Assembly (NCBI GenBank): GCA_029167045.1
Contig: JARFPK010000003.1
Location: 1 to 64,000 of the forward strand
Direction of reading: 5' to 3'
DNA from: Candidatus Methanocrinis natronophilus
GTDB taxonomy: Archaea > Halobacteriota > Methanosarcinia > Methanotrichales > Methanotrichaceae
Length of the DNA: 64,000 nt
Made by a program: the position numbers and the translations under genes. Positions 1 through 64,000 of this stretch are shown piece by piece. Under the pieces are notes generated by a model, which saw only the letters and a program-made list of their open reading frames with translations, did no database searches and was not told the DNA's origin. Every line of letters starts with the position of its first letter. The stretch's first letter is position 1.

Positions 1-94
1 CATAGAGTGCTTTCCTTCGGTACTTGATGACTACCACCAAGTGATAGTGAAGTGAGTACACAGAATGTGCAGATCGGTTGAGCTTGTATTTCAT
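1..94 (-). CDS. tnpA: IS200/IS605 family transposase TnpA, N-terminal part (runs off the left edge)
   Basis: Reading the minus strand from the ATG at 92-94 gives 31 codons before the window edge. The protein begins MKYKLNRSAHSVYSLHYHLV and continues VVIKYRRKALY, the usual N-terminus of Y1 (HUH) transposases of the IS200/IS605 group, including the start of the strand that leads to the HUH motif. The HUH motif and catalytic tyrosine lie outside the window. The enzyme moves the element as single-stranded DNA using subterminal hairpins. A tnpB remnant and a terminal-type hairpin lie just upstream on the same strand, so this is a cluster of IS200/IS605 material. Whether tnpA is intact cannot be judged. 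Confidence 0.8.
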   Translation of the reverse strand, partial: MKYKLNRSAHSVYSLHYHLVVVIKYRRKALY

Positions 95-174
95 TGGATT
101 TACCAGAATGTGTATATCCCATTATTCTCTTAAATAGTTATCGGTTAGCAGAAACAAAGGGAAGGACTCCGCTT

Positions 175-369
175 TCATCCCCACCCTGAAGGATGGGGAC
201 TTCCCGCTTCGTCCTTTCCGATCCTACAAGTTAAAAAGCCTCCTCGCTGTTTACTGTAGGTAAACTTAAGGGGCTGCAGATCCAGTAGTCCAGTCTTCAC
301 GACTTCAGGATCGCCTGAGATCAGACCCCTCATCAGATGTATCGCTGCCTGCCGCTCTATTGGCAGGAC
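175..369 (-). pseudogene. C-terminal remnant of an IS605-type TnpB
   Basis: A minus-strand reading frame opens just after a stop codon near 370 and ends with TGA at 175-177. It contains IERQAAIHLMRG, like the C-terminal end of the TnpB catalytic domain, and finishes with KDEAGSPHPSGWG, a tail typical of IS1341/IS605 TnpB proteins whose stop codon lies in the right-end hairpin. Only about 64 residues remain, and no zinc ribbon or RuvC residues are found upstream, so it is a decayed fragment. The identification rests on the tail motif and the hairpin. A database comparison was not possible. Confidence 0.6.
178..199. repeat. Imperfect terminal hairpin of the IS200/IS605 type
   Basis: TCCCCA and CC pair with GG and TGGGGA around a TGAA loop, with a single C-A mismatch. 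Such short hairpins with a mismatch are bound by TnpA at IS200/IS605 ends, and in TnpB elements they form the 3' end of the guide RNA. It overlaps the stop codon of the TnpB remnant, as expected for a right end. Confidence 0.6.
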
Positions 370-582
370 CTATGGCAGGCATTTGGATGATTGAGATCGA
401 TAATCACTATCCTTGAGTTACCCACACGGAATAGCGAAGAGCCATATTAGTGCGTTTCCTGGGTCTCAGTCCGCAACATCAGTCAACCCACCCTCATCTT
501 AGGGGCGGAGATGGGGGCTTCCATCGAAACCTTCTTCGCCCATCGCTACAGCATTCCTTGGTGAGGGAGGATGTAGATTATA

Positions 583-2811
583 ATGAAAGCGATATCGGTC
601 CTTATGGTGCTGGTGGCTGTGGCGACTCTTTCGGTTGTCGTTGGTTTATGCGACCTCTTATCAGAGGGATACGATGGAGCTCCTATCGGCCAGATAGAGC
701 CACTGCAGATCGATAACTGGGGGCATTTCAGGTCTATCAATTGGCTCGGCGATACCTACTTCGGTGGCTATGAAGACGGCCTATTATACAACTCCTCCAA
801 AGGCCCCGATCTTATGGAGGGCCGCCAGCTATCGAGGGTTATCTACAACAGTCTGGGAGAGATGGCCTTCGCCACGGGCGAGTCCCTCGAGCTGAAGGAA
901 GGGTACGAGCTGGCGATAATTTCAGTAGACCTCGATGGGGATAAGGTGTACCTCCAGCTATCGAGGAACGGCGAGATCGTCGACTCCGCCATCGTGATAC
1001 CACCAGAGGCGAAACCTTCCGCCGAAACATATCATTACGCCCCCGAAGGCTCGAACGGCGGGGGAGAGATCGCCGTCCGCTTCAAGAACGCCTTTAGAGG
1101 GGCCGACGTCGACCTGGCCACCGTTGATCAGATCGTTCAGCGGTCGGGAGGCCAACCCTCGGAGAAGATCCTCGAGATATCGGAGGATACTCTAATGACC
1201 ACCGGCCAATCCCTAATTCTCATGGAAGGTTACGAGCTTGAGATAGCGGCGATAGACCTCGACGGGAATAAGGTGTACGTCCAGCTCTCAAGGAACGGCG
1301 AGATAGTCGACTCTGCCGTCGTGATACCGCCAGAGGCGAAATTATCAGACGGGACGTACGTCTATGCTCCCGATGGCCTCGGGGAATCTGAGCAGATCGC
1401 CGTCCGCTTCAAGAACACATTTCGTGGAGCTGTAGCCGACTTCGCCACCGTCGACCAGATCGTTCAGCGGTCGGAAGGCCAGCCCTCGGAGAAGATCAGT
1501 GAGATCACCGACGAGATCGTGATGGCCAGACTCCGGCCCCTCAAGCTGAAGGAGGGATATGCGCTTTGGCTCATGGACGTAGACCTCGATGGAAATAAGG
1601 CCTCCGTTATCCTTACCAAGGACGGCGAGATCGTCGACTCTGCCATCGTGATGCCACCAGAGGCGACGCCCGGCGACGAAACATATCATTACGCCCCCGA
1701 AGGCTCGAACGGCGGGGGAGAGATCGCCGTCCGCTTCAAGAAAGCGTTTAGGGGGGCTAGAATTGACCACGCCACCGTTGATCAGATCGTTCAGCGGTCG
1801 GGAGGCCGACCCTCGGAGAAGATCCTCGAGATGTCGGAGGATACTCTAATGACCACCGGCCAATCCCTGATTCTCATGGAAGGGTACGAGCTTGAGATAG
1901 CGGCGATAGACCTCGACGGGCATAAAGTCTACATCCGTCTCAAAAAAGACGGTAATATCGTCGACTCAGCCATCGTCATACCTCCGAAATCCACGGTAGA
2001 TGGCGATACCTACTTCTACTCCTCCGATGGATCGGAAGGTGGTGGGGAGATCGCCGTCCGCTTCAAGAACGCGTTTAGGGGGGCTAGAGCCGACCTCGCT
2101 ACCGTCGATCTGATCCTTCAGCGATCGGGAGTCCAACCCTCGGAGAAAATACTCCAGATATCGGAGGATACTCTATTGACCACCGGCCAGTCCCTAATTC
2201 TCATGGAAGGGTACGAGCTTGAGATAGCGGCGATAGACCTCGATGGGGATAAAGCGTACGTCCAGCTCTCAAGGAACGGCGAGATCGTAGACTCTGCCAT
2301 CGTCATACCTCCGAAATCCACTATAGATGGCGATACCTACTTCTATTCCTCCGAGGGATCGGAGGGTGGTGGGGATATCGCCGTCCGCTTGAAGAACGCC
2401 TTCCGGGGAGTAGAAATCGATGCTGCCACCGTCGACCTGGTCAGATATCGCCCAAAAGATCAGCCTTCTGAGGATATCATCGAGATATGGGATGATGTTG
2501 TTATGACCACCGGCCACCCCCTCCCTCTCATGGAAGGATATGAGCTATCCATCGGGGCCGTGGATCTGGGCGGCAAAAAGGTCTACCTCCAGCTTTCAAA
2601 GGACGGCGAGGTCGTAGACTCCGGGGTCGTCATACCACCAGAGCCGAAGATCGGCGATGGGACCTATCTATACGCCGCTGATATCGGAGAGACTGAGGAT
2701 ATCGTCATAATTGCGGTCAGCTTCAAGAACGCCTTCCGGGGAGCCGTTCTCGATATAGCCACCATCGACGCCATTTGGCAGATATCGGAGAGCGCCGTCG
2801 AGATCGGCTAA
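583..2811 (+). CDS. Secreted protein with six tandem S-layer (PF07752-type) repeats
   Basis: 742 residues. The N-terminus (MKAISVLMVLVAVATLSVVV) is a signal peptide. From about residue 95 to the end there are six repeats of about 105 residues. Each starts with a TTGQSL-ILMEGYEL-type segment and continues through IDLDGxKVY, GEIVDSAxVIPPE, a TYxYxxDG segment, IAVRFKNAFRG and a closing ATVDQIVQRS segment. This pattern matches the S-layer domain of Methanosarcinales envelope proteins, which normally occurs as one or two copies. A role as envelope or sheath protein is inferred. No C-terminal membrane anchor is visible, so it may be secreted or bound non-covalently. Several repeats are almost identical at the DNA level, which points to recent internal duplication. 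A GGGAGG sits 12 nt before the ATG. Confidence 0.8.
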   Translation: MKAISVLMVLVAVATLSVVVGLCDLLSEGYDGAPIGQIEPLQIDNWGHFRSINWLGDTYFGGYEDGLLYNSSKGPDLMEGRQLSRVIYNSLGEMAFATGESLELKEGYELAIISVDLDGDKVYLQLSRNGEIVDSAIVIPPEAKPSAETYHYAPEGSNGGGEIAVRFKNAFRGADVDLATVDQIVQRSGGQPSEKILEISEDTLMTTGQSLILMEGYELEIAAIDLDGNKVYVQLSRNGEIVDSAVVIPPEAKLSDGTYVYAPDGLGESEQIAVRFKNTFRGAVADFATVDQIVQRSEGQPSEKISEITDEIVMARLRPLKLKEGYALWLMDVDLDGNKASVILTKDGEIVDSAIVMPPEATPGDETYHYAPEGSNGGGEIAVRFKKAFRGARIDHATVDQIVQRSGGRPSEKILEMSEDTLMTTGQSLILMEGYELEIAAIDLDGHKVYIRLKKDGNIVDSAIVIPPKSTVDGDTYFYSSDGSEGGGEIAVRFKNAFRGARADLATVDLILQRSGVQPSEKILQISEDTLLTTGQSLILMEGYELEIAAIDLDGDKAYVQLSRNGEIVDSAIVIPPKSTIDGDTYFYSSEGSEGGGDIAVRLKNAFRGVEIDAATVDLVRYRPKDQPSEDIIEIWDDVVMTTGHPLPLMEGYELSIGAVDLGGKKVYLQLSKDGEVVDSGVVIPPEPKIGDGTYLYAADIGETEDIVIIAVSFKNAFRGAVLDIATIDAIWQISESAVEIG

Positions 2812-3166
2812 TATCGCCTCGGGTTATCCTTATAGGGACGGGCGGGGGTTCGGGTTGTGGAGCTCTCCCCTTCTTGCCCCTTGGGTCTTGCCCTCCCCGT
2901 CCCACCTGCCCTGTTTGGTAGGTTACCGAGACCTGATGGCTGCGAGGGCGAGGGCCGCCCCCAGATCCGTTCGGGACGGAAGGCTTCGTCGAGGAGGCTC
3001 GAACCCCCGAAGATGAGCCTTATTCGAATCATCTCCTTCAGACACAACAGAAAGAAATTATCATCCGCCTTTCCAACACCCCCGGCCAAATCTCTTTTGA
3101 CGCAACCTATTAGTACATCTTCCCTTCACCGTTTGAATCGAGGGTTGATTCCTCAGGACGCTGATT
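2812..3166. other. Intergenic region, no supported gene
   Basis: About 355 bases between the S-layer-repeat gene and the radical SAM gene. The first half is G+C-rich and the second half more AT-rich, as expected for a promoter region. Open frames here have no start signal or recognisable sequence. I see no RNA gene. Confidence 0.5.
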
Positions 3167-4084
3167 ATGAGCCACCTCTTCGGCCCCGTACCATCCCGGA
3201 GGCTCGGCCTCTCTCTGGGGGTCGACCTCCTGCCGTTCAAAACCTGCACCCTCGACTGCGTCTACTGCCAGCTGGGGAGGACGACCTGCCTCACCCTCGA
3301 CCGGGAGGAGCACGTCTCCACCGCGGAGGTCCTGGCGGAGATCCGGACCAGGGCAGAGGCGGTCGATCAGGGGCGGGAGGCGAAGTTCGACTACCTCACC
3401 CTCGCCGGCTCCGGGGAGCCGCTCCTCCACCGGGGGCTCGAAGATTTCATCCGGGGGGCGAAGGAGGCGGTCGATAAGCCCGTCGCCCTCCTGACGAACG
3501 GGACCCTCTTCTTCCGCGAGGAGGTCCGCAGGGAGGTTCTGGAGGCGGACCTGATCATCCCCTCCCTGGACGCCGCAACGGCTGTGACCTTCCAAAGGGT
3601 GAACCGCCCCCACTCCGACCTGTCCATCGAGGAGGTCATCGAGGGGCTCGTCCGCCTCCGGGAGGAGTATTCCGGCGAGATCTGGCTGGAGGTGATGCTC
3701 GTCTCGGGCTTCAACGACTCCGAGGCCCCCCTCATCGCCGAGGCGGCCGAGAAGATCGATCCCGATCGGATCCAGCTCAATACGGTGGTGAGGCCTCCGG
3801 CGGAGCCGGTCCAGCCCCTCTCCCCAGTGGAGATGGTGGAGATTCTGGAGGTCTTCTCCGGCGCCGAAGTGATCGCCGAATGGACCAGAGAGGGGTCGAA
3901 GGGGACGGGAGCTCTGATCATCGACCTCCTGGCCCGGCGGCCCTGCACCCTGGAGGAGCTGGCGGCCCTCACCGCCCTTCATCGTAACGAGATATTGAAG
4001 AATCTGGAGCTCCTGGAGGCGCAAGGCGAGGTATCGAGCCTCCGCCACGGCGGCCACCTCTACTTCCAGGCCCCGGACCGATGA
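3167..4084 (+). CDS. Radical SAM protein (COG0731-like)
   Basis: 305 residues. An iron-sulfur motif CTLDCVYC (CxxxCxxC) near residue 29 binds the cluster that cleaves S-adenosylmethionine. It is preceded by GPVPSRRLGLSLGVDLLPFK, typical of the COG0731 family (TYW1-related, substrate often unknown). The glycine-rich GSGEPLLH motif and the TNGTL and LDAA segments are the expected SAM-binding elements. The last 60 residues look like a winged-helix domain (CTLEELAALTALHRNEI), which suggests nucleic-acid binding or dimerisation. It is a single gene, with the Mrp-like ATPase following after 190 bases on the same strand. The substrate cannot be stated. Confidence 0.85.
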   Translation: MSHLFGPVPSRRLGLSLGVDLLPFKTCTLDCVYCQLGRTTCLTLDREEHVSTAEVLAEIRTRAEAVDQGREAKFDYLTLAGSGEPLLHRGLEDFIRGAKEAVDKPVALLTNGTLFFREEVRREVLEADLIIPSLDAATAVTFQRVNRPHSDLSIEEVIEGLVRLREEYSGEIWLEVMLVSGFNDSEAPLIAEAAEKIDPDRIQLNTVVRPPAEPVQPLSPVEMVEILEVFSGAEVIAEWTREGSKGTGALIIDLLARRPCTLEELAALTALHRNEILKNLELLEAQGEVSSLRHGGHLYFQAPDR

Positions 4085-4273
4085 GATCATCTCCGGCAGC
4101 GGTCCGATCCCGACGCAGCGAGCCGGTCCGCTCGGGGCGGACAGGTCCGGTCTGGGAGGGGACCGATCCGGTCGGCCTGGCGCCCTGTCGCCTCGCTGCA
4201 CCGTCGCCTGGACGGCCGGTCACTGTAGAACGATAACCATTACGATCCTCGAATTTAGAAAGATGGTGTTCCC

Positions 4274-5164
4274 ATGGAAGAATGCGATGCCAACTGCGAA
4301 TCCTGCGCCACGAAAGGAACCTGCACAGACCCGAGAAATGAGATGGACGCCATGGCCCGGGCCGTCTCCGCCAGGATGGGACGGGTGAAGCACAAGATCA
4401 TGGTCGCCAGCGGCAAAGGCGGCGTCGGGAAGAGCACCGTCGCCGTCAACCTCGCCCGGTCCCTCCAGGCCCGGGGCTACAGGGTGGGAGTAATGGACGC
4501 CGACATCACGGGCCCCAGCACAGCCAAGCTCCTGGGGGTCGAGGGTGAGAGGCTCTCCGCCGGCCCCGGGGGGATAGAGCCCGTCGACTCGAAGGGGCTG
4601 AAGGTGATATCCATGGCCTTCGCCCTCTCGGACTCCGGGTCTGCCATCGTCTGGCGGGGTCCGATGAAGATGGCGGCGATCAGGCAGTTCCTATCCGACG
4701 TCTCCTGGGGCGACCTCGACTACCTCATCATCGACCTCCCTCCGGGGACGAGTGACGAGCCCCTCAGCGTCGTCAATCTCCTGGCGGACCTCAACGGGGT
4801 CGTAATTGTAACCACCCCCCAAGAGGTCGCCCTCCTCGACTCCAGGAAGGCCGTAAACATGGCGAAGTCGATGAAGGTACCCATCCTCGGCATCGTCGAG
4901 AACATGAGCGGCCTCGTATGCCCTCACTGCGGCGAGGTGATCGAGATCTTCAAGATCGGGGGCGGCAAGAGGGCGGCGCAGGAGCTTGGCGTCCCATTCC
5001 TCGGGGCGATACCCATCGACCCGGAGGTAGCCCCCCTGGGAGACGACGGCGTCGCCTTCGTCGAGAGGAGGACCGCCGCGGCGGAGAGCTTCGAGAAGGT
5101 CGTCGAAAGGATCCTCGAAGAGGTCGAAGAGGTCGAAGAGACGCGAAAGGCTACCTTGAGATAA
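4274..5164 (+). CDS. Mrp/Nbp35-type P-loop ATPase, iron-sulfur cluster carrier
   Basis: 296 residues. It has a deviant Walker A GKGGVGKS at about residue 51, MDADITGPS (Walker A' region), LIIDLPPGTSDEPL (Walker B and switch II) and a C-terminal CPHC motif that would hold a bridging [4Fe-4S] cluster in the dimer. The N-terminal ECDANCESCATKGTC motif resembles the ferredoxin-like cluster site of Nbp35. The family loads Fe-S clusters onto apoproteins in the cytoplasm, an essential task in methanogens. The acidic C-terminal tail (EEVEEVEETRK) may be a short coil. Length and motifs are complete. Confidence 0.92.
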   Translation: MEECDANCESCATKGTCTDPRNEMDAMARAVSARMGRVKHKIMVASGKGGVGKSTVAVNLARSLQARGYRVGVMDADITGPSTAKLLGVEGERLSAGPGGIEPVDSKGLKVISMAFALSDSGSAIVWRGPMKMAAIRQFLSDVSWGDLDYLIIDLPPGTSDEPLSVVNLLADLNGVVIVTTPQEVALLDSRKAVNMAKSMKVPILGIVENMSGLVCPHCGEVIEIFKIGGGKRAAQELGVPFLGAIPIDPEVAPLGDDGVAFVERRTAAAESFEKVVERILEEVEEVEETRKATLR

Positions 5165-5269
5165 CCCGCCGGAAGATCAGATCAGATCAGAGATCTCCTC
5201 TCGATCCAAAATAGGAAATAGAGCCCAAAGGTCTGAAGAGGGGGGGGTCAGACGGTCCCGGGGCCCCCC

Positions 5270-5443
5270 TCAGGGCCAGAGCCCGAAGTAGAAGTTCATC
5301 ACCAGAACTACAAACCCTATCCCTGCGCTGAATGCGACGACAGCTTTTGGGTTGAGCTTTATCGCCGTATCATCCGCATCGAAATACCTCATGAGGCCTG
5401 CAGAGGACATCAGCCCGCTGCCCTCGGACTTCTTCTTCGCCAT
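5270..5443 (-). CDS. Preprotein translocase subunit Sec61-beta
   Basis: A 57-residue protein starting MAKKKSEGSGL; an in-frame ATG three codons upstream is less likely. It has the conserved motif SAGLMRYFD followed by a single C-terminal membrane helix (AVVAFSAGIGFVVLVMNFYF). This is the small tail-anchored third subunit of the archaeal SecYE-beta protein-conducting channel. The length is normal for archaea. It stands alone on the minus strand, downstream of the NosD gene, with about 40 bases between them. Confidence 0.93.
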   Translation of the reverse strand: MAKKKSEGSGLMSSAGLMRYFDADDTAIKLNPKAVVAFSAGIGFVVLVMNFYFGLWP

Positions 5444-5487
5444 AGAGACCAACTATTCTATATACCCCTTCAAGTACGTTTCGGCTC

Positions 5488-7251
5488 TCAGGTCCATCCG
5501 TCCCTCACCCCGAAGGGGTAGTAATCGGCGGTCGCCTCCCCTATCCGCCGGGGAGAGGACTGGCAAGGCTTGCCGGTGCAGGAATGGTCGGACCAGTAGT
5601 TTCCGCCCTTCAGGACCCCCCAGTCCCAGAGGTTCTCGCCGTCGTCCTCTGCCTGGACCCTGTTCTCTATCAGGTTGTTCCTGTAGACGATGCACCCCGA
5701 CGACTCCATCAGGGCGATCCCGACTCCGTTTCTAGTCATCGTATTGGCCGTGATCTCGGTATCATTGGAGGATCGCAGCCTTATCCCCGCCCCCCCGTTC
5801 TCCTCGGCGGAGTTGCCCCTGACCCTGTTCGAGTCCGATCCCAGGATGGAGATGCCGTCCCTCTCGTTCCTGGAGAGGTTGTTTGCCTCGATGAGGTTTC
5901 CGTCAGACTCCAACAGGAGGATACCGCTGTACCTGTTATCGTAGACCCGGTTTCCCAGGATCTCGTTATTCTGTGATCCATCAAACCGCATCCCGAAACC
6001 GCCCGAGACGACGTTATCCTCGATGCGGCACCCCCTGGATCCGCGGACGAAGAGGGCGTCGTTGGTGACGGAGTTCTCTTTGACGACGCACCCCTCGCAG
6101 AAGGCGAGGGTGATGTGGCCGAACTCCCGCCCCGATACCACTTCGCCGGACCGGCGGTATAGGTATAGGACCGGCCTTCCATCGATCAGGTTTGATTCAG
6201 GGATATCGTTATCGAAGCTCTCTTCCGTCGAGCCATCGACGTAAAGGGCCCACCTTACCCCTGCCATGACGTTGCCGGCGAGGTCGTTTCCGGAGGATTC
6301 GGTGATGACGATGCCGTTTGAAGACCCCTCTATCCTGTTTTTCTCGAAGAGGTTATTCACCGAACCCCCCGAGACCATGATCCCCGTCTCCATCCCCGAG
6401 AGGTCGTTCTCGACGATCCTGTTACCGGACGAAGAGAAGAAGGCGAACCCGTTCGTCGAGTTGGTTATCGAGTTCTTCTCGAAGAGGTTCTTCGAGGCGA
6501 AGTTGAGAGCTGCCGCGGTGGTGGCGTTCTCGATGCTGGACGATCGGAAGACGTTCGCCTCTCCTCCAGTCTCCAGGAGGACCCCATATCCGCAGTCAAT
6601 CATCGAATTTCCTTCAAAGACGTTATCCCGGCTTCCCGTGATCAGGTATATCCCCCGGCCGCACCCTCGGGCGGTACTCCCCGATACGGCGTTCTTCGAA
6701 GAGGAGTTGAGGAGGATCCCCGCCAGTATCGATCCCTCGGCGACGTTCCTCTTGATGGTGTTCTCGGAAGAAGAGATGAGGACGATGCCTCCATAGCCGC
6801 CTATCTGCCGGTTATTCTCCAGGAGATTGCCGGAGGATTCCCTGACGAAGATCCCGTGGACGTTATTCTCGAGGACGTTATTCCTGATCTCGTTTCCTTT
6901 AGACTCGACATAGATCCCAGGTCCCGCAAATCCGGAGATGGTGATCCCCTCGATCTTGCAGCCGTCGGCGAGAACCTCTATCCCTATGTCGTTGCCGTCA
7001 CCTGCTAGGTTTATGATCCCCTCTTCGCCACGGAGAGGCATCAACGTCAGCCTCTTATCCAGGACTATATTCTCTCTGTAGACTCCTGGCTTTATGTAAA
7101 TCGTATCTCCGTCTTTGGCGACTGCGACGACTCCGCCGATGGATCTGTACTGGGAGAAGCCGTCCTGGTCGACTATGTACATCCTGGCGTCGGCCCCAAC
7201 GAAGGTCCCCGCCGAGATTATTATCAAGATCGCTACCGTCAATCTGAGCAT
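5488..7251 (-). CDS. Secreted NosD-like parallel beta-helix protein
   Basis: 587 residues from the ATG at 7249-7251, chosen because a GGTGG ribosome-binding site precedes it and a signal peptide (MLRLTVAILIIISAGTFVGA) follows directly; an upstream in-frame start would bury the signal. The start of the mature protein (YIVDQDGFSQYRSI...GDTIYIKPGVYRENI) and about 18 turns of the type NxxEGNSxxxxGxGI are characteristic of NosD/right-handed beta-helix repeats. It ends with GNYWSDH, a common NosD terminal motif. Such proteins are abundant cell-surface proteins in Methanosarcinales; ligands are usually carbohydrates or unknown. The gene is divergent from the zinc-ribbon gene at 7370. Confidence 0.85.
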   Translation of the reverse strand: MLRLTVAILIIISAGTFVGADARMYIVDQDGFSQYRSIGGVVAVAKDGDTIYIKPGVYRENIVLDKRLTLMPLRGEEGIINLAGDGNDIGIEVLADGCKIEGITISGFAGPGIYVESKGNEIRNNVLENNVHGIFVRESSGNLLENNRQIGGYGGIVLISSSENTIKRNVAEGSILAGILLNSSSKNAVSGSTARGCGRGIYLITGSRDNVFEGNSMIDCGYGVLLETGGEANVFRSSSIENATTAAALNFASKNLFEKNSITNSTNGFAFFSSSGNRIVENDLSGMETGIMVSGGSVNNLFEKNRIEGSSNGIVITESSGNDLAGNVMAGVRWALYVDGSTEESFDNDIPESNLIDGRPVLYLYRRSGEVVSGREFGHITLAFCEGCVVKENSVTNDALFVRGSRGCRIEDNVVSGGFGMRFDGSQNNEILGNRVYDNRYSGILLLESDGNLIEANNLSRNERDGISILGSDSNRVRGNSAEENGGAGIRLRSSNDTEITANTMTRNGVGIALMESSGCIVYRNNLIENRVQAEDDGENLWDWGVLKGGNYWSDHSCTGKPCQSSPRRIGEATADYYPFGVRDGWT

Positions 7252-7369
7252 AGGTCCACCCCGGCATAGAGCCTCCCAATCCATAATACATCTTTCCATC
7301 AAAATCTGATCGCCCCGTCCAAAAATCTTATCTACGGTCCTGATCATAGACGGGTCGTTGGTGATCGGG

Positions 7370-7567
7370 TTGACAAAAGCGGCATCTCACAAGCACTGCA
7401 TCGTCTGTGGCAAAACCATCGAAGAGATGGATAGCTTCTGCGACGAGGTCTGCGATTCGAAGTACAAATCCGCCCAGAGAAGGCAGACGCTATTCTTCCT
7501 GATATTCATAGGTCTATTGGTCCTGATGCTCATCGTCCCCGTCTTCTTGAAGGCGCCCCAGGGTTGA
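7370..7567 (+). CDS. Small zinc-ribbon membrane protein (DUF2116-like)
   Basis: 65 residues from a TTG at 7370, which has GGTGAT four bases upstream, the same signal and spacing as the two TTG-started genes at 8656 and 9198. HCIVCGK and FCDEVC form a compact treble of cysteines (CxxC...CxxxC) typical of DUF2116 archaeal zinc-ribbon proteins. One membrane helix (LFFLIFIGLLVLMLIVPVFL) closes the protein. The function of the family is unknown. The following gene begins 6 bases after the stop codon, so the two are probably cotranscribed. Confidence 0.7.
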   Translation: MTKAASHKHCIVCGKTIEEMDSFCDEVCDSKYKSAQRRQTLFFLIFIGLLVLMLIVPVFLKAPQG

Positions 7568-7573
7568 GACCCC

Positions 7574-8008
7574 ATGAGATATCCGAAGATGGTCATCCTC
7601 TTCATCCTCTTCATCCTCTCCGGACCCGCCCTCGCCGACCGGGGGAGGGATTACATCCAGGTCCGGGAGGTGACCATGTCCCTCCAGGATGGGGACGCCG
7701 TATTCGACGTGAGGTTCGAGCTCGACGCCTTCGCGAAGATCTACGTCCTGGCTCTGGGGACCAAGTATATCGAGCCGGAGCTGATGGACCTCTTTTCAGA
7801 CTTCGATAACGTGACGGTGAGAAAGAGCGGACCGAATATGGCGGTCCTCGTCTCGGAGGCGGCGGGCGATCTCAGGAGCGGCTACTACCTCTACGATTCC
7901 AGGGATCTCGGAAAGGAGATCCCGAAGCTCACCGTCGTCTATCCGGGGAGGCTCTCCAGGACGTTCTACCGGGTATCAGCGACTCCGAGCGTCTTCTCCG
8001 AGGCGTGA
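7574..8008 (+). CDS. Secreted protein of unknown function
   Basis: 144 residues. A signal peptide (MVILFILFILSGPALA) precedes a mature domain of about 120 residues, rich in beta-strand-like segments (VTMSLQDGDAVFDVRFELD, KIYVLALGTKYIEP). I do not recognise the family. The second half (SGYYLYDSRDLG, KLTVVYPGRLSRTFYRV) looks like a folded extracellular domain. Tight linkage to the zinc-ribbon membrane protein suggests that they work together at the membrane; this is inference only. Confidence 0.7.
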   Translation: MRYPKMVILFILFILSGPALADRGRDYIQVREVTMSLQDGDAVFDVRFELDAFAKIYVLALGTKYIEPELMDLFSDFDNVTVRKSGPNMAVLVSEAAGDLRSGYYLYDSRDLGKEIPKLTVVYPGRLSRTFYRVSATPSVFSEA

Positions 8009-8105
8009 GTGGCGGCGGAGGGGATCAGCTCGTCATCATCCTCCACCATCGCCGGTGGAGGCGAGAGAAAGAGAGATAAGATTACGATGCGTTCAACCTG
8101 CCAGC

Positions 8106-8561
8106 ATGAATGAGGAACCTTTCACCATCATCCCCATAGGCTTCGTCCATTCCGACTTCGGCGAGCCTGCCGACCCCAAGGCGATGAGATGCTCCCTCTC
8201 CACCCTCGAGATTGACGAGAAGTACCTTCCGGCCCTCTCGGGGATAGAGAGGTTTCGCCACCTCTTCGTCATCTATCACATCCACCGGGCCCTCGGCTAC
8301 GACCTGTTGGTCCACCCTATGGGGGACGAATCTATCCCGAAGAGGGGGCTCTTTGCCACCAGAACTCCCCGAAGGCCAAACCCCATCGGCCTTACGGTGG
8401 TGGAGGTTCTGAACGTCGAGGCCAATAAGATCACCGTCACCGGCCTCGACGCCCTGGACGGCAGCCCCATCCTGGACATTAAGCCCTACGAAGAGCATTT
8501 CGACTCACCAAAAGGGGTGGAAGCGGAGAGGGATCCGGATTACAGGCCAGAAGACAGCTGA
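8106..8561 (+). CDS. tRNA (adenine(37)-N6)-methyltransferase TrmO/TsaA-like
   Basis: 151 residues from the ATG that begins MNEEPFTIIPIGFVHS; the longer upstream frame is not homologous-looking. The hallmark of the UPF0066/TsaA (TrmO) family is present in FATRTPRRPNPIGLTVV, together with GLDALDGSPILDIKPY. Family members are beta-barrel SAM-dependent enzymes; E. coli TrmO methylates t6A37 of tRNA-Thr. Many archaeal genomes have short TsaA proteins of this size. No operon partner is obvious. Confidence 0.85.
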   Translation: MNEEPFTIIPIGFVHSDFGEPADPKAMRCSLSTLEIDEKYLPALSGIERFRHLFVIYHIHRALGYDLLVHPMGDESIPKRGLFATRTPRRPNPIGLTVVEVLNVEANKITVTGLDALDGSPILDIKPYEEHFDSPKGVEAERDPDYRPEDS

Positions 8562-8655
8562 ACCAAACCCCTGCTCAACGTCCAAAGACGGCGGCCTTCT
8601 TGTCGGAAAAATCTTAATATCGGAGCGGATCAAATAAACTCCCGAGGTGAATTAT

Positions 8656-9075
8656 TTGAGACTAGCAACCCTTATGGCCTTGGCTCTATCCGCCATCGCG
8701 GTTCTGGCTTCTGCCGCCGAGGACCTCTCGGACGATCCCGCAACTACCATCGGCCTTGCCTCTTCCGAGGGTCTGGGGACCTTCCTCGTCGACGGCGAGG
8801 GGATGACCCTCTACCGCTTCGCAGATGACGATCCAGGAAGCGGCACCAGCGTCTGCTACGACGCCTGCGCCGAGCGCTGGCCCGTCTTCTTCTCCGACGA
8901 GATCTGGGTCCCCGAGGGGCTGGATAAGACCGACTTCCAGGGCTTCGTGAGAGAGGACGGGGTCATCCAGACGACCTATCAGGGGTGGCCCCTCTACCGT
9001 TACTTCGAGGACGAGCTCCCTGGCGACGTCAAGGGCCACGGCCTAGGTGGAGTCTGGTTCGTCGTCAGCCCCTGA
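8656..9075 (+). CDS. Secreted COG4315 protein (Yx[FWY]xxD motif), copy 1
   Basis: 139 residues from a TTG start preceded by GAGGTGA at a 5-base distance. A signal peptide (LRLATLMALALSAIAVLASA) is followed by the COG4315 secreted domain: LGTFLVDGEGMTLYRFADDD, then CYDACAERWPVF, and a second half with TTYQGWPLYRYFED and KGHGLGGVWFVV. COG4315 proteins are widespread secreted or lipid-anchored proteins of unknown function, usually with the CxxxC seen here. A paralogue follows 123 bases downstream with the same kind of start signal. A redox or envelope role is plausible but unproven. Confidence 0.8.
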   Translation: MRLATLMALALSAIAVLASAAEDLSDDPATTIGLASSEGLGTFLVDGEGMTLYRFADDDPGSGTSVCYDACAERWPVFFSDEIWVPEGLDKTDFQGFVREDGVIQTTYQGWPLYRYFEDELPGDVKGHGLGGVWFVVSP

Positions 9076-9197
9076 GCCCTCCCCACCGCCCGGCGGGGCT
9101 CCTGGGGTTCGCCACTTTTTCGATCCCCTGGATCTTGATATCGGCTTCTCGGAATCTTTAAACGTAGGAGAAGGATATCAGGGCTAAGGTGATATAA

Positions 9198-9611
9198 TTG
9201 AAGATCGTGATCCTGCTGGCGCTGGCGTCCCTGGTCGTCGTCTCGATGGTAGGGGCGGCCCCGGCTATAACCATCGACCTAGCCACCAAAGAAGGGCTGG
9301 GAAGGTACCTGGTGGATCAGGATGGCATAGCCCTTTACTACACCACAGGAGACGTGCCCAGGAGCGGGGCGAGCAACTGTGGCGAGACCTGCATCGTGTA
9401 CTGGCCCCCCTTCCACACCGGCCAGATCGTATTGCCGATGGGGCTCAGCTTCTTCGACTTTGGGACGATATACCGGGAGGACGGCCTCGCCCAGACGACT
9501 TATAAGGGGTGGCCCCTCTACTACTACATCAACGACTACAAACCCGGTGATACAAGAGGTCATGGGATGTTCGACGCCTGGTTCGTCGCAGGCCCCGATA
9601 CGACCCCCTGA
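9198..9611 (+). CDS. Secreted COG4315 protein, copy 2
   Basis: 137 residues. It starts at TTG 9198-9200 after AGGTGAT, as in copy 1. The signal peptide is KIVILLALASLVVVSMVGAA. The domain has LGRYLVDQDGIALYYTTGD, CGETCIVYWPPF and TTYKGWPLYYYIND, the same order as copy 1. The two copies are diverged, so the duplication is not recent. Its own promoter is likely (TCTTTAAACG about 40 bases upstream). Function unknown. Confidence 0.8.
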   Translation: MKIVILLALASLVVVSMVGAAPAITIDLATKEGLGRYLVDQDGIALYYTTGDVPRSGASNCGETCIVYWPPFHTGQIVLPMGLSFFDFGTIYREDGLAQTTYKGWPLYYYINDYKPGDTRGHGMFDAWFVAGPDTTP

Positions 9612-9711
9612 GGGGGGCGGCGTTGCATCATCCGCCTCTGCGATCATGCCGGCGTCCCTCCGCCTCCCCACTGAGGGACGGCTCGTCCTATGGTTAATAG
9701 GTCGATTCTAT

Positions 9712-10503
9712 ATGACGATCCCCCCAGACCTGAGGGCGTCCCGGCCTCTCCGGTACTGGGAGCTGGACCTCCTCCGGGGAGTCGCGGTGGCGATGATGAT
9801 ACTATATCACGCCCTCTACGATCTCGACTATTTCTCAGGCCCCGATATCCTCGACGTCCGCTCTGGCATCTGGCCCTCCTTCGCCCTGGCGACCGCCTCG
9901 ATCTTCCTCCTCCTCGTCGGCGTCTCCCTAAGCATCAGCTCCGCCAGGACGAGGATCTCGGGATGGGACTTCCTGCGCCGAAGTATACGCCGTGGCGCCA
10001 TCATCTTCTCCTGGGGGGTCGCCATCACCTTTACGACCTTCCTCCTTCTGGAAGAGGGGTACGTCCTCTTCGGAATCCTCCATTTAATCGGCGCCACCAT
10101 CGTCCTATCCATCCCCTTCATCAGAAGGCCCCTTTTAGCCCTCCTCCTCGGCTTGGCGGCCATCTCCGCGGGTATCTTCCTCCGCCAGTTCTCCTTTGAG
10201 ACCCCCTGGCTCCTCTGGCTCGGCTTCGTTCCTCTCGGTTATTATTCCGTCGACTATTTCCCCCTCCTACCCTGGTCTGGAGTCGTCCTGGTGGGGATAT
10301 TCCTCGGCGGCCGCCTCTACCCCCATGGGAAGAGGGGGTTTCAAATCCCCGACCTATCCTCCCGGACCCCGGCAAGGGAGATCTCATTTTTAGGGAGAAA
10401 CTCTCTTCTGATCTACTTCCTCCACCAGCCGCTCCTCATAATCTTGATGGAGCTCCTCGGGGTCATAGATATCGCCGGAAGGGTATCTCTTCCCACGCCC
10501 TGA
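9712..10503 (+). CDS. Membrane protein, heparan-alpha-glucosaminide N-acetyltransferase-like (PF07786)
   Basis: 263 residues from the ATG at 9712; the open frame extends further upstream only as an antisense-like shadow of copy 2 of COG4315. It begins with RYWELDLLRGVAVAMMILYH, the signature of the DUF1624/HGSNAT-like catalytic domain, with the histidine of the first helix in place. Seven or eight hydrophobic helices follow, with a final FLGRNSLLIYFLHQPLLI motif. Family members transfer acyl groups across the membrane to sugars or lipids. The acceptor here is unknown; a cell-surface glycan is possible given the many surface proteins nearby. Confidence 0.8.
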   Translation: MTIPPDLRASRPLRYWELDLLRGVAVAMMILYHALYDLDYFSGPDILDVRSGIWPSFALATASIFLLLVGVSLSISSARTRISGWDFLRRSIRRGAIIFSWGVAITFTTFLLLEEGYVLFGILHLIGATIVLSIPFIRRPLLALLLGLAAISAGIFLRQFSFETPWLLWLGFVPLGYYSVDYFPLLPWSGVVLVGIFLGGRLYPHGKRGFQIPDLSSRTPAREISFLGRNSLLIYFLHQPLLIILMELLGVIDIAGRVSLPTP

Positions 10504-10630
10504 GGATGGCGGGATCGGACCTCGAGGGGATGGCAGGGCAGACGGGGTCCAATGGCAAAATTTTGAGATGCTCGACTCAAAAAATAGATCCGTGGAGGCG
10601 GATAAACGGCGCCACCACACTAAGGTCTCG

Positions 10631-10843
10631 CTACTGCTTGGAGAGCTTGGGGATCAAGACCGCGAGGTATATCGCGGCCAGGGCCACGACGACGTAGACC
10701 ACCTGCTCTAGGATGGGCATCCATCCCAGCAGGATGCTCACCAGGTTGTAGCCGAGGGCGTAGAGACCCCAGTTGAGGCCTCCTACTATCACCAGCACTA
10801 TGGCCAGCATATCTATGGGAGCTAACTTTGCCAATCGAAACAC
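10631..10843 (-). CDS. Small membrane protein, DUF378 family
   Basis: 70 residues with two hydrophobic helices. IDMLAIVLVIVGGLNWGLYA is the DUF378 signature (GGLNWGLxG), followed by a VVYVVVALAAIYLAVLI helix. The family is common in bacteria and archaea and has no known function. A GGAGGTG ribosome-binding site lies 7 bases before the ATG. A palindrome lies between that site and a TATA-like element, suggesting a dedicated regulated promoter inside the 3' end of the upstream gene. Confidence 0.85.
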   Translation of the reverse strand: MFRLAKLAPIDMLAIVLVIVGGLNWGLYALGYNLVSILLGWMPILEQVVYVVVALAAIYLAVLIPKLSKQ

Positions 10844-10847
10844 CTCC

Positions 10848-10879
10848 GGACCAACATTTGGTCCAAGTATCTAATATAC
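10848..10879 (-). promoter_or_regulatory. Promoter with candidate operator before the DUF378 gene
   Basis: GGACCAA and TTGGTCC (10848-10864) form a perfect 7-bp inverted repeat with a 3-base spacer. A TATA-like AAAGTATATT lies immediately upstream on the minus strand at about 10871-10879. The palindrome therefore sits around the expected transcription start, a typical position for a repressor site. The regulator is unknown. Confidence 0.4.
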
Positions 10880-11878
10880 TTTTTGGATTTTTGATCCGAA
10901 GGGGCTGCCTCCCGCCTCCGCCGCGCCCCCCTCAACTCTGACCTCCAGGGACGTGAGGCCGGAGAAGGGGCGGCTCAGGGGAGATGGAGCTTCCGCCATC
11001 CGGGCCGCCATCACCGGGTCCGTATACTTCAGGTCCCATCCTCCATCCCTGAAGGAGGCGGATACGATGACGTCGTAGCTCCTCCACCTGAAGGTCTTCA
11101 CCTGGGGGAGGGCTTCCGCCATATCGATGGCTTCTTCGAGCCCTTCGCCAAGAGGATCCTCAAGCCTCTCGAAGCTCTCCAGAAGCTTCAGATCCCCTGA
11201 TGGGCCGGAATAGCCGTAGACCCTGACCAGGCCCCCGTCCTCGGCGAGGACCGTCCAGCTGAAGAGCCCAGGCGCTGGAAAGGCGACGGACCCTGCGCCT
11301 CCGGCCTCCAGGGCCCTTTCCCTCTCTGCCAGCCTCGCCCCCCCCGTCAGGACGAGAAGGAGGAGGAGGAAGAGGAGGGCCTTTCGAGGATCGAAGCTAT
11401 CCCGGCTCTTGGCGTAGAGGAGGAGGAGGCCGAGGCTGGCGATGAGGAGGGGGGCCTCAGAGTAGAAGAAGATCTCCAGGGACCACCTGGAAGTATCGAG
11501 GGGGTAGAGGAGGGGGACGCCCCGGGTGGTGATGATGTCGAGGGCCAGATGGATGACGGCTCCGGCAGAGGCGAAGAGGGCCGTCCGCCTCGAAAGCCCC
11601 AGGTCGATCCCGAACCTTTCTCTGATCCGGGAACGGACAGGACCGCAAGACGCCAGGCCGAGGACGAGGAGGGCGGTGAAGACTCCGAAGAAGAGGGAGT
11701 GGGTGATACCCCGGTGGACGAGGAGGAAGAAGGTGGGAAAGATCCAGTTCACCGGCATGAGAAGGAAGTCGAGATCCAGGGCTACGCCCCCTAGGACTAG
11801 GGCTGCCGTCTCCTCGCTCCTCCTCTTGAGGCTCCTTCCGATGAGGTAGGGGATGGCTATGTGGGTGAAGAGGTCCAT
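10871..11878 (-). CDS. Membrane-bound metal-dependent hydrolase, YdjM/DUF457 family
   Basis: 335 residues. It begins MDLFTHIAIPYLIGRSLKR and contains GGVALDLDFLL and HRGITHSLFF, the histidine/aspartate pattern of the YdjM (DUF457) family of membrane-bound putative metal-dependent hydrolases. Four or five membrane helices occupy the first 200 residues. The rest is a soluble domain (about residues 205-335) that I do not recognise. Substrate unknown. It ends within the TATA region of the DUF378 gene, which is read in the same direction. Confidence 0.75.
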   Translation of the reverse strand: MDLFTHIAIPYLIGRSLKRRSEETAALVLGGVALDLDFLLMPVNWIFPTFFLLVHRGITHSLFFGVFTALLVLGLASCGPVRSRIRERFGIDLGLSRRTALFASAGAVIHLALDIITTRGVPLLYPLDTSRWSLEIFFYSEAPLLIASLGLLLLYAKSRDSFDPRKALLFLLLLLVLTGGARLAERERALEAGGAGSVAFPAPGLFSWTVLAEDGGLVRVYGYSGPSGDLKLLESFERLEDPLGEGLEEAIDMAEALPQVKTFRWRSYDVIVSASFRDGGWDLKYTDPVMAARMAEAPSPLSRPFSGLTSLEVRVEGGAAEAGGSPFGSKIQKVY

Positions 11879-12015
11879 GGGCTCTCTCCTGAGATCCGTT
11901 CTGAAGGACGGGCCGATATCAATATCTATCTCTTAAAAACCCCGCGGTGAGGATGAACCCCTCCTCCGGGGATGGTTGGTGAGCCGTTGGAGGTCTCTTT
12001 GGGACTGGATGGAGG

Positions 12016-12057
12016 AAAAAACGTGGAGGATGATGCGGCGGCTGGCTCATCCGCCGC
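12016..12057 (-). terminator. Terminator of the C25-like gene
   Basis: GCGGCGG (12035-12041) pairs with CCGCCGC (12051-12057). Read on the minus strand the hairpin follows the stop codon of the gene ending at 12083 and is itself followed by ACGTTTTTTCC. Stem plus T-tract suits transcription termination. Confidence 0.6.
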
Positions 12058-12082
12058 CTACGTTCCTCCTGGGGGTCAGATC

Positions 12083-14323
12083 TCAGGAGAACCCCCAAAC
12101 TCCGGGATCTAGGGTCGGAAAGTCCAACTCGTGAAAGTCCAACTCAAACCTCATGCCATCACTGAAGATATCAGGTACTGCGAGGTCTGTGTCTTTCTTC
12201 TTCTCAACCTCGACTACGGCCTCCGTCAAGATCTCAGGGACGGCAGGAGCGGTGTCCTCAACCTTCGGTGTCAGAACGCCGGAGGGGATTATGAAGGGCG
12301 TCTCGGGGCAGCCGAGGAGGTTGATGCTGTAGTAGGAGTACCTCATGTTCTCTTCTCCCCCATCCACAGCCCCGATGAACTTCTCCTTAGATATCTGGTT
12401 TATATAACCGATGTTGGTGACAGGCCTTCCGTATTCGTCCGTGGCGTTGAACATCTCCTCCCAGAAGGCTAGGTCGAACTTCTGGGACGGGCTGTTCTCT
12501 ATGGAGCTGGGATTGATGAGCCCGTACCTGCTGTTCCCTATGAAGGCGAAGGCTCCTCCTTTGGCGGTGACGAAGTGCTCCAGGACGGAGTCGTGGGGTA
12601 GATAGATCCCGTTGGGGTCCCTGTTGTCAAAAGCCCCGGCGTAGCCCGCCTGGGAGTACCCGAGGAAGTACTTCTCGTTGGTGAGGGCGTCGGCGTGCTG
12701 GTAGCCCATCTTCATGACGTAGGCGACGACGTCGCAGAAGTTGGATGTGCCTACGTGGTTTATGGCGTGGACGTAGTTCGCGTTTATCTCGCGGATCAGA
12801 TGCTCTCTACCCCAGTTGTGCTGGTTGGGACAGCATTCGTCTCCGGGGAAGTCCCGGTCGTAGAGGGTTTGGACGCTGAAATTCGCCGGGAATATGGGCT
12901 TGATCCTGTCCTTATAGTCCCCGCCCCACTTCCAGGTCAGCGGCTCGTCGTCCAGGGTCAAAACGCCCATCGGTTCCATGTACTCGCCCACCATCCATAT
13001 CCCCCTCAGGTACCGATCGGTGGACGGGGTCGAATCGTAGGCGATGGTCTTTCGAACGAAGTTGGAGAGCTCGATGTAGTTGTCCACAGGAGCCCGTCCG
13101 ACGTAGACGTTGGCATACAGATTCACGCCGGGGCCACCGTAGACTCCGTTTGCGCCTTTGAAGTCTCCCTCAAGAGAGGCGTAGTAGAGGTCGGAGGCTA
13201 TGCCCACCCTCTCCCTTGGGATTCCACAGGATTCAGGGCAGGGCTCGTAAGCCCAGGCCCAAAGAAGCCTCGTGGGGACGATGGCGTCCCAGGTCTCTCC
13301 GCCGATCCTCGCCCCGTCTCCGTCGCCGCCTAGAAGGACGTAGGTTATCTGGTTATTCGTATAGGCGTCCCTGATGAAGTCGCGGATCACCTCCTGATCG
13401 TCCTGCCGGACGGACTGCCTGTAGTTGGCGTAAATATCTTCCACGGTGACTATCGCTGCGTTCAGCCCTTTCTCCTTCTTCTTCTCGATGAGGGCCTGGA
13501 AGTTGTAGGGGCCAGGAGCCTCTTTCAGGTACTGGTTTGTTATGACGATGTAATCGTAATACCCGTCCAGGAGGAGGGATCTTCCCGTCGCGGCAAGGTC
13601 CGAGGGGTAGGTCGTCGTCTTCTCCGGGTTGTCGACGATCATCTCGACCTCTCTTTTGTCCCGGGGAAGCCCTCGAAGGAGCCCGGGGCTGAGGGTCTCC
13701 GCCGGAGATGTGGTCACCTCGACGTCGAAGGCGGCGAAGCTGTAGGCATCACCGGTCTTGGGTATGTACTTGATGGGGTAGAGGTTAATGGAAAGGATGC
13801 TGTATCCGTGCTTCTTTTGAACTCCCAGGACCGAGTATGCCACCTCTGGATAGGGTCTATCTGATCCGTAGATCGATTCGTCGAGGAAGGCGTGGTCAGG
13901 GGACGTCCAGTTATCCTGGGGTCGGCATTCGGTACAGTTGCTGGTGAAACCGATGGGAACCGAGTTCTGACCGGGCATGATGGAGACCCTTCCCAGATAC
14001 TTCTCGTTGCCTGCGACCACCTTTATCTCCCGGACCTCCTCCCCGTAGGGTATCAATATCCTGGCGGTCTTGAAGGGGATCACCGGTTCCCCTGAGACGA
14101 TCCTATCGTTCAGCCCCGGAATCGTCACTCTGTCGTAAACCATCTCGGAACCGTCAGGTCCCGAGAGCGTCTCTCTTCCCATTTCGACGTTCGGGTCGTC
14201 GAGTTGGTACTGTAATGTGATCATTCCCGTGCTGCCGGGATCAACGGAGGCCGACGAGGCGAAGGCCAGGCCAAAAGATAGGTACAGGAGACAGACGAGC
14301 CACAAAGCCATAATCTTCTTCAT
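12083..14323 (-). CDS. Secreted gingipain-like (peptidase family C25) protein lacking the expected catalytic residues
   Basis: 746 residues. The signal peptide is ALWLVCLLYLSFGLAFA. There is an N-terminal propeptide-like region (about 30-240) and a C25-like caspase-fold domain (about 250-690), with YDYIVITNQYL, VLLGGDGD, VGRAPVDN and LTNEKYFLGYSQAGYAGAFD. Compared from memory with gingipains (TGHGSETAW...LTNKDKYFLAIGNCCIT), the catalytic histidine position is Thr526 (HVGTSN) and the nucleophile position is Gly560 (SQAGYAG). So the dyad seems lost although the fold motifs are kept and the frame is open. It may be a pseudoenzyme, perhaps a binding or surface protein. There is no C-terminal anchor; the tail is acidic. 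Family assignment is good, inactivity is inferred. Confidence 0.75.
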   Translation of the reverse strand: MKKIMALWLVCLLYLSFGLAFASSASVDPGSTGMITLQYQLDDPNVEMGRETLSGPDGSEMVYDRVTIPGLNDRIVSGEPVIPFKTARILIPYGEEVREIKVVAGNEKYLGRVSIMPGQNSVPIGFTSNCTECRPQDNWTSPDHAFLDESIYGSDRPYPEVAYSVLGVQKKHGYSILSINLYPIKYIPKTGDAYSFAAFDVEVTTSPAETLSPGLLRGLPRDKREVEMIVDNPEKTTTYPSDLAATGRSLLLDGYYDYIVITNQYLKEAPGPYNFQALIEKKKEKGLNAAIVTVEDIYANYRQSVRQDDQEVIRDFIRDAYTNNQITYVLLGGDGDGARIGGETWDAIVPTRLLWAWAYEPCPESCGIPRERVGIASDLYYASLEGDFKGANGVYGGPGVNLYANVYVGRAPVDNYIELSNFVRKTIAYDSTPSTDRYLRGIWMVGEYMEPMGVLTLDDEPLTWKWGGDYKDRIKPIFPANFSVQTLYDRDFPGDECCPNQHNWGREHLIREINANYVHAINHVGTSNFCDVVAYVMKMGYQHADALTNEKYFLGYSQAGYAGAFDNRDPNGIYLPHDSVLEHFVTAKGGAFAFIGNSRYGLINPSSIENSPSQKFDLAFWEEMFNATDEYGRPVTNIGYINQISKEKFIGAVDGGEENMRYSYYSINLLGCPETPFIIPSGVLTPKVEDTAPAVPEILTEAVVEVEKKKDTDLAVPDIFSDGMRFELDFHELDFPTLDPGVWGFS

Positions 14324-14673
14324 AATTCTCCCTCATATTTCCGGACCGCGAAGATCGGAGTATGGTTTCCTGGTGCCTCAGGATCTGCATCGACCGATGA
14401 TCTTAGACCGCCATCTCCATCTTGACCCCCTCGTAATCCGATCCTCTTTGACGATGAAAGGGTCAGACGGTCCGCCCTTCATTGTTTGGGTGCATATTCT
14501 CTTGAAAAACTATTTAACAATTTCCCACGTTCAGAAAGGCTCTGGCTCTCTATCCTGAAAGGTGGATGGAGGGATAGAAGCTTCATCCGACAAAGGGGGA
14601 AGATGGAAGTTATCGGTGCAGAAGACGAAAGGCCCGAGGCAGAGATGGAGGGGTCAGAGAGGAGGCTGGGCGT

Positions 14674-15729
14674 TCAGTCCCCCTTCCTCCTCTTCCTCAG
14701 GAGGGAGGCCGACCCGGCGGCGGCGATGATCAATCCCACGACTATGGGGAGGAGGTAAGACCTCTTGGAGGGTCCGACGTTCACAGGGATCCTCATGCTC
14801 TCGGAGATGACGGTCCCTCCCAGAAGGTCGGTGTACTTGATCTCGCTGTTGATGCTGTAGGGTTTCTCCGTGGCGTCGGAGTCGACGTCGACTCTGAATC
14901 TGACGGTCCTCTCCTCGCCGGGGTGGAGGGTTCCGATGTAAGCCTGATCGTCGGTGGAGGAGAAGGGCTTGAAGACCGATAGCCTGGCTATGGCGTCCTC
15001 GGCCACCTCCTCACCGGTGTTCCTGTAGGTCACCTCGATGATCGACCCCTTCTCTCCTGCCCAGAGGTCGGCATCGACCTCAGCGATCTCGAAGTAAGCC
15101 TCCCTCTTTACGATCACGGGGATGGTGACGGTCTCGTCCGCCCTCTCGTACCAGTACGCGGTCCTGAATCCCCGGAGGCGGCCGTCGGCGTCGATGGAGT
15201 CGGCGTCGACCTCGACGTTGTACTGGTAGTCGTAGGAGAGGTGGAGGGTGAGGGGATACTCTCCCGCCGGGGCCCGGTTCGATATTCTGATGACGAACCT
15301 CATCGGGTCCGTCGACCTCTCACCGGACCGGAGGGCCTCTACCACCTGGTCGCCCGACCTCACTTCGATGAGGTCGCTTCCGGATCTGAGGGTACCGGTT
15401 ATGCCGAGGGCCGTCGTCCTCTCCCACTCGTATTCCAGCTCCCGGTCCGCCAGCATCCGGTCCATAACTGTATCAGCCCTCTTATCAGCCTTGAACCCCA
15501 TCACCCTGCCGTAGTTGGCCAGGTCGACGAAGAAGGTGACGGTATCTCCTCGGGCGAACTCCCTCGTGCCGGCTAGGGACGCTCCGAGCTGGGGCGATCC
15601 GGAGAAGGTCCAGTAGTTCTCCAGGGATACCGATGGTATGTAGTTTTCTATCGCCCCGGCCGGCGCAGAGCTGAACGTTGCCAGGGCGATGTAGAGAAAT
15701 GCGGCTTTCAAATAGACGATCTTTCTCAC
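14674..15729 (-). CDS. COG1361-like secreted, membrane-anchored protein partnered with an RND exporter
   Basis: 351 residues. A signal peptide (LKAAFLYIALATFSSAPAGA), a first domain of about 190 residues and an Ig-like/NEW3-type domain (FEIAEVDADLWAGEKGSIIEV and onward) are followed by a C-terminal helix (YLLPIVVGLIIAAAGSASLL) and a basic RKRRKGD tail. This layout, an extracellular beta-domain protein with one anchor, is that of COG1361 S-layer-type proteins found beside RND exporters in methanogens. Its ATG overlaps the stop codon of the RND gene by 4 bases, so the two are translated together. It may act as an external adaptor for the pump; this is inference. Confidence 0.75.
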   Translation of the reverse strand: MRKIVYLKAAFLYIALATFSSAPAGAIENYIPSVSLENYWTFSGSPQLGASLAGTREFARGDTVTFFVDLANYGRVMGFKADKRADTVMDRMLADRELEYEWERTTALGITGTLRSGSDLIEVRSGDQVVEALRSGERSTDPMRFVIRISNRAPAGEYPLTLHLSYDYQYNVEVDADSIDADGRLRGFRTAYWYERADETVTIPVIVKREAYFEIAEVDADLWAGEKGSIIEVTYRNTGEEVAEDAIARLSVFKPFSSTDDQAYIGTLHPGEERTVRFRVDVDSDATEKPYSINSEIKYTDLLGGTVISESMRIPVNVGPSKRSYLLPIVVGLIIAAAGSASLLRKRRKGD

Positions 15730-18050
15730 TCCTTAAACCTCCGGATGAGCATAAATGGCAGAAGATTTGAGCCCCTAAAGATCGCCACCGCCTTATGTCT
15801 CCTCCAGTACTCGAGCCTTATAAGTAGCACCGGGAATACGGTGAAGGTGGCGAAGAGGGCGAATATGACCGATAGCACAGTTATCGTCCCAAAGCTGCTG
15901 GTCATGGGGAAGGGGGAGGCTATGAGGGCGGAGAAGCCGAAGATGGTGGTGAGCCCCGAGGCAAATATGGCGGCCCCTATGCTTCCCGTAGCTATCGATA
16001 GCGCCTCCATGGCGTCTTCGGTCTTCTCCTTCTCCTCGTAGAAACGCTCCATCGTCAGGATGGCATACTCCGACCCCACCCCCAGTATCAGAGCTCCCAG
16101 AGTGGCGGTCATGGGGTTGTAGGTCATACCGGATATGTACATCACCCCGCCCATCCAGCCGATGACCATGAACATCGGGAGCACCGGGAGGACAGCCTTA
16201 CCCAGGTCTCTGTATATCAACAGAAGGATGGAGAATATCAGGACCAGGCCCAGTAGGGTCATCCTTATCCTCCCGGTGGTGAGGGCGCCTATGACGGTGT
16301 TCATCACCACCATATCTCCAGTCTGGGTGACGGATATCCCTGGAGGATGTTCAAACCATTGGAGGTCCTTATCGACCTCGTTCATAAGCCGCTCGACCCC
16401 GACCTGGCCGAGGTTCTTGAAGGCATCTCCGATATCGAGGATGATCTGGGCGGTGTCGTGGCCGTCGACGTACTGGTATTTGGCCTGCTCGGGGAGCTCT
16501 TCGAGGACCGCCACCACCTCAGACCTCTCGTGGGGTATCGTTCCACCGTGGTAGCCCTTGACGAGAGTGGCTAGGCTAGAAGCCCCGTGGACCTGGTCCC
16601 TAGACCCGACGACGTATTCGCCGAACTGGTCCATCCATCTCAGGGTCGACGGATCGACGACGTCCCCCTGGACGATGATATTCAACCGATCTTCGCCGCC
16701 GAATATGTCGTGGAGGTGGCGGAACTGGATGAGGGGCGGCAGATCCTGAGGAATGAACTCGTAGAGGTCCGTCTCGATGGGGACGTGGGTGTCGGCATAG
16801 AGGCCGACCAGGGATAGGAGGACGGCCGCCCCGAGGACCGCCCTCCACCTGCTGAGGATCAAGCTGACGTAGCTGACGATGATGGGAGTTATCGGAGACC
16901 TCCTCTCCTTTCTGACGGCACCGTTGCGGCTGTTCCTCTCGTTTCTCCCCCGCTCCATCAGGTGTATTACGGTGACTCCTACGAAGAGGGAGGAGAGGTA
17001 GCACATGATGATCCCTATGAGGCAGAGGAGGCCGAAGTCCCGGACCATGGGGACCGAGGAGGAGAAGAGGGAGAAGAAACCCGCCCCGGTGATGATCAGG
17101 GCTATGAGGACCGCCGGGGCGATCCGGGCCACCGTCTCTATCGCCGCCTTCGAGATGGACCCGCCCCGCTGGAACTCTTCCTCGATCCTGTTCTGAAACT
17201 GGATGGCGTAATCGATCCCAATGCCTATGAGGATCGGAAAGGCCGCCATAGATACCATAGTGAGAGGGACCTGGAGAAACCCCATCATACCGAAGGTCCA
17301 GATTATCCCAAGGAAGACGACCGGAAGCGGCAGGAGGGGAAGGCTGACGTGCCTGAAGACGAGGATGAGGGCCACTATCATCAGGAGGCCGGAGATCAGG
17401 AGGAGATTCGTCATGGAGGCGTTCATCTCCCGCTCGATCTCGTCTCCGAGGGCGATCTCGCCTGTGACTATCGTATCGGCCCCGGCGGGAAAATCCGCCA
17501 TCGCCACCGCGGATCGAGCCTCGGGAAGTATCGCCTCGAGGCTCGCCATGGGGATGTAGGTAGGAAGATCGATGGGGATGATGGTATGCCTCCGGTCGGG
17601 GAGGATGGCTTTGAGGGCGGCGGGGTTCGTCCTCTCCAGCTCTTCTAGGATCTCGTCGATCCTCGCCTGGGAGTCGGGGACCCTTCGGATCCCTGTCGCC
17701 TCGGCCTCCACTTCCATCACCATCTCGGCCAGGCTGACCGTCCCCAGGACGTAATCGACCGCCTCCATCTGGCGGGTCAACCTTTCCATCGCCTTCAGGG
17801 ATCCGGGGGTGGTGACCGAGTCCCCCTCCACCAGGACGACGATCGACTGGGTCCCGAACCGATCGTTATAGAGGTGGGAGAACTCGACGTAGAGCCTGGA
17901 GTCCGCGTCTACGAAGGTCTCGATCTCTGTCTCCATGGTGATAGTCTGAGCATAATGGATCGATGCCACCGTCAGGAGCGCCGCTAACGTCAGAATGACG
18001 ATCGGATTCGCCTCGATCCACCTCCCCAGCCTCTCTCCACCCCTCACCAT
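15726..18050 (-). CDS. RND superfamily exporter (HAE3/MMPL type)
   Basis: 774 residues with the duplicated RND layout. An N-terminal helix (ANPIVILTLAALLTVASIHY) is followed by a large extracellular loop, five or six helices (LLLISGLLMIVALILVFRHV and onward, with GIGIDYAIQF, the proton-relay type helix), then a second helix, loop and helix bundle (GVGSEYAILTMERF). The archaeal HAE3 family is thought to export lipids or hydrophobic compounds. It is divergent from a GbsR/MarR-type regulator and followed by an overlapping COG1361-like gene, so a locally regulated exporter unit is likely. The substrate is unknown. Confidence 0.88.
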   Translation of the reverse strand: MVRGGERLGRWIEANPIVILTLAALLTVASIHYAQTITMETEIETFVDADSRLYVEFSHLYNDRFGTQSIVVLVEGDSVTTPGSLKAMERLTRQMEAVDYVLGTVSLAEMVMEVEAEATGIRRVPDSQARIDEILEELERTNPAALKAILPDRRHTIIPIDLPTYIPMASLEAILPEARSAVAMADFPAGADTIVTGEIALGDEIEREMNASMTNLLLISGLLMIVALILVFRHVSLPLLPLPVVFLGIIWTFGMMGFLQVPLTMVSMAAFPILIGIGIDYAIQFQNRIEEEFQRGGSISKAAIETVARIAPAVLIALIITGAGFFSLFSSSVPMVRDFGLLCLIGIIMCYLSSLFVGVTVIHLMERGRNERNSRNGAVRKERRSPITPIIVSYVSLILSRWRAVLGAAVLLSLVGLYADTHVPIETDLYEFIPQDLPPLIQFRHLHDIFGGEDRLNIIVQGDVVDPSTLRWMDQFGEYVVGSRDQVHGASSLATLVKGYHGGTIPHERSEVVAVLEELPEQAKYQYVDGHDTAQIILDIGDAFKNLGQVGVERLMNEVDKDLQWFEHPPGISVTQTGDMVVMNTVIGALTTGRIRMTLLGLVLIFSILLLIYRDLGKAVLPVLPMFMVIGWMGGVMYISGMTYNPMTATLGALILGVGSEYAILTMERFYEEKEKTEDAMEALSIATGSIGAAIFASGLTTIFGFSALIASPFPMTSSFGTITVLSVIFALFATFTVFPVLLIRLEYWRRHKAVAIFRGSNLLPFMLIRRFKE

Positions 18051-18067
18051 CTCTTACCCTCAAATTT

Positions 18068-18076
18068 TTTATATAA
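18068..18076. promoter_or_regulatory. TATA element in the divergent exporter/regulator region
   Basis: TTTATATAA lies in the 76-base gap between the RND gene (start 18050) and the regulator (start 18127). It could serve the plus-strand regulator, giving a leader of about 30 bases, and a regulator bound here could also control the exporter. The assignment to one gene is uncertain. Confidence 0.45.
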
Positions 18077-18126
18077 TCACAATAATTGCAAGATTCGGAA
18101 TCTTCGGAGCTTTCGGAGGATACGAA

Positions 18127-18705
18127 ATGTACTTAAAGCTTATGGCAGACCCACCAACGATGAATCGGGAGGATCCTCAACCCGACGAGGCGGCGAGAAG
18201 GTCCATCGTCGACGCCAGCATAAGGGTGGCGAAGATGCTGGGGTACAGCGACGCTGCCGGAGCGATCCGGGGATATCTGATGCTATCAGACGTCCCTTTA
18301 TCCCTGGACGATCTGGCGGAGGTGACGGGCTACAGTAAGTCCACCGTCAGCACCAACATGGCGCAGCTGGAGAGGATGGGTATAGTCCGCCGGGTCCGCA
18401 GGCCCGGGGACAAGAGGCACTACTACTCCACCATAATCAGCATAGATGAGGGGAGGAAGGTTCACAACGAGATATTCAGGGAGATCATGCAGATCCTCGC
18501 CGAAGGAGCCGAGAAGGGGATGGAGCATCTGGAGGCGGCCGGAGGGGGGCAAGAGGCTGAGAGGCTCATAGGGCGGCTGGGGTTGATCAGAGACGACTGC
18601 ATCGGGGGTCAGAGGTTTGCCGATCTCCTCGATCAGTTCTCCATCCAGGAGCTGACGGAGATCCTCGCCCGGGAGGTCGAAGGGCGGAATAAGGGGGGGA
18701 AGTGA
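18127..18705 (+). CDS. GbsR/MarR-type transcriptional regulator
   Basis: 192 residues from the ATG at 18127, which has GGAGG 8 bases upstream. Residues 40-110 form a winged helix-turn-helix: LSLDDLAEVTGYSKSTVSTN is the recognition region and VRRVRRPGDKRHYYSTI the wing, as in GbsR-like regulators of the MarR superfamily. A C-terminal helical part (about 110-190) would dimerise. It faces the RND exporter gene and is followed by an MFS exporter on its own strand, so it probably senses a compound handled by one or both. The effector is unknown. Confidence 0.85.
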   Translation: MYLKLMADPPTMNREDPQPDEAARRSIVDASIRVAKMLGYSDAAGAIRGYLMLSDVPLSLDDLAEVTGYSKSTVSTNMAQLERMGIVRRVRRPGDKRHYYSTIISIDEGRKVHNEIFREIMQILAEGAEKGMEHLEAAGGGQEAERLIGRLGLIRDDCIGGQRFADLLDQFSIQELTEILAREVEGRNKGGK

Positions 18706-18813
18706 ACCTGTATGAGGGATCGATAAGGCAGATCGGTTCTGAGGGGAACCGGTTCTGTGGCCCTGGCTTTAGAGGGGGGGGGAGATCTCCCCCGGCCTTC
18801 AGGATAGGACCTC

Positions 18814-19992
18814 ATGAAGGGAGATCATCGGATCTTTGAAATCCTCTTCATATCGGTCTTCGCCGCCATGCTCGGCCTGGGGATAATTGGACCGCTCCTG
18901 CCCATATACGCCGAGAACCTGGGGGCCACCGGCCTTTGGATCGGCATCATCTTCTCGGGTTTTGCGGCCGCCAGGGCCATATTCATGCCGATGGTCGGAA
19001 GGCTCTCCGACGAATCGGGAAGGAAGAAATTCATAGTCTTCGGCCTCCTCGCCTACGCCGTCCTCTCCCTCGGTTACGTCACCGCAGGAAGCGTATACTC
19101 CCTCACCGTCGTCCGGTTCCTCCACGGCATAGCCTCGGCGATGGTGGTTCCCATAGCCATGGCCTACGTCGGCGACCTTTCCAAGAAAGGGGAGGAGGGG
19201 GCCCACATGGCGAAGTTTCAGGTATCCTTCTTCCTGGGCCTCGGCTCTGGCCCCCTCCTGGGAGGGGTCCTGAACGACGCCTTCGGTTTTGCATCGGCCT
19301 TTTACGCCATGGCCGGCTTATCGTCCCTGGCGTTCCTGGTGGTCGTCGTCTTCCTCCCGGAGACTGAAGGCCGGTCGGCGCCCGGGATGGATGAGAGGAT
19401 AACTCTTAAGGGGATCTACCGCCACCCCGCCATCTCTGCGATCCTCGCCTTCACCGCCCTCAACGCCATAGTCCGGGGGATCCTTCTCGTCTTCATGCCC
19501 CTCTACGCCCCAAAGATCTCCGTCGTCCCGGGGCAGGTGGGTTTGATCCTCACCGTCTCCATATTTCTGATGGCGGTCTTTCAGATACCCATGGGACGGA
19601 TGGCAGACAGGGGGAACGCCACGTCGATGATCCTGGCAGGCTCCCTCCTCTCCGCCGCGAGCCTCGCCCTAATACCGACGGCCGACTCCTTCTGGGACCT
19701 ATTCATCGTCGCCTCAGCCAACGGCATCGGTAGCGCATGCATGGTCCCGGCCCTGATGGCCCTGACGGTGAAGCTCGGAAAGGAGATCGGTATGGGGGCC
19801 TCCATGGGCGCCTACAACACCGCCATGTCCGTCGGGATGGTCACCGCCCCCCTCCTGGGGGGGGTGGTAATGGACGCGTCTTCGATCCATTCGGTCTTCC
19901 TCCTGGGTGGGGGGTTAGGGGTCGCCGCGACGGTCCTCTTCTATTTATCGATGAGGAGGTCTCTGTCGTCGGTGGAGGGTTCATCGGAGTGA
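18814..19992 (+). CDS. Major facilitator superfamily exporter
   Basis: 392 residues with 12 predicted helices. Motif A of MFS drug exporters is seen in the loop between helices 2 and 3 (GRLSDESGRKKFI), and a related GRMADRGN in the second half. The first helix region GLGIIGPLLPIYAENLGATG resembles TetA/BmrA-type antiporters. It lies 108 bases downstream of the GbsR/MarR-type regulator in the same direction and may be under its control. The exported compound is unknown. Confidence 0.88.
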   Translation: MKGDHRIFEILFISVFAAMLGLGIIGPLLPIYAENLGATGLWIGIIFSGFAAARAIFMPMVGRLSDESGRKKFIVFGLLAYAVLSLGYVTAGSVYSLTVVRFLHGIASAMVVPIAMAYVGDLSKKGEEGAHMAKFQVSFFLGLGSGPLLGGVLNDAFGFASAFYAMAGLSSLAFLVVVVFLPETEGRSAPGMDERITLKGIYRHPAISAILAFTALNAIVRGILLVFMPLYAPKISVVPGQVGLILTVSIFLMAVFQIPMGRMADRGNATSMILAGSLLSAASLALIPTADSFWDLFIVASANGIGSACMVPALMALTVKLGKEIGMGASMGAYNTAMSVGMVTAPLLGGVVMDASSIHSVFLLGGGLGVAATVLFYLSMRRSLSSVEGSSE

Positions 19993-20055
19993 AACTCCAC
20001 CGACCAACCTGCTGGAAAGTATCGCATCGGAGCGAAGAGGTCATCCTGGAGGCTT

Positions 20056-23000
20056 CTATTTTGGGATGGTGAACCTAAAGGTCGACCCCTCGCCGGGGGC
20101 CGACTCGACCCATATCCTGCCACCGAAGGTCTCGACGATCTTCTTGACGGTGGCAAGGCCGATCCCCGAACCCTCCTGCGACCTGTCCAGGCGGGAGAAG
20201 GGGTCGAATATCCTGTCATGATATCTCATATCAAAACCGATCCCCCGATCCCGAACGGAGAACTCGTACTCGTCGCCTAGATCCGAGGATCTCACCTCTA
20301 TATCGACATCGTCCTTCGAATATTTTATACAGTTATCCAGAAGGTTCGTAAAGATCTGCTTGGCCCGGCTCCTTTCGAGGGTGATGACCGGAAACTCCCC
20401 TCGGAGGCGGAGATCTATCGGCTTATCCTTCGCCAGGGGTCTCACCTCATCGTAAGCCTCGAGGATCAGCTTCTTCATATCGATATCCTCCGGTGGCGAG
20501 ATGATCCTTCCTATCCGGGAGTGGTCCAGAAGGTCCAGGATCAGCCGATCCATCCCGCTGGCGATCTTCCCTATCCTATCGAGGTACCTCTTCCCGGTCT
20601 CGTCTAGCTTTTCTCCATAATCCTCCTGGAGGGCGAGGGCGAACCCCTGGATGCCCCGGAGCGGCGCCCGCAGGTCATGAGAGATGGTGTAGGCGAAGCT
20701 CTCCAGCTCCCGGTTGAGGCTCTTGAGCTTCTCCTCATACTCGATAGTCTCGGATATGTCTCTGGCCACAGCGATCGTCGCCATCAGCCCACCGTCCTTG
20801 CTGGTGACGGGGGCGAAGCTGACGGAGGCGGGGAAGGTGGACCCGTCCTTCCTGACGCAGGTCATCCGCCTCCTACCGCCGTTTACCCCATCTTCGGGGT
20901 AGGGCTCGTCATCGAAATCGAGGATGAAGTCCCTATATAGCCTTCCCCGGACCTCTTCCAGCTTGAACCCGAACATATCCAGCAGGGCCGGGTTTGCGAA
21001 GAGGAGGTGGTCGGCTTTTCCGAAGATGGCTATACCGTCGTTCGACGACTCTATGGCGTCCATGAAGAGGAGCATCTGCTCTTCCAGCCACCGGTCGTAA
21101 GATATATCATGGCCGAAGGCGATCACCCTCTCGATCTCGCCGGTCCTGGACCGGACGACGCTCCAACCCCACTGGACCGCCACCTCGTCACCGGTCCTGG
21201 TGATGACGGCGGCTTCTGTCTGGCCGGAGGGCTTCCCCTCGAATATGGATGAGACGGAGGCCTTGAAGGAACCTCTATCAGCTTCCGCTACGAATAGATC
21301 GAAGAAGCTCTCTCCTGCCACCTCTCTTGAAGACTTACCGGTGATGTTCTCGGCGCCCCTGTTGAAGAGGGTGATCCTCCCCTGAGGATCGAGGCCGACT
21401 ATGAATAGGTCTGCGCCTTCGATGATCCCCCTCGAAAACTCCCTTTCAGAACGGATCTCCTCTTCCATCCTGGCAAACTCGGTCATGTCCTGGGCGGTGA
21501 TGACGATCCCGATCCCTTTGCCGTCGCTATCCTCCAGCTTTATGCCGTTCCATGAGATCACCTTCTCCCCACCGGAGCTGATCCGGATCTTCGTCCTGTG
21601 CCTCTCCGCCGTCATCCCCATATCGATATCTTCCAGGGCGTCGAGGAACGCCGACCTCTCCAGGGGATCGGGGAAGAGGATGGTCCAGATCTCCTCGTCC
21701 ATCATCACCTCCGAGGCAGAGTATCCCGTCACCTCTTCAGCCGCCCTGTTCCAGAGGAAGATCCTCTTTCTCCTGTCGATGACGAAGATCATGGGGCTTC
21801 CTATCTCCACCAGCTTCTCGCTTAGGTCCGCCAGCTGTTTTATGTTCTCCTCCACCCTCTTCCTCTCGGTTATGTCGACTATCGTCCCCCGGAGGCCTAC
21901 CGGCCTACCATCCCGGATAATGGGGCGGGAGTAGACTATGAGGTGGAAGGTGGAACCTTCCTTCTTAAGCCCCGTGTACTCGTAGGTGAAGACCCGATCC
22001 TCGTGAAGGCTTCTCTGGAAGTTCTCCATCATATTCTCCCGGTCTTCGTAGGCGAATACCTGGAAGATGTTCACTCCCTTATCTAGATCGTCGCGCCCGT
22101 AACCGTAGAGGTCGAAGGCGGTCTGGTTGGCGAAGGTGACCCTACCCTGAAGGTCGCATTCGAAGATAGGCTGGGGGAGGGTGTCGGCCATCTCCCGGAA
22201 CCTCCGTTCGCTCTCAACGAGGGCCATCTCGACCTCTTTCCTCTCAGTTATATCGAGAGCGATTCCTTCAACATGGGTCACGTCGCCGTCCTCATCCCGG
22301 CTGATCCAGACATTGCTGGCAAGCCATCGGACCTCGCCAGACGAGTTGAGAACTCTGAACTCCTGGTAGAATCTGTTGGATCCTTCCTCGATCTGCCGTT
22401 TCAATTCGCAGACTACCAGCTCCAGATCGTCAGGATGGACTAAGCTTCCATCAAAGGAAGCGGCTCCTGAATAAAAGTCGTCGGGGGTGTATCCCAATTG
22501 GCTGACGTTTTCTGATACGAAACCAACGGGGCCTCCCAGAGGGACGGGCTGGACGAAGGCGATGGCAGGACTTCGCCTGACGATCCGCTCCAGCTCGATA
22601 CGCTTCTGCGAACCTTCAAAGATCGCTTCTTCCATCTCTTTTCGCCAGGAGACGTCCTGCATCACCCCCGCCATCTTGGTGGGGCGGCCGTCCCCATCCC
22701 TCTCCATTACGTGCCCCCGATCCTGGACCCAGATCCATTCCCCCCCGGCCTTCGTCCTGTAGTCGATATCTAAGAGGTCGTTCCTCCCCTCCAGGGTATC
22801 CCGGAGGGCCGCCTCGACGGCGGGGAGGTCATCGGGATGGATCGACCTCTTCCAGGCCAGCTCGTCGCTCTTCTCGGCGGTGGGGATCCCTATCATATCG
22901 GCGTACCTGCGGTTGTGTACCACCTCCCCCGTCACCAAATCCCAGTTCCAGACGGCGAGGTCCGCCCCCTCGACGGCGAGCTTCAGCCGTTCTTCGCTCT

Positions 23001-23571
23001 CCATCAGCACCTCTTGCACCTTCTTCTGCTCCGTAATGTCCACCAGGATGTCGTGAAGTCCTTCGAGCCCCCCGTCGTCGATGGGCCTGCCGTAGGTCCT
23101 AACAAATCGGACGCCCCCCTCTCTGTCGATGAACCGCAGCTCCGAGCCCGTTGATCTGCCCGCGAGGGCGCTTTTGATCCTCCTATCCAGAAAGCCGACG
23201 TCATCGGGATGGATGAACTGCGATACGTTTTGACCGAGGACCTCCCCGACCGAGTAGCCGAAGATCCTCTCGACGGCGGGGCTGATGTAGGCGATACTAC
23301 CCCCGGGTTCGACGACGTAGATCACCCCGTCCAGGTTCTCCACCAGGGCTCTGTACCTCTCCATCGACCTTCGAAGCGCCTCTTGCGCCGCCGCCTCCGC
23401 CTCGTCCCTTCTCTTGAGGTCTTCCAGGTATCTGCGCAGCCTCGCGAGGGAGAGGGAGACCTCCTCCAGGCCCCTGGCCATCTCTTCATTCGAGGGGCGG
23501 TCCTCCCCGAGGAGGGACCTGATCCTCCTTTGCGCTGTATCTATCTCTTCATCCATAATTTCATGGCTCAT
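20056..23571 (-). CDS. Cytoplasmic multi-PAS sensor histidine kinase
   Basis: 1171 residues without membrane helices. After an N-terminal coiled segment (20-65) there are about seven PAS/PAC modules (roughly 70-190, 190-320, 330-450, 455-570, 575-700, 705-820, 825-950); each ends in a DITE-type PAC motif, e.g. ILVDITEQKK and GTIVDITERK. HisKA follows with the phospho-acceptor SHDLRAPLRGIQGFA (about 965), then HATPase with NLLDNCIKYS (N box), RDRGIGFD (G1) and GSGIGLATVKK (G2). It ends in FRFTIPK. It senses an unknown signal, perhaps redox or small ligands. No response regulator adjoins it, so the partner is elsewhere. Confidence 0.92.
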   Translation of the reverse strand: MSHEIMDEEIDTAQRRIRSLLGEDRPSNEEMARGLEEVSLSLARLRRYLEDLKRRDEAEAAAQEALRRSMERYRALVENLDGVIYVVEPGGSIAYISPAVERIFGYSVGEVLGQNVSQFIHPDDVGFLDRRIKSALAGRSTGSELRFIDREGGVRFVRTYGRPIDDGGLEGLHDILVDITEQKKVQEVLMESEERLKLAVEGADLAVWNWDLVTGEVVHNRRYADMIGIPTAEKSDELAWKRSIHPDDLPAVEAALRDTLEGRNDLLDIDYRTKAGGEWIWVQDRGHVMERDGDGRPTKMAGVMQDVSWRKEMEEAIFEGSQKRIELERIVRRSPAIAFVQPVPLGGPVGFVSENVSQLGYTPDDFYSGAASFDGSLVHPDDLELVVCELKRQIEEGSNRFYQEFRVLNSSGEVRWLASNVWISRDEDGDVTHVEGIALDITERKEVEMALVESERRFREMADTLPQPIFECDLQGRVTFANQTAFDLYGYGRDDLDKGVNIFQVFAYEDRENMMENFQRSLHEDRVFTYEYTGLKKEGSTFHLIVYSRPIIRDGRPVGLRGTIVDITERKRVEENIKQLADLSEKLVEIGSPMIFVIDRRKRIFLWNRAAEEVTGYSASEVMMDEEIWTILFPDPLERSAFLDALEDIDMGMTAERHRTKIRISSGGEKVISWNGIKLEDSDGKGIGIVITAQDMTEFARMEEEIRSEREFSRGIIEGADLFIVGLDPQGRITLFNRGAENITGKSSREVAGESFFDLFVAEADRGSFKASVSSIFEGKPSGQTEAAVITRTGDEVAVQWGWSVVRSRTGEIERVIAFGHDISYDRWLEEQMLLFMDAIESSNDGIAIFGKADHLLFANPALLDMFGFKLEEVRGRLYRDFILDFDDEPYPEDGVNGGRRRMTCVRKDGSTFPASVSFAPVTSKDGGLMATIAVARDISETIEYEEKLKSLNRELESFAYTISHDLRAPLRGIQGFALALQEDYGEKLDETGKRYLDRIGKIASGMDRLILDLLDHSRIGRIISPPEDIDMKKLILEAYDEVRPLAKDKPIDLRLRGEFPVITLERSRAKQIFTNLLDNCIKYSKDDVDIEVRSSDLGDEYEFSVRDRGIGFDMRYHDRIFDPFSRLDRSQEGSGIGLATVKKIVETFGGRIWVESAPGEGSTFRFTIPK

Positions 23572-23871
23572 ATAGGCGACAACTCCTCGGAAGGTCAGAA
23601 CTTCTCTTGGGTGATTTTAATATAGGTTTCGATATCATAGTGCCGAGATCTCCGGGGATTCTGCCGTCCAGGCAAGGCTACTGAGCATATCGGACGGTCG
23701 GGTTATTTTCCTGGATCTCAGATCCACTTGGAAGAGGAAGAATATCAGATCATCGGCGTTGCATAAGCTCTCCTGCCACATCGGAGATGCTGGGCGGTCT
23801 CGTCTCAGGCCCCTACGCCATATACGGGTTCGAGGAAACCTTAAAGGAGGGGCGACCGGAGACTCTAGGCC

Positions 23872-24837
23872 ATGGAGCCGATCTCAGAACTGGTCCTGAA
23901 GCTCGGAAGCGCAGACTACTTCGAGAGGCAGAGCGCCGCCTGGAGGCTGGTGGAGGCGGGGTCTGGAGCGGCGGACCCGCTCCTCGAGGCCCTGGAAGGA
24001 GACGAAAACCCCCAGGTCCGGTTCAAGGCAGCCTGGGCCCTGGGAAAGATGAGGGAGAGAAGGGCCGTCGGTCCCCTATCAACAGCCCTCTCTCTGGATG
24101 AAGACCCCTCCGTCAGGGAGTGGGCGGCTTCGGCCCTGGAGGCGATCGGAGACCCCAGGGCCGTCCCTGCCCTCGCCCAGTCACTGGCGACGGACCCGTC
24201 CGGGGAGGTGAGGCTCCGATCGTCCCTCGCCCTCGTCGCCTTCGGCGCCGTGGACGCCTTCGAAGAGCTTCTGGGAAGGGGGGACCTGGATGCGAAGAGG
24301 ATGGCGGTCGTCGCCCTCGGACGCCTCCGGTCTGCCGGATCCCTCCCCTTGGTGGCGCCTTTCGTCGGGGCCGAGGACCCGGAGCTACGGAGGAGGGCAG
24401 CCTGGTCCCTGGGAGAGATGGGGACGGAGGAGGCGGCACCCCACCTCGCGCCGGCCCTCTCGGACGATACCCCCGCCGTCAGGATGGAGGCGGCGGGCTC
24501 CCTAGGAAAGATCGGTGGCCATGAAGCATGCGGAATGGCAGCGTCCCTCCTCGAGGACCCCGACTCCAGGGTGAGGCTCGCCGCCGTCACCGCCCTGGGG
24601 GAGATCGGCCTTCCCGACGGCCTCGACCGGCTGGTGGCGGTCCTCTTCGGCGTGGACGACGAGGAGATCCGGGCCTGGGCCGCCTGGTCCCTGGGGGAGA
24701 TCGGCGACATGCGGGCGATCGAGCCCCTCCAGGAGGCGTGCGTCCGGTGCTCACCAAAGGTCAGGGAGAAGGCCCTCGACTCTCTGGTGGAGGTCTTCGG
24801 TTTCGGCGGTGGGGAGAAGGGCGATGGAGGGATTTAG
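23872..24837 (+). CDS. HEAT-repeat (PBS lyase-like) protein
   Basis: 321 residues made of about ten HEAT repeats of 30-31 residues, for example DPLLEALEGDENPQVRFKAA WALGKM and RRRAAWSLGEMGTEEAAPHL. No signal peptide is present, so it is cytoplasmic. Such proteins are scaffolds for protein-protein contacts or, in some cases, chaperones for cofactor enzymes. It lies 54 bases upstream of MMP2 and MtxX on the same strand and may be cotranscribed with these methanogenesis genes, which hints at a role in cofactor or methyl-coenzyme M reductase maturation. That link is inference. Confidence 0.85.
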   Translation: MEPISELVLKLGSADYFERQSAAWRLVEAGSGAADPLLEALEGDENPQVRFKAAWALGKMRERRAVGPLSTALSLDEDPSVREWAASALEAIGDPRAVPALAQSLATDPSGEVRLRSSLALVAFGAVDAFEELLGRGDLDAKRMAVVALGRLRSAGSLPLVAPFVGAEDPELRRRAAWSLGEMGTEEAAPHLAPALSDDTPAVRMEAAGSLGKIGGHEACGMAASLLEDPDSRVRLAAVTALGEIGLPDGLDRLVAVLFGVDDEEIRAWAAWSLGEIGDMRAIEPLQEACVRCSPKVREKALDSLVEVFGFGGGEKGDGGI

Positions 24838-24891
24838 CCCCAGGGACCTTCGGACACCGTCACCTATTTTTCCAGGGCGGTCGTCTGATGG

Positions 24892-25857
24892 ATGATGAAC
24901 CTTGAGTCTCTCGCGGCCGAGCTTCGCGGGTTCGTGGGGATAACCCGCAAGAGGGCCATCGGCGATCTCGTCGGCCACTTTCCCGTGGAATCGGACCTGA
25001 TCATAGCCTCTTTCGGGGAGGATGCGGCGGTCATCGACGACGGCGAAGAGGTGATCCTCCTCGCCGCCGACGGGATCTGGTCGAGGCTTCTGGAGGCCGA
25101 CGCCGAATGGGCCGGCTACTGCGCCGTCCTCGTCAACGTCCACGACATCGCGGCGATGGGAGGTTGGCCTTTAGCGATGGTGGACGTCTTCTCCGCCGCC
25201 TCGGAGGACCTCGCCGAGGAGGTCCTCTCCGGGATGAGGAAGGGGATTGAGAAGTTCAATGTTCCCATAGTCGGCGGCCACTTCCATCCGGACACCCCCT
25301 ACTCCTCCCTCGACGTCGCCATCCTCGGGAAGGCGAAGAAGGGGGCGGTCATCCTCAGCTCTTCGGCGAGGCCCGGCGACTCCGTCGTCGTCGGGGTCGA
25401 CCTCGAAGGGAGGGTCCACCCGAAGTTCGCCATCAACTGGGACACCACCAGCTTCAAGGACGGGGAGGTCCTCCTCCGGCAGCTCGGATCGATGAGGGAG
25501 CTGGGGGAACGGGCCCTGGTGACGGCAGGAAAGGATATCAGCAACCCTGGGATGCTGGGGACCCTGGGGATGCTCCTGGAGTCGAGCCGGGCTGGGGCGG
25601 TCGTCGACATCGACCTCATCCCTCGACCCGAGGGGATGGATATGCTAGACTGGCAGAAGATGTATCCGGGGATGGGCTTCGTAGTGACCGCCCCCCCGGA
25701 GAAGGCCGGAGAGGTCACCGGGGTCTTTATCGAACGCGGCCTAGCCTCGGCCGTCATCGGAGAGGTGACGGAAGGGCGCAGGCTCGTGATATCATCGGGA
25801 TCGGAGACGGCGGTCCTCTTCGACTTCGAGGCCGAGAGTATCACGGGGATCGGGTGA
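24892..25857 (+). CDS. Methanogenesis marker protein 2 (AIR synthase/HypE-like ATPase)
   Basis: 321 residues. It contains FGEDAAVIDDGEEVILLAAD and VNVHDIAAMGGWPLAMVDV, the N-terminal ATP-binding motifs of the PurM/HypE/SelD superfamily, and VGGHFHPDTPYSSLDVAILG in place of the usual glycine-rich segment. This combination identifies methanogenesis marker 2, a protein found in nearly all methanogens. The exact reaction is not established. The gene for MtxX (marker 4) starts 4 bases after its stop codon, and such adjacency suggests a common process. Two consecutive ATG codons are possible starts. Confidence 0.88.
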   Translation: MMNLESLAAELRGFVGITRKRAIGDLVGHFPVESDLIIASFGEDAAVIDDGEEVILLAADGIWSRLLEADAEWAGYCAVLVNVHDIAAMGGWPLAMVDVFSAASEDLAEEVLSGMRKGIEKFNVPIVGGHFHPDTPYSSLDVAILGKAKKGAVILSSSARPGDSVVVGVDLEGRVHPKFAINWDTTSFKDGEVLLRQLGSMRELGERALVTAGKDISNPGMLGTLGMLLESSRAGAVVDIDLIPRPEGMDMLDWQKMYPGMGFVVTAPPEKAGEVTGVFIERGLASAVIGEVTEGRRLVISSGSETAVLFDFEAESITGIG

Positions 25858-25861
25858 TATC

Positions 25862-26671
25862 GTGGACGGAAGGTTCATCGAGAGGATGGAGCGGGAGGCT
25901 AGAGGCCGGAGGGCCAGGATAGGGGTAGGCGCATACGGAGGGAGCCCCGAACTCCTGGCCGGTATGGAGGAGGCGGCAGAGTTCGCCGAGATCGTCCTGG
26001 TGGGAGACCCCGGCACCGACGACGACGTCGGAGAGGATCTCGCCGTCGTCAGAACCGACGATCCCGCCTCCCTCCTGGTGGACCTCCTGGATAAGGGGGA
26101 TATCGACGGGGCGGTGAGGGGAAACCTCTCCGCCACCAGGGTGATGAGGAAGATATCCAGGATCTTCGATCTGAGGGTCAGAAGGCTCTCTCTTCTCGCC
26201 CTCCCGGACTGGTCCTTCTTCCTCGCCCCCGTCGGGATAGACGAAGGGGAGTCGCTATCCGATCGCCTCGACCTGGCGTTGATGGGCGCCTGGTACCTCC
26301 GGAATATGGGGATCGACCCCCACCTCTCGATCCTCTCCGGGGGTAGGATGGAAGACCTGGGGAGGTCCGACCGGGTCGATCGGACCCTGGCCGAGGGGGA
26401 GCTGTTGGCCCGGCTCGCCCGGGACGGAGGCGTCCGGGCGGAGCACCGGAGTATCCTCATCGAGACCTCTCGCGGCGACGACCTCATCGTAGCCCCCGAC
26501 GGCATATCAGGAAACCTCATCTTCCGGACCCTTATGCTAGTCTCCGGCGCCAGGGGCTACGGCGCTCCCGTCATCATGGACCCCGTCTTCGTCGACTCCA
26601 GCCGGGCGAGGAAAAGCTTCGTCGGGCCGATCACCCTCGCCAGCGCTCTCGTCGCGATGAAGGGGCGGTGA
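25862..26671 (+). CDS. mtxX: Methanogenesis marker protein 4 (MtxX)
   Basis: 269 residues from a GTG four bases after MMP2. The protein resembles the phosphotransacetylase fold (RIGVGAYGGSPELLAG, DLLDKGDIDGAVRGNLSA, HLSILSGGRMEDLGRSDRVD, MDPVFVDSSRARKSFVGPI), the pattern of MtxX, a methyltransferase-related methanogen marker of unsettled function. Gene order MMP2-MtxX on one strand supports cotranscription. Length is normal. A short sequence GCGATGAAGGGGCGGTGA at its very end recurs about 75 bases later, apparently a small duplication. Confidence 0.88.
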   Translation: MDGRFIERMEREARGRRARIGVGAYGGSPELLAGMEEAAEFAEIVLVGDPGTDDDVGEDLAVVRTDDPASLLVDLLDKGDIDGAVRGNLSATRVMRKISRIFDLRVRRLSLLALPDWSFFLAPVGIDEGESLSDRLDLALMGAWYLRNMGIDPHLSILSGGRMEDLGRSDRVDRTLAEGELLARLARDGGVRAEHRSILIETSRGDDLIVAPDGISGNLIFRTLMLVSGARGYGAPVIMDPVFVDSSRARKSFVGPITLASALVAMKGR

Positions 26672-26780
26672 GCCCCCAGAGGGGCCACGCCTCCATCGCC
26701 CCCATATCTCGCGCCAGGGTCATCAGGGCGATGAAGGGGCGGTGAGTTAGTCGAGGCGAAAGACGGTCCTAGAAGAACAG

Positions 26781-26811
26781 GAAAAATAATTTCGGGGCGG
26801 CATCCCGCCCC
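26781..26811 (-). terminator. Terminator of the FmdE-domain gene
   Basis: GGGGCGG (26794-26800) pairs with CCGCCCC (26805-26811). On the minus strand the hairpin follows the stop codon at 26827 and is followed by AAATTATTTTTCC. It could also stop readthrough from mtxX on the plus strand. Confidence 0.6.
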
Positions 26812-26826
26812 GCGATCACTTTGGCT

Positions 26827-27864
26827 TCAGCCGGACATTACCCCCAGGACCTTCAGGGGGTGGACCCCCGCTCCCTGGAGGGCGAAGAGCTCGTCTTCGT
26901 CTGCGAGGCTGAACTCCTTGATGGTGGAGACGAAGGTCTCCGGGGAGTCGACGGCGTCCATCAGGATTATATCCTGCTGTAGCCTTGCGGCCCATCTCGG
27001 CCAGCCCTCGGAGTTGCTCATCTCCGTCGCCTTGTCGAAGTCGAAGCCGAGGACGAGGCCGTCACCGGTCTTGGAGGCGGCATCCCACCGGATGAATATC
27101 CCCGCGACCCTGGTGCCGAACTTCTCCGTCAGGGCAGACGTCTCGTCTGCTGTCAGCTTTTTGACGAAGAGGCCGCCCTTTCCGGGGGTGCAGTCCCAGG
27201 CCACCTGGAAGTAGTCGTCTTTGCACCAGTTGGGGCAGGCTATCACCCTGTAGCTGTGGTTTGTCGCGTCTTCAATGGGGAGCTCTTTCTCCATATATCT
27301 CGCCAAGAGCAAGCCGCTGGAGACCCCGGGGCAGAGGTGGTCGTGGAGCTCCACCGCCTTCATGAATATATAGGGGGTCTTCTCGTGGGCCCAGACGTTG
27401 ACGACGGGGAGCATGTGGTCGAAGACCCCGGGCTTCCAGCCTTCGACGTCGGCGAGGACCGTCTCGGCGTCGATCTTATCCATCTCCTGGACGGCGAAGC
27501 CGTTCCCGTCATCGTTCACCTTCATGTAGACCGCCTCACCGGTATTCTTGTCGTAGAACCCAAACCATAGGGGCTTCCAGGGGGGGCTCAAGATGTTGAG
27601 GAGGTTTCCCTTTCCCGGAGTGCAGCCGGTGGCCTCCATCACCGCATCGAGGCATTCTTCCGTCGTCTGGCCGTCTATCACGGCGTATCCGGCGTTGGTC
27701 AGGGCCAGAACATCGGCGTCGCCCCGCTCAAATCCCATCTCTGCCATGGCGTACTCTGCGGCGTCGGAGCCGAGCTGGTACATATCCACCCCTTCTGCCA
27801 TGGCCAGACCCGGCGCCAGGGCCAGGAGGAGGAGGGTCGTCGCTATAATTCGATCGATCTTCAC
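26827..27864 (-). CDS. Secreted FmdE-domain protein
   Basis: 345 residues. The N-terminus (MKIDRIIATTLLLLALAPGLAMA) is a clear signal peptide, so the protein is exported. The central part has MKAVELHDHLCPGVSSGLLL, the signature of the FmdE domain (formylmethanofuran dehydrogenase subunit E-like, COG2191). A duplicated motif CTPGKG occurs at about 80 (TGCTPGKGNLL) and 227 (DCTPGKGGLF), with CPNWC in between; these cysteines and histidines could bind metal. Known FmdE proteins are cytoplasmic, and secreted versions occur in some methanogens with unknown role. It has its own promoter region and terminator. Confidence 0.82.
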   Translation of the reverse strand: MKIDRIIATTLLLLALAPGLAMAEGVDMYQLGSDAAEYAMAEMGFERGDADVLALTNAGYAVIDGQTTEECLDAVMEATGCTPGKGNLLNILSPPWKPLWFGFYDKNTGEAVYMKVNDDGNGFAVQEMDKIDAETVLADVEGWKPGVFDHMLPVVNVWAHEKTPYIFMKAVELHDHLCPGVSSGLLLARYMEKELPIEDATNHSYRVIACPNWCKDDYFQVAWDCTPGKGGLFVKKLTADETSALTEKFGTRVAGIFIRWDAASKTGDGLVLGFDFDKATEMSNSEGWPRWAARLQQDIILMDAVDSPETFVSTIKEFSLADEDELFALQGAGVHPLKVLGVMSG

Positions 27865-28363
27865 ATAATCACCTGATTTTCAATACCTTACGCCTGCAAT
27901 ATTCTAATTTATGCTACGCAAGCCGGAAAGAGTTCTACTCAATTATTTATAACATTTTTGGTCGAAATTCATAATAATCAATACTTTGTCCAGAATAGCT
28001 CATATTAATTGATGACCTGCTCTGGAGAATATGGCAGAAGAAGGGCGCCGTTTTTGGCTTGGCTTTGCCCCAGATACGGCGCCCGTGGTTGGAGAGAGGG
28101 CAATGGCCTTTAGGGGGATGCCATCTCAAGGAGGTCGCAGCATGGCGAGAGTATTGCACCCCAACGGGGAGATAATCTTAATTAGTAATAAATCTTTTGG
28201 TTAAATTCATACAAGGTCGGATCCTACCGATGGGAGTCCCAGTTTCATCTCTCTCGAAGCCGTATCTCGATATCTCGCCGATTTCCTATACAAATCAGAT
28301 CATCCGCAATACAATGGCGGCGTTTGAAGAAGAGGCGTGCTATCTCTCACGGGGGTTCCAGGG
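27865..28363. other. AT-rich intergenic region with a strong hairpin, possible small RNA
   Basis: About 500 bases. The first 150 are AT-rich and carry the FmdE promoter. GGGCGCCGT (28043-28051) pairs perfectly with ACGGCGCCC (28076-28084) across a 24-base loop, far more stable than expected by chance here. The conserved-looking purine-rich stretch to 28160 holds no convincing protein. A structured RNA is possible. Confidence 0.35.
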
Positions 28364-28572
28364 ATGACCATGGCGATAGAGACTATCGGGCTGATCAATA
28401 CCTACAACGGACGGACGAGGGCCCTGGACGGGGTGGACCTGCAGGTCCGTCCTGGGGAGGTCTTCGCCTTTCTGGGACCGAGCGGCTCGGGGAAGACGAC
28501 CCTGATGAGATCCTGACAACCCAGTCTCGGCCGACCTCAGGGGAGGCCTGGGCCTTCGGCCTCGCCCCCGGC
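28364..28572 (+). pseudogene. ABC transporter ATPase, N-terminal fragment with frameshift
   Basis: An ATG at 28364 opens an ABC ATPase ([22 protein letters not shown]...) with a complete Walker [10 protein letters not shown]. The frame stops at TGA 28514-28516 directly after TTLMRS. Shifting by one base restores the expected [17 protein letters not shown] segment, so one base is missing near 28508. Homology ends at about 28572, where the sequence switches to MMP12. The Q-loop, signature motif and Walker B are absent, so it cannot work. These ABC ATPases are of the DrrA/CcmA-like group, judged by the TSGEAW motif. Confidence 0.8.
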
Positions 28573-28986
28573 CTCCTGCACGGGCCCCTGGACGTCGCGG
28601 CGATCCGAAAAGTCGATGCCGGGAAGATGACCGCCAACGAGGCCTTCACCCGGGGCGGGATCCTCCGAAAGCGGGGCCTCACCCTCAAGGGCTGCACGGA
28701 AGAAGAGAAGGAGGCGGCCTTCGAATCCCTCGCCCTATACGCCGCCATGGAGATATCCGCCATGGCCGTTCTCCTGCGGGACTGCGGCGCAGCCAAATCG
28801 GCGCTCTATCTGGCGGGCGACCCCGCCCCCCGGATCGCGGGGAGGGTCTCGCGGCTTCCGGGGCGCGAGGTTCTGCCGCTCGCAACCTGCGATGCAGCCG
28901 TGGGGTGCGCCCTGATTGCGGAGGATGTGAATGGCGGGGCGAGGGAGGTTCTGGGGATCGGGGTGGATGGGAGGGTGTGGGGGTAG
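28573..28986 (+). pseudogene. Methanogenesis marker protein 12 (UPF0285), C-terminal half
   Basis: From about APGLLHGPLDVAAIRKVDAG the frame reads as the second half of methanogenesis marker 12, an Hsp70/actin-fold protein: KMTANEAFTRGGI, TLALYAAMEISAM-type segment (LALYAAMEISAMAVLLRD), LYLAGDP and AAVGCALIAEDVNGGAREVL up to the natural end. The first half with its nucleotide-binding motifs is missing, replaced by an ABC ATPase piece. I infer a deletion or recombination that joined two genes. A complete copy should exist elsewhere if the gene matters. Family recognition is from memory. Confidence 0.65.
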
Positions 28987-29017
28987 TGGAGCCACGTAAC
29001 TTAACTGGCGAAATCTT

Positions 29018-29040
29018 GGCGTTTATGGAGAAAAACGCTA
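29018..29040. repeat. Left palindrome, candidate attachment site of the island
   Basis: GGCGTTTATGGAGAAAAACGCT carries inverted arms GCGTTT and AAACGC. It matches the palindrome at the recombinase start (36843-36878: GCGTTTTATGGTAAAAACGC) except for small changes in the spacer. The pair brackets about 7.8 kb of accessory genes. Confidence 0.45.
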
Positions 29041-29294
29041 AATTTTAGACTGTTAAGAATCGATAACATCATCAATAGCGGGGAGATAACCAGCAGCTTG
29101 TCTGCGTGTCAGGTTTTGTTCGTACCAATTCAACGGAATGCAGACACGACCTATTCATCTTAGATCGTCTTCTTTGATCGGAGAATTTGGAAGGCTTTGG
29201 GCAGTCTTAGTCCCGGATCATCGACCAAAAAGCTATAATCTTCCCCAGAGTCACAATTTTCCTCAATGGCTGACGGCCGAGAAGGGAGCGGATC

Positions 29295-30263
29295 ATGAAC
29301 GATCTAAGGCTGAGCTCATCGGAGAAGCTCCAATCGGTCTTTATACTCCTCAGCATAGGGTTCGGGCTGGGTATCAGCCGCTTTCCCCAGATAGCCCAGC
29401 ATGGGGGGGCTGCGATACTTCCTGCCCTGATGCTGATGCTTTACATCATATTCCTGCAGATGCCCCTGGAGCGGTTGGGCCGGGGGTTTGCCAATCTAAA
29501 GGTGGCGGGGCTCAGCCTGACGGTCAATTTCTTATTCACCCCCTTCTTCGCTTTTGGGCTGGGTTATCTCTTCTTGAGGAGTTCTCCGGACCTATGGGTC
29601 GGCTTCTTCATGCTCATGCTAACACCCTGTACAGACTGGTATCTCGTCTTCACCAGCATGGCGAAGGGGGACGTGGGGCTCGGAGCGTCTCTATTGCCCT
29701 GGAACCTCTTTCTGCAGCTGGCGCTGTTGCCCCTATATCTGGCTCTCCTCGCAGGATATGTCGTTCCTATAGACGTCCTTCTCCTGGGAAAGAGCGTGGT
29801 TCTAGTCGTTGTGCTTCCCCTGGGGACCGCGTACTCGACCCGGATCATCCTGACGAGGGCGAAGAGCGGCGAGTTCTTCAGGGAGGTATTCCTCGCCAAA
29901 GTGGGAGGCCTCCACTTCCCGTTCCTATTGGTCGCCATAACGGGGATGTTCGTATCTCAGGGGCAGGCGGTCGCTGATAATCCCTTTGTTATGGCCAACC
30001 TTTTGGCCCCCATCATGATTTTCTTCACAACTATTTATATAATAAGCCAAATCGTGGCGAAGCTCTTCGGGTTCACATATCCCGAGATGGCATCTTTCAC
30101 CTGTACCACCATCGCCCGAAACTCGCCGCTGGCGCTGGCGATCGCTGTGACCGCCTTCCCCGACCAGCCTCTGATAGCTCTGACCCTGGTCATAGGACCT
30201 CTGATAGAGCTGCCGGTTCTGATTGTGATCACAAGATTGCTTCTGAAAAGAAGAAAATGTTAA
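29295..30263 (+). CDS. Acr3-like arsenite efflux / bile acid symporter family permease
   Basis: 322 residues with ten hydrophobic helices. LTPCTDWYLVFTSMAKGDVG contains the PCT motif with the conserved cysteine and the following (A/T)KGD of the Acr3 branch of the BART superfamily. FPEMA-like and TIARNSPLALAIAVTAFPDQ match the second inverted-repeat half (N-rich helix) of the family. Acr3 exports arsenite; members with this divergence may carry other anions, so the substrate is only likely. No ArsR, ArsC or ArsA gene adjoins it. It lies just inside the left palindrome, as cargo of the putative island. Confidence 0.75.
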   Translation: MNDLRLSSSEKLQSVFILLSIGFGLGISRFPQIAQHGGAAILPALMLMLYIIFLQMPLERLGRGFANLKVAGLSLTVNFLFTPFFAFGLGYLFLRSSPDLWVGFFMLMLTPCTDWYLVFTSMAKGDVGLGASLLPWNLFLQLALLPLYLALLAGYVVPIDVLLLGKSVVLVVVLPLGTAYSTRIILTRAKSGEFFREVFLAKVGGLHFPFLLVAITGMFVSQGQAVADNPFVMANLLAPIMIFFTTIYIISQIVAKLFGFTYPEMASFTCTTIARNSPLALAIAVTAFPDQPLIALTLVIGPLIELPVLIVITRLLLKRRKC

Positions 30264-30768
30264 TTCGCCATCATCAGCCCCCTGATGGCCGATAGGCAAT
30301 AGACCTCCGCTTTTCGGCGAGGACGACAGGCGTCGGAGACGGGCTTGGGGTCTGCGTAGACCTTGGTGGAGAGATGGATCAAATCAACTGGGGGAGAAAG
30401 AGCGGCAAGAACGGCAGAAGCGGTTAGCAGGGCAAGGCCGCCATCAGCTCAGATGCAGATCCGAGTCGTCAACTCCCAGGCCGAGATAGCCACTGTGGAT
30501 CCAGAGGAGAGGGTGGTCTATCTGGCTATCCATCCTGTCGCCCTTTGAGCGAGCCGAAAAGTGACACCGCATCTTCTCCAGTTCCTTCGTGGAGTATGAG
30601 GGCGAGATGGCTCCAATCCCCCAGCCGGACCCTCTCTTTGTCGCAATCGTGATGCAATTTAAAAAAGTGAATGACGGCTTGCATGCCATACAACTCGGCA
30701 GATACATGGAATTGTAGCCCCATCCTCGGAAGGCTGCAGCATCCAGGGGGGGGTAAGCGGGCTGATCG
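30264..30768. other. Intergenic region between convergent units, no supported gene
   Basis: About 500 bases between the Acr3-like gene and the end of the flippase-like gene. Open frames of 60-90 codons exist on both strands, but none has a recognisable sequence or start signal. It may contain debris of a former gene. Confidence 0.4.
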
Positions 30769-31785
30769 TCAGGCAGACGGAACCCGAGCCAGCGACCTCC
30801 GAACGAGCAGCAGTGTTACGGCTGCGGAGATCAGGAGCGGGATCCAGAAGGTGACGACGCGTGCCATGATTGCTATCGAGAATGCTTCGGGCAGTATCAG
30901 CCCACCGGAGACGAGGACCAGCACCATGCTCCCTTCGAAGGTGAGGAGGCCGCCCGGCAGGAGTGGGATCATGCTGACAAGATATGCCGTATAGGTGGCA
31001 ATGATGACTAACATCAGGCTGATCTCGTATCCGAGCATGGCGGCGACCAGGTAAACCTTCACCGGATAGAAGGCCCAGACAATGAACCCCAGGAGGAAGA
31101 GGTATGCCCCGTTATGAGGATTGGTGATGAGGGTCCTGGAGGTCGCGGATGCATCGCTCAGGAATGCATGTGCAGCCGCCAATTTTCCGAGGATTTTTAC
31201 CGAGATCGGGTGGTGGTGGGGGGTCCCGATCTTCCGCACCGCCTGAACGAGGCGCCCTCCGCGGACGCGGTGGAGAGAGAAGAAAAGGCCTATCAGGCAG
31301 ATGATGATGGCAAGCCCGAGAAACGCCGCATACACGACCGGAGGCAGGGTGACGAATAACAGGGCAGACCCAAGAGTGAGCAGGCTGATGATCAGAAACG
31401 GAAGCAGAGAGTAGAATTTACTGACGATCATGATCGACGTCAGATCCTGATAGGACAGCGAGCTCTCCCTGCGCATCAGGTATATCTTCATAGTCTCGCC
31501 GCCGATCTTTGCGGACGGAGTGACGCTCTCGACAAAGACCCCGGCCATGTTGATCAGGAATACGTTGAAGATCGATACCGCGGCGGTCTTCTGCTTCAGA
31601 AGGAAGAACCAGATGTAGGAGGTAAGAAATATTGTGAACAGCTGCAGTGCGGTCAGCAGAGCGAGCTCTAACGGGGTTATCCTGCCGAGAATGCGGCTTA
31701 TGTCGTCCAAGCCGATGATTACGGCGGCGATCGTTATCAGGAGCGCCCCAGCCCCCAGAAGCGGTCCGCGTTTCATCGCCTGCAC
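30769..31785 (-). CDS. Flippase-like integral membrane protein (LPG synthase TM region, UPF0104)
   Basis: 338 residues with about eight helices. INMAGVFVESVTPSAKIGGE and MIPLLPGGLLTFEGSMVLVL are the two family motifs (P-x-K-x-GGE and P-GG-x-x-x-E) of PF03706. Family members flip or transfer lipid-linked groups, and some act as transporters; function is rarely known. It is the last gene of a minus-strand set with FeoB, 72 bases downstream of it. Codon use and sequence style agree with the neighbouring Feo genes. A role in export of a product made by the upstream enzymes is possible but speculative. Confidence 0.75.
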   Translation of the reverse strand: MQAMKRGPLLGAGALLITIAAVIIGLDDISRILGRITPLELALLTALQLFTIFLTSYIWFFLLKQKTAAVSIFNVFLINMAGVFVESVTPSAKIGGETMKIYLMRRESSLSYQDLTSIMIVSKFYSLLPFLIISLLTLGSALLFVTLPPVVYAAFLGLAIIICLIGLFFSLHRVRGGRLVQAVRKIGTPHHHPISVKILGKLAAAHAFLSDASATSRTLITNPHNGAYLFLLGFIVWAFYPVKVYLVAAMLGYEISLMLVIIATYTAYLVSMIPLLPGGLLTFEGSMVLVLVSGGLILPEAFSIAIMARVVTFWIPLLISAAVTLLLVRRSLARVPSA

Positions 31786-31857
31786 CAGAGCATTGCCGGT
31801 TCATAACGCCAGACCGGAGATGGCTGGATCCATGGGTGGGAAACGAGGAATGCCACC

Positions 31858-33594
31858 TCACATCACCCCGAGCAGGATGCCGGCCTGGGCGATCAGGCCG
31901 CCCATGATGAAGGCAAAGGCTGTCGTGACCGCCAGCGTCAGAATCGCGTAATATCCGCCGAACTCCCGGTATAAGATGGCCATCATAGCTATGCAGGGGA
32001 CGTAGTAGAGCGCAACGACCGACCCGACCACGAGCTGTAGCACCGAGAGGTTCATATCCAGGAGGGGAAGCACCGTCAGCTCTCTTCGGAACACTCCGAG
32101 GAGGAGCGGCACAGCAGCCTCTTGGGGGAGGTGAAGCCACTCCGTGACGAGCGGGCTCATGAACGCCCCGATCCGGGCCATCCAGCCCGTCTCGAAGAGT
32201 GTTGCAGCCACAGCCACCCCGACGATGACCGGAGGCACTGCATCGACTATATAGTGCTGCGTCCGGATCCACATCTTTTTCGCGATCATGTGAGCACGGG
32301 GGACCAGGAGATCGGGGATCTCCATCACCATCGGCACACGCCTGCCCGGCAGGATGCGGTTCAGCACCGCGCCGCCGAGCAGCAGCGAGGCAAACGAGAG
32401 GAACATGACGAAGGCGAGGGCAAAGGCTGATTGCGCCGCCAGCAGGGATATGAAGGCGCCCGTCTGGGCGATACAGGGAATGCTCAGGGATGCCATCAGC
32501 CCCACCATCAGGCGGTTTTTCCGGGAAGGCAGGGTTCGTGTGGATATGATCGCCGGTATCCCGCATCCGTACCCCAGCAGCAGCGGTATGATCGAGGGCC
32601 CCGAAAGCCCGATCTTGCCCAGAAGTCCGTCGAGCAGAACCCCCAGCCGGGGGAGGTATCCGGAATCCTCAAGAATACAGAGCGCCAGATAGAACGAGAA
32701 CACATACGGCATGATCAGCGTGAACGGCCACTCGATTCCCTTGGTGAGGAACCCATACTCACCGACGAGGATGTTCCGGAAGAGCCCGGGCGCAACAAGA
32801 CCGTCTACCTCGGAGACGATCAGCGGGATGATGTAACCCTGAAACACCGGGAGGAGTACGAATCGGCGAAGCCCCATTCCCAGGCCGAGCACGATCGAAA
32901 AGACCGCAAGCATCACCACGATGGCGATAAGGATCCCGGGCCAGGGGCGCATCGATGCATCGCCTATGGTCTCCCGTATGCTTGCCGATGCCCTGCCGGA
33001 GCCATGAACCGCTGCCGCACGAATCCTCTCGGCGCATTCCCAGGAGGCTTCGACGATTCCCGAAGGCACCGGCGTGAGATCTCCATTAAGCACATCCCCG
33101 ATGGCAGCTCTCAGCCCGTACATGCCGTCCCCGTCAAGAGCCACGGCGGTCAGCACGGGAACTCCGAGCTCCCGTGACAGCGCCTCACCGTCAAGGAGGA
33201 GCCCTTTCTCCTCCAGGAGATCCATGCGATTCACCGTGACGATCGTGGGAAGCCGGCACTCCAGGATCTGAAGGGCGAGATAGATGCTGGACTCGAGGTT
33301 TGAGGCATCAAGGACACAGACGACGAGATCGGGCTTACCCTTGAGCATGGCCACCGCGACCTCCTCGGCATCATTGGTGGCGTCGAGAGTGTATGTCCCG
33401 GGCGTGTCGATGATCGTTGCCTTGACACCGCCGAAAACAGCACTTCCTTTGGTATAATCGACGGTCGTCCCGGGATAATTCGCCATTCCCACGTGGAGAC
33501 CGCTTAGGTGGTTAAAAATGACGCTTTTGCCTACGTTCGGCGGGCCGATGAGCAGTATCAGGCTCTCCTGTTCGCGCCTGGACAATTCAGCCAC
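31858..33594 (-). CDS. feoB: Ferrous iron transporter FeoB
   Basis: 578 residues, short for FeoB but complete in its main parts. The N-terminal G domain has G1 GPPNVGKS, G2-region YPGTTVDYTKG, G3 DTPGTY and G4 NRMD (usual NKxD) up to about residue 165. The membrane part from about 225 has two Gate-like blocks: LGYGCGIPAIISTRTLPSRK with IPCIAQTGAFISLL, and LLLGVFRRELTVLP with YYVPCIAMMAIL. FeoB imports Fe2+ across the membrane. It lies 11 bases downstream of a gene ending in a FeoA domain, which normally associates with FeoB in the cytoplasm. The GTPase spacer domain seems reduced. Confidence 0.92.
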   Translation of the reverse strand: MAELSRREQESLILLIGPPNVGKSVIFNHLSGLHVGMANYPGTTVDYTKGSAVFGGVKATIIDTPGTYTLDATNDAEEVAVAMLKGKPDLVVCVLDASNLESSIYLALQILECRLPTIVTVNRMDLLEEKGLLLDGEALSRELGVPVLTAVALDGDGMYGLRAAIGDVLNGDLTPVPSGIVEASWECAERIRAAAVHGSGRASASIRETIGDASMRPWPGILIAIVVMLAVFSIVLGLGMGLRRFVLLPVFQGYIIPLIVSEVDGLVAPGLFRNILVGEYGFLTKGIEWPFTLIMPYVFSFYLALCILEDSGYLPRLGVLLDGLLGKIGLSGPSIIPLLLGYGCGIPAIISTRTLPSRKNRLMVGLMASLSIPCIAQTGAFISLLAAQSAFALAFVMFLSFASLLLGGAVLNRILPGRRVPMVMEIPDLLVPRAHMIAKKMWIRTQHYIVDAVPPVIVGVAVAATLFETGWMARIGAFMSPLVTEWLHLPQEAAVPLLLGVFRRELTVLPLLDMNLSVLQLVVGSVVALYYVPCIAMMAILYREFGGYYAILTLAVTTAFAFIMGGLIAQAGILLGVM

Positions 33595-33605
33595 CCTCCG
33601 GCCAC

Positions 33606-34466
33606 CTATGCAACGAGTATCTCCCTGGCAAACTCCCGTGCCAGGGCTACCCTCCGCCCTTCAACCTCCAATACAAGCGGCCCCCCGAAGGGGTGTCGGC
33701 ATTGGACGGTGACCAGTTTTCCAGGGCGGATTCCCAGGGGCGGGATCACCGGATAATCCGGTACCTGCATAACCCTGGCCGTCTGATCTGCGGCAAGATC
33801 GTCTAAGACATACCCCCCGGTGCTGGTGGCCGTCGGTTGCGACACCTCAATTGAGGAGCACCCCTTCTTGATAAGGACGGCCTCCTTCACCCCATCCGTC
33901 GGTAAGGTCTTATGGCCGGCGTCATGGCCGATATGCCCGGGCAGCACACGCCGGTACAGACTGCCCAGCATCCGCTTCTCCTGCGGGTTGCGGTAGATGA
34001 GCTTTGCGCCGCTGCGCATGCTATCGAGCAGCGAAAAAAGCACCATCTCCTTTGGAGCGACGTTGAGCGAGACCCAGACCGCATCGTAGGATGAAGCGTC
34101 GAGCGATGCCCCCTCTGCGATTTGTATGGTGATATCGGCATCTGTCTCATAATAATCGACAAAGCGCTGCGCCGCGTCTACAGCAACGGGATCGTTGTCC
34201 ACCGCAGTCACAATAAAGCCTTTTTTGGCCAGAAGCAGGGCGGTGAACGGCAGCGATCCGCAGCCTACATGGAGGATCGAACTCCCCACCCTCAGGTCAG
34301 CTAGGGCCAGCTCTTTATCGACCACATCGCCATATAACCACTCGCTGTAGATCAGGGCCAGTCGCGGCCACCGGCTGCCCATATCCTCGATAGTCTTGGT
34401 AAGCCGGGCGATACGGCAGATCGAGCTTCCCTGTTCCGGTACCCGGTACTCGTCCATTTCGTTCAT
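33606..34466 (-). CDS. Nicotianamine-synthase-like methyltransferase-fold protein fused to FeoA
   Basis: 286 residues. Residues about 50-185 form a Rossmann-type SAM-binding domain with VGCGSLPFTALLLAKKGFIV and TAVDNDPVAVDAA; the GxGxxPxTA pattern is that of nicotianamine synthase-like and CntL-like enzymes rather than ordinary methyltransferases. Residues about 218-286 are a FeoA-type SH3-like domain (VMQVPDYPVIPPLGIRPGKL, ending VALAREFAREILV). Such a fusion is unusual and ties a SAM-using metal-ligand-type enzyme to FeoB, whose gene follows 11 bases downstream. The product of the catalytic domain is unknown. Fusion and operon are seen; metallophore function is inference. Confidence 0.72.
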   Translation of the reverse strand: MNEMDEYRVPEQGSSICRIARLTKTIEDMGSRWPRLALIYSEWLYGDVVDKELALADLRVGSSILHVGCGSLPFTALLLAKKGFIVTAVDNDPVAVDAAQRFVDYYETDADITIQIAEGASLDASSYDAVWVSLNVAPKEMVLFSLLDSMRSGAKLIYRNPQEKRMLGSLYRRVLPGHIGHDAGHKTLPTDGVKEAVLIKKGCSSIEVSQPTATSTGGYVLDDLAADQTARVMQVPDYPVIPPLGIRPGKLVTVQCRHPFGGPLVLEVEGRRVALAREFAREILVA

Positions 34467-34469
34467 ACC

Positions 34470-35039
34470 TCACCCCTGAGCCGCTGCCTGATAGAGGAGG
34501 GAGCGGTCGAATGTCGCCATGCTCTGCCGGATCGCAGCGTCGTGCAGGAGAGTATCGGGCAGCGAATCGTACCGGTCTTTGAAGGAGGGGCTCGGTGCCC
34601 GAAAGATCAACGGGGTCCGCGATCCGCAGCGTTCCTGCAGTTTCTTAAAGATCTCATATTTAGGTTCGGCCTGGAGCGCCACTATCGCTGCATCGAAGTC
34701 TTCCGGAACGTTTTCAGAGGCATCGCCAAGCTCCACCTCGATCCGGTCCTCAAGGTTCATTCGCCTTATGCAAGCTCTGGCTGACCGTACCACATCCGGA
34801 TCGCGATCAAGAGCCAGAACCCTCGCCTGAGTGAGCCGGGCGATGTGTATTGCGGTAAAAGGGACCGCGCCGCATCCCACGTTCAGCACCCGCTCGCCTG
34901 ACCGTATATTTGCAAGGGATATCTCACGCGCCACCACCTCGCGGTAGGGGAATGCATACATCTCTGAAAGGACTGTACTCCTGCTGGCAATCTTCTCGAA
35001 TGCAGCCGTAAATCTGGCAAATATTGAGTGGAATGTCAT
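34470..35039 (-). CDS. Nicotianamine-synthase-like protein (first gene of the Feo operon)
   Basis: 189 residues from the ATG starting MTFHSIFARF, preceded by GGGAG; an in-frame TTG six codons upstream is less likely. It carries VGCGAVPFTAIHIARLTQAR and LALDRDPDVVRSARACIRR, the same GxGxxPxTA SAM-binding pattern as its downstream neighbour, and ends with PLIFRAPSPSF where NAS-like enzymes have a conserved R-containing strand. It stops 3 bases before the start of the FeoA-fused paralogue, so the two are translationally linked. The pair may form a heterodimer or act in sequence. Known NAS enzymes join aminopropyl-type groups of SAM into metal ligands; that reaction is not shown here. Confidence 0.65.
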   Translation of the reverse strand: MTFHSIFARFTAAFEKIASRSTVLSEMYAFPYREVVAREISLANIRSGERVLNVGCGAVPFTAIHIARLTQARVLALDRDPDVVRSARACIRRMNLEDRIEVELGDASENVPEDFDAAIVALQAEPKYEIFKKLQERCGSRTPLIFRAPSPSFKDRYDSLPDTLLHDAAIRQSMATFDRSLLYQAAAQG

Positions 35040-35148
35040 CCGTTTTCTCCCAGCCAATCATCTGAAGCGCACCAATCCACGGCAGCGGTTAGATCGTAAA
35101 CCTGCATGTGCCCGCTTCCCGGGCGAAATGCTCGGTGCCGTGGGCCTG

Positions 35149-35226
35149 CCGACAGGAATCGAACCTATCCTGTAAGGTGAGCTCAGATCCGGCCGATCAC
35201 CCGGGCGCTACCGATCTGTGCCGCTT
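35149..35226 (-). other. tRNA-like sequence or degenerate tRNA
   Basis: On the minus strand a D-arm-like GGCACAGATCGGTAGCGCC is followed after 34 bases by a T-arm-like ATAGGTTCGATTCCTGT and an acceptor-like CGGCAGG. The 5' acceptor strand does not pair and no anticodon arm of normal size can be drawn. A related D-arm sequence recurs at about 36263-36288. It may be a tRNA remnant left by an integrative element just upstream of the Feo operon. Confidence 0.3.
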
Positions 35227-35239
35227 CTCTGGCCATACC

Positions 35240-36013
35240 ATGAGCTTACGAGGTGTTTCGCTGTATCGGATCGAGTCGCTCCTACCGGTTCACCGATTAT
35301 ACATCTATTGTTAGATTCAAATATATGTAACCCTAAGAGGATTCGGATTGTTCAAAAGAGCCGAATATATTTAGGCTTCCTGGAAGAAACCGAAATTCTG
35401 GGTGTGATTGGCATGTGTTTTCGCGGGCCTTTCCCGCAGTGAAAAAGGTCTACAGCCCCGGATGCGATCCGCCGCTCGATGCACATGCGGTTGTGGTTTC
35501 CGTCCCTGTCTAATCTGCCGGTCTTCATCTACTGAGGCAGGTGTCCACGCGCTCAAAAATGGATTAAATTAGAACCTTTGAAACCGGCAACACTACTCCG
35601 GGCAGCAGCTTCGCCGGGAGGTGGTCGCGATTCGGCTCACCCGTTGAAGTGGTGCCGTTCATAGGTCTGGAGGATGAACCCATGCTTCCGGTGCCTGCTC
35701 CCTCAGAGCGGCGGCCGCAGGTACCCGATCTCCGGGGTATGGAGGGCCGGGCAGAATGGGCAAAGGGCGGAATCGACATCTTCTGCCTTCTCACGGACCA
35801 AACAGCAGTACACCCCGCCGCTCTCCCGGACCTCGTCCCCGCTGGGAAACGGCATCCTGGCTGGTTGGGTGGGGAGCCCCTGGACGAGCATGCAGAACCC
35901 GGTGAGGAGGAACTTCAGGAACCAGAGCCGTACGTGCTCCTCATGGTCCCACCCACACTCCGAACTGGGCCGGGGAGACCATCGAGGCACTTGGGACGAA
36001 TCGTACACTCATC
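35240..36013. other. Region without a supported gene
   Basis: About 770 bases upstream of the Feo operon. Part is AT-rich (35290-35400) and could hold a promoter; the rest has overlapping open frames on both strands with no recognisable product. It probably contains decayed genes of the island. Confidence 0.35.
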
Positions 36014-36304
36014 ATGCTTGGCGAGGATTTCCACAGATACATCTTTCGGAGAGGTGACCTGGACTTCTACAAGGCCCATGTTGATCAACCGAGGATCTTA
36101 GAGGTATCCCTAAAAGACGTGCGTAAGGCGTTTACTGGTAGCATGAAAGGCGAGATCCGTCTATTCGACAAAAACTTCCACGAGATAGCCAGGGTTTCAG
36201 CTGACAACCCAGGGGATGACGTAGTCCTCAAGCAGGATATATCAACACTTGGATGGTACCACCTACCCGGCGCTACCGGTCTGTGCCGCGAGTACGCGAC
36301 ATAG
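36014..36304 (+). pseudogene. Fragment of a secreted protein with a PPC-like domain
   Basis: 96 codons. DLDFYKAHVDQPRILEVSLK, GEIRLFDKNFHEIARVSADN and PGDDVVLKQDIS follow the pattern of bacterial pre-peptidase C-terminal (PPC) domains found in secreted proteins. There is no signal peptide or further domain, and the last dozen residues are read from the tRNA-like D-arm sequence at 36263-36288, so the natural end is lost. I read it as a truncated remnant, though a short expressed protein cannot be excluded. Confidence 0.5.
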
Positions 36305-36375
36305 ATCGAGGCTCATGGAATGAACCGTACACAATCCTGACGATAGTAAAAATATAGACTGGTTCACTATCTGGT

Positions 36376-36456
36376 TTGATCAAATCGAGAGACGAGGATG
36401 GTGAGACCCGATCGGTGTCGATGGAACCGCTGGAGAAGATCCGGGCGAGGCGGTGA
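36376..36456 (+). pseudogene. C-terminal tail of a lost HEAT-repeat protein
   Basis: The frame reads LIKSRDEDGETRSVSMEP and LEKIRARR before TGA at 36454-36456. This corresponds to the last HEAT repeat and tail of the protein encoded at 41368-43116 (KDEDGEVRS-type repeat, EALAKIQMGR end). The stop codon and following terminator hairpin plus CTATTTTTATT are also shared. No upstream HEAT repeats remain, so it is a relic of a paralogue. Confidence 0.5.
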
Positions 36457-36482
36457 TCCTCGCCTCCCTCTATTTTTATTTT
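36444..36482 (+). terminator. Hairpin and T-tract terminator after the HEAT relic
   Basis: GGCGAGG (36444-36450) pairs with CCTCGCC (36458-36464), followed by CTCTATTTTTATTTT. The stop codon of the relic lies in the loop. The same arrangement follows the intact HEAT gene at 43109-43139. Confidence 0.65.
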
Positions 36483-36490
36483 AACCAATA

Positions 36491-36510
36491 CCCTGCAGCG
36501 TGCTGCGGGG
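36491..36510. repeat. Hairpin CCCTGCAG-CTGCGGGG
   Basis: An 8-bp stem (one T-G pair) with a CGTG loop. A similar hairpin, CCCCGCA with TGCGGGG, occurs at 52059-52078 beside another truncated gene. Both may derive from mobile-element ends or be a dispersed terminator-like repeat. Confidence 0.4.
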
Positions 36511-36842
36511 TGCGCCGCCGCAATTTGACTTTAAAACCGTTTAATCGACCTTTCCGAGGCAGTTCGACATCGTCTTACCGTCAGCGATCTGGCCAAGAGG
36601 CGTATTGTCACACTCCGACCTGCTTAATGCTGGGGCTCTGGATACCCGAAATCGACTGGCCCACGGCGCTTGAAACTCCTTCAGCCTAAAATTCCTCACA
36701 AGTTCTCATTTTTACGACTTTTGACTTATCGCCTCAATCATCCGATCTAATATGATACAGTCCGGCATGGCTCAACCGGAAATCAGCATCAAGCACTGCC
36801 TTCAAGCGCGATGCAAATTCTAAGATTAGCCCTCAACTTCCT
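36511..36842. other. Region without a supported gene
   Basis: About 330 bases before the recombinase. It has mixed base composition with no open frame of recognisable sequence. It may hold the recombinase promoter and remnants of the island end. Confidence 0.35.
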
Positions 36843-36878
36843 AAAAGTTAGCGTTTTATGGTAAAAACGCTAACTTTT
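36843..36878. repeat. Right palindrome overlapping the recombinase start, candidate attachment site
   Basis: AAAAGTTAGCGTTTT (36843-36857) and AAAACGCTAACTTTT (36864-36878) are perfect 15-bp inverted arms with a 6-base spacer ATGGTA. The ATG of the recombinase is in the spacer. It may be a recombination core or an autoregulatory site, and it resembles the palindrome at 29018-29040. Confidence 0.6.
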
Positions 36879-37481
36879 AATAAGTTCCACGCCCCCTCAT
36901 CCCCCGTGGTTCCCAAGCTCATCACCCCCACCGAGTTCAAAGCCCTCGTCGACTCCCTCGAGGGCCGGGACCGGCTCATCATCAAGCTCCTGGCGGGCAC
37001 GGGGATGCGGATATCGGAGCTGACCCGCTTGAAGAAGTCCGACCTGGACCTCGACGACAGGCTCATCCGGCCCCAGGCTCACAAAACGAAGACCCGGAAG
37101 TACCGGGACGTCGTGATACCGGCGCCCCTGGTCCCCGAGCTGAAGAGGTGGGTGAAGTCCTTCGACCACTCCGATTACGTCTTCCCCGGCCAGGGTATCT
37201 CCGCCCCCATGACATCCTCGAGGGTGAGGCAGATCGTCCACGAGGGGGCGGTGGAGGCCGGCGTCCAGAGGGCTTACGGGCGCGATAAGGACGGCAAGCC
37301 CCTCTACGTGGTAACCCCGCACACCCTGAGGCATTTTCATGCGGTCAGGGCCCTTGACCTCGGCATCCCTCTCAATGACCTCCAGGCCCAGCTCGGCCAC
37401 ACCGACCTGAAGACGACCTCGGTCTATCTCAAGGCCGACATCAACCACCGGCGGAAGAGCTACGAGGGTTTCGAGATCTGA
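36858..37481 (+). CDS. Tyrosine recombinase (XerC/D-type catalytic domain)
   Basis: 207 residues. All catalytic positions are visible: Arg in GTGMRISELTRLKK, Lys in the KTKTRKYRDV turn, HTLRHFHA (His and second Arg), LGH and the nucleophile Tyr in TTSVYLKAD. The usual N-terminal core-binding (SAM-like) domain is almost absent, so this is a minimal recombinase or one shortened by the palindrome at its start. An upstream start was looked for and not found. It probably moved the segment to its left. The gene converges with GH15, 23 bases between stop codons. Confidence 0.88.
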   Translation: MVKTLTFNKFHAPSSPVVPKLITPTEFKALVDSLEGRDRLIIKLLAGTGMRISELTRLKKSDLDLDDRLIRPQAHKTKTRKYRDVVIPAPLVPELKRWVKSFDHSDYVFPGQGISAPMTSSRVRQIVHEGAVEAGVQRAYGRDKDGKPLYVVTPHTLRHFHAVRALDLGIPLNDLQAQLGHTDLKTTSVYLKADINHRRKSYEGFEI

Positions 37482-37504
37482 AGAATGGCTTTGACGAGGA
37501 CACT

Positions 37505-38575
37505 TCATTTGTGCCTTAAAAAACTGGAGGCTATAACGAACATTGCGTGAGACCAGAGCAATGGCGAGACCGAAACTTGAATATCGTTGTCGAATATCTG
37601 CTCCGGAAGGTGCCTGCCTGACCTTTCAAAAACCCAGTCGAAATACTTTCTTGCTCTCGTGGCATCGCCCCTCTGGGCCCAGTATATCGAGAGCCAGAAG
37701 TTGAGGATCGGCCAGGCTCCAGCTCCTTTTTTTCGGTGCATCCCCTCGAACATCCAGCCATCGTATTCGTCATGCTCGTAGCGGTGCACCCCACCATCGA
37801 CGACGAGGCATCTTTCGATCTCCTCGACTGTAGAGGTGATTCGGGGGTCATTGGGCTCGCAGATCGCAAATGGATAGACAAGGCCCAAGACCGAAGCATC
37901 GATACGTCGGTCGATCAGCTTCCCGTATGAACGAACAAAATGGCCATCTATGAAGTGCTTGTCAAGTCTCGATCTCATCTCTTCAGCTACTTCTCGCCAC
38001 TTTTCAGACTCTTTGGGTATCATTTCACTTGCGCACTCGAGCCCTCTTATGCAAGCGGCAAGAGAGTATGTGAAGTTCTCTGCAAGATCCGGAAAGGCCA
38101 ACCTCTCCTCCCAGAGGTCGGTTGCCACAAGATCGAAGCATTTTCCGTTCCAGGAGCGTGCAAGCCCTTCGGCTCCTTTTTTGATGAGGTCTTCGAATTC
38201 CATGGCATCTTCAAGGTTGTCTTGATAATGGTGCCATAGGGCGAAAAGGACAGATCCCGTCTGATCGGGCTGGAACCCGTTATGAGCCTTGAGCCCATTT
38301 ACGTAATACTTTCCAAAAAAAAGTCCTGTGTCGTAGAAACTTTCGGCCCTCTTGAGGCACCAATTAAAAATATTTTCCTGTATGTTTTGAAGCCCCAATA
38401 TGTCAGAAGCGATTGATACGTACGAGCAGTCCCTGGGCCAAACATAAAAGTAATTTTTGGCTTCCATAGGATAATAGTCCTTGAATGCGTTGGCGGCGAC
38501 AATCGCTCCATTTTCCAGGCACCCGTCTGCGATTACTTCTGCTGAAATATCTAATAAATTCTTAATCTGAAGCAT
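37505..38575 (-). CDS. Glycoside hydrolase family 15 (glucoamylase-like) protein
   Basis: 356 residues. AKNYFYVWPRDCSYVSIASD, DLWEER (general acid Glu), GVHRYEHDEYDGW and HLPEQIFDN (second Glu region) are hallmarks of the GH15 (alpha/alpha)6 barrel. No signal peptide is present, so it would act in the cytoplasm on alpha-glucans or trehalose-like sugars. Many archaeal glucoamylases have an extra N-terminal beta-domain; it is missing here, so only the catalytic barrel is present. It begins 21 bases after the TPR gene on the same strand. The base composition is lower in G+C than the window average, as for TPR, which suggests transfer. Confidence 0.85.
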   Translation of the reverse strand: MLQIKNLLDISAEVIADGCLENGAIVAANAFKDYYPMEAKNYFYVWPRDCSYVSIASDILGLQNIQENIFNWCLKRAESFYDTGLFFGKYYVNGLKAHNGFQPDQTGSVLFALWHHYQDNLEDAMEFEDLIKKGAEGLARSWNGKCFDLVATDLWEERLAFPDLAENFTYSLAACIRGLECASEMIPKESEKWREVAEEMRSRLDKHFIDGHFVRSYGKLIDRRIDASVLGLVYPFAICEPNDPRITSTVEEIERCLVVDGGVHRYEHDEYDGWMFEGMHRKKGAGAWPILNFWLSIYWAQRGDATRARKYFDWVFERSGRHLPEQIFDNDIQVSVSPLLWSHAMFVIASSFLRHK

Positions 38576-38596
38576 GTCTGCACATCCCCGATCAGA

Positions 38597-40120
38597 TCAG
38601 CTGGAGGGCACGCCTTCACAGCTGAGGGTGGACCCCGAAACACTCGCCGTTTCCATCTCGAACTTGGCCTCTCCTAACGAGAAAATCTTGACTTGTGGGT
38701 GGACCAAGAGGAAGAATATAAGTGCTGTGATCAGAATCATATTAATCAGACTCTGTCTGTTATCGGTGGTTGTTGTCTTGGTACTATTAGTTATCGTGAT
38801 TTGTGGAGTGCCATTTATGACACTTCTATTGATATCTTCTTGGATCGTATTTACCTCTTCGGCCCCGAAGGACAATATACTAACTCCCAAAACGGATATC
38901 TCCGATCCAGAAAAAGAGGTGCACATCATATTGCCGACCATAACGAGCAGGGCGAAGACCAGGGCAAATCCCACAATCCCTCGAGATCTTGATGTTCCTG
39001 ACTTGAACCACCAATCCCACCAATTGGTACCCACTCCAATCAACCGATTTAGATTGGCTTTTGCCGCCTCTGCCTGCGGGTCCAATCGTAAAGCATTTTT
39101 GAGGTAGCTCTCTGCTTTTTCGCTCGCACCCTCTTCATGATATGCCACTGCTAAATTGTTATAGATCTCCGGAAGCTCCTCGAATTTCAACGCATTCATA
39201 TACTCTTTCTTTGCCTCGTCTAGCAACCCCTGTTTATAATGTAAACGCCCTAAATTGTTATGAAGTGCAGCAATGGTTCGATTTTCTTTCGTCTTTGCGC
39301 GAGGAGAGAGCGTTTCGATGTGTTCTTGACACTCCTGTTTCTGACAAATGGCCAAGCCTTCAAGAAAAAGTTTCTTTGCTTTTCGGTACTCGCCGTTGTC
39401 CATCTCGATCCGGCCCAGGTTGTTCAGAGTGGAAGCCTTCATCAGTTCATAGAAGATATGCTTGGATTTGCTGGCTTTGGGGTCTCGCGCTCTTGCATCA
39501 AACTTGCGGATTGCTTCATTTAACTGCTCCTTGGCTCTTAAAAGCGTCCCGGTCTTGATTAGGGCAAGGCCGAGATAGAAATGGGGAAAACCAGAATTAT
39601 CTCCTTTATAGATAGATATTTCGAACTTATCTATCGCCTCTTTGGGCCTGTTCCACTTGTAGTATAGCCAACCGAGATCGTTTCTAAATATTTCCTTCTC
39701 CGCCTTCTCAAAAGCCTTCTGCAGCCATTTCTCTGCAATTTCATAGTTATCCTCTCCCAGATAAGCCATTCCAAGATCGTGATAGACCCACGCCAAATGA
39801 CCTTCTGGGGTTTCTTCTTCATCGAAACTGTAATCGCACTTAGTCTTAGTTAAAGTGCGGAACTTACTACTCGCCCCCTCTAGATTTGAAATTTTTGATA
39901 GTTCTTCGATCGCCTTTTTAAACTCCTCCATCTCAAAATAGACCATACCCAGATATCTACGGGCATTAAGGTATTTTTCTCCGGAATCTTCAATTTTAGC
40001 AAGATTTTCTAGAGTTATAGCAGCTTCTCTTAAACGGCCATCGTTAAAATACTTGAAAAAAACACAGTAATCGTTATCAGTTACAGATTTATCTTTCGTA
40101 TCAGATGCATCGGCACTCAT
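38597..40120 (-). CDS. TPR-repeat protein with two C-terminal membrane helices
   Basis: 507 residues. About eight TPR units fill residues 20-355 (for example YHDLGMAYLGEDNYEIAEKW, ALHNNLGRLHYKQGLLDEAK, NLAVAYHEEGASEKAESYLK). Two hydrophobic helices follow (GIVGFALVFALLVMVGNMM and SLINMILITALIFFLLV), separated by about 65 residues likely outside the cell. The tail KIFSLGEAKFEMETAS is cytoplasmic. TPR arrays bind partners, so it may place GH15 or the 48-aa protein at the membrane. It starts on the ATGA shared with the small upstream gene. AT-rich compared with neighbours. Confidence 0.82.
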   Translation of the reverse strand: MSADASDTKDKSVTDNDYCVFFKYFNDGRLREAAITLENLAKIEDSGEKYLNARRYLGMVYFEMEEFKKAIEELSKISNLEGASSKFRTLTKTKCDYSFDEEETPEGHLAWVYHDLGMAYLGEDNYEIAEKWLQKAFEKAEKEIFRNDLGWLYYKWNRPKEAIDKFEISIYKGDNSGFPHFYLGLALIKTGTLLRAKEQLNEAIRKFDARARDPKASKSKHIFYELMKASTLNNLGRIEMDNGEYRKAKKLFLEGLAICQKQECQEHIETLSPRAKTKENRTIAALHNNLGRLHYKQGLLDEAKKEYMNALKFEELPEIYNNLAVAYHEEGASEKAESYLKNALRLDPQAEAAKANLNRLIGVGTNWWDWWFKSGTSRSRGIVGFALVFALLVMVGNMMCTSFSGSEISVLGVSILSFGAEEVNTIQEDINRSVINGTPQITITNSTKTTTTDNRQSLINMILITALIFFLLVHPQVKIFSLGEAKFEMETASVSGSTLSCEGVPSS

Positions 40121-40263
40121 AATTCTAAGCCCCCTACTAGTGCAGATGCAACACCCTTACCACCCTGCTCCGCTTCATTTCCTTCATACATCTCCTCAAT
40201 ACCTATAACAGCGATTATATCCTTAGTTGACTGTATCAGTCCGCTTTTCTTCGGTTCATCCAT
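40117..40263 (-). CDS. 48-residue protein translationally coupled to the TPR gene
   Basis: The protein runs MDEPKKSGLIQSTKDIIAVI, contains EEMYEGNEAEQGGKG and ends ALVGGLEL. Its stop codon TGA overlaps the ATG of the TPR gene (ATGA), strong evidence of a real translated gene. It is too short for domain recognition, acidic in the middle and not membrane-spanning. The 3' end carries one arm of a 17-bp inverted repeat whose other arm is upstream of its start. Function unknown. Confidence 0.6.
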   Translation of the reverse strand: MDEPKKSGLIQSTKDIIAVIGIEEMYEGNEAEQGGKGVASALVGGLEL

Positions 40264-40353
40264 GTCTCAACAATTTAAAGGTTTGAACAATTTAAAGTTT
40301 TCGCTCCCTCAGACCGCAAACAAGCTACCCATCCTATAGTAGGGGGCTTAGAA
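40123..40353. repeat. 17-bp perfect inverted repeat enclosing the 48-aa gene
   Basis: TTCTAAGCCCCCTACTA (40123-40139) is the exact reverse complement of 40337-40353. The arms lie 197 bases apart. They may mark a small mobile unit or a local inverted duplication of the 3' end of the 48-aa gene. Confidence 0.7.
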
Positions 40354-40784
40354 TGTCGCTAAGATGAACAGCTGGGGAGGAAAGCGTCTTCCGATGATGA
40401 TCATTTCTCGATGCGGGGTTCAGTGAGACGAGCGATTTCGTCGGGTAACCTATGTGGCTTGGTCGCGTACTCGCTCTACTGAAAATCGCCACTCGAATCG
40501 AATTCAAGGGGCTTATTTTCCGCTAAATAGCCATTACGTCACACGTTAGCGCTATTCAGTATTCTGGGTGCGCGACCGTAGCTTTGAATGAAGAGAACCG
40601 TTAGGTCCGATAAGCTACTTCATAGGCAATGGAGACGCTGGGGGCAAATTGGCCCTTCCCTCCTATGCCCAGCGGTGTGCTGTGAGCTGTGAAGTTCGCG
40701 TGCTGAAGTGAGTTCCCCCGCACCAAAGGCTACTGGTATCCTGCTAAAACCCAAAGGTTCTAGGCCCGAGAGTCCGAGGACCCC
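40354..40784. other. Region without a supported gene
   Basis: About 430 bases between the AT-rich operon and the small-ORF set. No recognisable coding or RNA sequence was found. The promoter for the small ORFs probably lies near the end. Confidence 0.35.
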
Positions 40785-40976
40785 GTGGCCGCGGCGAAGA
40801 AGTTCATCCTCGCAGAGCTGGAGGCGGAAAGGGTGTCGGCGGCGGCGTGGCTCGACAGCATCCACCGCCTACAGGATCGGATAGCGAAAGCGCGACCGGG
40901 CGACTATTTCGAGTCGGAGGTCTGGCAACGTCTCGACCGCGAAGCCCAAAAGATATGCAGGGCGGCGGGGTGGTGA
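40785..40976 (+). CDS. Small protein (63 aa), first of three linked small ORFs
   Basis: It starts at GTG 40785, with sequence MAAAKKFILAELEAERVSAA and onward, and ends KICRAAGW. The helical, charged composition and strongly G/C third codon positions (for example GTGGCCGCGGCGAAGAAG) are those of a coding frame. The next ORF starts 4 bases after its stop. No family recognised. Confidence 0.45.
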   Translation: MAAAKKFILAELEAERVSAAAWLDSIHRLQDRIAKARPGDYFESEVWQRLDREAQKICRAAGW

Positions 40977-40980
40977 GGCC

Positions 40981-41139
40981 GTGCTTTGCGATTCTGAGAT
41001 AGAAGCACGCCACGAGCGGGTGAGCATCCGCCGGGATAGATCCCAGGTCGAGAAGAGGGCGCGGGTCGTCGATGGAGAGGACGACCTCGACAACGCGGGC
41101 TTCTCTCTGCTGACGGGGATGGAGGAGGGGGACCGATGA
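40981..41139 (+). CDS. Small protein (52 aa), second of three linked small ORFs
   Basis: It starts at GTG 40981 and reads VLCDSEIEARHERVSIRRDR before a charged middle, ending LLTGMEEGDR. Its stop TGA overlaps the ATG of the next ORF by the usual ATGA. Highly charged, probably helical, no family recognised. Coupled spacing supports translation. Confidence 0.45.
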   Translation: MLCDSEIEARHERVSIRRDRSQVEKRARVVDGEDDLDNAGFSLLTGMEEGDR

Positions 41140-41267
41140 TCCGGATTCCCGATCCTCCTTATGTCAGCGGCGACGGGGGGCTCTTCCCGCCGGAGGGGGT
41201 CGAGGAGGAGGAGATCGACGTCGCCGAGTGGCGGAGGATAGATCAGATAATGGAGATGGAGGCGTGA
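41136..41267 (+). CDS. Small protein (43 aa), third of three linked small ORFs
   Basis: It starts at ATG 41136, overlapping the previous stop, and reads MIRIPDPPYVSGDGGLFPPE, then an acidic stretch, ending RRIDQIMEMEA. Acidic, no family recognised. The compact three-gene arrangement resembles small genes of archaeal viruses or plasmids. Confidence 0.45.
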   Translation: MIRIPDPPYVSGDGGLFPPEGVEEEEIDVAEWRRIDQIMEMEA

Positions 41268-41367
41268 GGGCGGGGGCGAAGAGGGGAAACCTCTCGCCCC
41301 ATCAAGTGGTGACGTAGAAACATTTTTCATGGCTGGAGACAGTATCTTTTGCAGGATGGAGACTAAG

Positions 41368-43116
41368 ATGAGACTGAAACTAATTCTCGGGGTTCTGGCG
41401 CTGGTGGCGCTGGCGATACCTGTGAACGCGGATAGGGTGGACGACCTGATACTGGACTTAAAATCCGGGACGCCAACTGTTAGAGCCGCGGCTGCTCAGG
41501 CTCTCGGCCACATCGGCGATGTTAGAGCAGTTGATCCCCTTATCGAGGCACTCAAAGATGATAATTATACGGTCTGGTCTAATTCACGCGAGGCTCTCGT
41601 CCAGATCGGTGAGCCTGCGGTCGACCCTCTCATCGATGTTCTCATCGATGTTCTCATGGACGAAAACTGGTGGAATGTCGGATGGAGGACTGCCTCTGCC
41701 CTCGGCGAGATCTGGTGGAATGTCGGATGGAGGGCTGCCTCTGCCCTCGGCGAGATTGGGGATGCCCGGGCGTTCGATCCCCTTATCGAGGCTCTCAAGG
41801 ATGAAGACGGGGAGGTCCGATCGAGGGCTGCCTCTGCCCTCGGCTGGATCGGCGATGCCAGAGCGGTAGATCCCCTCATCGAGGCGCTCAAAGATGAAGT
41901 CGATCCGCCCTTCAAGCCCTGGGTCCTCGCCGACCCGTTTCTCTGGGGGGTCCGATCGGAGGCTGCCTGGGCTCTCGGCAATATAGGCGATGCCAGGGCA
42001 GTCGATCCCCTTATCGAGGCTCTCAAGGATGAAAACGAGTATGTCCGGTCGAGTGCTGCCTGGGCTCTCGGCAATATAGGCGATGCCAGGGCAGTCGATC
42101 CCCTTATCGATGTGCTCAAGGATGAGGACGGGGAGGTCCGATTTCAGGCTGCCACAGCTCTCGGCCGGATCGGCGAAGCTGCGGTCGATCCTCTCATCGA
42201 TGCGCTCGAGGATAAAGACGTGAAGGTCCGAGCGGGGGCTGTCGAGGCCCTCGGCTGGATCCACGATGCCAGAGCGGTCGGTCCTCTCATCGCGGCCCTC
42301 AAGGATGAGGACGGGGAGGTCCGAGCGGGGGCGGCCACGGCTCTCGGCAACATCGGCGATGCCAGAGCGGTAGATCCTCTCGTCGAGACTCTCAAGGATG
42401 AAGACGGCGGGGTCCGATCTCGGGCTGCCATCGCCCTCGGCTGGATCGGCGATGCCCGGGCGGTCGATCCCCTTATCGAGGCTCTCAAGGATGAAGATGA
42501 AGAGGTCCGAAGGTGGGCTGCCATCGCCCTCGGCGATATTGGTGATGCCCGGGCTGTCGACCCCCTCATCGAGGCACTCCAGGATGAGGACGGGGATGTC
42601 CGATCGGTGGCTGCCTGGGCTCTCGGCAATATCGGCGACATCAGGGCAGTCGATCCCCTTATCGATGCGCTCAAGGATGAAGACGAGGGGGTCCGATCTC
42701 GGACTGCCGGGGCTCTCGGCGAGATCGGTGATGCCAGAGCTGTTGATCCCCTCATCGACGCTCTCAAGGATGAAGATCGGGGTGTCAGATGGGGAGCAAC
42801 CTCGGCTCTCGGCAAGATCGGCGATGCCAGGGCGGTGGATCCCCTCATCACAGCTCTCCAGGATAGCCGTTCGGAGGTCCGAGCGGTGGCTATCGAGGTT
42901 CTTGGCCAGATCGGTGATGTCGGGGCGGTTGATCCTCTTATCGAGGCCCTCAAAGATGAGGACCAAACCGTCCGAGCGAGGGCTGCGTGGGCTCTCGGAA
43001 AGATCGGGGATCAAAAGGCTATCGAACCGCTAACTTACGCGGCTTCGAGTGACGAGGAGGCTATTGTCCGACGTGAGGCGACTGAAGCGTTGGCGAAGAT
43101 CCAGATGGGGCGGTGA
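41368..43116 (+). CDS. Secreted protein of about 17 HEAT repeats (PBS lyase-like)
   Basis: 582 residues from the ATG at 41368, chosen because a GGATGGAG ribosome site precedes it and a signal peptide (MRLKLILGVLALVALAIPVN) follows; two in-frame ATGs lie further upstream. The rest is an almost perfect array of 31-residue HEAT repeats of the form DARAVDPLIEALKDEDGEVR plus a SRAASALGxIG segment, each 93 bases at DNA level. The array forms a solenoid for protein binding. Export is unusual for HEAT proteins. The repeat copies are very similar, and a 45-bp tandem duplication is present, so the gene changes rapidly by recombination. A terminator overlaps its stop codon. Confidence 0.85.
   Translation: MRLKLILGVLALVALAIPVNADRVDDLILDLKSGTPTVRAAAAQALGHIGDVRAVDPLIEALKDDNYTVWSNSREALVQIGEPAVDPLIDVLIDVLMDENWWNVGWRTASALGEIWWNVGWRAASALGEIGDARAFDPLIEALKDEDGEVRSRAASALGWIGDARAVDPLIEALKDEVDPPFKPWVLADPFLWGVRSEAAWALGNIGDARAVDPLIEALKDENEYVRSSAAWALGNIGDARAVDPLIDVLKDEDGEVRFQAATALGRIGEAAVDPLIDALEDKDVKVRAGAVEALGWIHDARAVGPLIAALKDEDGEVRAGAATALGNIGDARAVDPLVETLKDEDGGVRSRAAIALGWIGDARAVDPLIEALKDEDEEVRRWAAIALGDIGDARAVDPLIEALQDEDGDVRSVAAWALGNIGDIRAVDPLIDALKDEDEGVRSRTAGALGEIGDARAVDPLIDALKDEDRGVRWGATSALGKIGDARAVDPLITALQDSRSEVRAVAIEVLGQIGDVGAVDPLIEALKDEDQTVRARAAWALGKIGDQKAIEPLTYAASSDEEAIVRREATEALAKIQMGR
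41668..41757 (+). repeat. 45-bp tandem duplication inside the HEAT gene
   Basis: Two adjacent 45-base units starting TGGTGGAATGTCGGATGGAG differ at only two or three positions. They encode two copies of WWNVGWRxASALGEI. The duplication is in frame and breaks the 31-residue periodicity, so it is recent. Confidence 0.85.
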
Positions 43117-43139
43117 TCCGCCTCACTTCTATTTTTATT
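43109..43139 (+). terminator. Terminator of the HEAT gene
   Basis: GGCGG (43109-43113) pairs with CCGCC (43118-43122), and the TGA stop lies in the loop. CACTTCTATTTTTATT follows. It resembles the structure at 36444-36482. Confidence 0.6.
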
Positions 43140-43307
43140 CTGTCCCGTTATTCAATCGTCTAATGCGATCCTGGGGGCTATCGTCCTGGGGGTATTGGGA
43201 TACGGCCGGGCCGGGGATCCGCCACACGCGCCCCTCTGGTGGCTTAGGTATCGGGGCATAACGGGACGATTCCCGTTTTCCTACCCCTCCCCCGGGGCGT
43301 CAGGGCG

Positions 43308-43475
43308 ATGACCTCCGAAGATCTCGAGGCGAGTGCCGAGAGGATAGCGGCCAGAAATGCCCGTATCCGAGAGGAGCGGTCCGAAAGGCGGCGGAGGATG
43401 CCCTGGCAGCTATCGAGGCGACGGCCTGATCCCCACCCTCACCTCATTTTTATTCAGATAGATAGCCTCCGCTAG
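43308..43475 (+). CDS. Possible small basic protein (55 aa)
   Basis: ATG at 43308, reading MTSEDLEASAERIAARNARI and then an arginine-rich stretch with RMPW. The first 35 codons look coding (charged helix), while the end runs into a T-rich terminator-like sequence, so the true 3' end is doubtful. No family recognised. The rest of the 43117-43666 gap shows no other gene. Confidence 0.3.
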   Translation: MTSEDLEASAERIAARNARIREERSERRRRMPWQLSRRRPDPHPHLIFIQIDSLR

Positions 43476-43666
43476 AAGGCATTTCGTTTTTTCAGGGTTC
43501 GCAATTGGATTAGATCGGCGCCTCCTCTCAGAAGCTTCTCCACCTCCTTGTCGGCAACCTCCCAGCGCAGACGGGGCATTTATCGAAAGGTTTCGTCCGC
43601 AGACACCTCCTCTCTCCGTTTTAGGGTATCGCAGACTATGTATATCCTTGAGCCTGAAACCCCCTT

Positions 43667-43945
43667 TTGCATGAACCGGAGCGTGATCCCCTGACCTGGA
43701 AGAAAATCGTCTCCGACCTGGAGCGGGAGTTCTCCTCCCTTCACGGCGACTGGATGCGGTCTGTGGAGCTGAGGGACCGGATCGGCGAGATCGTCACAGG
43801 ACCCGACTTTTCCGACCTCGACCTCGACCCCGACCTTCAGGGGAGGCTCGACCTCCTCCACGTGGAGCTAGTCGCCCTCACCCGGGAGAACGTCTGCACC
43901 AACGAGAGGTGCCCCCACTACAATAAGAGCTGCAAGATGAGATAG
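43667..43945 (+). CDS. Small protein with a C-terminal cysteine cluster
   Basis: 92 residues from TTG 43667. The helical body (KKIVSDLEREFSSLHGDWMR, LDLLHVELVALTRENV) ends in CTNERCPHYNKSCKM, a cluster of three cysteines and one histidine that could bind zinc or an iron-sulfur cluster. The stop codon touches the ATG of the DUF1848 gene, so both are probably one operon. No family recognised. It may be a partner of DUF1848, which also carries a Cys cluster. Confidence 0.6.
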   Translation: MHEPERDPLTWKKIVSDLEREFSSLHGDWMRSVELRDRIGEIVTGPDFSDLDLDPDLQGRLDLLHVELVALTRENVCTNERCPHYNKSCKMR

Positions 43946-44421
43946 ATGATCATCTCCGCCAGTTACAGAACGGACATCCCCGCCTTCTACGGCGATTGGT
44001 TCGAGAGGAGGCTCGAGGCCGGATACTGCTCCGTCGCCAATCCGTACAACAGCCGCCAGGTCCGCCGCGTCAGCCTCCGCCCGGAGGACGTCGAAGGCTT
44101 CGTCTTCTGGACGAGAAACCTCGGCCCCTTCATGGACAGGCTTACGAGGGTGGCGGATCTCGGCCGCCCCTTCGTCGTCCAGCAGACCGTCACCGGCTAT
44201 TCGCGGGAGCTGGAGCTGTCTCTTATACACGCGGCTGCTACGAGGCCGTCGACATCGGCGAGTACGACACCTGCCCCGCTGGATGCGCCTTCTGCTACGC
44301 CGTCCTCCGGCGGGAGATCGCCTTGCGTCGGCGGAAGAGCCACGACCCCGAGGGCGAGTTCCTATGGGGGCCTGGAGAGGAGGCGGCCCCGGAGGCGAAG
44401 GGGCAGACGACCCTCTTATGA
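43946..44421 (+). pseudogene. DUF1848 protein, interrupted by internal deletion or misassembly
   Basis: The first 90 codons (MIISASYRTDIPAFYGDWFE, VSLRPEDVEGFVFWTRNLGP, VVQQTVTGYSRELEL) are the N-terminus of DUF1848. After 44215 the frame is lost. In another frame, from about 44240, YEAVDIGEYDTCPAGCAFCY and KSHDPEGEFLWG match the C-terminus with its iron-sulfur-type CxxxCxxC. The middle 140 or so residues of this roughly 300-residue family are absent. Exactly at the break lies CTGTCTCTTATACAC, the Tn5/Nextera mosaic end. A sequencing adapter joined into the assembly explains both the deletion and frameshift. The native gene is likely intact. Confidence 0.75.
44216..44230. other. 15-bp Tn5/Nextera mosaic-end sequence, probable adapter artefact
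   Basis: CTGTCTCTTATACAC equals the first 15 bases of the reverse complement of the 19-bp Tn5 mosaic end used in tagmentation libraries. It lies at the point where the DUF1848 reading frame and content break. A chance match of this length at this place is improbable. Confidence 0.75.
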
Positions 44422-44501
44422 ATCCGCCGCTAGCCCCGGATCAAGACCGCTCCCGAGGCTTAGAGGCATCATATCTCCTGGAGTCACCGCTGATGCTCAG
44501 A

Positions 44502-46883
44502 CTACCCACTTCCCCTAACCATCACAACTCCTCCATCCGGGAGGGTCTCAAACCCCAGGAACGATACCTCTCTGCCGGCCCCGTCCCTCAGGGATACGGT
44601 TGCAGCGGCGTCGTTGAGGGCGATCCCGGTCTTCATAAAGAGGTCGGCCCCGGAGCTCTCGCCCGCGCCGAAGTGGACTCGAACCATCGCCCCGGGCTCC
44701 AGGATGTACTCGGGAAGGACGACGGACTTCGTCTCGTCCCCATCGACGACCAGGGTCCACCCTTGGAGGTTCGCTGCCTCCTCGAGGTGATTTGCGATCA
44801 CGACGAACTCATCCTCGCCGGTGGCGCTGATCACGGTGATGGCCAGCATTCCTCCAAGAGGCGAGGTGAACCCCAGATCCTCAGCCCTGGAGAAGGCGGC
44901 TCTCGCCTCCCTCTCGCGGCCGAGATTCTGGAGGAGATCGCCTTTCAGGTACCACGTGTAGCCATCTTCCGAATCAAGATCTATCGCCTCCTCCAAGGCC
45001 GCCAGAGCCTCTTCGTCCCTTCCCAGGTTCATGAGGATGAGGCCCTTAAACCGCCAGGTGGCGGGATCTTCGGGATCGATATCTGTGGCGTTATTCAGCT
45101 CATCCAGGGCTTCCTCATAATATCCAGCCCTCTGGAGCTCCCGGGCCATGGCAAAGGAGATCTCCGCCTCTGAGCCTCGGGCCATGGCCTCCAGAGCTAG
45201 CCCCTCCTTATGCCAGAACCTTCCCTTCAGCGGTCCAGATATCGGCTCCATCTTCGGAGCGTTGTCCACCACCCCCTCTTCTGCCACCGCCACCGGCTCC
45301 CGGGGATAGGGGGCCGAGACCACGATATGGGGCACGTCGCCCACGCCGTCGCCGTCTTCGTCCATGCCCCGGTACGACGTCCAGAAGTTTCCATCCCAGG
45401 TGTTATTGGCGAAGCTCACCGTCTTCCAGGCGATGGTGCTCCTCTGCTGGGCGTCGATCCCGTTGTAGATGAAGTTGTTCTGAGCTATCTCGTTGTGATC
45501 GTCGGAAGCTCTGAGGCCTATGGCGTTGTTGGCTATCGTATTTCCGATGATGGTGTTCTTTCTTCCAACGTCGAGGCCGACCCCGGCGTCCATGATAACA
45601 TTGCCGAAGATGGCATGGCCTCCATCCGATAGCGTGGTGTCAACGCCCAAAGACGCCAGGAAATCGGGGCCGACCTTCTTGGCCCTCTTTACGAAGTTGT
45701 CTTGCAGGGTGTTGTTATGGCAGCCATAACCGAGGGCTATTCCTCCGGTTCTCGCGCTCGAGTTGATCAGGGTGTTGTTGGAGATCGTCGAGTCGCTGGA
45801 GAACGCCAGGTAGATGCCTCCCTGGTGTATTACAGAATCTTCCAATATGAGGCGGCTGGAGTTTATCGCGGAGATGCCGTAGGCCTTGACGCCTTTCAAC
45901 CTGGCCTCTGGACAGTCCATCAGCCATAGGTATCCCAACTCGAGACCTTCGAGCTTAAGCCCTTCTTCATCCTTGAAGGATGAGATCTCCTTCCCGTCGA
46001 CGGTGCTGTTGGAAAAGTCGATGGAATCCTCAGAGCTCAGCCCTGAGAGGTACAATCCTGAGAGGTCTATATCTGATCTTACAAGCTTCAGATCGTCGAA
46101 GATCACGCTCACCGGGTCTGGCGACGTTCGGTGAAGCCCCAAAATACCGCCCACCACCGTAACGTTTCGGAAGGTGATCTTTCTGGGGTCGAAGATCCAC
46201 AATCCACCTCCTTCGACGCTATCTCCTATGATGCAGTCCTCAACGACGCAATCCATCGAATCGAAGAATATGATCTCCTGCTCAGCTATGCACCCTCTAA
46301 TCCGAATATTTTGAGATGGTTTCCTGGTCAGTTCCAAGGGAGAGGTATCAGAAAAGTCAGAGAAGAATATGGGAGCCCCCCCGGCTTGAACTATGATGTG
46401 GTCGATGGAACTTCCTTCGATAGTCCCGTTCAGGACGCCGTCAAAGGTCAGGCCCCTCCCTTCGACCCCTTTGATTCGAACGTTCTCGGCTCCGGTGAAC
46501 CGGATATCGCTATCTGACACCCTGGAATCTTCGATCCGAACGTTCTTTGCTCCGTCGATATATATTCCCACAGGAAGGAGGGCATCATATCCTCCGTTCA
46601 AGTTCTCCATGGTGCAGTTTCGTATCAGCAGATGAGCATCGGTGTTCTTTATCACGATCCCATTTCCGACGTGGTCCTCGAGGCTTATCCCCTCGATGAT
46701 GTAGGGATCATCGGCGGTGCCGCTACCTCTGTAATTTATAAGGTCGGCGTTGCTGGTGATGCTGATGTAGTCGCTCGCCAGAGGGAAGGTCATCGAGGAG
46801 ACCGTAAACTCTGTCCCTTGCGAGCCTGCCGCTAGCGCCGTGAGGATGCACAGCATCATCAAACCAAAATATACTTTCACCAC
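44502..46883 (-). CDS. Secreted NosD beta-helix protein with TPR and lamin-tail-like domains
   Basis: 793 residues. After a signal peptide (VYFGLMMLCILTALAAGSQG) comes a NosD-type beta-helix of about 500 residues (GTADDPYIIEGISLEDHVGN, many NxxxxN/IxxN turns, closing GNFWTSYRGMDEDGDGVGDV). TPR-like repeats follow at about 590-690 (YEEALDELNNATDIDPEDPA, NLGRDEEALAALEEAIDLDS). The last 100 residues (GEDEFVVIANHLEEAANLQG, LPEYILEPGAMVRVHFGAGE) resemble a lamin-tail domain (LTD). The three-part fusion is unusual. It is probably a surface protein that binds carbohydrate or partner proteins. It lies divergent to the REC-PAS kinase. Confidence 0.82.
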   Translation of the reverse strand: MVKVYFGLMMLCILTALAAGSQGTEFTVSSMTFPLASDYISITSNADLINYRGSGTADDPYIIEGISLEDHVGNGIVIKNTDAHLLIRNCTMENLNGGYDALLPVGIYIDGAKNVRIEDSRVSDSDIRFTGAENVRIKGVEGRGLTFDGVLNGTIEGSSIDHIIVQAGGAPIFFSDFSDTSPLELTRKPSQNIRIRGCIAEQEIIFFDSMDCVVEDCIIGDSVEGGGLWIFDPRKITFRNVTVVGGILGLHRTSPDPVSVIFDDLKLVRSDIDLSGLYLSGLSSEDSIDFSNSTVDGKEISSFKDEEGLKLEGLELGYLWLMDCPEARLKGVKAYGISAINSSRLILEDSVIHQGGIYLAFSSDSTISNNTLINSSARTGGIALGYGCHNNTLQDNFVKRAKKVGPDFLASLGVDTTLSDGGHAIFGNVIMDAGVGLDVGRKNTIIGNTIANNAIGLRASDDHNEIAQNNFIYNGIDAQQRSTIAWKTVSFANNTWDGNFWTSYRGMDEDGDGVGDVPHIVVSAPYPREPVAVAEEGVVDNAPKMEPISGPLKGRFWHKEGLALEAMARGSEAEISFAMARELQRAGYYEEALDELNNATDIDPEDPATWRFKGLILMNLGRDEEALAALEEAIDLDSEDGYTWYLKGDLLQNLGREREARAAFSRAEDLGFTSPLGGMLAITVISATGEDEFVVIANHLEEAANLQGWTLVVDGDETKSVVLPEYILEPGAMVRVHFGAGESSGADLFMKTGIALNDAAATVSLRDGAGREVSFLGFETLPDGGVVMVRGSG

Positions 46884-47184
46884 ACCCCACTCCTACCTTT
46901 CTTTTTCAAAGCTCCAGACCTCTCAGAGCCTTTGTAGCCTGCTATAGACAGATCTACCATCGCCCCCAGACCGATGATGGCATAGGACCATAGATCAGAG
47001 TTCATCATTTATATCAGTTTTGATTAAAATAAACTTCAGCTTTATCTTGAAGGTCGTGAAGCCTCCAGAATTTAGCGCCCCGGCGACTAAATCGCACACC
47101 TCCGAAAGGCATTATAGCCATGGAGGTCCAATTGTAAAAAGAGACCTCTCCATCTCAAGGGGTAGAGCAGGCCGGAGAATTTTA
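46884..47184. promoter_or_regulatory. Divergent promoter region of the NosD-LTD gene and the REC-PAS kinase
   Basis: About 300 bases. CATTTATATC at 47006-47015 is a TATA-like element for the kinase, leaving a leader of about 150 bases before the start at 47185. No gene is evident in the leader. Confidence 0.45.
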
Positions 47185-50100
47185 ATGATCCGAGTTCTTA
47201 TGGTGGACGACGACCCCGCGGTCCTGGAGATCACGAAGGTATTCCTCGAGAGGTCCGGGGATATCGAGGTCGACGGCGTCGTCTCGGCTTTGGAGGCGAC
47301 AGAGAGGCTGCAAGATGGCGGCTACGACGTCATAGTCTCCGACTACGTGATGCCGGAGATGGACGGGATATCCTTTCTCAAGCAGATCCGGTCCCGAGGG
47401 TCAGAGATCCCCTTCATCCTCTTTACGGGGAAGGGGCGCGAAGAGGTGGTGATCGAGGCGCTGAACAACGGTGCCGACTACTACCTCCAGAAGGACGCAA
47501 ACCCTAGGGTCCTCTACGCGGAGCTGACCCACCAGATCCGGCAGGCGGCAGAGAGGCAGAAGGCCAAGAAGGCGGTCATCGAGAGCGAGGAGAGGTATCG
47601 GGCCCTCTTCGAGAACATGAACGACGGGCTCGTCCTATGCGAGTTCGTCCTGGACGTTGAGGGGAGGATCCCCGTCGACTACGTCATAAAGGACGCCAAC
47701 CCCCAGTTCGAGGAGATCGCCGGGGTGGGGCCGGATGAGGCGATAGGAAAGAGGGGGTCGGAGATCTTCGGGTCGATCGTCCCCCCCTTTCTTGAGACGT
47801 ACCGCCAGGTAGACGAGACCGGATCTCCTGCCAAGTTCGATGGGCGGATCCCGGAGACGGGCAGGCAGTTCAGCATATCCGCCTACTCCATGGGTAGGGG
47901 AGAGTTTGCGGCTATATTCTCCGACGTCACCGAGGAGAAGAGGGTCAATGAGGAGCTCTGCCGGGCTCACCACCAGCTCCAGGAGATAATAGACTTCCTC
48001 CCCGACGCCACCTTCGTCGTCGATGAGGATAGAAGGATCATAGCCTGGAACCGGGCCGTCGAGGAGATGACCGGCGTCTCCAAGGATCAGATCGTAGGAA
48101 AAGGAGCCTACAACTACGGCGAGCCCTTCTACGGGTTCAAGAGACCTGTCCTCATCGACGCCATCTTCTCAGAGGATTCGGGGATCGAGAAGGATTACGA
48201 CTACCTCCGCCGGCGGGGAAACGCCATCTTCGCCGAGGTTTACGTCCCCCACCTCTATGGTGGGAGGGGGGCTTACATCTGGGCGATCGCCTCGCCCCTA
48301 TTCGACGACGACGGGAGGGTGGTCGGAGCCATCGAATCGATCCGGGACATCACCGACAGAAAGGGGGCGGAGGTCGCCCTCCGGGAGACGAGGGACTACC
48401 TGGAGAGCCTCCTGGATCGCGCCAACGCCCCCATAGCGGTCTGGGGGCCGAAGATGAAGATCATCCGCTTCAACCGCGCCTTCGAGCGGCTGACGGGGTA
48501 TGCCGCCGGGGATGTGATCGGAAGAGAGGCGACGATCCTCCTCCCCGACGAAGGAAGGGAGGAGGCGCTGGCGAAGATAGCCTACACCCTGGAAGGGGAG
48601 TGCTGGGAGTCGGTGGAGATCCCCGTCCGGTGCAAGGACGGCGGGGTCAGGATCGTCCTCTGGAACTCGGCGAACATCCTCTCGGAGAAGGACGGCGCCG
48701 TCGTCGCGACGATCATCCAGGGGCAGGATATCACCGAGAGGAAGCGGGCGGAAGAGGAACTCAAGGAGACGAGGGACTACCTGGAGAGCCTCCTCGAGCG
48801 CGCCAACGCCCCCATCGCAGTCTGGGGTCCCGACATGAAATTCATCCGCTTCAACCGCGCCTTCGAGAGGCTGACGGGGTATGCCGCCGGGGAGGTGATC
48901 GGAAGAGAGGCGACGATCCTCCTCCCCGACGAAGGAAGGGAGGAGGCGCTGGCGAAGATAGCCTACACCCTGGAAGGGGAGTGCTGGGAGTCGGTGGAGA
49001 TCCCCGTCCGATGCAAGGACGGCGGGGTCAGGATCGTCCTCTGGAACTCGGCGAACATCCTCTCGGAGAAGGACGGGGGCGTCGTCGCGACGATCATCCA
49101 GGGGCAGGATATCACCGAGAGGAAGCGGGCGGAAGAGGAACTCATCATCGCTCACAAGCAGCTCCTGGAGATCATCGACTTTTTGCCGGACCCGACCTTC
49201 GTCATCGACGCGGAGAGGAAGGTGATAGCCTGGAACCGGGCGATCGAGGAGATGACCGGGGTCGGGAAGGACGAGATAGTGGGCAAAGGCGATTACGCTT
49301 ACGGCGAGGTCTTCTACGGAGAGAGACGTCCGGTTCTTATAGATATGATCTTCTCCTGGGACAAAGAGCAGGAGGCGCTCTACCGTTACGTCAAGAAGGA
49401 GGGGCAGACCCTATTTGCCGAGGCCTTTGTCGTACCGCCCCAGACCGGCAAGGGTTCCTACGTCTGGGGGACGGCCTCGCCCCTCTTCGATAAGGACGGT
49501 AATATCACCGGGGCGATCGAGTCGATCCGGGACGTCACCGAGATCAAGGAAACGGAGATGGCCCTCCAGGAGAACGAGGAGCGGCTGAAGCTCGTCATCG
49601 AAGGGGCGAGCTTGGGTATCTGGGACAGGAACGTGGTGACTGGAGAGGTAGTCAGGAACAGGAGGCTCGTCGAGATCTTTGGATGCCCGGATGGGGAGCT
49701 TGCCGGCCACGTCCGGGAGAGGGAGAAGATGATCCATCCCGACGACTTCGATAAGGTGATGGCAGCCCTGGAGGATCACTTCCTGGGAAGAAGCCCCCAC
49801 TACGAGATCGACTACCGGCTGAGGAGAAGAGATGGGCGCCTGATATGGGTCCACGACTGCGGCGAGGTGATGTCCAGGGACGAGGCGGGCCGGCCCCTGA
49901 GGATGGTGGGGATCACCCAGGAGATCACCGATATCCGGAGGTACCAGGAGGCGCTGAAGGAGGCTAACAGGAAGCTGAACCTTCTCAGCAGCGTCACCAG
50001 GCACGACATCCTAAACCAGATCACGGCCCTCTCGGGCTACGTCCACCTCCTCCGGGAGATGGTGCCCCAGGATCAGGCCGCCGAGAAGTACATCGACCTG

Positions 50101-50622
50101 ATCGGAGAGCTGGCAAAGACCATTCATGAACAGCTCGTCTTCACCCGGGACTACCAGGCGATGGGTGTAAAGGCCCCGGAGTGGCAGAGGGTCAGCGACG
50201 TCCTCCGCCGGTCCAAGGCCGCGGCTCCCGCCGAGATCGCCGCAGGAGAGATCGGCTTTGATGTATCGACGGAAAACCTCGAGGTATTCGCCGACCCGAT
50301 GCTGGAGAAGGTCTTTAGCAACCTCCTGGAGAACGCCGCAAGGCACGGGGGCTCCGTCTCAGAGATCCAGGTCTTCTTCATCGAGAGGGCGAAGGGCGGT
50401 GAGGAGGGGGTCATCGTCGTCGAGGACGACGGCGCCGGGATACCGACGGAGGTGAAGCCCCGGATCTTCGACCAGGCCTTCGGGAGGCATACCGGCTACG
50501 GCCTATTCCTCAGCCGGGAGATCCTGGGGATCACGGGGATGATGATATCCGAGACCGGCGAGGAAGGGAAGGGGGCGAGGTTCGAGATATCCGTCCCGAG
50601 GGAGAATTATCGTTGGGGGTAG
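47185..50622 (+). CDS. Hybrid response regulator / multi-PAS sensor histidine kinase
   Basis: 1145 residues from the ATG at 47185, where the receiver domain begins (MIRVLMVDDDPAVLEITKVF); the open frame upstream has no domain. Receiver domain 1-115 with phospho-acceptor in YDVIVSDYVMPEMDG and Lys in FTGKG. Six PAS/PAC modules follow: 145-255, 265-385, two almost identical ones at about 400-525 and 527-652, one at 655-780 that resembles the second, and one at 790-910. The kinase core has SVTRHDILNQITALSGYVHL, the archaeal RHDxxN type, then NLLENAARHGG, EDDGAGIP and GYGLFLSREI. No membrane helix. The receiver at the N-terminus suggests it is itself a target of another kinase. Confidence 0.9.
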   Translation: MIRVLMVDDDPAVLEITKVFLERSGDIEVDGVVSALEATERLQDGGYDVIVSDYVMPEMDGISFLKQIRSRGSEIPFILFTGKGREEVVIEALNNGADYYLQKDANPRVLYAELTHQIRQAAERQKAKKAVIESEERYRALFENMNDGLVLCEFVLDVEGRIPVDYVIKDANPQFEEIAGVGPDEAIGKRGSEIFGSIVPPFLETYRQVDETGSPAKFDGRIPETGRQFSISAYSMGRGEFAAIFSDVTEEKRVNEELCRAHHQLQEIIDFLPDATFVVDEDRRIIAWNRAVEEMTGVSKDQIVGKGAYNYGEPFYGFKRPVLIDAIFSEDSGIEKDYDYLRRRGNAIFAEVYVPHLYGGRGAYIWAIASPLFDDDGRVVGAIESIRDITDRKGAEVALRETRDYLESLLDRANAPIAVWGPKMKIIRFNRAFERLTGYAAGDVIGREATILLPDEGREEALAKIAYTLEGECWESVEIPVRCKDGGVRIVLWNSANILSEKDGAVVATIIQGQDITERKRAEEELKETRDYLESLLERANAPIAVWGPDMKFIRFNRAFERLTGYAAGEVIGREATILLPDEGREEALAKIAYTLEGECWESVEIPVRCKDGGVRIVLWNSANILSEKDGGVVATIIQGQDITERKRAEEELIIAHKQLLEIIDFLPDPTFVIDAERKVIAWNRAIEEMTGVGKDEIVGKGDYAYGEVFYGERRPVLIDMIFSWDKEQEALYRYVKKEGQTLFAEAFVVPPQTGKGSYVWGTASPLFDKDGNITGAIESIRDVTEIKETEMALQENEERLKLVIEGASLGIWDRNVVTGEVVRNRRLVEIFGCPDGELAGHVREREKMIHPDDFDKVMAALEDHFLGRSPHYEIDYRLRRRDGRLIWVHDCGEVMSRDEAGRPLRMVGITQEITDIRRYQEALKEANRKLNLLSSVTRHDILNQITALSGYVHLLREMVPQDQAAEKYIDLIGELAKTIHEQLVFTRDYQAMGVKAPEWQRVSDVLRRSKAAAPAEIAAGEIGFDVSTENLEVFADPMLEKVFSNLLENAARHGGSVSEIQVFFIERAKGGEEGVIVVEDDGAGIPTEVKPRIFDQAFGRHTGYGLFLSREILGITGMMISETGEEGKGARFEISVPRENYRWG
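48385..49146 (+). repeat. 381-bp tandem duplication of one PAS module
   Basis: Two adjacent 381-base units (127 codons) starting GAGACGAGGGACTACCTGGA are nearly identical; the differences are a few bases such as CTGGATCGC versus CTCGAGCGC. They encode two consecutive PAS/PAC modules. The in-frame duplication must be recent. Confidence 0.92.
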
Positions 50623-50681
50623 TTCGAAGACGAGAGCCTGAGCTGCGCTGCCCGGACCATCACCCAGACGGTCATCGCCTC

Positions 50682-51725
50682 TCACTCCCGCTCCCATCTC
50701 TTTGTGCCGGAAGGCCTGAGGATCTCCCCCGCATCTGCCCGCAGGAGCATGTTGGTGAGGGCGCTGAGGGAGCAGAGGGTCCCCCGCCCTTCGATCACCT
50801 CCCCCCCGGACCCTGGTATGCGGGCGACTATGCCTCCCTCGGCGGTGATCTCTATCTCCGTCCCGATCTCGCTGAGGCGGTGGAGGATGACGTTCCCGGT
50901 CGCCCCCATCGACTTCTCCATCCAGCAGTGCTTGAAGGGGCATAGATCGCAGTAGGCCCGGAAGAGCTCGGCGCTCGCCCCAAAGACGAGCCCTGCCACG
51001 ATCTCGGCCTTGGCGGTCCCGTAGGCGATGCAGCATCCCCGGACGTTCCTGGCCAGGATCTCGTCGCCCCTGGCCAGGGTGACCCTCACCCCCCCGCCCC
51101 GGACCTCATACCTGTTCTCAACCCCCAGGTCGAACTTCTTCTTGCCGGTGTTCTCCGCCCCCCAGAGGGCAGCCCTGATCTTCTCGGCTATCTCCGGCTC
51201 CCGGGCCGCTCCTATCGCCACGGCGCAGGTGGGGCAGTAGGCGGGCGGCGACTCGACTATCACCTTCCCCTCCCCGTCATAGAAGGTGGCCACAACCCCT
51301 AATCCCTTCCTCCTGATGAGGGTCCTTCCCCCCACCTCCCGGACGGCGAGGAGGGCGAGGGCGGCGGCGGTGAGAACCCTCCCGTACCCCTGGAGGGTGG
51401 CCGCCTTCTCCATATCCTCGGGGGTGTTGACCCCCTCCCGCCTCAGCTCCTCGGAGAGATCCGGAGGAAGGAGGCCCGCCTCGATCTCGGCCGCCAGGAC
51501 CGCCGGGGACCATACCACCCCCAACCCCTCGCCGATGACGTTCCCCTCATCATCGAAGATCCGGGCAACGATCCCCTCCGGCCTCTCGTAGGCGACGATC
51601 CTCCCCCCGGCCCGGCAGATCTCCTCGGCGACGGCGTGGCAGATGCCGCACGCCCCCTCCCTCGGCCTCGCCACCTCCCTGACCCTCTCTGATACCTCCT
51701 CTTTGAAGCTGCCGCCAGCGCTCAT
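50682..51725 (-). CDS. Cysteine-rich protein of unknown function
   Basis: 347 residues with 12 or more cysteines in pairs: EGACGICHAV near 27, YCPTCAVAIG near 162, GCCIAYG near 229 and FRAYCDLCPFKHCWMEK near 260. Two parts of the protein are alike (VARIFDDEGNVIGEGLG near 55 and VATFYDGEGKVIVESPP near 145), so it is probably an internal duplication. No signal peptide, so cytoplasmic. The cysteine pattern suggests an iron-sulfur or metal-binding enzyme. I do not recognise the family. It stands alone, convergent with the kinase. Confidence 0.65.
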   Translation of the reverse strand: MSAGGSFKEEVSERVREVARPREGACGICHAVAEEICRAGGRIVAYERPEGIVARIFDDEGNVIGEGLGVVWSPAVLAAEIEAGLLPPDLSEELRREGVNTPEDMEKAATLQGYGRVLTAAALALLAVREVGGRTLIRRKGLGVVATFYDGEGKVIVESPPAYCPTCAVAIGAAREPEIAEKIRAALWGAENTGKKKFDLGVENRYEVRGGGVRVTLARGDEILARNVRGCCIAYGTAKAEIVAGLVFGASAELFRAYCDLCPFKHCWMEKSMGATGNVILHRLSEIGTEIEITAEGGIVARIPGSGGEVIEGRGTLCSLSALTNMLLRADAGEILRPSGTKRWERE

Positions 51726-51815
51726 GATCGATATGAAGACTTTCGAGACTATATTATTTTCTGGTGATGACGGTCTCCATCACCTCATATATCATAATCG
51801 AGATAATTTATCGGC

Positions 51816-52088
51816 ATGACGGAAGAGATCAGGGTCGGATACCTCAGCACCCTCTATCACACCAGCCTCATCATGAAGGGATCTGACCTAGCCGGGGAGC
51901 TGGGGGTCGAGGTCTCCTGGCGGCTCTTTCCTACCGGGCCCGAGATGATCGACGCCTTCGGGAGGGGGGAGGTGGATCTGGGGTATGTCGGCCTTCCCCC
52001 CGCCATCATCGGGATCGGTAGGGGCCTAAAGATAAAATGCGTCGCTGGCGACGGCGCGCCCCGCAGCAAGATGCGGGGTTTTCGCTAA
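51816..52088 (+). pseudogene. Truncated periplasmic substrate-binding protein (NMT1/taurine-nitrate type)
   Basis: The first 77 codons (EEIRVGYLSTLYHTSLIMKG, MIDAFGRGEVDLGYVGLPPA) match the N-terminal lobe of ABC substrate-binding proteins of the NMT1/THI5-like family. The homologous sequence stops at KIKCVAGDG, where a hairpin CCCCGCA...TGCGGGG begins; the remaining ten residues are read from that hairpin. The C-terminal two thirds are missing. A signal peptide is lacking, as in some archaeal cytosolic homologues. It is probably a gene cut by insertion or deletion. Confidence 0.6.
52059..52078. repeat. Hairpin CCCCGCA-TGCGGGG at a gene break
   Basis: A 7-bp stem with a 6-base loop followed by TTTTCGCTAAAAAA. 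It lies between the truncated binding-protein gene and the end of iscU, and may end transcription of iscU on the minus strand. The related hairpin at 36491-36510 also lies in a region of gene decay. Confidence 0.45.
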
Positions 52089-52096
52089 AAAAATGG

Positions 52097-52489
52097 TCAC
52101 CCCTTCCGAACCGCAGCCTTATTCAGATAGTCCTCGAGGGCCATGTGGAGGGCGTCGGCGGCCAGGTTCGAGCAATGCATCTTGTTCGGTGGCAGGCCCC
52201 CAAGCTCCCTGCCAACTTCGTCCCTCGTGATCTTCAACCCCTCCTCCACCGTCTTGCCCAACGCCATCTCCGTCGTCATGCTGCTCGTTGCTATGGCAGC
52301 GCCGCACCCGAAGGTCCGAAACTTGATCTCCTCTATCCGGTCGTCCTTCACCCGGATGAACATCTCCATGACGTCCCCGCAGGTCGGGTTTCCCACCTTC
52401 CCGTAACCGTCGGGATCTTCGATGACGCCGACGTTTCGCGGGTTCATGAAGTGGTCCATCACCTTATCGCTGTAGCCTGGCTGTGACAT
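52097..52489 (-). CDS. iscU: Iron-sulfur cluster scaffold IscU/NifU-like
   Basis: 130 residues. The three ligand cysteines are in NPTCGDVMEM, FGCGAAIATSS and HCSNLAADAL, with the Asp of PTCGD that modulates cluster release. This is the N-terminal NifU/IscU scaffold domain on which [2Fe-2S] and [4Fe-4S] clusters form. It lies 40 bases downstream of the cysteine desulfurase gene and is presumably cotranscribed with it. The common LPPVK binding loop is replaced by LPPNK, a modest change. Length is normal. Confidence 0.94.
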   Translation of the reverse strand: MSQPGYSDKVMDHFMNPRNVGVIEDPDGYGKVGNPTCGDVMEMFIRVKDDRIEEIKFRTFGCGAAIATSSMTTEMALGKTVEEGLKITRDEVGRELGGLPPNKMHCSNLAADALHMALEDYLNKAAVRKG

Positions 52490-52529
52490 AACGAACCTCT
52501 GACCAAATCTGTCGATATCCCCACGGGCC

Positions 52530-53690
52530 TCAGCCGGGCCTCAGGGCGGACATCTCCCTCAGCCTCGCCACCGATTCCGAGATGGCCCGGCAGGCGTAGT
52601 CTACGTCCTCTTCCGTATTCTCCATCCCTAGAGTTATCCGCAGGGACCCGTGAGACTCGACGGGCTCAAGGCCTATGGCAGAGAGGACGTGGCTTGCGGC
52701 CAGCTTCTTCGAGGAGCAGGCCGATCCCGTCGATGCAGCGACCCCTTTCGCGTCGAGGTATAAGAGGAGGGATTCTCCTTCGATATACCTAAATCCGAAG
52801 TTCAGGTTTGAAGGAAGCCTCTTAACCGGGTGGCCGTTCAGCCAGGAGTCTTCGATCTCCTTGAGGACCCAGCCGCTCATCCGGTCCCGCAGAGACCGCA
52901 TCCTCTCCGACTCCTCCTCCATCTTCTCCTCTGCCAACATCGCCGCCCTTCCCAGACCTACGATCCCCGGGACGTTCTCCGTCCCCGACCTCATCCCCCT
53001 CTCATGGCCTCCGCCCTGCTGGATGCTCTCGATCCTGACGCCCTTTCTGATGTAGAGGGCTCCTGCCCCCTTGGGGCCGTAGAGCTTGTGGCCCGAGAGG
53101 GAGAAGGCGTCTACCCCCAGAGACCTCACGTCCACGGGGATCTTTCCGGCGGTCTGGACCCCGTCGGTGTGGAAGTAAATCTCCTTCTCCCCGGCAAGCC
53201 TTCCGATCTCCTCCAGGGGCTGGATCGTCCCGATCTCGTTGTTGGCGTGCATCACCGATATGAGGATCGTATCCTCCCGGACCGCCTCCTCGACCGCCCC
53301 AACCTCCACCAGCCCTTCCCTAGTTACCGGGAGGTAGGTCACCTCAAACCCCTCCCCCGCCAGGGCTTTGCAGACCTCCAGGACGGCGGGGTGCTCTATC
53401 GAGGATGTGATGATGTGGCGCCCCTTCTTTTTATTCTTACGGGCGATCCCCCTAAGGGCGAGGTTGTCCGACTCGGTGCCGCCGCTGGTGAAGTATATCT
53501 CCGAAGGTTCGGCGTTCAGGAGGGCAGCGACCTCGGTCCGGGCATCATCCACCGCCTCCCTCGCCTCCCTCCCGAAGCTGTGGAGGCTGGAGGGGTTTCC
53601 GTACCGCTCCGAAAAGTAGGGGATCATCGCCTCGAGGACCTCGGGAGCGAGGGGCGTGGTGGCGGCGTGATCCATATATATCCGTCTCAT
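52530..53690 (-). CDS. iscS: Cysteine desulfurase IscS/NifS
   Basis: 386 residues from the ATG that begins MRRIYMDHAATTPLAPEVLE; an in-frame ATG 7 codons earlier would precede the predicted transcription start, and GGAGAGAT precedes the chosen one. PLP lysine in SLSGHKLYGPKGAGALY, the HTDGVQTAGK segment and the active-site cysteine loop STGSACSSKKL are present. The enzyme takes sulfur from cysteine for Fe-S clusters via IscU. Many methanogens lack IscS or use sulfide directly, so its presence with IscU and a Sep-tRNA pathway for cysteine is notable. Confidence 0.93.
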   Translation of the reverse strand: MRRIYMDHAATTPLAPEVLEAMIPYFSERYGNPSSLHSFGREAREAVDDARTEVAALLNAEPSEIYFTSGGTESDNLALRGIARKNKKKGRHIITSSIEHPAVLEVCKALAGEGFEVTYLPVTREGLVEVGAVEEAVREDTILISVMHANNEIGTIQPLEEIGRLAGEKEIYFHTDGVQTAGKIPVDVRSLGVDAFSLSGHKLYGPKGAGALYIRKGVRIESIQQGGGHERGMRSGTENVPGIVGLGRAAMLAEEKMEEESERMRSLRDRMSGWVLKEIEDSWLNGHPVKRLPSNLNFGFRYIEGESLLLYLDAKGVAASTGSACSSKKLAASHVLSAIGLEPVESHGSLRITLGMENTEEDVDYACRAISESVARLREMSALRPG

Positions 53691-53727
53691 CTCGATCTCT
53701 CCTCTATCCATCTGATCATCGAGGGAC

Positions 53728-53737
53728 TATATATTAA
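53728..53737 (-). promoter_or_regulatory. TATA element of iscS-iscU
   Basis: On the minus strand GTTAATATATAG places a TATA box about 38 bases before the chosen iscS start, with an expected transcription start near 53703. This supports the shorter iscS start and a separate promoter from the ThiF-like gene upstream. Confidence 0.5.
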
Positions 53738-53806
53738 CAGAGGATTTATTTACGAAGGATTTTAGGCCTTCTTCCGTATTCATCGATCTATCCGGAGAGG
53801 TATGAT

Positions 53807-54535
53807 CTACCCGAGGCCTCCGCAGTCCCGGCAGCGGGGGTCTCTTGCCACCTCCATCGTCTCGAGGGTGGGGGCGAGCCCGTCCCAGAGGAGGAGCCTT
53901 CCGGCGAGGAGCTCGCCGGTCCCCGTGATGTACTTGATCGCCTCCGTCGCCTGGATCAGACCGATGATCCCAGGAGTGACCCCCACCACTGGAAACTTGG
54001 CGGGAGGGGGGGCCTGCGGGAAGATGCACCGCAGGCACGCCGACTCCCCCGGGATCACCGTCGTCGCCTGGCCGTAGAAGCCGGAGATCGCCCCGTGGAT
54101 GAAAGGTATCCTCTTTCTTATGGCCGTCTCGTTTAGGAGATACCGCACTGTAAAGTTGTCCATGGCGTCGATGACGAGGTCGGCGTCGCCGACGAGGCGG
54201 GAGACGTTCTCCTCGCAGATCGTCTCCACCGTCGTCTCGACGACGATATCGGAGTTCATCTCGCAGAGCTTCTCCCTGGCCGAGACAGCCTTCTTCCTCC
54301 CTATGTCCCTCTCCCAGTGGAGTATCTGGCGGTTGAGGTTGGAGAGCTCCACCTCGTCGTCGTCGACGATCACCATCTCTCCGACCCCGGCGGCCGCCAG
54401 GTAGACGGATATGGGAGAGCCCAGACCCCCCGCCCCGGCGATGAAGACCTTCGATCCGGCTATCTTCTCCTGACCCTCGACTCCGAAGAGGCGGATCTGC
54501 CGGTCATACCTATCCAGGAACCTTTCGACGTTCAT
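53807..54535 (-). CDS. E1-like ThiF/MoeB adenylyltransferase
   Basis: 242 residues from MNVERFLDRYDRQIRL, preceded by GAGAGGT; an ATG 5 codons upstream is less likely. Nucleotide motif GAGGLGSPISVYLAAAGVG, VDDDEVELSNLNRQILH (Asp and Arg for ATP-Mg) and two CxxC zinc pairs (ACLRCIF and RCRDCGG) mark a MoeB/ThiF enzyme. It adenylates the C-terminal Gly-Gly of a ubiquitin-like sulfur carrier; the MoaD-like protein at 55941 is the likely partner. The catalytic cysteine region is not obvious. It lies 116 bases upstream of iscS, which can supply the sulfur. Confidence 0.9.
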   Translation of the reverse strand: MNVERFLDRYDRQIRLFGVEGQEKIAGSKVFIAGAGGLGSPISVYLAAAGVGEMVIVDDDEVELSNLNRQILHWERDIGRKKAVSAREKLCEMNSDIVVETTVETICEENVSRLVGDADLVIDAMDNFTVRYLLNETAIRKRIPFIHGAISGFYGQATTVIPGESACLRCIFPQAPPPAKFPVVGVTPGIIGLIQATEAIKYITGTGELLAGRLLLWDGLAPTLETMEVARDPRCRDCGGLG

Positions 54536-54598
54536 CGATGTACCTCTCATTAGATGGAACTGTTCTCCCCCAAAACCTGGCGGCGAGGGGTCTCCCAG

Positions 54599-54663
54599 GT
54601 ATAAAGGAGAAGCTCCAACATATCATTTTGTCGCACCAAGATCTCCATTAACAATTGTTATCC
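54599..54663 (-). promoter_or_regulatory. Promoter region of the ThiF-like gene
   Basis: CTTTATACC (54599-54606) is a TATA element 64 bases before the ThiF-like start. About 45 bases upstream is TTAACAATTGTTAT (54650-54663), very like TTAACGATTGTTAT near the tRNA-Cys promoter (60525-60538). The region to 54865 has no gene. Confidence 0.45.
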
Positions 54664-54865
54664 CATAAAAGGGTTTCTGAAGGGGGAAGTATAGGACCGC
54701 TGAGATGAAGCCGGCCAAGATCCATCATCTCGGCCACCCTGATGCCCCCCGTCGCGAAGCGATGAGATGCCATTGAGATGTCTCTCCGCCGATGGCTCCC
54801 CCTGACAGATGATGGAGGTTGAGATCTATTCTTGGCGTTGGATCCCTGTAAAAAATGGAGGAAGG

Positions 54866-55438
54866 CTACCCGACGCCCTCCAGGGCCCTTCGGACCAGGA
54901 GCTGAAGCAACACCGCTATATCCTCCGTGGTGAAGATATGCGCCAGACTCCGGTCGAAGAGGATGGTGGCTTGGGACGGTATCTCCTCATCTCCTTTCCA
55001 GAATACGATTCTGACGAGCACCTCGGGGAAGGGGGCGATCTGTACTCCGACGTCGCCACATTCTACAGTTCTACCGCCGAACCGATGGAGCAGGTTTCGG
55101 ATCACTCCCTCGGGGCCTCGGTCAAAGCCTCCGACCAGTGGTTTGATGACGGTCTCCTCGAAGGCGGGGAGAAAGGATATCCCTCCTTCGATCTCTCGAA
55201 ACGAGATCCATTCCTCCTTCTCGACGGGCCTCTCCTTCCGGATGCCGATAAGGTAGTGGAGGACGAGGATGGAGATGTCGTCCCGGGGGGGTTCTCCAAG
55301 GGTTGACGATATCGTTCTCTCTTCCAGGTTCACCAGATAGACTTCGGTAAGAAAGGGGACTGCATATTCGGAGGTCGAGGGCGCCTCTTCCAGGGCTTTC
55401 CATGCCCTCTCCATGGCGATCTCATATCCCATGACCAT
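54866..55438 (-). CDS. DUF3786-like protein, last gene of the sulfur operon
   Basis: 190 residues. ILVLHYLIGIRKERPVEKEE, GDVGVQIAPFPEVLVRIVFW and EIPSQATILFDRSLAHIFTT follow the DUF3786 pattern (putative corrinoid/uroporphyrinogen-decarboxylase-associated domain). No cysteines of an Fe-S site are seen, so it has only this domain; many DUF3786 proteins also have a ferredoxin-like part. It begins 8 bases after moaE. A role with tetrapyrrole or methyl-transfer enzymes is suggested by the family's usual partners, but here it stands with molybdopterin and methionine genes. Confidence 0.7.
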   Translation of the reverse strand: MVMGYEIAMERAWKALEEAPSTSEYAVPFLTEVYLVNLEERTISSTLGEPPRDDISILVLHYLIGIRKERPVEKEEWISFREIEGGISFLPAFEETVIKPLVGGFDRGPEGVIRNLLHRFGGRTVECGDVGVQIAPFPEVLVRIVFWKGDEEIPSQATILFDRSLAHIFTTEDIAVLLQLLVRRALEGVG

Positions 55439-55446
55439 ACACCGGT

Positions 55447-55944
55447 CTATCCCGCTTCGAGGCCGTCTCGCTCCTCATGGGACCTCTCTTCCCCTGGCCG
55501 AGCCTGAGCTGGATCTCCCCCGACCTCAAGCCACCTCTCCCCTGCCGGACCCACCTCCTTCTTCCAGATGGAAGCCCTCCTCTTCAGCTCTTCGAGGATG
55601 TATCTGCATCCATCGAAGGCCTCTCTCCTATGAGCTGCAGAGCAGGCCACGATGACGATCTCATCCCCTATACGGAGGCGACCGGAGCGGTGGATCACGA
55701 CGGCCTCCAGGAGTCCGAACCTCGCCAGCGCCTCTTCCCTGATGGCCAGAAGCTCCTCCTCGGCCGCCTCTTTATACGTCTCGAGATGGAGGCTGTCTAT
55801 GCCGTCGTCCCTGACGGTCCCGATGAAGGCGACGACAGCCCCCGCATCATCTCTTTTGACGGCCTCGATCGCCTCATCCATCGAGAACCCCTCCTCGGCG
55901 ATCAAGACCTGCCGTCTGGGAGGATATGGATCCTCGCCGGTCAT
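55447..55944 (-). CDS. moaE: Molybdopterin synthase large subunit MoaE
   Basis: 165 residues. GAVVAFIGTVRDD, LETYKEAAEEELLAIREEAL, VVIHRSGRLRIGDEIVIVAC and HRREAFDGCRYILEELKRRA with IWKKE are the MoaE motifs, including the active-site lysines. With MoaD it inserts two sulfurs into cPMP to give molybdopterin. Its ATG overlaps the moaD stop by 4 bases. The last 35 residues are a charged tail not needed by the fold. Needed in methanogens for formylmethanofuran dehydrogenase (Mo/W cofactor). Confidence 0.93.
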   Translation of the reverse strand: MTGEDPYPPRRQVLIAEEGFSMDEAIEAVKRDDAGAVVAFIGTVRDDGIDSLHLETYKEAAEEELLAIREEALARFGLLEAVVIHRSGRLRIGDEIVIVACSAAHRREAFDGCRYILEELKRRASIWKKEVGPAGERWLEVGGDPAQARPGEERSHEERDGLEAG

Positions 55945-56219
55945 CCTCCCGCCACCGGTGGGAGGATCGCCACCTCGTCCCCCTCTTCCAGGACCGTTGC
56001 CAGCCCCTCCAGGGAGTCGATCCGCTCTCTATTCCTCAAGATTATGACATACTCCCTCACCCGGCCGTCCTCCTCGAAGACGGCGGGGCCCAGCCCCTGG
56101 TGGGATGAAGCGAGGATATCCAGGAGATCTCCCACCGTCGATCCTCCATCAACGTCCATATCCTTCTCCTTTCCCAGGATCTCCCTGAAGCTGGCAAAGG
56201 CCCTGACATGTATCAACAT
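55941..56219 (-). CDS. moaD: Ubiquitin-like sulfur carrier MoaD
   Basis: 92 residues from the ATG with GGAGG 5 bases upstream (MLIHVRAFASFREILGKEKD); the longer frame upstream overlaps metX and is not used. Beta-grasp sequence ending in LEEGDEVAILPPVAGG, the C-terminal Gly-Gly that is thiocarboxylated. It is coupled to moaE by ATGA. The ThiF-like E1 at 53807 is the probable activating enzyme and IscS the sulfur source. In archaea such proteins may also serve tRNA thiolation or act as SAMP modifiers. Confidence 0.92.
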   Translation of the reverse strand: MLIHVRAFASFREILGKEKDMDVDGGSTVGDLLDILASSHQGLGPAVFEEDGRVREYVIILRNRERIDSLEGLATVLEEGDEVAILPPVAGG

Positions 56220-56250
56220 TTTTCCTCCAATATTTCCGCTATGCAGCATT

Positions 56251-59036
<2,786 letters not shown>

Positions 59037-60410
59037 TCAGCTGATCTTCAAACCATATCCTTCGGCGATCTCCAGAAACGACCCTGCGGCGTAGTCCACC
59101 TGGTCAGAAGTGAGGCCGTAGGTGTTCAGCTTCCATACCCTGGTGGCGCCGGCAAATTCGCCAATGATCCCCCTCTCCTTCAGCTCGTCGCTGAGGAAGT
59201 AGCCCCGCCTCTTGTGAGTCTTTGCCACCGTGTCGAAAGAATCGGTGGTGTCGACCTTGGAGAGGGTATGCCTCCTGGGAAGCTCGCTCAAGACCCTCGT
59301 CCCATCGATCCGGGAGAGCTCCCTTAGGAATCGGTTCGACTTGGCCACCTCCTCATCCCAGGCCGCCGTCCTCGCCTTCACCCTGGGAAAGGAGGCGATC
59401 ATGGATATGAGGGTCGCCCCCATGAGGGTGCACCCCATATTCTCCACCTCCTTGATCCCGAACCTCCTATTGGTGACGTCGCCGGTCATCTCCGTAGTCC
59501 GAAATACCCTCTCGGCCCACTCCTCGGTGGTGGCGAGGACCCCAGAGGGGGCCACCGCTGCCATGCTCTTGTGGCCTGAGCCTACGACGAAGTCCGCGCC
59601 GATCTCTTTGCCGTCGACGGGCATCACCCCCACGGTGTAGGCTCCGTTGTAGAGGAAGGGTATGCCGTAATCCTTTGCCACCTTCCCGATGCCCCGGACT
59701 TCGTGCTCGTTTCCGAACTGGTAGTCGAAGTGGTCGATCATCATCAGTCTGGGAAGGGATCCCGTCTCAGCCTTTACCTTCTCGATCTTCTCGGCCACGG
59801 CCTCGGCGGTCACCTTATTATCCTCGTCGAGGGGCACCTCCCGGACGACCCCTCCAGCGACCTCGACGGCGAGAAACTCGGTGTAGTGGGCTAGAGACGA
59901 TACGATGACAAAGTCCCCCTTCTCCAGGAGGGACTGGGTCACCGCCTGAAAGCCCCGCCTCGCTCCCGGGACGACCCTGGCCACGTCCATGGAGAGAAAC
60001 TCCGCCAGCTCCCGGTGGAACGCCTCCACGGGAGGCCGGCCGATCTTGTCGAGGCGGAAGGGCTTTCGGCAGTGGTCGCAGGTGGAGTAGCCATCACCGT
60101 AGGATATGATCGCCTTCCTGGCCTCGGGGGTGAGCCTGCCTGCCGCCTGGATCGGGTTGATGTTTATGTAATCCTCTTCGCGGCTGCGAACCTCTATCCC
60201 GTCGCAGACCCGCCCTGAGGGCAGCTCGCCGCCGCCATCCTCGATCCCGTCTATGATCCCCCGGACCCTCGCCAGAGCCTCGGAAAACTCCCTCTCCTCG
60301 CCTCCGTCGAGGCCTGTGGGGAGGGAACGTCTGAAGATCTCCCTGACGTCTTCCAGGGCGAAAAGTGCCTCATAAGTCTTCTGTATCCTGGTCCTTCTCG
60401 AAACGTTCAT
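59037..60410 (-). CDS. pscS: O-phospho-L-seryl-tRNA:Cys-tRNA synthase (SepCysS)
   Basis: 457 residues, about 70 longer at the N-terminus than the core enzyme. Motifs: ININPIQAAGRLTPEARKAI, DGYSTCDHCRKPF (catalytic cysteines), GARRGFQAVTQSLL and the PLP lysine in VVGSGHKSMAAVAPSG. It replaces the phosphate of Sep-tRNA(Cys) by sulfur, the last step of tRNA-dependent cysteine synthesis together with SepRS. The N-terminal extension (REFSEALARVRGIIDGIEDG) is helical and may be a SepCysE-like binding module. The gene follows tRNA-Cys by 15 bases and heads a sulfur operon, with the tRNA in the leader. Confidence 0.94.
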   Translation of the reverse strand: MNVSRRTRIQKTYEALFALEDVREIFRRSLPTGLDGGEEREFSEALARVRGIIDGIEDGGGELPSGRVCDGIEVRSREEDYININPIQAAGRLTPEARKAIISYGDGYSTCDHCRKPFRLDKIGRPPVEAFHRELAEFLSMDVARVVPGARRGFQAVTQSLLEKGDFVIVSSLAHYTEFLAVEVAGGVVREVPLDEDNKVTAEAVAEKIEKVKAETGSLPRLMMIDHFDYQFGNEHEVRGIGKVAKDYGIPFLYNGAYTVGVMPVDGKEIGADFVVGSGHKSMAAVAPSGVLATTEEWAERVFRTTEMTGDVTNRRFGIKEVENMGCTLMGATLISMIASFPRVKARTAAWDEEVAKSNRFLRELSRIDGTRVLSELPRRHTLSKVDTTDSFDTVAKTHKRRGYFLSDELKERGIIGEFAGATRVWKLNTYGLTSDQVDYAAGSFLEIAEGYGLKIS

Positions 60411-60425
60411 CTCGTCTTCCTCTAA

Positions 60426-60497
60426 AGCCGAGGGTGAGAATCGAACTCACGTAGATCCGGTCTGCAGCCGAATGCATAGCCACTCTGCCACCTCGGC
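60426..60497 (-). tRNA. tRNA-Cys (GCA anticodon)
   Basis: 72 bases on the minus strand: acceptor GCCGAGG pairs with CCTCGGC, U73 discriminator, anticodon stem-loop TTCGGCTGCAGACCGGA with GCA, and T-arm GTGAGTTCGATTCTCAC. No intron, no encoded CCA. U73 and GCA are the identity elements for SepRS/CysRS. It lies 15 bases before pscS, the enzyme acting on this tRNA, and 43 bases after a TATA element with a palindrome in between. Confidence 0.95.
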
Positions 60498-60502
60498 CCA
60501 CA

Positions 60503-60547
60503 GTTCACAATCGTGAACACGGCGTTAACGATTGTTATCTATATAAA
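60503..60547 (-). promoter_or_regulatory. tRNA-Cys/pscS promoter with palindromic operator
   Basis: TATA element TTTATATA at 60540-60547 (minus strand). GTTCACAATCGTGAAC (60503-60518) starts 22 bases downstream, at the expected transcription start. The core TTCACAATCGTGAA recurs exactly at 62638-62651 and nearly at 62536-62549, each time in the same position relative to a TATA-like element. Confidence 0.65.
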
Positions 60548-60604
60548 GCTTGTGATCCCGGCGACCGGTATGGGGGACGTCCTGGGAAGCCCCAGGTCCT
60601 GATA

Positions 60605-61660
60605 TCATCCCGACGGATCCGTCACCGCCTCGAAGAATACCGGCCAGAAGGGGTCCTGCTCCGGGATCTCCAGGGGGACCGTCCTCCCGTCCGACCTCTT
60701 CATCACCCTCTCCTCCTGATCGGCGGTGACGGTCCCAATCACCGAGGCTCTTATTCCGGCAGAATGAAGCCTTCTGATGATCTCTTCCGAAGAACCCGGC
60801 TTTGCCGTGATGATGAGGGAGCCCTCGGCGATGGCCGCCACCGGATCTATACCGAAGAAGTCGCAGACCATCTTCACCTCCTCAGGGCAGATGAAGGAGG
60901 TCTCGTCGACGATCATACCGACACCGCTGGCGTTCGCTACCTCGAAGAGCCCTCCTATGACCCCGCCCTCGGTGGCGTCGTGCATAGATGTGACCCCCCC
61001 CGCCTCCACCGCCACCAGGGCGTCCTTCACCACCGTCATTTCCCTCGTCAGGGCCTTCGCCCTCTCGACGAGCTCCGGCGGATGGATCTTCAGGAGGTCC
61101 TCCTCCCTCACCGTCGCCAGGATCCCCGCCGCCTCTATCGCCGGCCCCTTGGTGAGGATCACATCGTCTCCGGGCCTCGCCCCCCTGGGGGTGACATATC
61201 CGTCCTTATCCGCCACCGCGAAGACGGTGACCCCTCCGATGAGGGGGGCGGCGAGCCCCGGATAGCGACCGGTATGCCCCCCGACTATGGCGATGCCCAG
61301 CTCCAGGGCCGCCTCGTGGATGGCGTCTATTATCGTCTCGAGGTCGGCGTCTGAGGTCTTGGGGGGGAGGAGGAGGGTGTATGTCATGTACCTCGGCTTC
61401 ACCCCCATCACCGCCACGTCGCTGGCGCCTATATGTACCGTATACCACCCGAAGATCTCCAGGGGCTGGCCCGGGATCGCGAGGATGGGATCCTCAGCGA
61501 CTATTAGGACCTTTCCATCCCCCAGGTCCACCACCCCCGCATCGACCCCGGTGAAGGGGGGGACTATCACCGAGCCGTCGGGGGCCCCGAGCCTGGTCAG
61601 AACGGTGGCGGAGAAGGTCTCGAGGTCGATCTTACCTATCCTCGGCTCAGGGGGAGGCAT
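60605..61660 (-). CDS. AIR synthase/HypE-like protein
   Basis: 351 residues. The N-terminal region has VVDLGDGKVLIVAEDPILAI and IGASDVAVMGVKPRYMTYTL, and then GIAIVGGHTGRYPGLAAPLI and SMHDATEGGVIGGLFEVANA, the PurM/HypE/SelD fold motifs. HypE proteins end in PRIC; this one ends without cysteine, so it is not a hydrogenase maturation HypE. The family (COG1973-like) is common in archaea and its substrate is unknown. It overlaps thiN by 14 bases, and a link to thiamine (ThiL is in the same superfamily) is possible. Confidence 0.8.
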   Translation of the reverse strand: MPPPEPRIGKIDLETFSATVLTRLGAPDGSVIVPPFTGVDAGVVDLGDGKVLIVAEDPILAIPGQPLEIFGWYTVHIGASDVAVMGVKPRYMTYTLLLPPKTSDADLETIIDAIHEAALELGIAIVGGHTGRYPGLAAPLIGGVTVFAVADKDGYVTPRGARPGDDVILTKGPAIEAAGILATVREEDLLKIHPPELVERAKALTREMTVVKDALVAVEAGGVTSMHDATEGGVIGGLFEVANASGVGMIVDETSFICPEEVKMVCDFFGIDPVAAIAEGSLIITAKPGSSEEIIRRLHSAGIRASVIGTVTADQEERVMKRSDGRTVPLEIPEQDPFWPVFFEAVTDPSG

Positions 61661-62234
61661 GATAGGACCTCGCGATCTCGCAGACCTCTCCTGCCACCTC
61701 CAGGGGGTCTCTCCCGATCAGGACCGTCACCGGCTCTTTTCCCACCGCCCCGGTCTCGTAGAATAGCTTGGGGATCCGGCCCCCGGCAGCCTCTATCGCC
61801 TCCGAGACCTTCCAGGGCATGGAGCCGCCCTCCCTCTCTTTAATCTCGTCCGGCTCCTTCCTCCTGTCGATGACGCTATAGGTCCAGCCCTTCTCCCCGG
61901 CGTACCCCTCCAGCCAGAGGGCGAGCCCTGGGTCGCTGGCGAAGTTCACCCCGGCCCGATAGGCCGGGTCCCTCTTCATGACCTCTATAATCAGCCTCGC
62001 CATATGGCTGGAGGCTCCAAACCGGGGCCTTCCGGCGGCGTGGGGCATCCCCCTCACCATCGTGATCCTCCCGTCCACCGCCAGGACGTCCTCCGGCGAC
62101 CCCGGATTCGGCCTCGCGTAGACTAGGTTGGTCCTCACCTCTGGCAACAGATGCCCAAATTCCTCGCAGCCCTCGATCTCTTCGAGGGCCATGAGAACCC
62201 TTCCGTACATCTCCACATCCTCTTCGATGGTCAT
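61647..62234 (-). CDS. Thiamine-phosphate synthase ThiN-domain protein
   Basis: 195 residues from the ATG starting MTIEEDVEMYGRVLMALEEI, with GGGTGA 6 bases upstream. LLPEVRTNLVYARPNPGSPE, GRITMVRGMPHAAGRPRFGA with SSHMARLIIEVMKRDP and SVIDRRKEP are the ThiN (PF10120) motifs; archaeal ThiN joins HMP-PP with thiazole phosphate when fused to ThiD or acts as a regulatory domain (ThiR). Here it stands alone without the ThiD kinase or a helix-turn-helix, and overlaps the AIR-synthase-like gene. Role in thiamine synthesis is likely, not certain. Confidence 0.82.
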   Translation of the reverse strand: MTIEEDVEMYGRVLMALEEIEGCEEFGHLLPEVRTNLVYARPNPGSPEDVLAVDGRITMVRGMPHAAGRPRFGASSHMARLIIEVMKRDPAYRAGVNFASDPGLALWLEGYAGEKGWTYSVIDRRKEPDEIKEREGGSMPWKVSEAIEAAGGRIPKLFYETGAVGKEPVTVLIGRDPLEVAGEVCEIARSYHASP

Positions 62235-62317
62235 AGCTTCACCCGACAACTGGTCAATTTGATCGGATCCGGCAAGATCGACACCCCTTCCGGGATCCCG
62301 GCGGCCCCCCTGGGCCC

Positions 62318-62488
62318 TCATGGATACGCTCCAGATCCAGAGCCCCTCCATCTGATGGGGCGATAGGAGCTGATCTGCCACACCACAAGATAGAGCTTCT
62401 CTGATGGCAGCTGCGAGGGGCGGATTTGGAGAGGACGGTTCTTCTGGAAGAGAGCGGCACCGAGGAGGAGCAGCAGTAAGCCCACCAA
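62318..62488 (-). CDS. Possible small membrane protein in the thiN leader
   Basis: 56 codons from TTG at 62488. VGLLLLLLGAALFQKNRPLQ would form one membrane helix, followed by a short soluble part (SEKLYLVVWQISSYRPIRWR). There is no clear ribosome site and no family match. It lies between the operator-bearing promoter and thiN. Confidence 0.25.
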   Translation of the reverse strand: MVGLLLLLLGAALFQKNRPLQIRPSQLPSEKLYLVVWQISSYRPIRWRGSGSGAYP

Positions 62489-62535
62489 AGGACGTTCAAG
62501 GACCCTCAGATCTAACCCCGGACCGACCCGCGCAG

Positions 62536-62582
62536 TTCACAATTGCGAATAACGGAGACATAGCTGTCGATATTTCATATAG
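62536..62582 (-). promoter_or_regulatory. Promoter with palindrome on the thiN side
   Basis: TATA-like CTATATGAAA (62573-62582, minus strand) is followed after 24 bases by TTCACAATTGCGAA (62536-62549), 12 of 14 identical to the tRNA-Cys site. The distance to thiN (300 bases) implies a long leader. Confidence 0.45.
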
Positions 62583-62604
62583 ATTATGGTTGCCCATACC
62601 GCAA

Positions 62605-62652
62605 CATTTATAGCTTCAGATCCCTCAAAAGCCCTCATTCACAATCGTGAAT
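62605..62652 (+). promoter_or_regulatory. Promoter with palindromic operator on the OB-fold/ABC side
   Basis: TATA element CATTTATAGC (62605-62614) is followed after 23 bases by ATTCACAATCGTGAAT (62637-62652), perfect 6-bp arms around AATC. The core equals the site at the tRNA-Cys promoter. It would control the genes starting at 62813 and 63199. Confidence 0.6.
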
Positions 62653-62812
62653 CAAGTCGAAGCCGGGGCCGTATCCATCTTCGGGGGGTTGAAAGGGGAG
62701 GTCCGCCGGCTGGTAGCTGGAGAGAGGTATAGACTTGGAGAGACCCTCTGGCGCTCTGATCGCCGATCTGCGGGCCACCCCCGAGCTGCGGGATCGCAAA
62801 CGAGGTGATAGG

Positions 62813-63202
62813 ATGAGATGCCTAAGAAAGCCGATAAAGGCTGTTGTTTCGATTGGTCTTTTGATGGTGGCAGCCCTCGCCTGCCTGGCGGTAGCTGCAG
62901 ATCCGGAAGAGCTGGAAGGCGAAGTCGTGGAGATCCAGGATATAATAGAAGACCCGTCCTCCTTTGAGGGGAAGATGGTGGTTATTCAGGGCAGGATCGA
63001 GAGGATATGCCCGGCAGGATGCTGGTTTATCATAGACGATAAGACGGGAAACCTCTATGTCGACCTCTTCCCGAACGACTTCGCCCTCCCCCAGAATAAG
63101 AGGGGATCAGAGGCCGTCGTTTACGGCAAGGTCTCGATAAGGGACGGCGACCCATACATGATCGGCGAGATCGTCAAGATCGGGAAGGAGATCTATCGAT
63201 GA
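62813..63202 (+). CDS. Exported OB-fold protein upstream of an ABC permease
   Basis: 129 residues from the ATG at 62813 with GAGGTGATAGG upstream. A signal peptide or N-terminal helix (AVVSIGLLMVAALACLAVAA) is followed by an OB-fold (DPSSFEGKMVVIQGRIERIC, PAGCWFIIDDKTGNLYVDLF, GSEAVVYGKVSIRDGD) with one Cys pair (ICPAGC). It resembles small nucleic-acid-type OB proteins used outside the cell (DUF4920-like). It overlaps the permease start by ATGA, so it is probably a partner of that ABC system. Function unknown. Confidence 0.75.
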   Translation: MRCLRKPIKAVVSIGLLMVAALACLAVAADPEELEGEVVEIQDIIEDPSSFEGKMVVIQGRIERICPAGCWFIIDDKTGNLYVDLFPNDFALPQNKRGSEAVVYGKVSIRDGDPYMIGEIVKIGKEIYR

Positions 63203-64000
63203 ACTTCATCACCCTGGCCGTGAAGAACCTGATGAGACGGAAGGGAAGGACGGGGCTGACCATCCTCGGCGTCGCGATAGCCATATCGGTCCTCTTCAGC
63301 CTCATAGCCCTGAACACCGGCTATGAGATCGAGCTCAACCGGGAGATGGACAGCTTCGGAGCCCACATCCTGGCGGTTCCGAAGGGCTGCCCCTACGAGG
63401 CCGCATCCCTGATGATCCACGGCGGGGTGATACCCAAGTACCTGAACATCTCCGACCTCGAGGCGGTCAGAAGTATCGATGGGGTCGAGGTGGCGTCCCC
63501 CCTCCTGATGTACCAGTTCTACAAGAGGGACGAGGCGACAGGCCAGAACAACCCTCACATCGTCTACGGGATCAAGATCGACGATATGAGGGAGATCAAG
63601 CCCTGGTGGAGGGTTGAGGGGAGGTTCTTCGAAGATGACGAGAAGAAGGTCAAGGTGGTGGGAAGAGAGCTCGCCGAGAAGGAGAACCTGACCGTCGGCC
63701 AGGTTATGCCCTTCGGCCCCCACCGGGAGGATTTCACCGTCGTCGGCATCCTGGAGCGGACCGGCGACCAGGACGACCTCCTCCACTTCCTCCCCCTGGA
63801 GGAGGCCCAGAGGCTTTCTAATAAGGAGGGGAAGATCACGACGATATCCGTCAAGGTCGGCGACCTCGGCAGGGTCGGGGCCGTGGCCGTGGAGATGGAG
63901 AAGATCCCCGACATCCAGGCGGTGACGATGACCCAGATCATGGGGACGATAACGAACCTCACCGGTTCGGCCAGGTCTCTACTGATGACGGTCATATCGA
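63199..64000 (+). CDS. ABC transporter permease, MacB/FtsX type (runs off the right edge)
   Basis: 267 codons to the window edge without a stop. It starts MNFITLAVKNLMRRKGRTGL, the typical beginning of MacB/FtsX permeases, followed by a first helix (TILGVAIAISVLFSLIALNT) and a periplasmic-type MacB core domain: GAHILAVPKGCPYEA, DGVEVASPLLMYQFY, RFFEDDEKKVKVVGRELAEK and FTVVGILERTGDQDD. The remaining three helices should follow outside. It shares ATGA with the OB-fold gene. An ATPase gene is expected downstream. Such systems often export lipoproteins or peptides, or drive mechanotransmission. Confidence 0.88.
   Translation, partial: MNFITLAVKNLMRRKGRTGLTILGVAIAISVLFSLIALNTGYEIELNREMDSFGAHILAVPKGCPYEAASLMIHGGVIPKYLNISDLEAVRSIDGVEVASPLLMYQFYKRDEATGQNNPHIVYGIKIDDMREIKPWWRVEGRFFEDDEKKVKVVGRELAEKENLTVGQVMPFGPHREDFTVVGILERTGDQDDLLHFLPLEEAQRLSNKEGKITTISVKVGDLGRVGAVAVEMEKIPDIQAVTMTQIMGTITNLTGSARSLLMTVIS

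Follow-up and report, generated by a model that had tools for sequence, protein, structure and literature searches.

Anaerobes import ferrous iron mainly through FeoB, which is generally taken to carry free Fe2+ and, to our knowledge, is generally held to work without a metallophore; FeoA is generally regarded as its cytosolic partner. The known products of nicotianamine synthase (NAS) and of CntL are soluble, and nicotianamine acts within plant cells. The described systems closest to the locus analyzed here are the archaeal thermonicotianamine synthase MtNAS (PDB 3fpe, 3fpg, 3fpj, 3o31; PF03059), the CntL/staphylopine/opine metallophore systems, the Feo system, and MprF, a lysyl-phosphatidylglycerol synthase and flippase. 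In the main text of a survey of the Feo system (PMC8749426), a term search for methyltransferase, flippase and nicotianamine gave no occurrence of any of them. Our search of the open literature found no description of a NAS-like/FeoB/flippase system.

In the window, that is, the whole stretch of 64,000 nucleotides that was analyzed, the soda-lake alkaliphile Methanocrinis natronophilus Mx carries genes for NAS1, NAS2::FeoA, FeoB and a flippase-like protein, all with open reading frames, co-directional on the minus strand and separated by 3, 11 and 72 bases (Table 1); the shared direction and the gaps agree with the initial annotation. The GxGxxPxTA motif reported there for both NAS-like enzymes reads GCGAVPFTA and GCGSLPFTA, and the reported C-terminal FeoA domain of the second enzyme, which begins near residue 220 (alignment A4), and the FeoB that follows it both score above cut-off (PF04023 and TIGR00437). 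Pfam FeoB_N, Gate and FeoB_C all match the operon's FeoB.

Table 1. Features of the four-gene operon, numbered from the first nucleotide of the window
Feature	Position	Strand	Details
NAS1 (short NAS-like enzyme 1)	34470..35039	-	189 aa from ATG 35039
NAS1, alternative (mechanical) start	TTG 35057	-	195 aa
NAS2::FeoA fusion (enzyme 2)	33606..34466	-	286 aa
Pfam NAS match in NAS2::FeoA	33864..34289	-	residues 60-201; 33.1 bits vs. cut-off 27.1
FeoA match in NAS2::FeoA	33612..33737	-	residues 244-285; PF04023, 43.2 bits vs. cut-off 23
FeoB, NAS-linked clade	31858..33594	-	578 aa; TIGR00437, 335.1 bits vs. cut-off 315.65
Flippase-like LPG_synthase_TM protein	30769..31785	-	338 aa; PF03706, 134 bits vs. 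cut-off 33.4

A tRNA-like fragment at about 35145-35165 was considered as the attachment site of an integrative element and rejected, its 21-base motif having no second genomic copy at 2 mismatches. An Rfam search of positions 28000-38000 returned no family above its gathering score and two sub-gathering matches (E about 0.8).

By sequence and predicted fold, NAS1 and NAS2 appear to resemble NAS more closely than ordinary methyltransferases, in line with the kinship to NAS and CntL initially proposed. In profile searches, NAS2 exceeds the PF03059 cut-off and NAS1 falls below it (17.9 bits); both lie far under the cut-off of 350 for CntL (NF033601; 35.3 and 19.9 for the two window enzymes). NAS1 also exceeds the Pfam cut-offs of Methyltransf_31, Methyltransf_25, PrmA, PCMT and MTS, and it remains below the NCBIfam equivalog cut-offs for PCMT (40.5 vs. 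188) and PrmA (27.3 vs. 269), these being among the 25 of 60 matched families listed. For NAS2, the predicted model is weak (pLDDT 70.8), and the Z score for MtNAS (17.8) is tied with that for a tRNA methyltransferase (17.6). The generic profile matches, the class I SAM fold and this tie are consistent with methyltransferases, or with modifiers of protein or RNA (of FeoB, for example), in which case the link to FeoB would be regulatory. We consider this improbable, since MtNAS is the top PDB sequence match of both enzymes (for NAS1, E about 1e-12 vs. 1.5e-5 for CntL) and the first fold match of NAS1 (Z 20.5-21.2, vs. 18.3 for CntL and 17.7 for the best methyltransferase), and since, among 43 short NAS-like enzymes, Pfam NAS is matched by 39 and Methyltransf_25 by 33 (E 0.01 or better), with no Pfam family matched by more of them than NAS, and the NAS catalytic Glu is invariant. 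Among the best 50 fold matches listed per search, the only kinds were SAM-dependent NAS, CntL and methyltransferases. AzeJ and VioH, azetidine-2-carboxylate synthases characterized as methyltransferase-like (PMC11794875), were considered as a closer family and rejected, AzeJ giving a weak PDB match (8ryd, E 0.054).

The 43-row alignment (A8) comprises the 2 window enzymes and 41 Bacillota sequences, and omits the L142 NAS as well as three NAS ORFs from L127 and L158. The catalytic Glu81 of MtNAS, and Tyr107, which we take to have a role in NAS, align with residues invariant in all 43 rows, which in NAS1 are E21 and Y38 (195-aa numbering); in NAS2, E27 and Y45 are invariant across 5 NAS2::FeoA fusions. 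Glu81 is replaced by Gln in structures 3fpg and 3o31 (titled E81Q). The window enzymes have in common with MtNAS the Rossmann core, the GxGxxPxT motif and both of these residues, and differ from it in being truncated at the N terminus, in forming a clade of their own and in being linked to feoB and flippase genes. The residues ahead of the catalytic Glu number 12 (median) in the 43 short forms vs. 80 in MtNAS; NAS1 and NAS2 lack about 60-70 N-terminal residues, and most of the N-terminal helical domain is absent, for which reason we term these enzymes short NAS-like. The hydrophobic moments of a putative N-terminal amphipathic helix in the short forms, considered as a possible membrane anchor, only modestly exceed those of shuffled sequences (mean z 1.7, 43 rows).

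In a tree computed without opine-type rows, the short forms (63 rows) separate from the long forms (37 rows) with support 100/100, and NAS2 forms a clade of 11 rows (100/94). In a quick tree with opine-type rows, the NAS2 clade has 12 rows (support 96) and now contains L162 (G1144), previously labelled plain short; all 69 short rows together sit on a branch with support of 91, under the 95 mark, and five opine-type rows group by themselves (99), apart from the short ones. The kinship to NAS and CntL stands, with the correction that the enzymes belong to a truncated branch apart from the long NAS and CntL-type rows. The locus resembles the opine metallophore systems in that relatives of aminobutyrate transferases are encoded next to metal importers and exporters. 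The lack of an opine dehydrogenase, on which the initial annotation based a difference from staphylopine systems, extends beyond the window: an opine dehydrogenase HMM, which retrieved its own 4 training sequences (one confirmed as Staph_opine_DH) and an independent Photobacterium locus, found 0 matches in the ORFs of 59 short-NAS loci.

These 59 loci, 13 archaeal and 46 from Bacillota, show that linkage to feoB is not peculiar to this strain. FeoB lies near the short NAS in 48 of 59, a flippase-like gene likewise in 48 and both in 44; because the same genes occur together in two distant phyla, the arrangement is more than chance. The commonest form has separate genes for FeoA, FeoB, a single NAS-like enzyme and the flippase. 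The NAS2::FeoA fusion highlighted by the initial annotation is present in 6 archaeal loci and represents one archaeal variant of a more widespread module. A second fusion, in a single Bacillota genome (L123), joins the flippase (residues 9-319) to a NAS of the NAS2 clade (416-557). Short-NAS matches occur in 40 of 398 sampled Bacillota genomes (about 10%); 6 of 46 matching Bacillota genomes were dropped from the 59 loci as long, weak or broken (G911, G953, G1180, G1183, G1209, G1221), among them one with a broken NAS fragment adjoining FeoA and FeoB (L171, G1209). In the phylum of G545, searched without a positive control from that phylum, 0 of 300 genomes had a short NAS. A plasmid search gave no match to NAS2 and one to NAS1, of opine type, in Photobacterium.

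The locus shares with the Feo system a FeoB above the TIGR00437 cut-off and a FeoA domain above the Pfam cut-off, and differs from it in that FeoA is fused to NAS2 in archaeal loci and that NAS-adjoining FeoBs are phylogenetically distinct. The 46 tested FeoBs adjoining a short NAS form one clade (SH-aLRT 99) containing 0 of 24 other FeoBs, namely 23 control FeoBs and the second FeoB of L122. Sequences below 200 bits or 450 aa were excluded, among them those of 7 of 30 control loci (L189, L191, L192, L193, L199, L201, L205) and short FeoB fragments in L136 and L158; the profile that gave the bit scores was itself derived from NAS-linked FeoBs, and the 200-bit cut therefore favors their kin. 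Around feoB in genomes without a short-NAS match, a flippase of at least 60 bits within 4 kb was found in 0 of 29 loci (23 flanked on each side by at least 2.5 kb, 6 with less than 2.5 kb on one); four had FeoB in two ORFs, and one (L243) had a 37-bit flippase-like match. This control supersedes a first one (30 loci, one of them non-FeoB, flanks of at most 1.5 kb). The results show homology, conserved catalytic residues, recurrent linkage, two fusions and a separate FeoB clade.

We consider it on balance probable that the four genes form an operon for acquiring a metal, most likely Fe2+, in which a ligand would be made, flipped outward and feed a dedicated FeoB. For the reaction, its acceptor, the direction of transport, the metal and its hand-over, we infer the following. 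The short NAS-like enzymes would transfer the 3-amino-3-carboxypropyl (aminobutyrate) group of SAM to an acceptor, NAS1 and NAS2 probably acting in successive steps, yielding a nicotianamine-type metal ligand that is either soluble or attached to a lipid headgroup; the LPG_synthase_TM protein would carry this ligand across to the membrane's outer face; metal captured outside would pass to the FeoB clade that travels with the NAS and flippase genes; and the FeoA domain would tether NAS2 to FeoB and could couple ligand synthesis with uptake. Besides these results, some off-pattern short NAS near metal-transport or export genes count in favor of this explanation, one adjoined by ZnuA, ABC-3 and MFS (L137) and one by EamA and SBP_bac_5 (L152). 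Counted against it are the prevailing view that FeoB carries free Fe2+; the scores of NAS1, under the NAS cut-off and over methyltransferase cut-offs; the weak model and fold tie of NAS2; and the loci with neither FeoB nor flippase (7 of 59: L079, L133, L137, L152, L162, L163, L166) or with two NAS and FeoB and no flippase (L131). Were the product instead to stay inside the cell as a carrier of Fe2+ from FeoB, as fusion to a domain viewed as cytosolic and the intracellular action of nicotianamine in plants might suggest, the flippase would have another role; we regard this as very unlikely, as the flippase is linked as often as FeoB, is kept beside NAS1 without FeoB in L082, L098, L099 and L165, and makes up a single protein with NAS in L123.

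A further count against the acquisition model is that characterized proteins related to the flippase domain are described as transporting lipids, not small ligands (PMC5898192, PMC10128005). The same fact favors a special case of ligand-fed uptake in which a membrane lipid headgroup would accept the aminobutyrate (for example, at a glycerol hydroxyl or at the amine group of phosphatidylserine or archaetidylserine) and the flipped aminobutyrate lipid would serve as a membrane-bound ligand feeding FeoB, by analogy with the flipping of lysyl-phosphatidylglycerol by MprF. The operon's flippase has the LPG_synthase_TM domain in common with MprF and does not reach the MprF profile (NF033480, 23.9 vs. 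cut-off 600). Flippase and NAS are two genes in all mapped loci holding both except L123, which has the MprF order, flippase then amino-acid-type transferase (layout from PMC5898192), with a NAS-type SAM enzyme in place of the tRNA-dependent transferase domain. In addition, the absence of most of the N-terminal domain from the short forms could open the active site, and the same-strand non-module gene after the flippase is a pssA-type CDP-alcohol phosphatidyltransferase in 18 of 22 cases. These neighbors are restricted to some Bacillota loci and are probably housekeeping genes, since 15 of the 18 genomes have no other pssA match above 40.3 bits; in archaeal genomes, pssA matches are found at a distance from the operon. 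Phosphatidylserine was rejected as an obligatory acceptor: of 50 short-NAS genomes, 4 have no pssA match and 5 more have none above 38.2 bits. A tree of flippases sets linked copies apart from most paralogues listed, with the G936 and G897 paralogues joining the second flippase of G940 and 3 of 11 named paralogue loci yielding no row; we do not use it as evidence because of long branches. The solubility of known NAS and CntL products also speaks against a lipid acceptor, which we consider less likely than not. The boldest version, a full membrane-anchored metallophore with NAS-type aminobutyrate on a phospholipid headgroup, displayed outside by an MprF-like flippase and passing Fe2+ within the membrane to the dedicated FeoB, is in our judgment rather unlikely; it would be a lipid metal ligand from a nicotianamine-type enzyme, spanning Bacillota and Archaea.

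The NAS-like/FeoB/flippase block turns up across many unrelated microbes and so has the look of a hitherto undescribed iron-capture strategy. Its recurrence in methanogens, presumably in haloarchaea, and in about 10% of sampled Bacillota suggests ligand-assisted ferrous uptake, which may be relevant in, for example, sulfidic soda lakes, where free Fe2+ is presumably scarce. The module points to a concrete enzyme, to methylthioadenosine as the by-product to expect, and to places where the ligand may be sought: the medium and the membrane lipids.

The operon in the window runs on the minus strand in the order NAS1, NAS2::FeoA, FeoB and flippase-like protein, with gaps of 3, 11 and 72 bases; re-reading the open reading frames showed that the coordinates and motif of the initial annotation are both correct. 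NAS2 carries its FeoA domain at the C-terminus, and the flippase-like protein (hereafter, flippase) has an LPG_synthase_TM domain. The host genome comprises 2,412,901 bases in 100 contigs; strain Mx, of the genus Methanocrinis, is an obligate alkaliphile from sulfidic soda-lake sediment, according to an excerpt of PMC10598746. A phage-integrase gene upstream of the operon is a possible trace of a mobile element.

Coordinates of the operon, its surroundings and features at other mapped loci (L) of surveyed genomes (G)
Feature	Sequence	Position	Strand	Remark
NAS1	window	34470-35039	-	
NAS2::FeoA	window	33606-34466	-	
FeoB	window	31858-33594	-	
Flippase-like protein	window	30769-31785	-	
Phage_integrase gene	window	36858-37481	+	PF00589, 102 bits; ~1.8 kb upstream of operon
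tRNA-like element	window	35145-35165	-	just upstream of NAS1; resembles T-arm and 3' end by eye; no tRNA called there; single copy in genome search at 2 mismatches
SBF-family transporter	window	29295-30263	+	downstream of operon; NCBIfam match ACR3, below cut-off
FmdE-domain protein	window	26827-27864	-	downstream of operon
Short-NAS fragment, 90 aa	L171 (G1209)	6657-6929		adjoins FeoA and FeoB; apparently decayed
Short NAS	L079 (G064)	5108-7974		near MacB/FtsX-type permease; no FeoB, no flippase
Long NAS, 95 bits	L168 (G953)	240-4691		near CbiM, CbiQ and ABC ATPase on other strand; near a cobalt/nickel-type importer
Tandem long-NAS pair	L037 (G006)	4724-7919		adjoins DsrE and DsrH family genes

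Comparison with PDB sequences places archaeal thermonicotianamine synthase (MtNAS) first for NAS1 (~1e-12; CntL, the staphylopine-type enzyme, 1.5e-5; protein-isoaspartate methyltransferase 3.2e-5) and first for NAS2 (2.3e-6 to 3e-6; CntL 5e-5). MtNAS is also the best Foldseek match of the NAS1 AlphaFold model (pLDDT 86.1), with VIA-align Z scores of 21.2, 20.7 and 20.5 vs. 18.3 for CntL and 17.7 for the first methyltransferase; for NAS2, whose model has lower confidence (pLDDT 70.8), MtNAS ranks first (17.8) but is tied with a tRNA methyltransferase (17.6). At MtNAS position 81, structure 3fpe has E, whereas 3fpg and 3o31 have Q (E81Q in the structure titles); NAS1 E21 pairs with this position in an alignment made via a long NAS from the survey, and NAS1 Y38 aligns to MtNAS Tyr107. 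The catalytic Glu and the aligned Tyr are invariant in 10 NAS1, in 5 NAS2::FeoA and in 43 short NAS (2 from the window, 41 from Bacillota). In the profile comparison with NAS, CntL and methyltransferase families suggested in the initial annotation, NAS is the Pfam family matched most often over the 43 short NAS (39, vs. 33 for Methyltransf_25 and 26 for PCMT). Evidence against NAS kinship is that NAS1 itself, at 17.9 bits, is under the Pfam NAS cut-off and exceeds those of several generic methyltransferase families, PrmA and PCMT included, and among the NCBIfam matches listed none reaches its cut-off (CntL 35.3 and 19.9 vs. 350; PCMT and PrmA also below).

The catalytic Glu is preceded by a median of 12 residues in short NAS vs. 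80 in MtNAS, indicating that the short forms lack the greater part of the N-terminal helical domain; we therefore call them short NAS-like enzymes, not nicotianamine synthases. A tree of 100 NAS sets 63 short sequences apart from 37 long ones, with support of 100/100; within it, 11 second copies group as a NAS2 clade (100/94), which lies on one side of a branch in all 200 bootstrap trees (100%). A broader tree of 113 rows, built by a quick method, groups its five opine-type (CntL) rows (99) and the long rows (98), keeps 69 of 69 short rows on the same side (91), and adds L162 to the NAS2 clade (12 rows, 96). Tandem long-NAS pairs occur at L037, L038 and L039; these loci belong to genomes from the family and class of the host.

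Of 59 mapped short-NAS loci, 13 are archaeal and 46 from Bacillota. A flippase of at least 60 bits lies within 2.5 kb of short NAS in 48 of them (10 archaeal, 38 Bacillota), and 48 have FeoB no more than 4 kb away (9 and 39); 44 have both partners (7 and 37), and 7 have neither. Chance adjacency should be rare, since each of 18 genomes has between 1 and 3 matches to the flippase family, 6 of them having just one; in genomes with no short-NAS match, 0 of 29 feoB loci (23 of them flanked by 2.5 kb or more in each direction) have a flippase of at least 60 bits within 4 kb, one locus, L243, having a single 37-bit match. In a quick FeoB tree, built without bootstrap from sufficiently long FeoBs and omitting low-scoring ones, 46 FeoBs adjoining short NAS form one clade (SH-aLRT 99) that includes 0 of 24 other FeoBs; three second FeoBs merely within 4 kb of short NAS fall outside. 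Archaeal FeoBs are scattered at several places inside this clade, which fits repeated transfer.

The flippase is absent from archaeal loci L079, L080 and L100 and from Bacillota loci L127, L131, L133, L137, L152, L162, L163 and L166; L080, L100 and L127 are located at a contig edge. Short NAS at L137 adjoins genes for metal transport (ZnuA and ABC-3) as well as one for an MFS protein; at L152 its neighbours are EamA and SBP_bac_5, and at L162 DUF4198. The absence of an opine dehydrogenase, claimed in the initial annotation for the window, extends to the ORFs of all 59 loci (0 matches) in a search with a profile built from four CntM-like ORFs of the survey, one confirmed as Staph_opine_DH; the profile recovers its four training ORFs and an independent Photobacterium locus.

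The survey for NAS-like-FeoA fusions that the initial annotation had proposed shows that NAS2::FeoA recurs, in six archaeal loci; it was not found in eight other searched genomes of the host's genus (G001-G008). At L123 (G1152), a single ORF contains LPG_synthase_TM (residues 9-319) followed by NAS (416-557; 51.6 bits), the same order as in MprF, where the flippase domain precedes an amino-acid transferase (excerpt of PMC5898192). Another MprF-like flippase is proposed, in an excerpt of PMC10128005, to turn a glycolipid, which is formed without that flippase too.

The module may modify a lipid. In 40 Bacillota loci there are 37 flippase ORFs; after 22 of these, the next gene has the same orientation and does not belong to the module, and in 18 of the 22 it is a pssA-type CDP-alcohol phosphatidyltransferase. 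This pssA neighbour is probably the housekeeping gene, because 15 of the 18 genomes have no further pssA match above 40.3 bits. Phosphatidylserine as sole acceptor is not supported: among 50 genomes chosen for short NAS, a pssA match is missing in 4 and only weak in 5 more.

Genome surveys with a profile built of short NAS gave matches in the host's phylum that, judging from bit scores, are of short type in 9 of 392 genomes. In the family that contains G153, 3 of 33 genomes have a match, and in that of G321, presumably Natronobacterium gregoryi, 4 of 125; in Bacillota, the phylum of a Lysinibacillus locus, the count is 40 of 398 (46 before long, weak or broken matches were removed), and in the phylum to which a Crenarchaeota MAG belongs it is 0 of 300, searched without a positive control. 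The closest relatives of the window operon in both NAS and FeoB trees are in G153, G222 and G096, probably Methanocalculus; G038 we take to be Methanosalsum zhilinae. Operon transfer between soda-lake neighbours is plausible, because Methanosalsum and Methanocalculus, cultured haloalkaliphilic methanogens, come from the same lake district as strain Mx (excerpt of PMC10598746).

Among the matches listed in searches of open-licence PMC papers, we found no description of this module; by term search, 'nicotianamine' is absent from the main text of a Feo survey (PMC8749426) and of a methanogen iron survey (PMC8351635), and an opine survey, according to an excerpt of PMC7438024, detects only systems with a CntM homologue. 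The most likely mechanism combines ligand synthesis, display or release by the flippase, dedicated FeoB uptake and a FeoA tether. Judging from conserved catalytic residues and kin enzymes, short NAS-like enzymes would transfer aminobutyrate from SAM, yielding a metal ligand; as linkage and fusions suggest, the flippase would display or release this ligand and the dedicated FeoB would take up metal handed over from it, with the FeoA domain tethering NAS2 and the identity of the metal suggested by FeoB.
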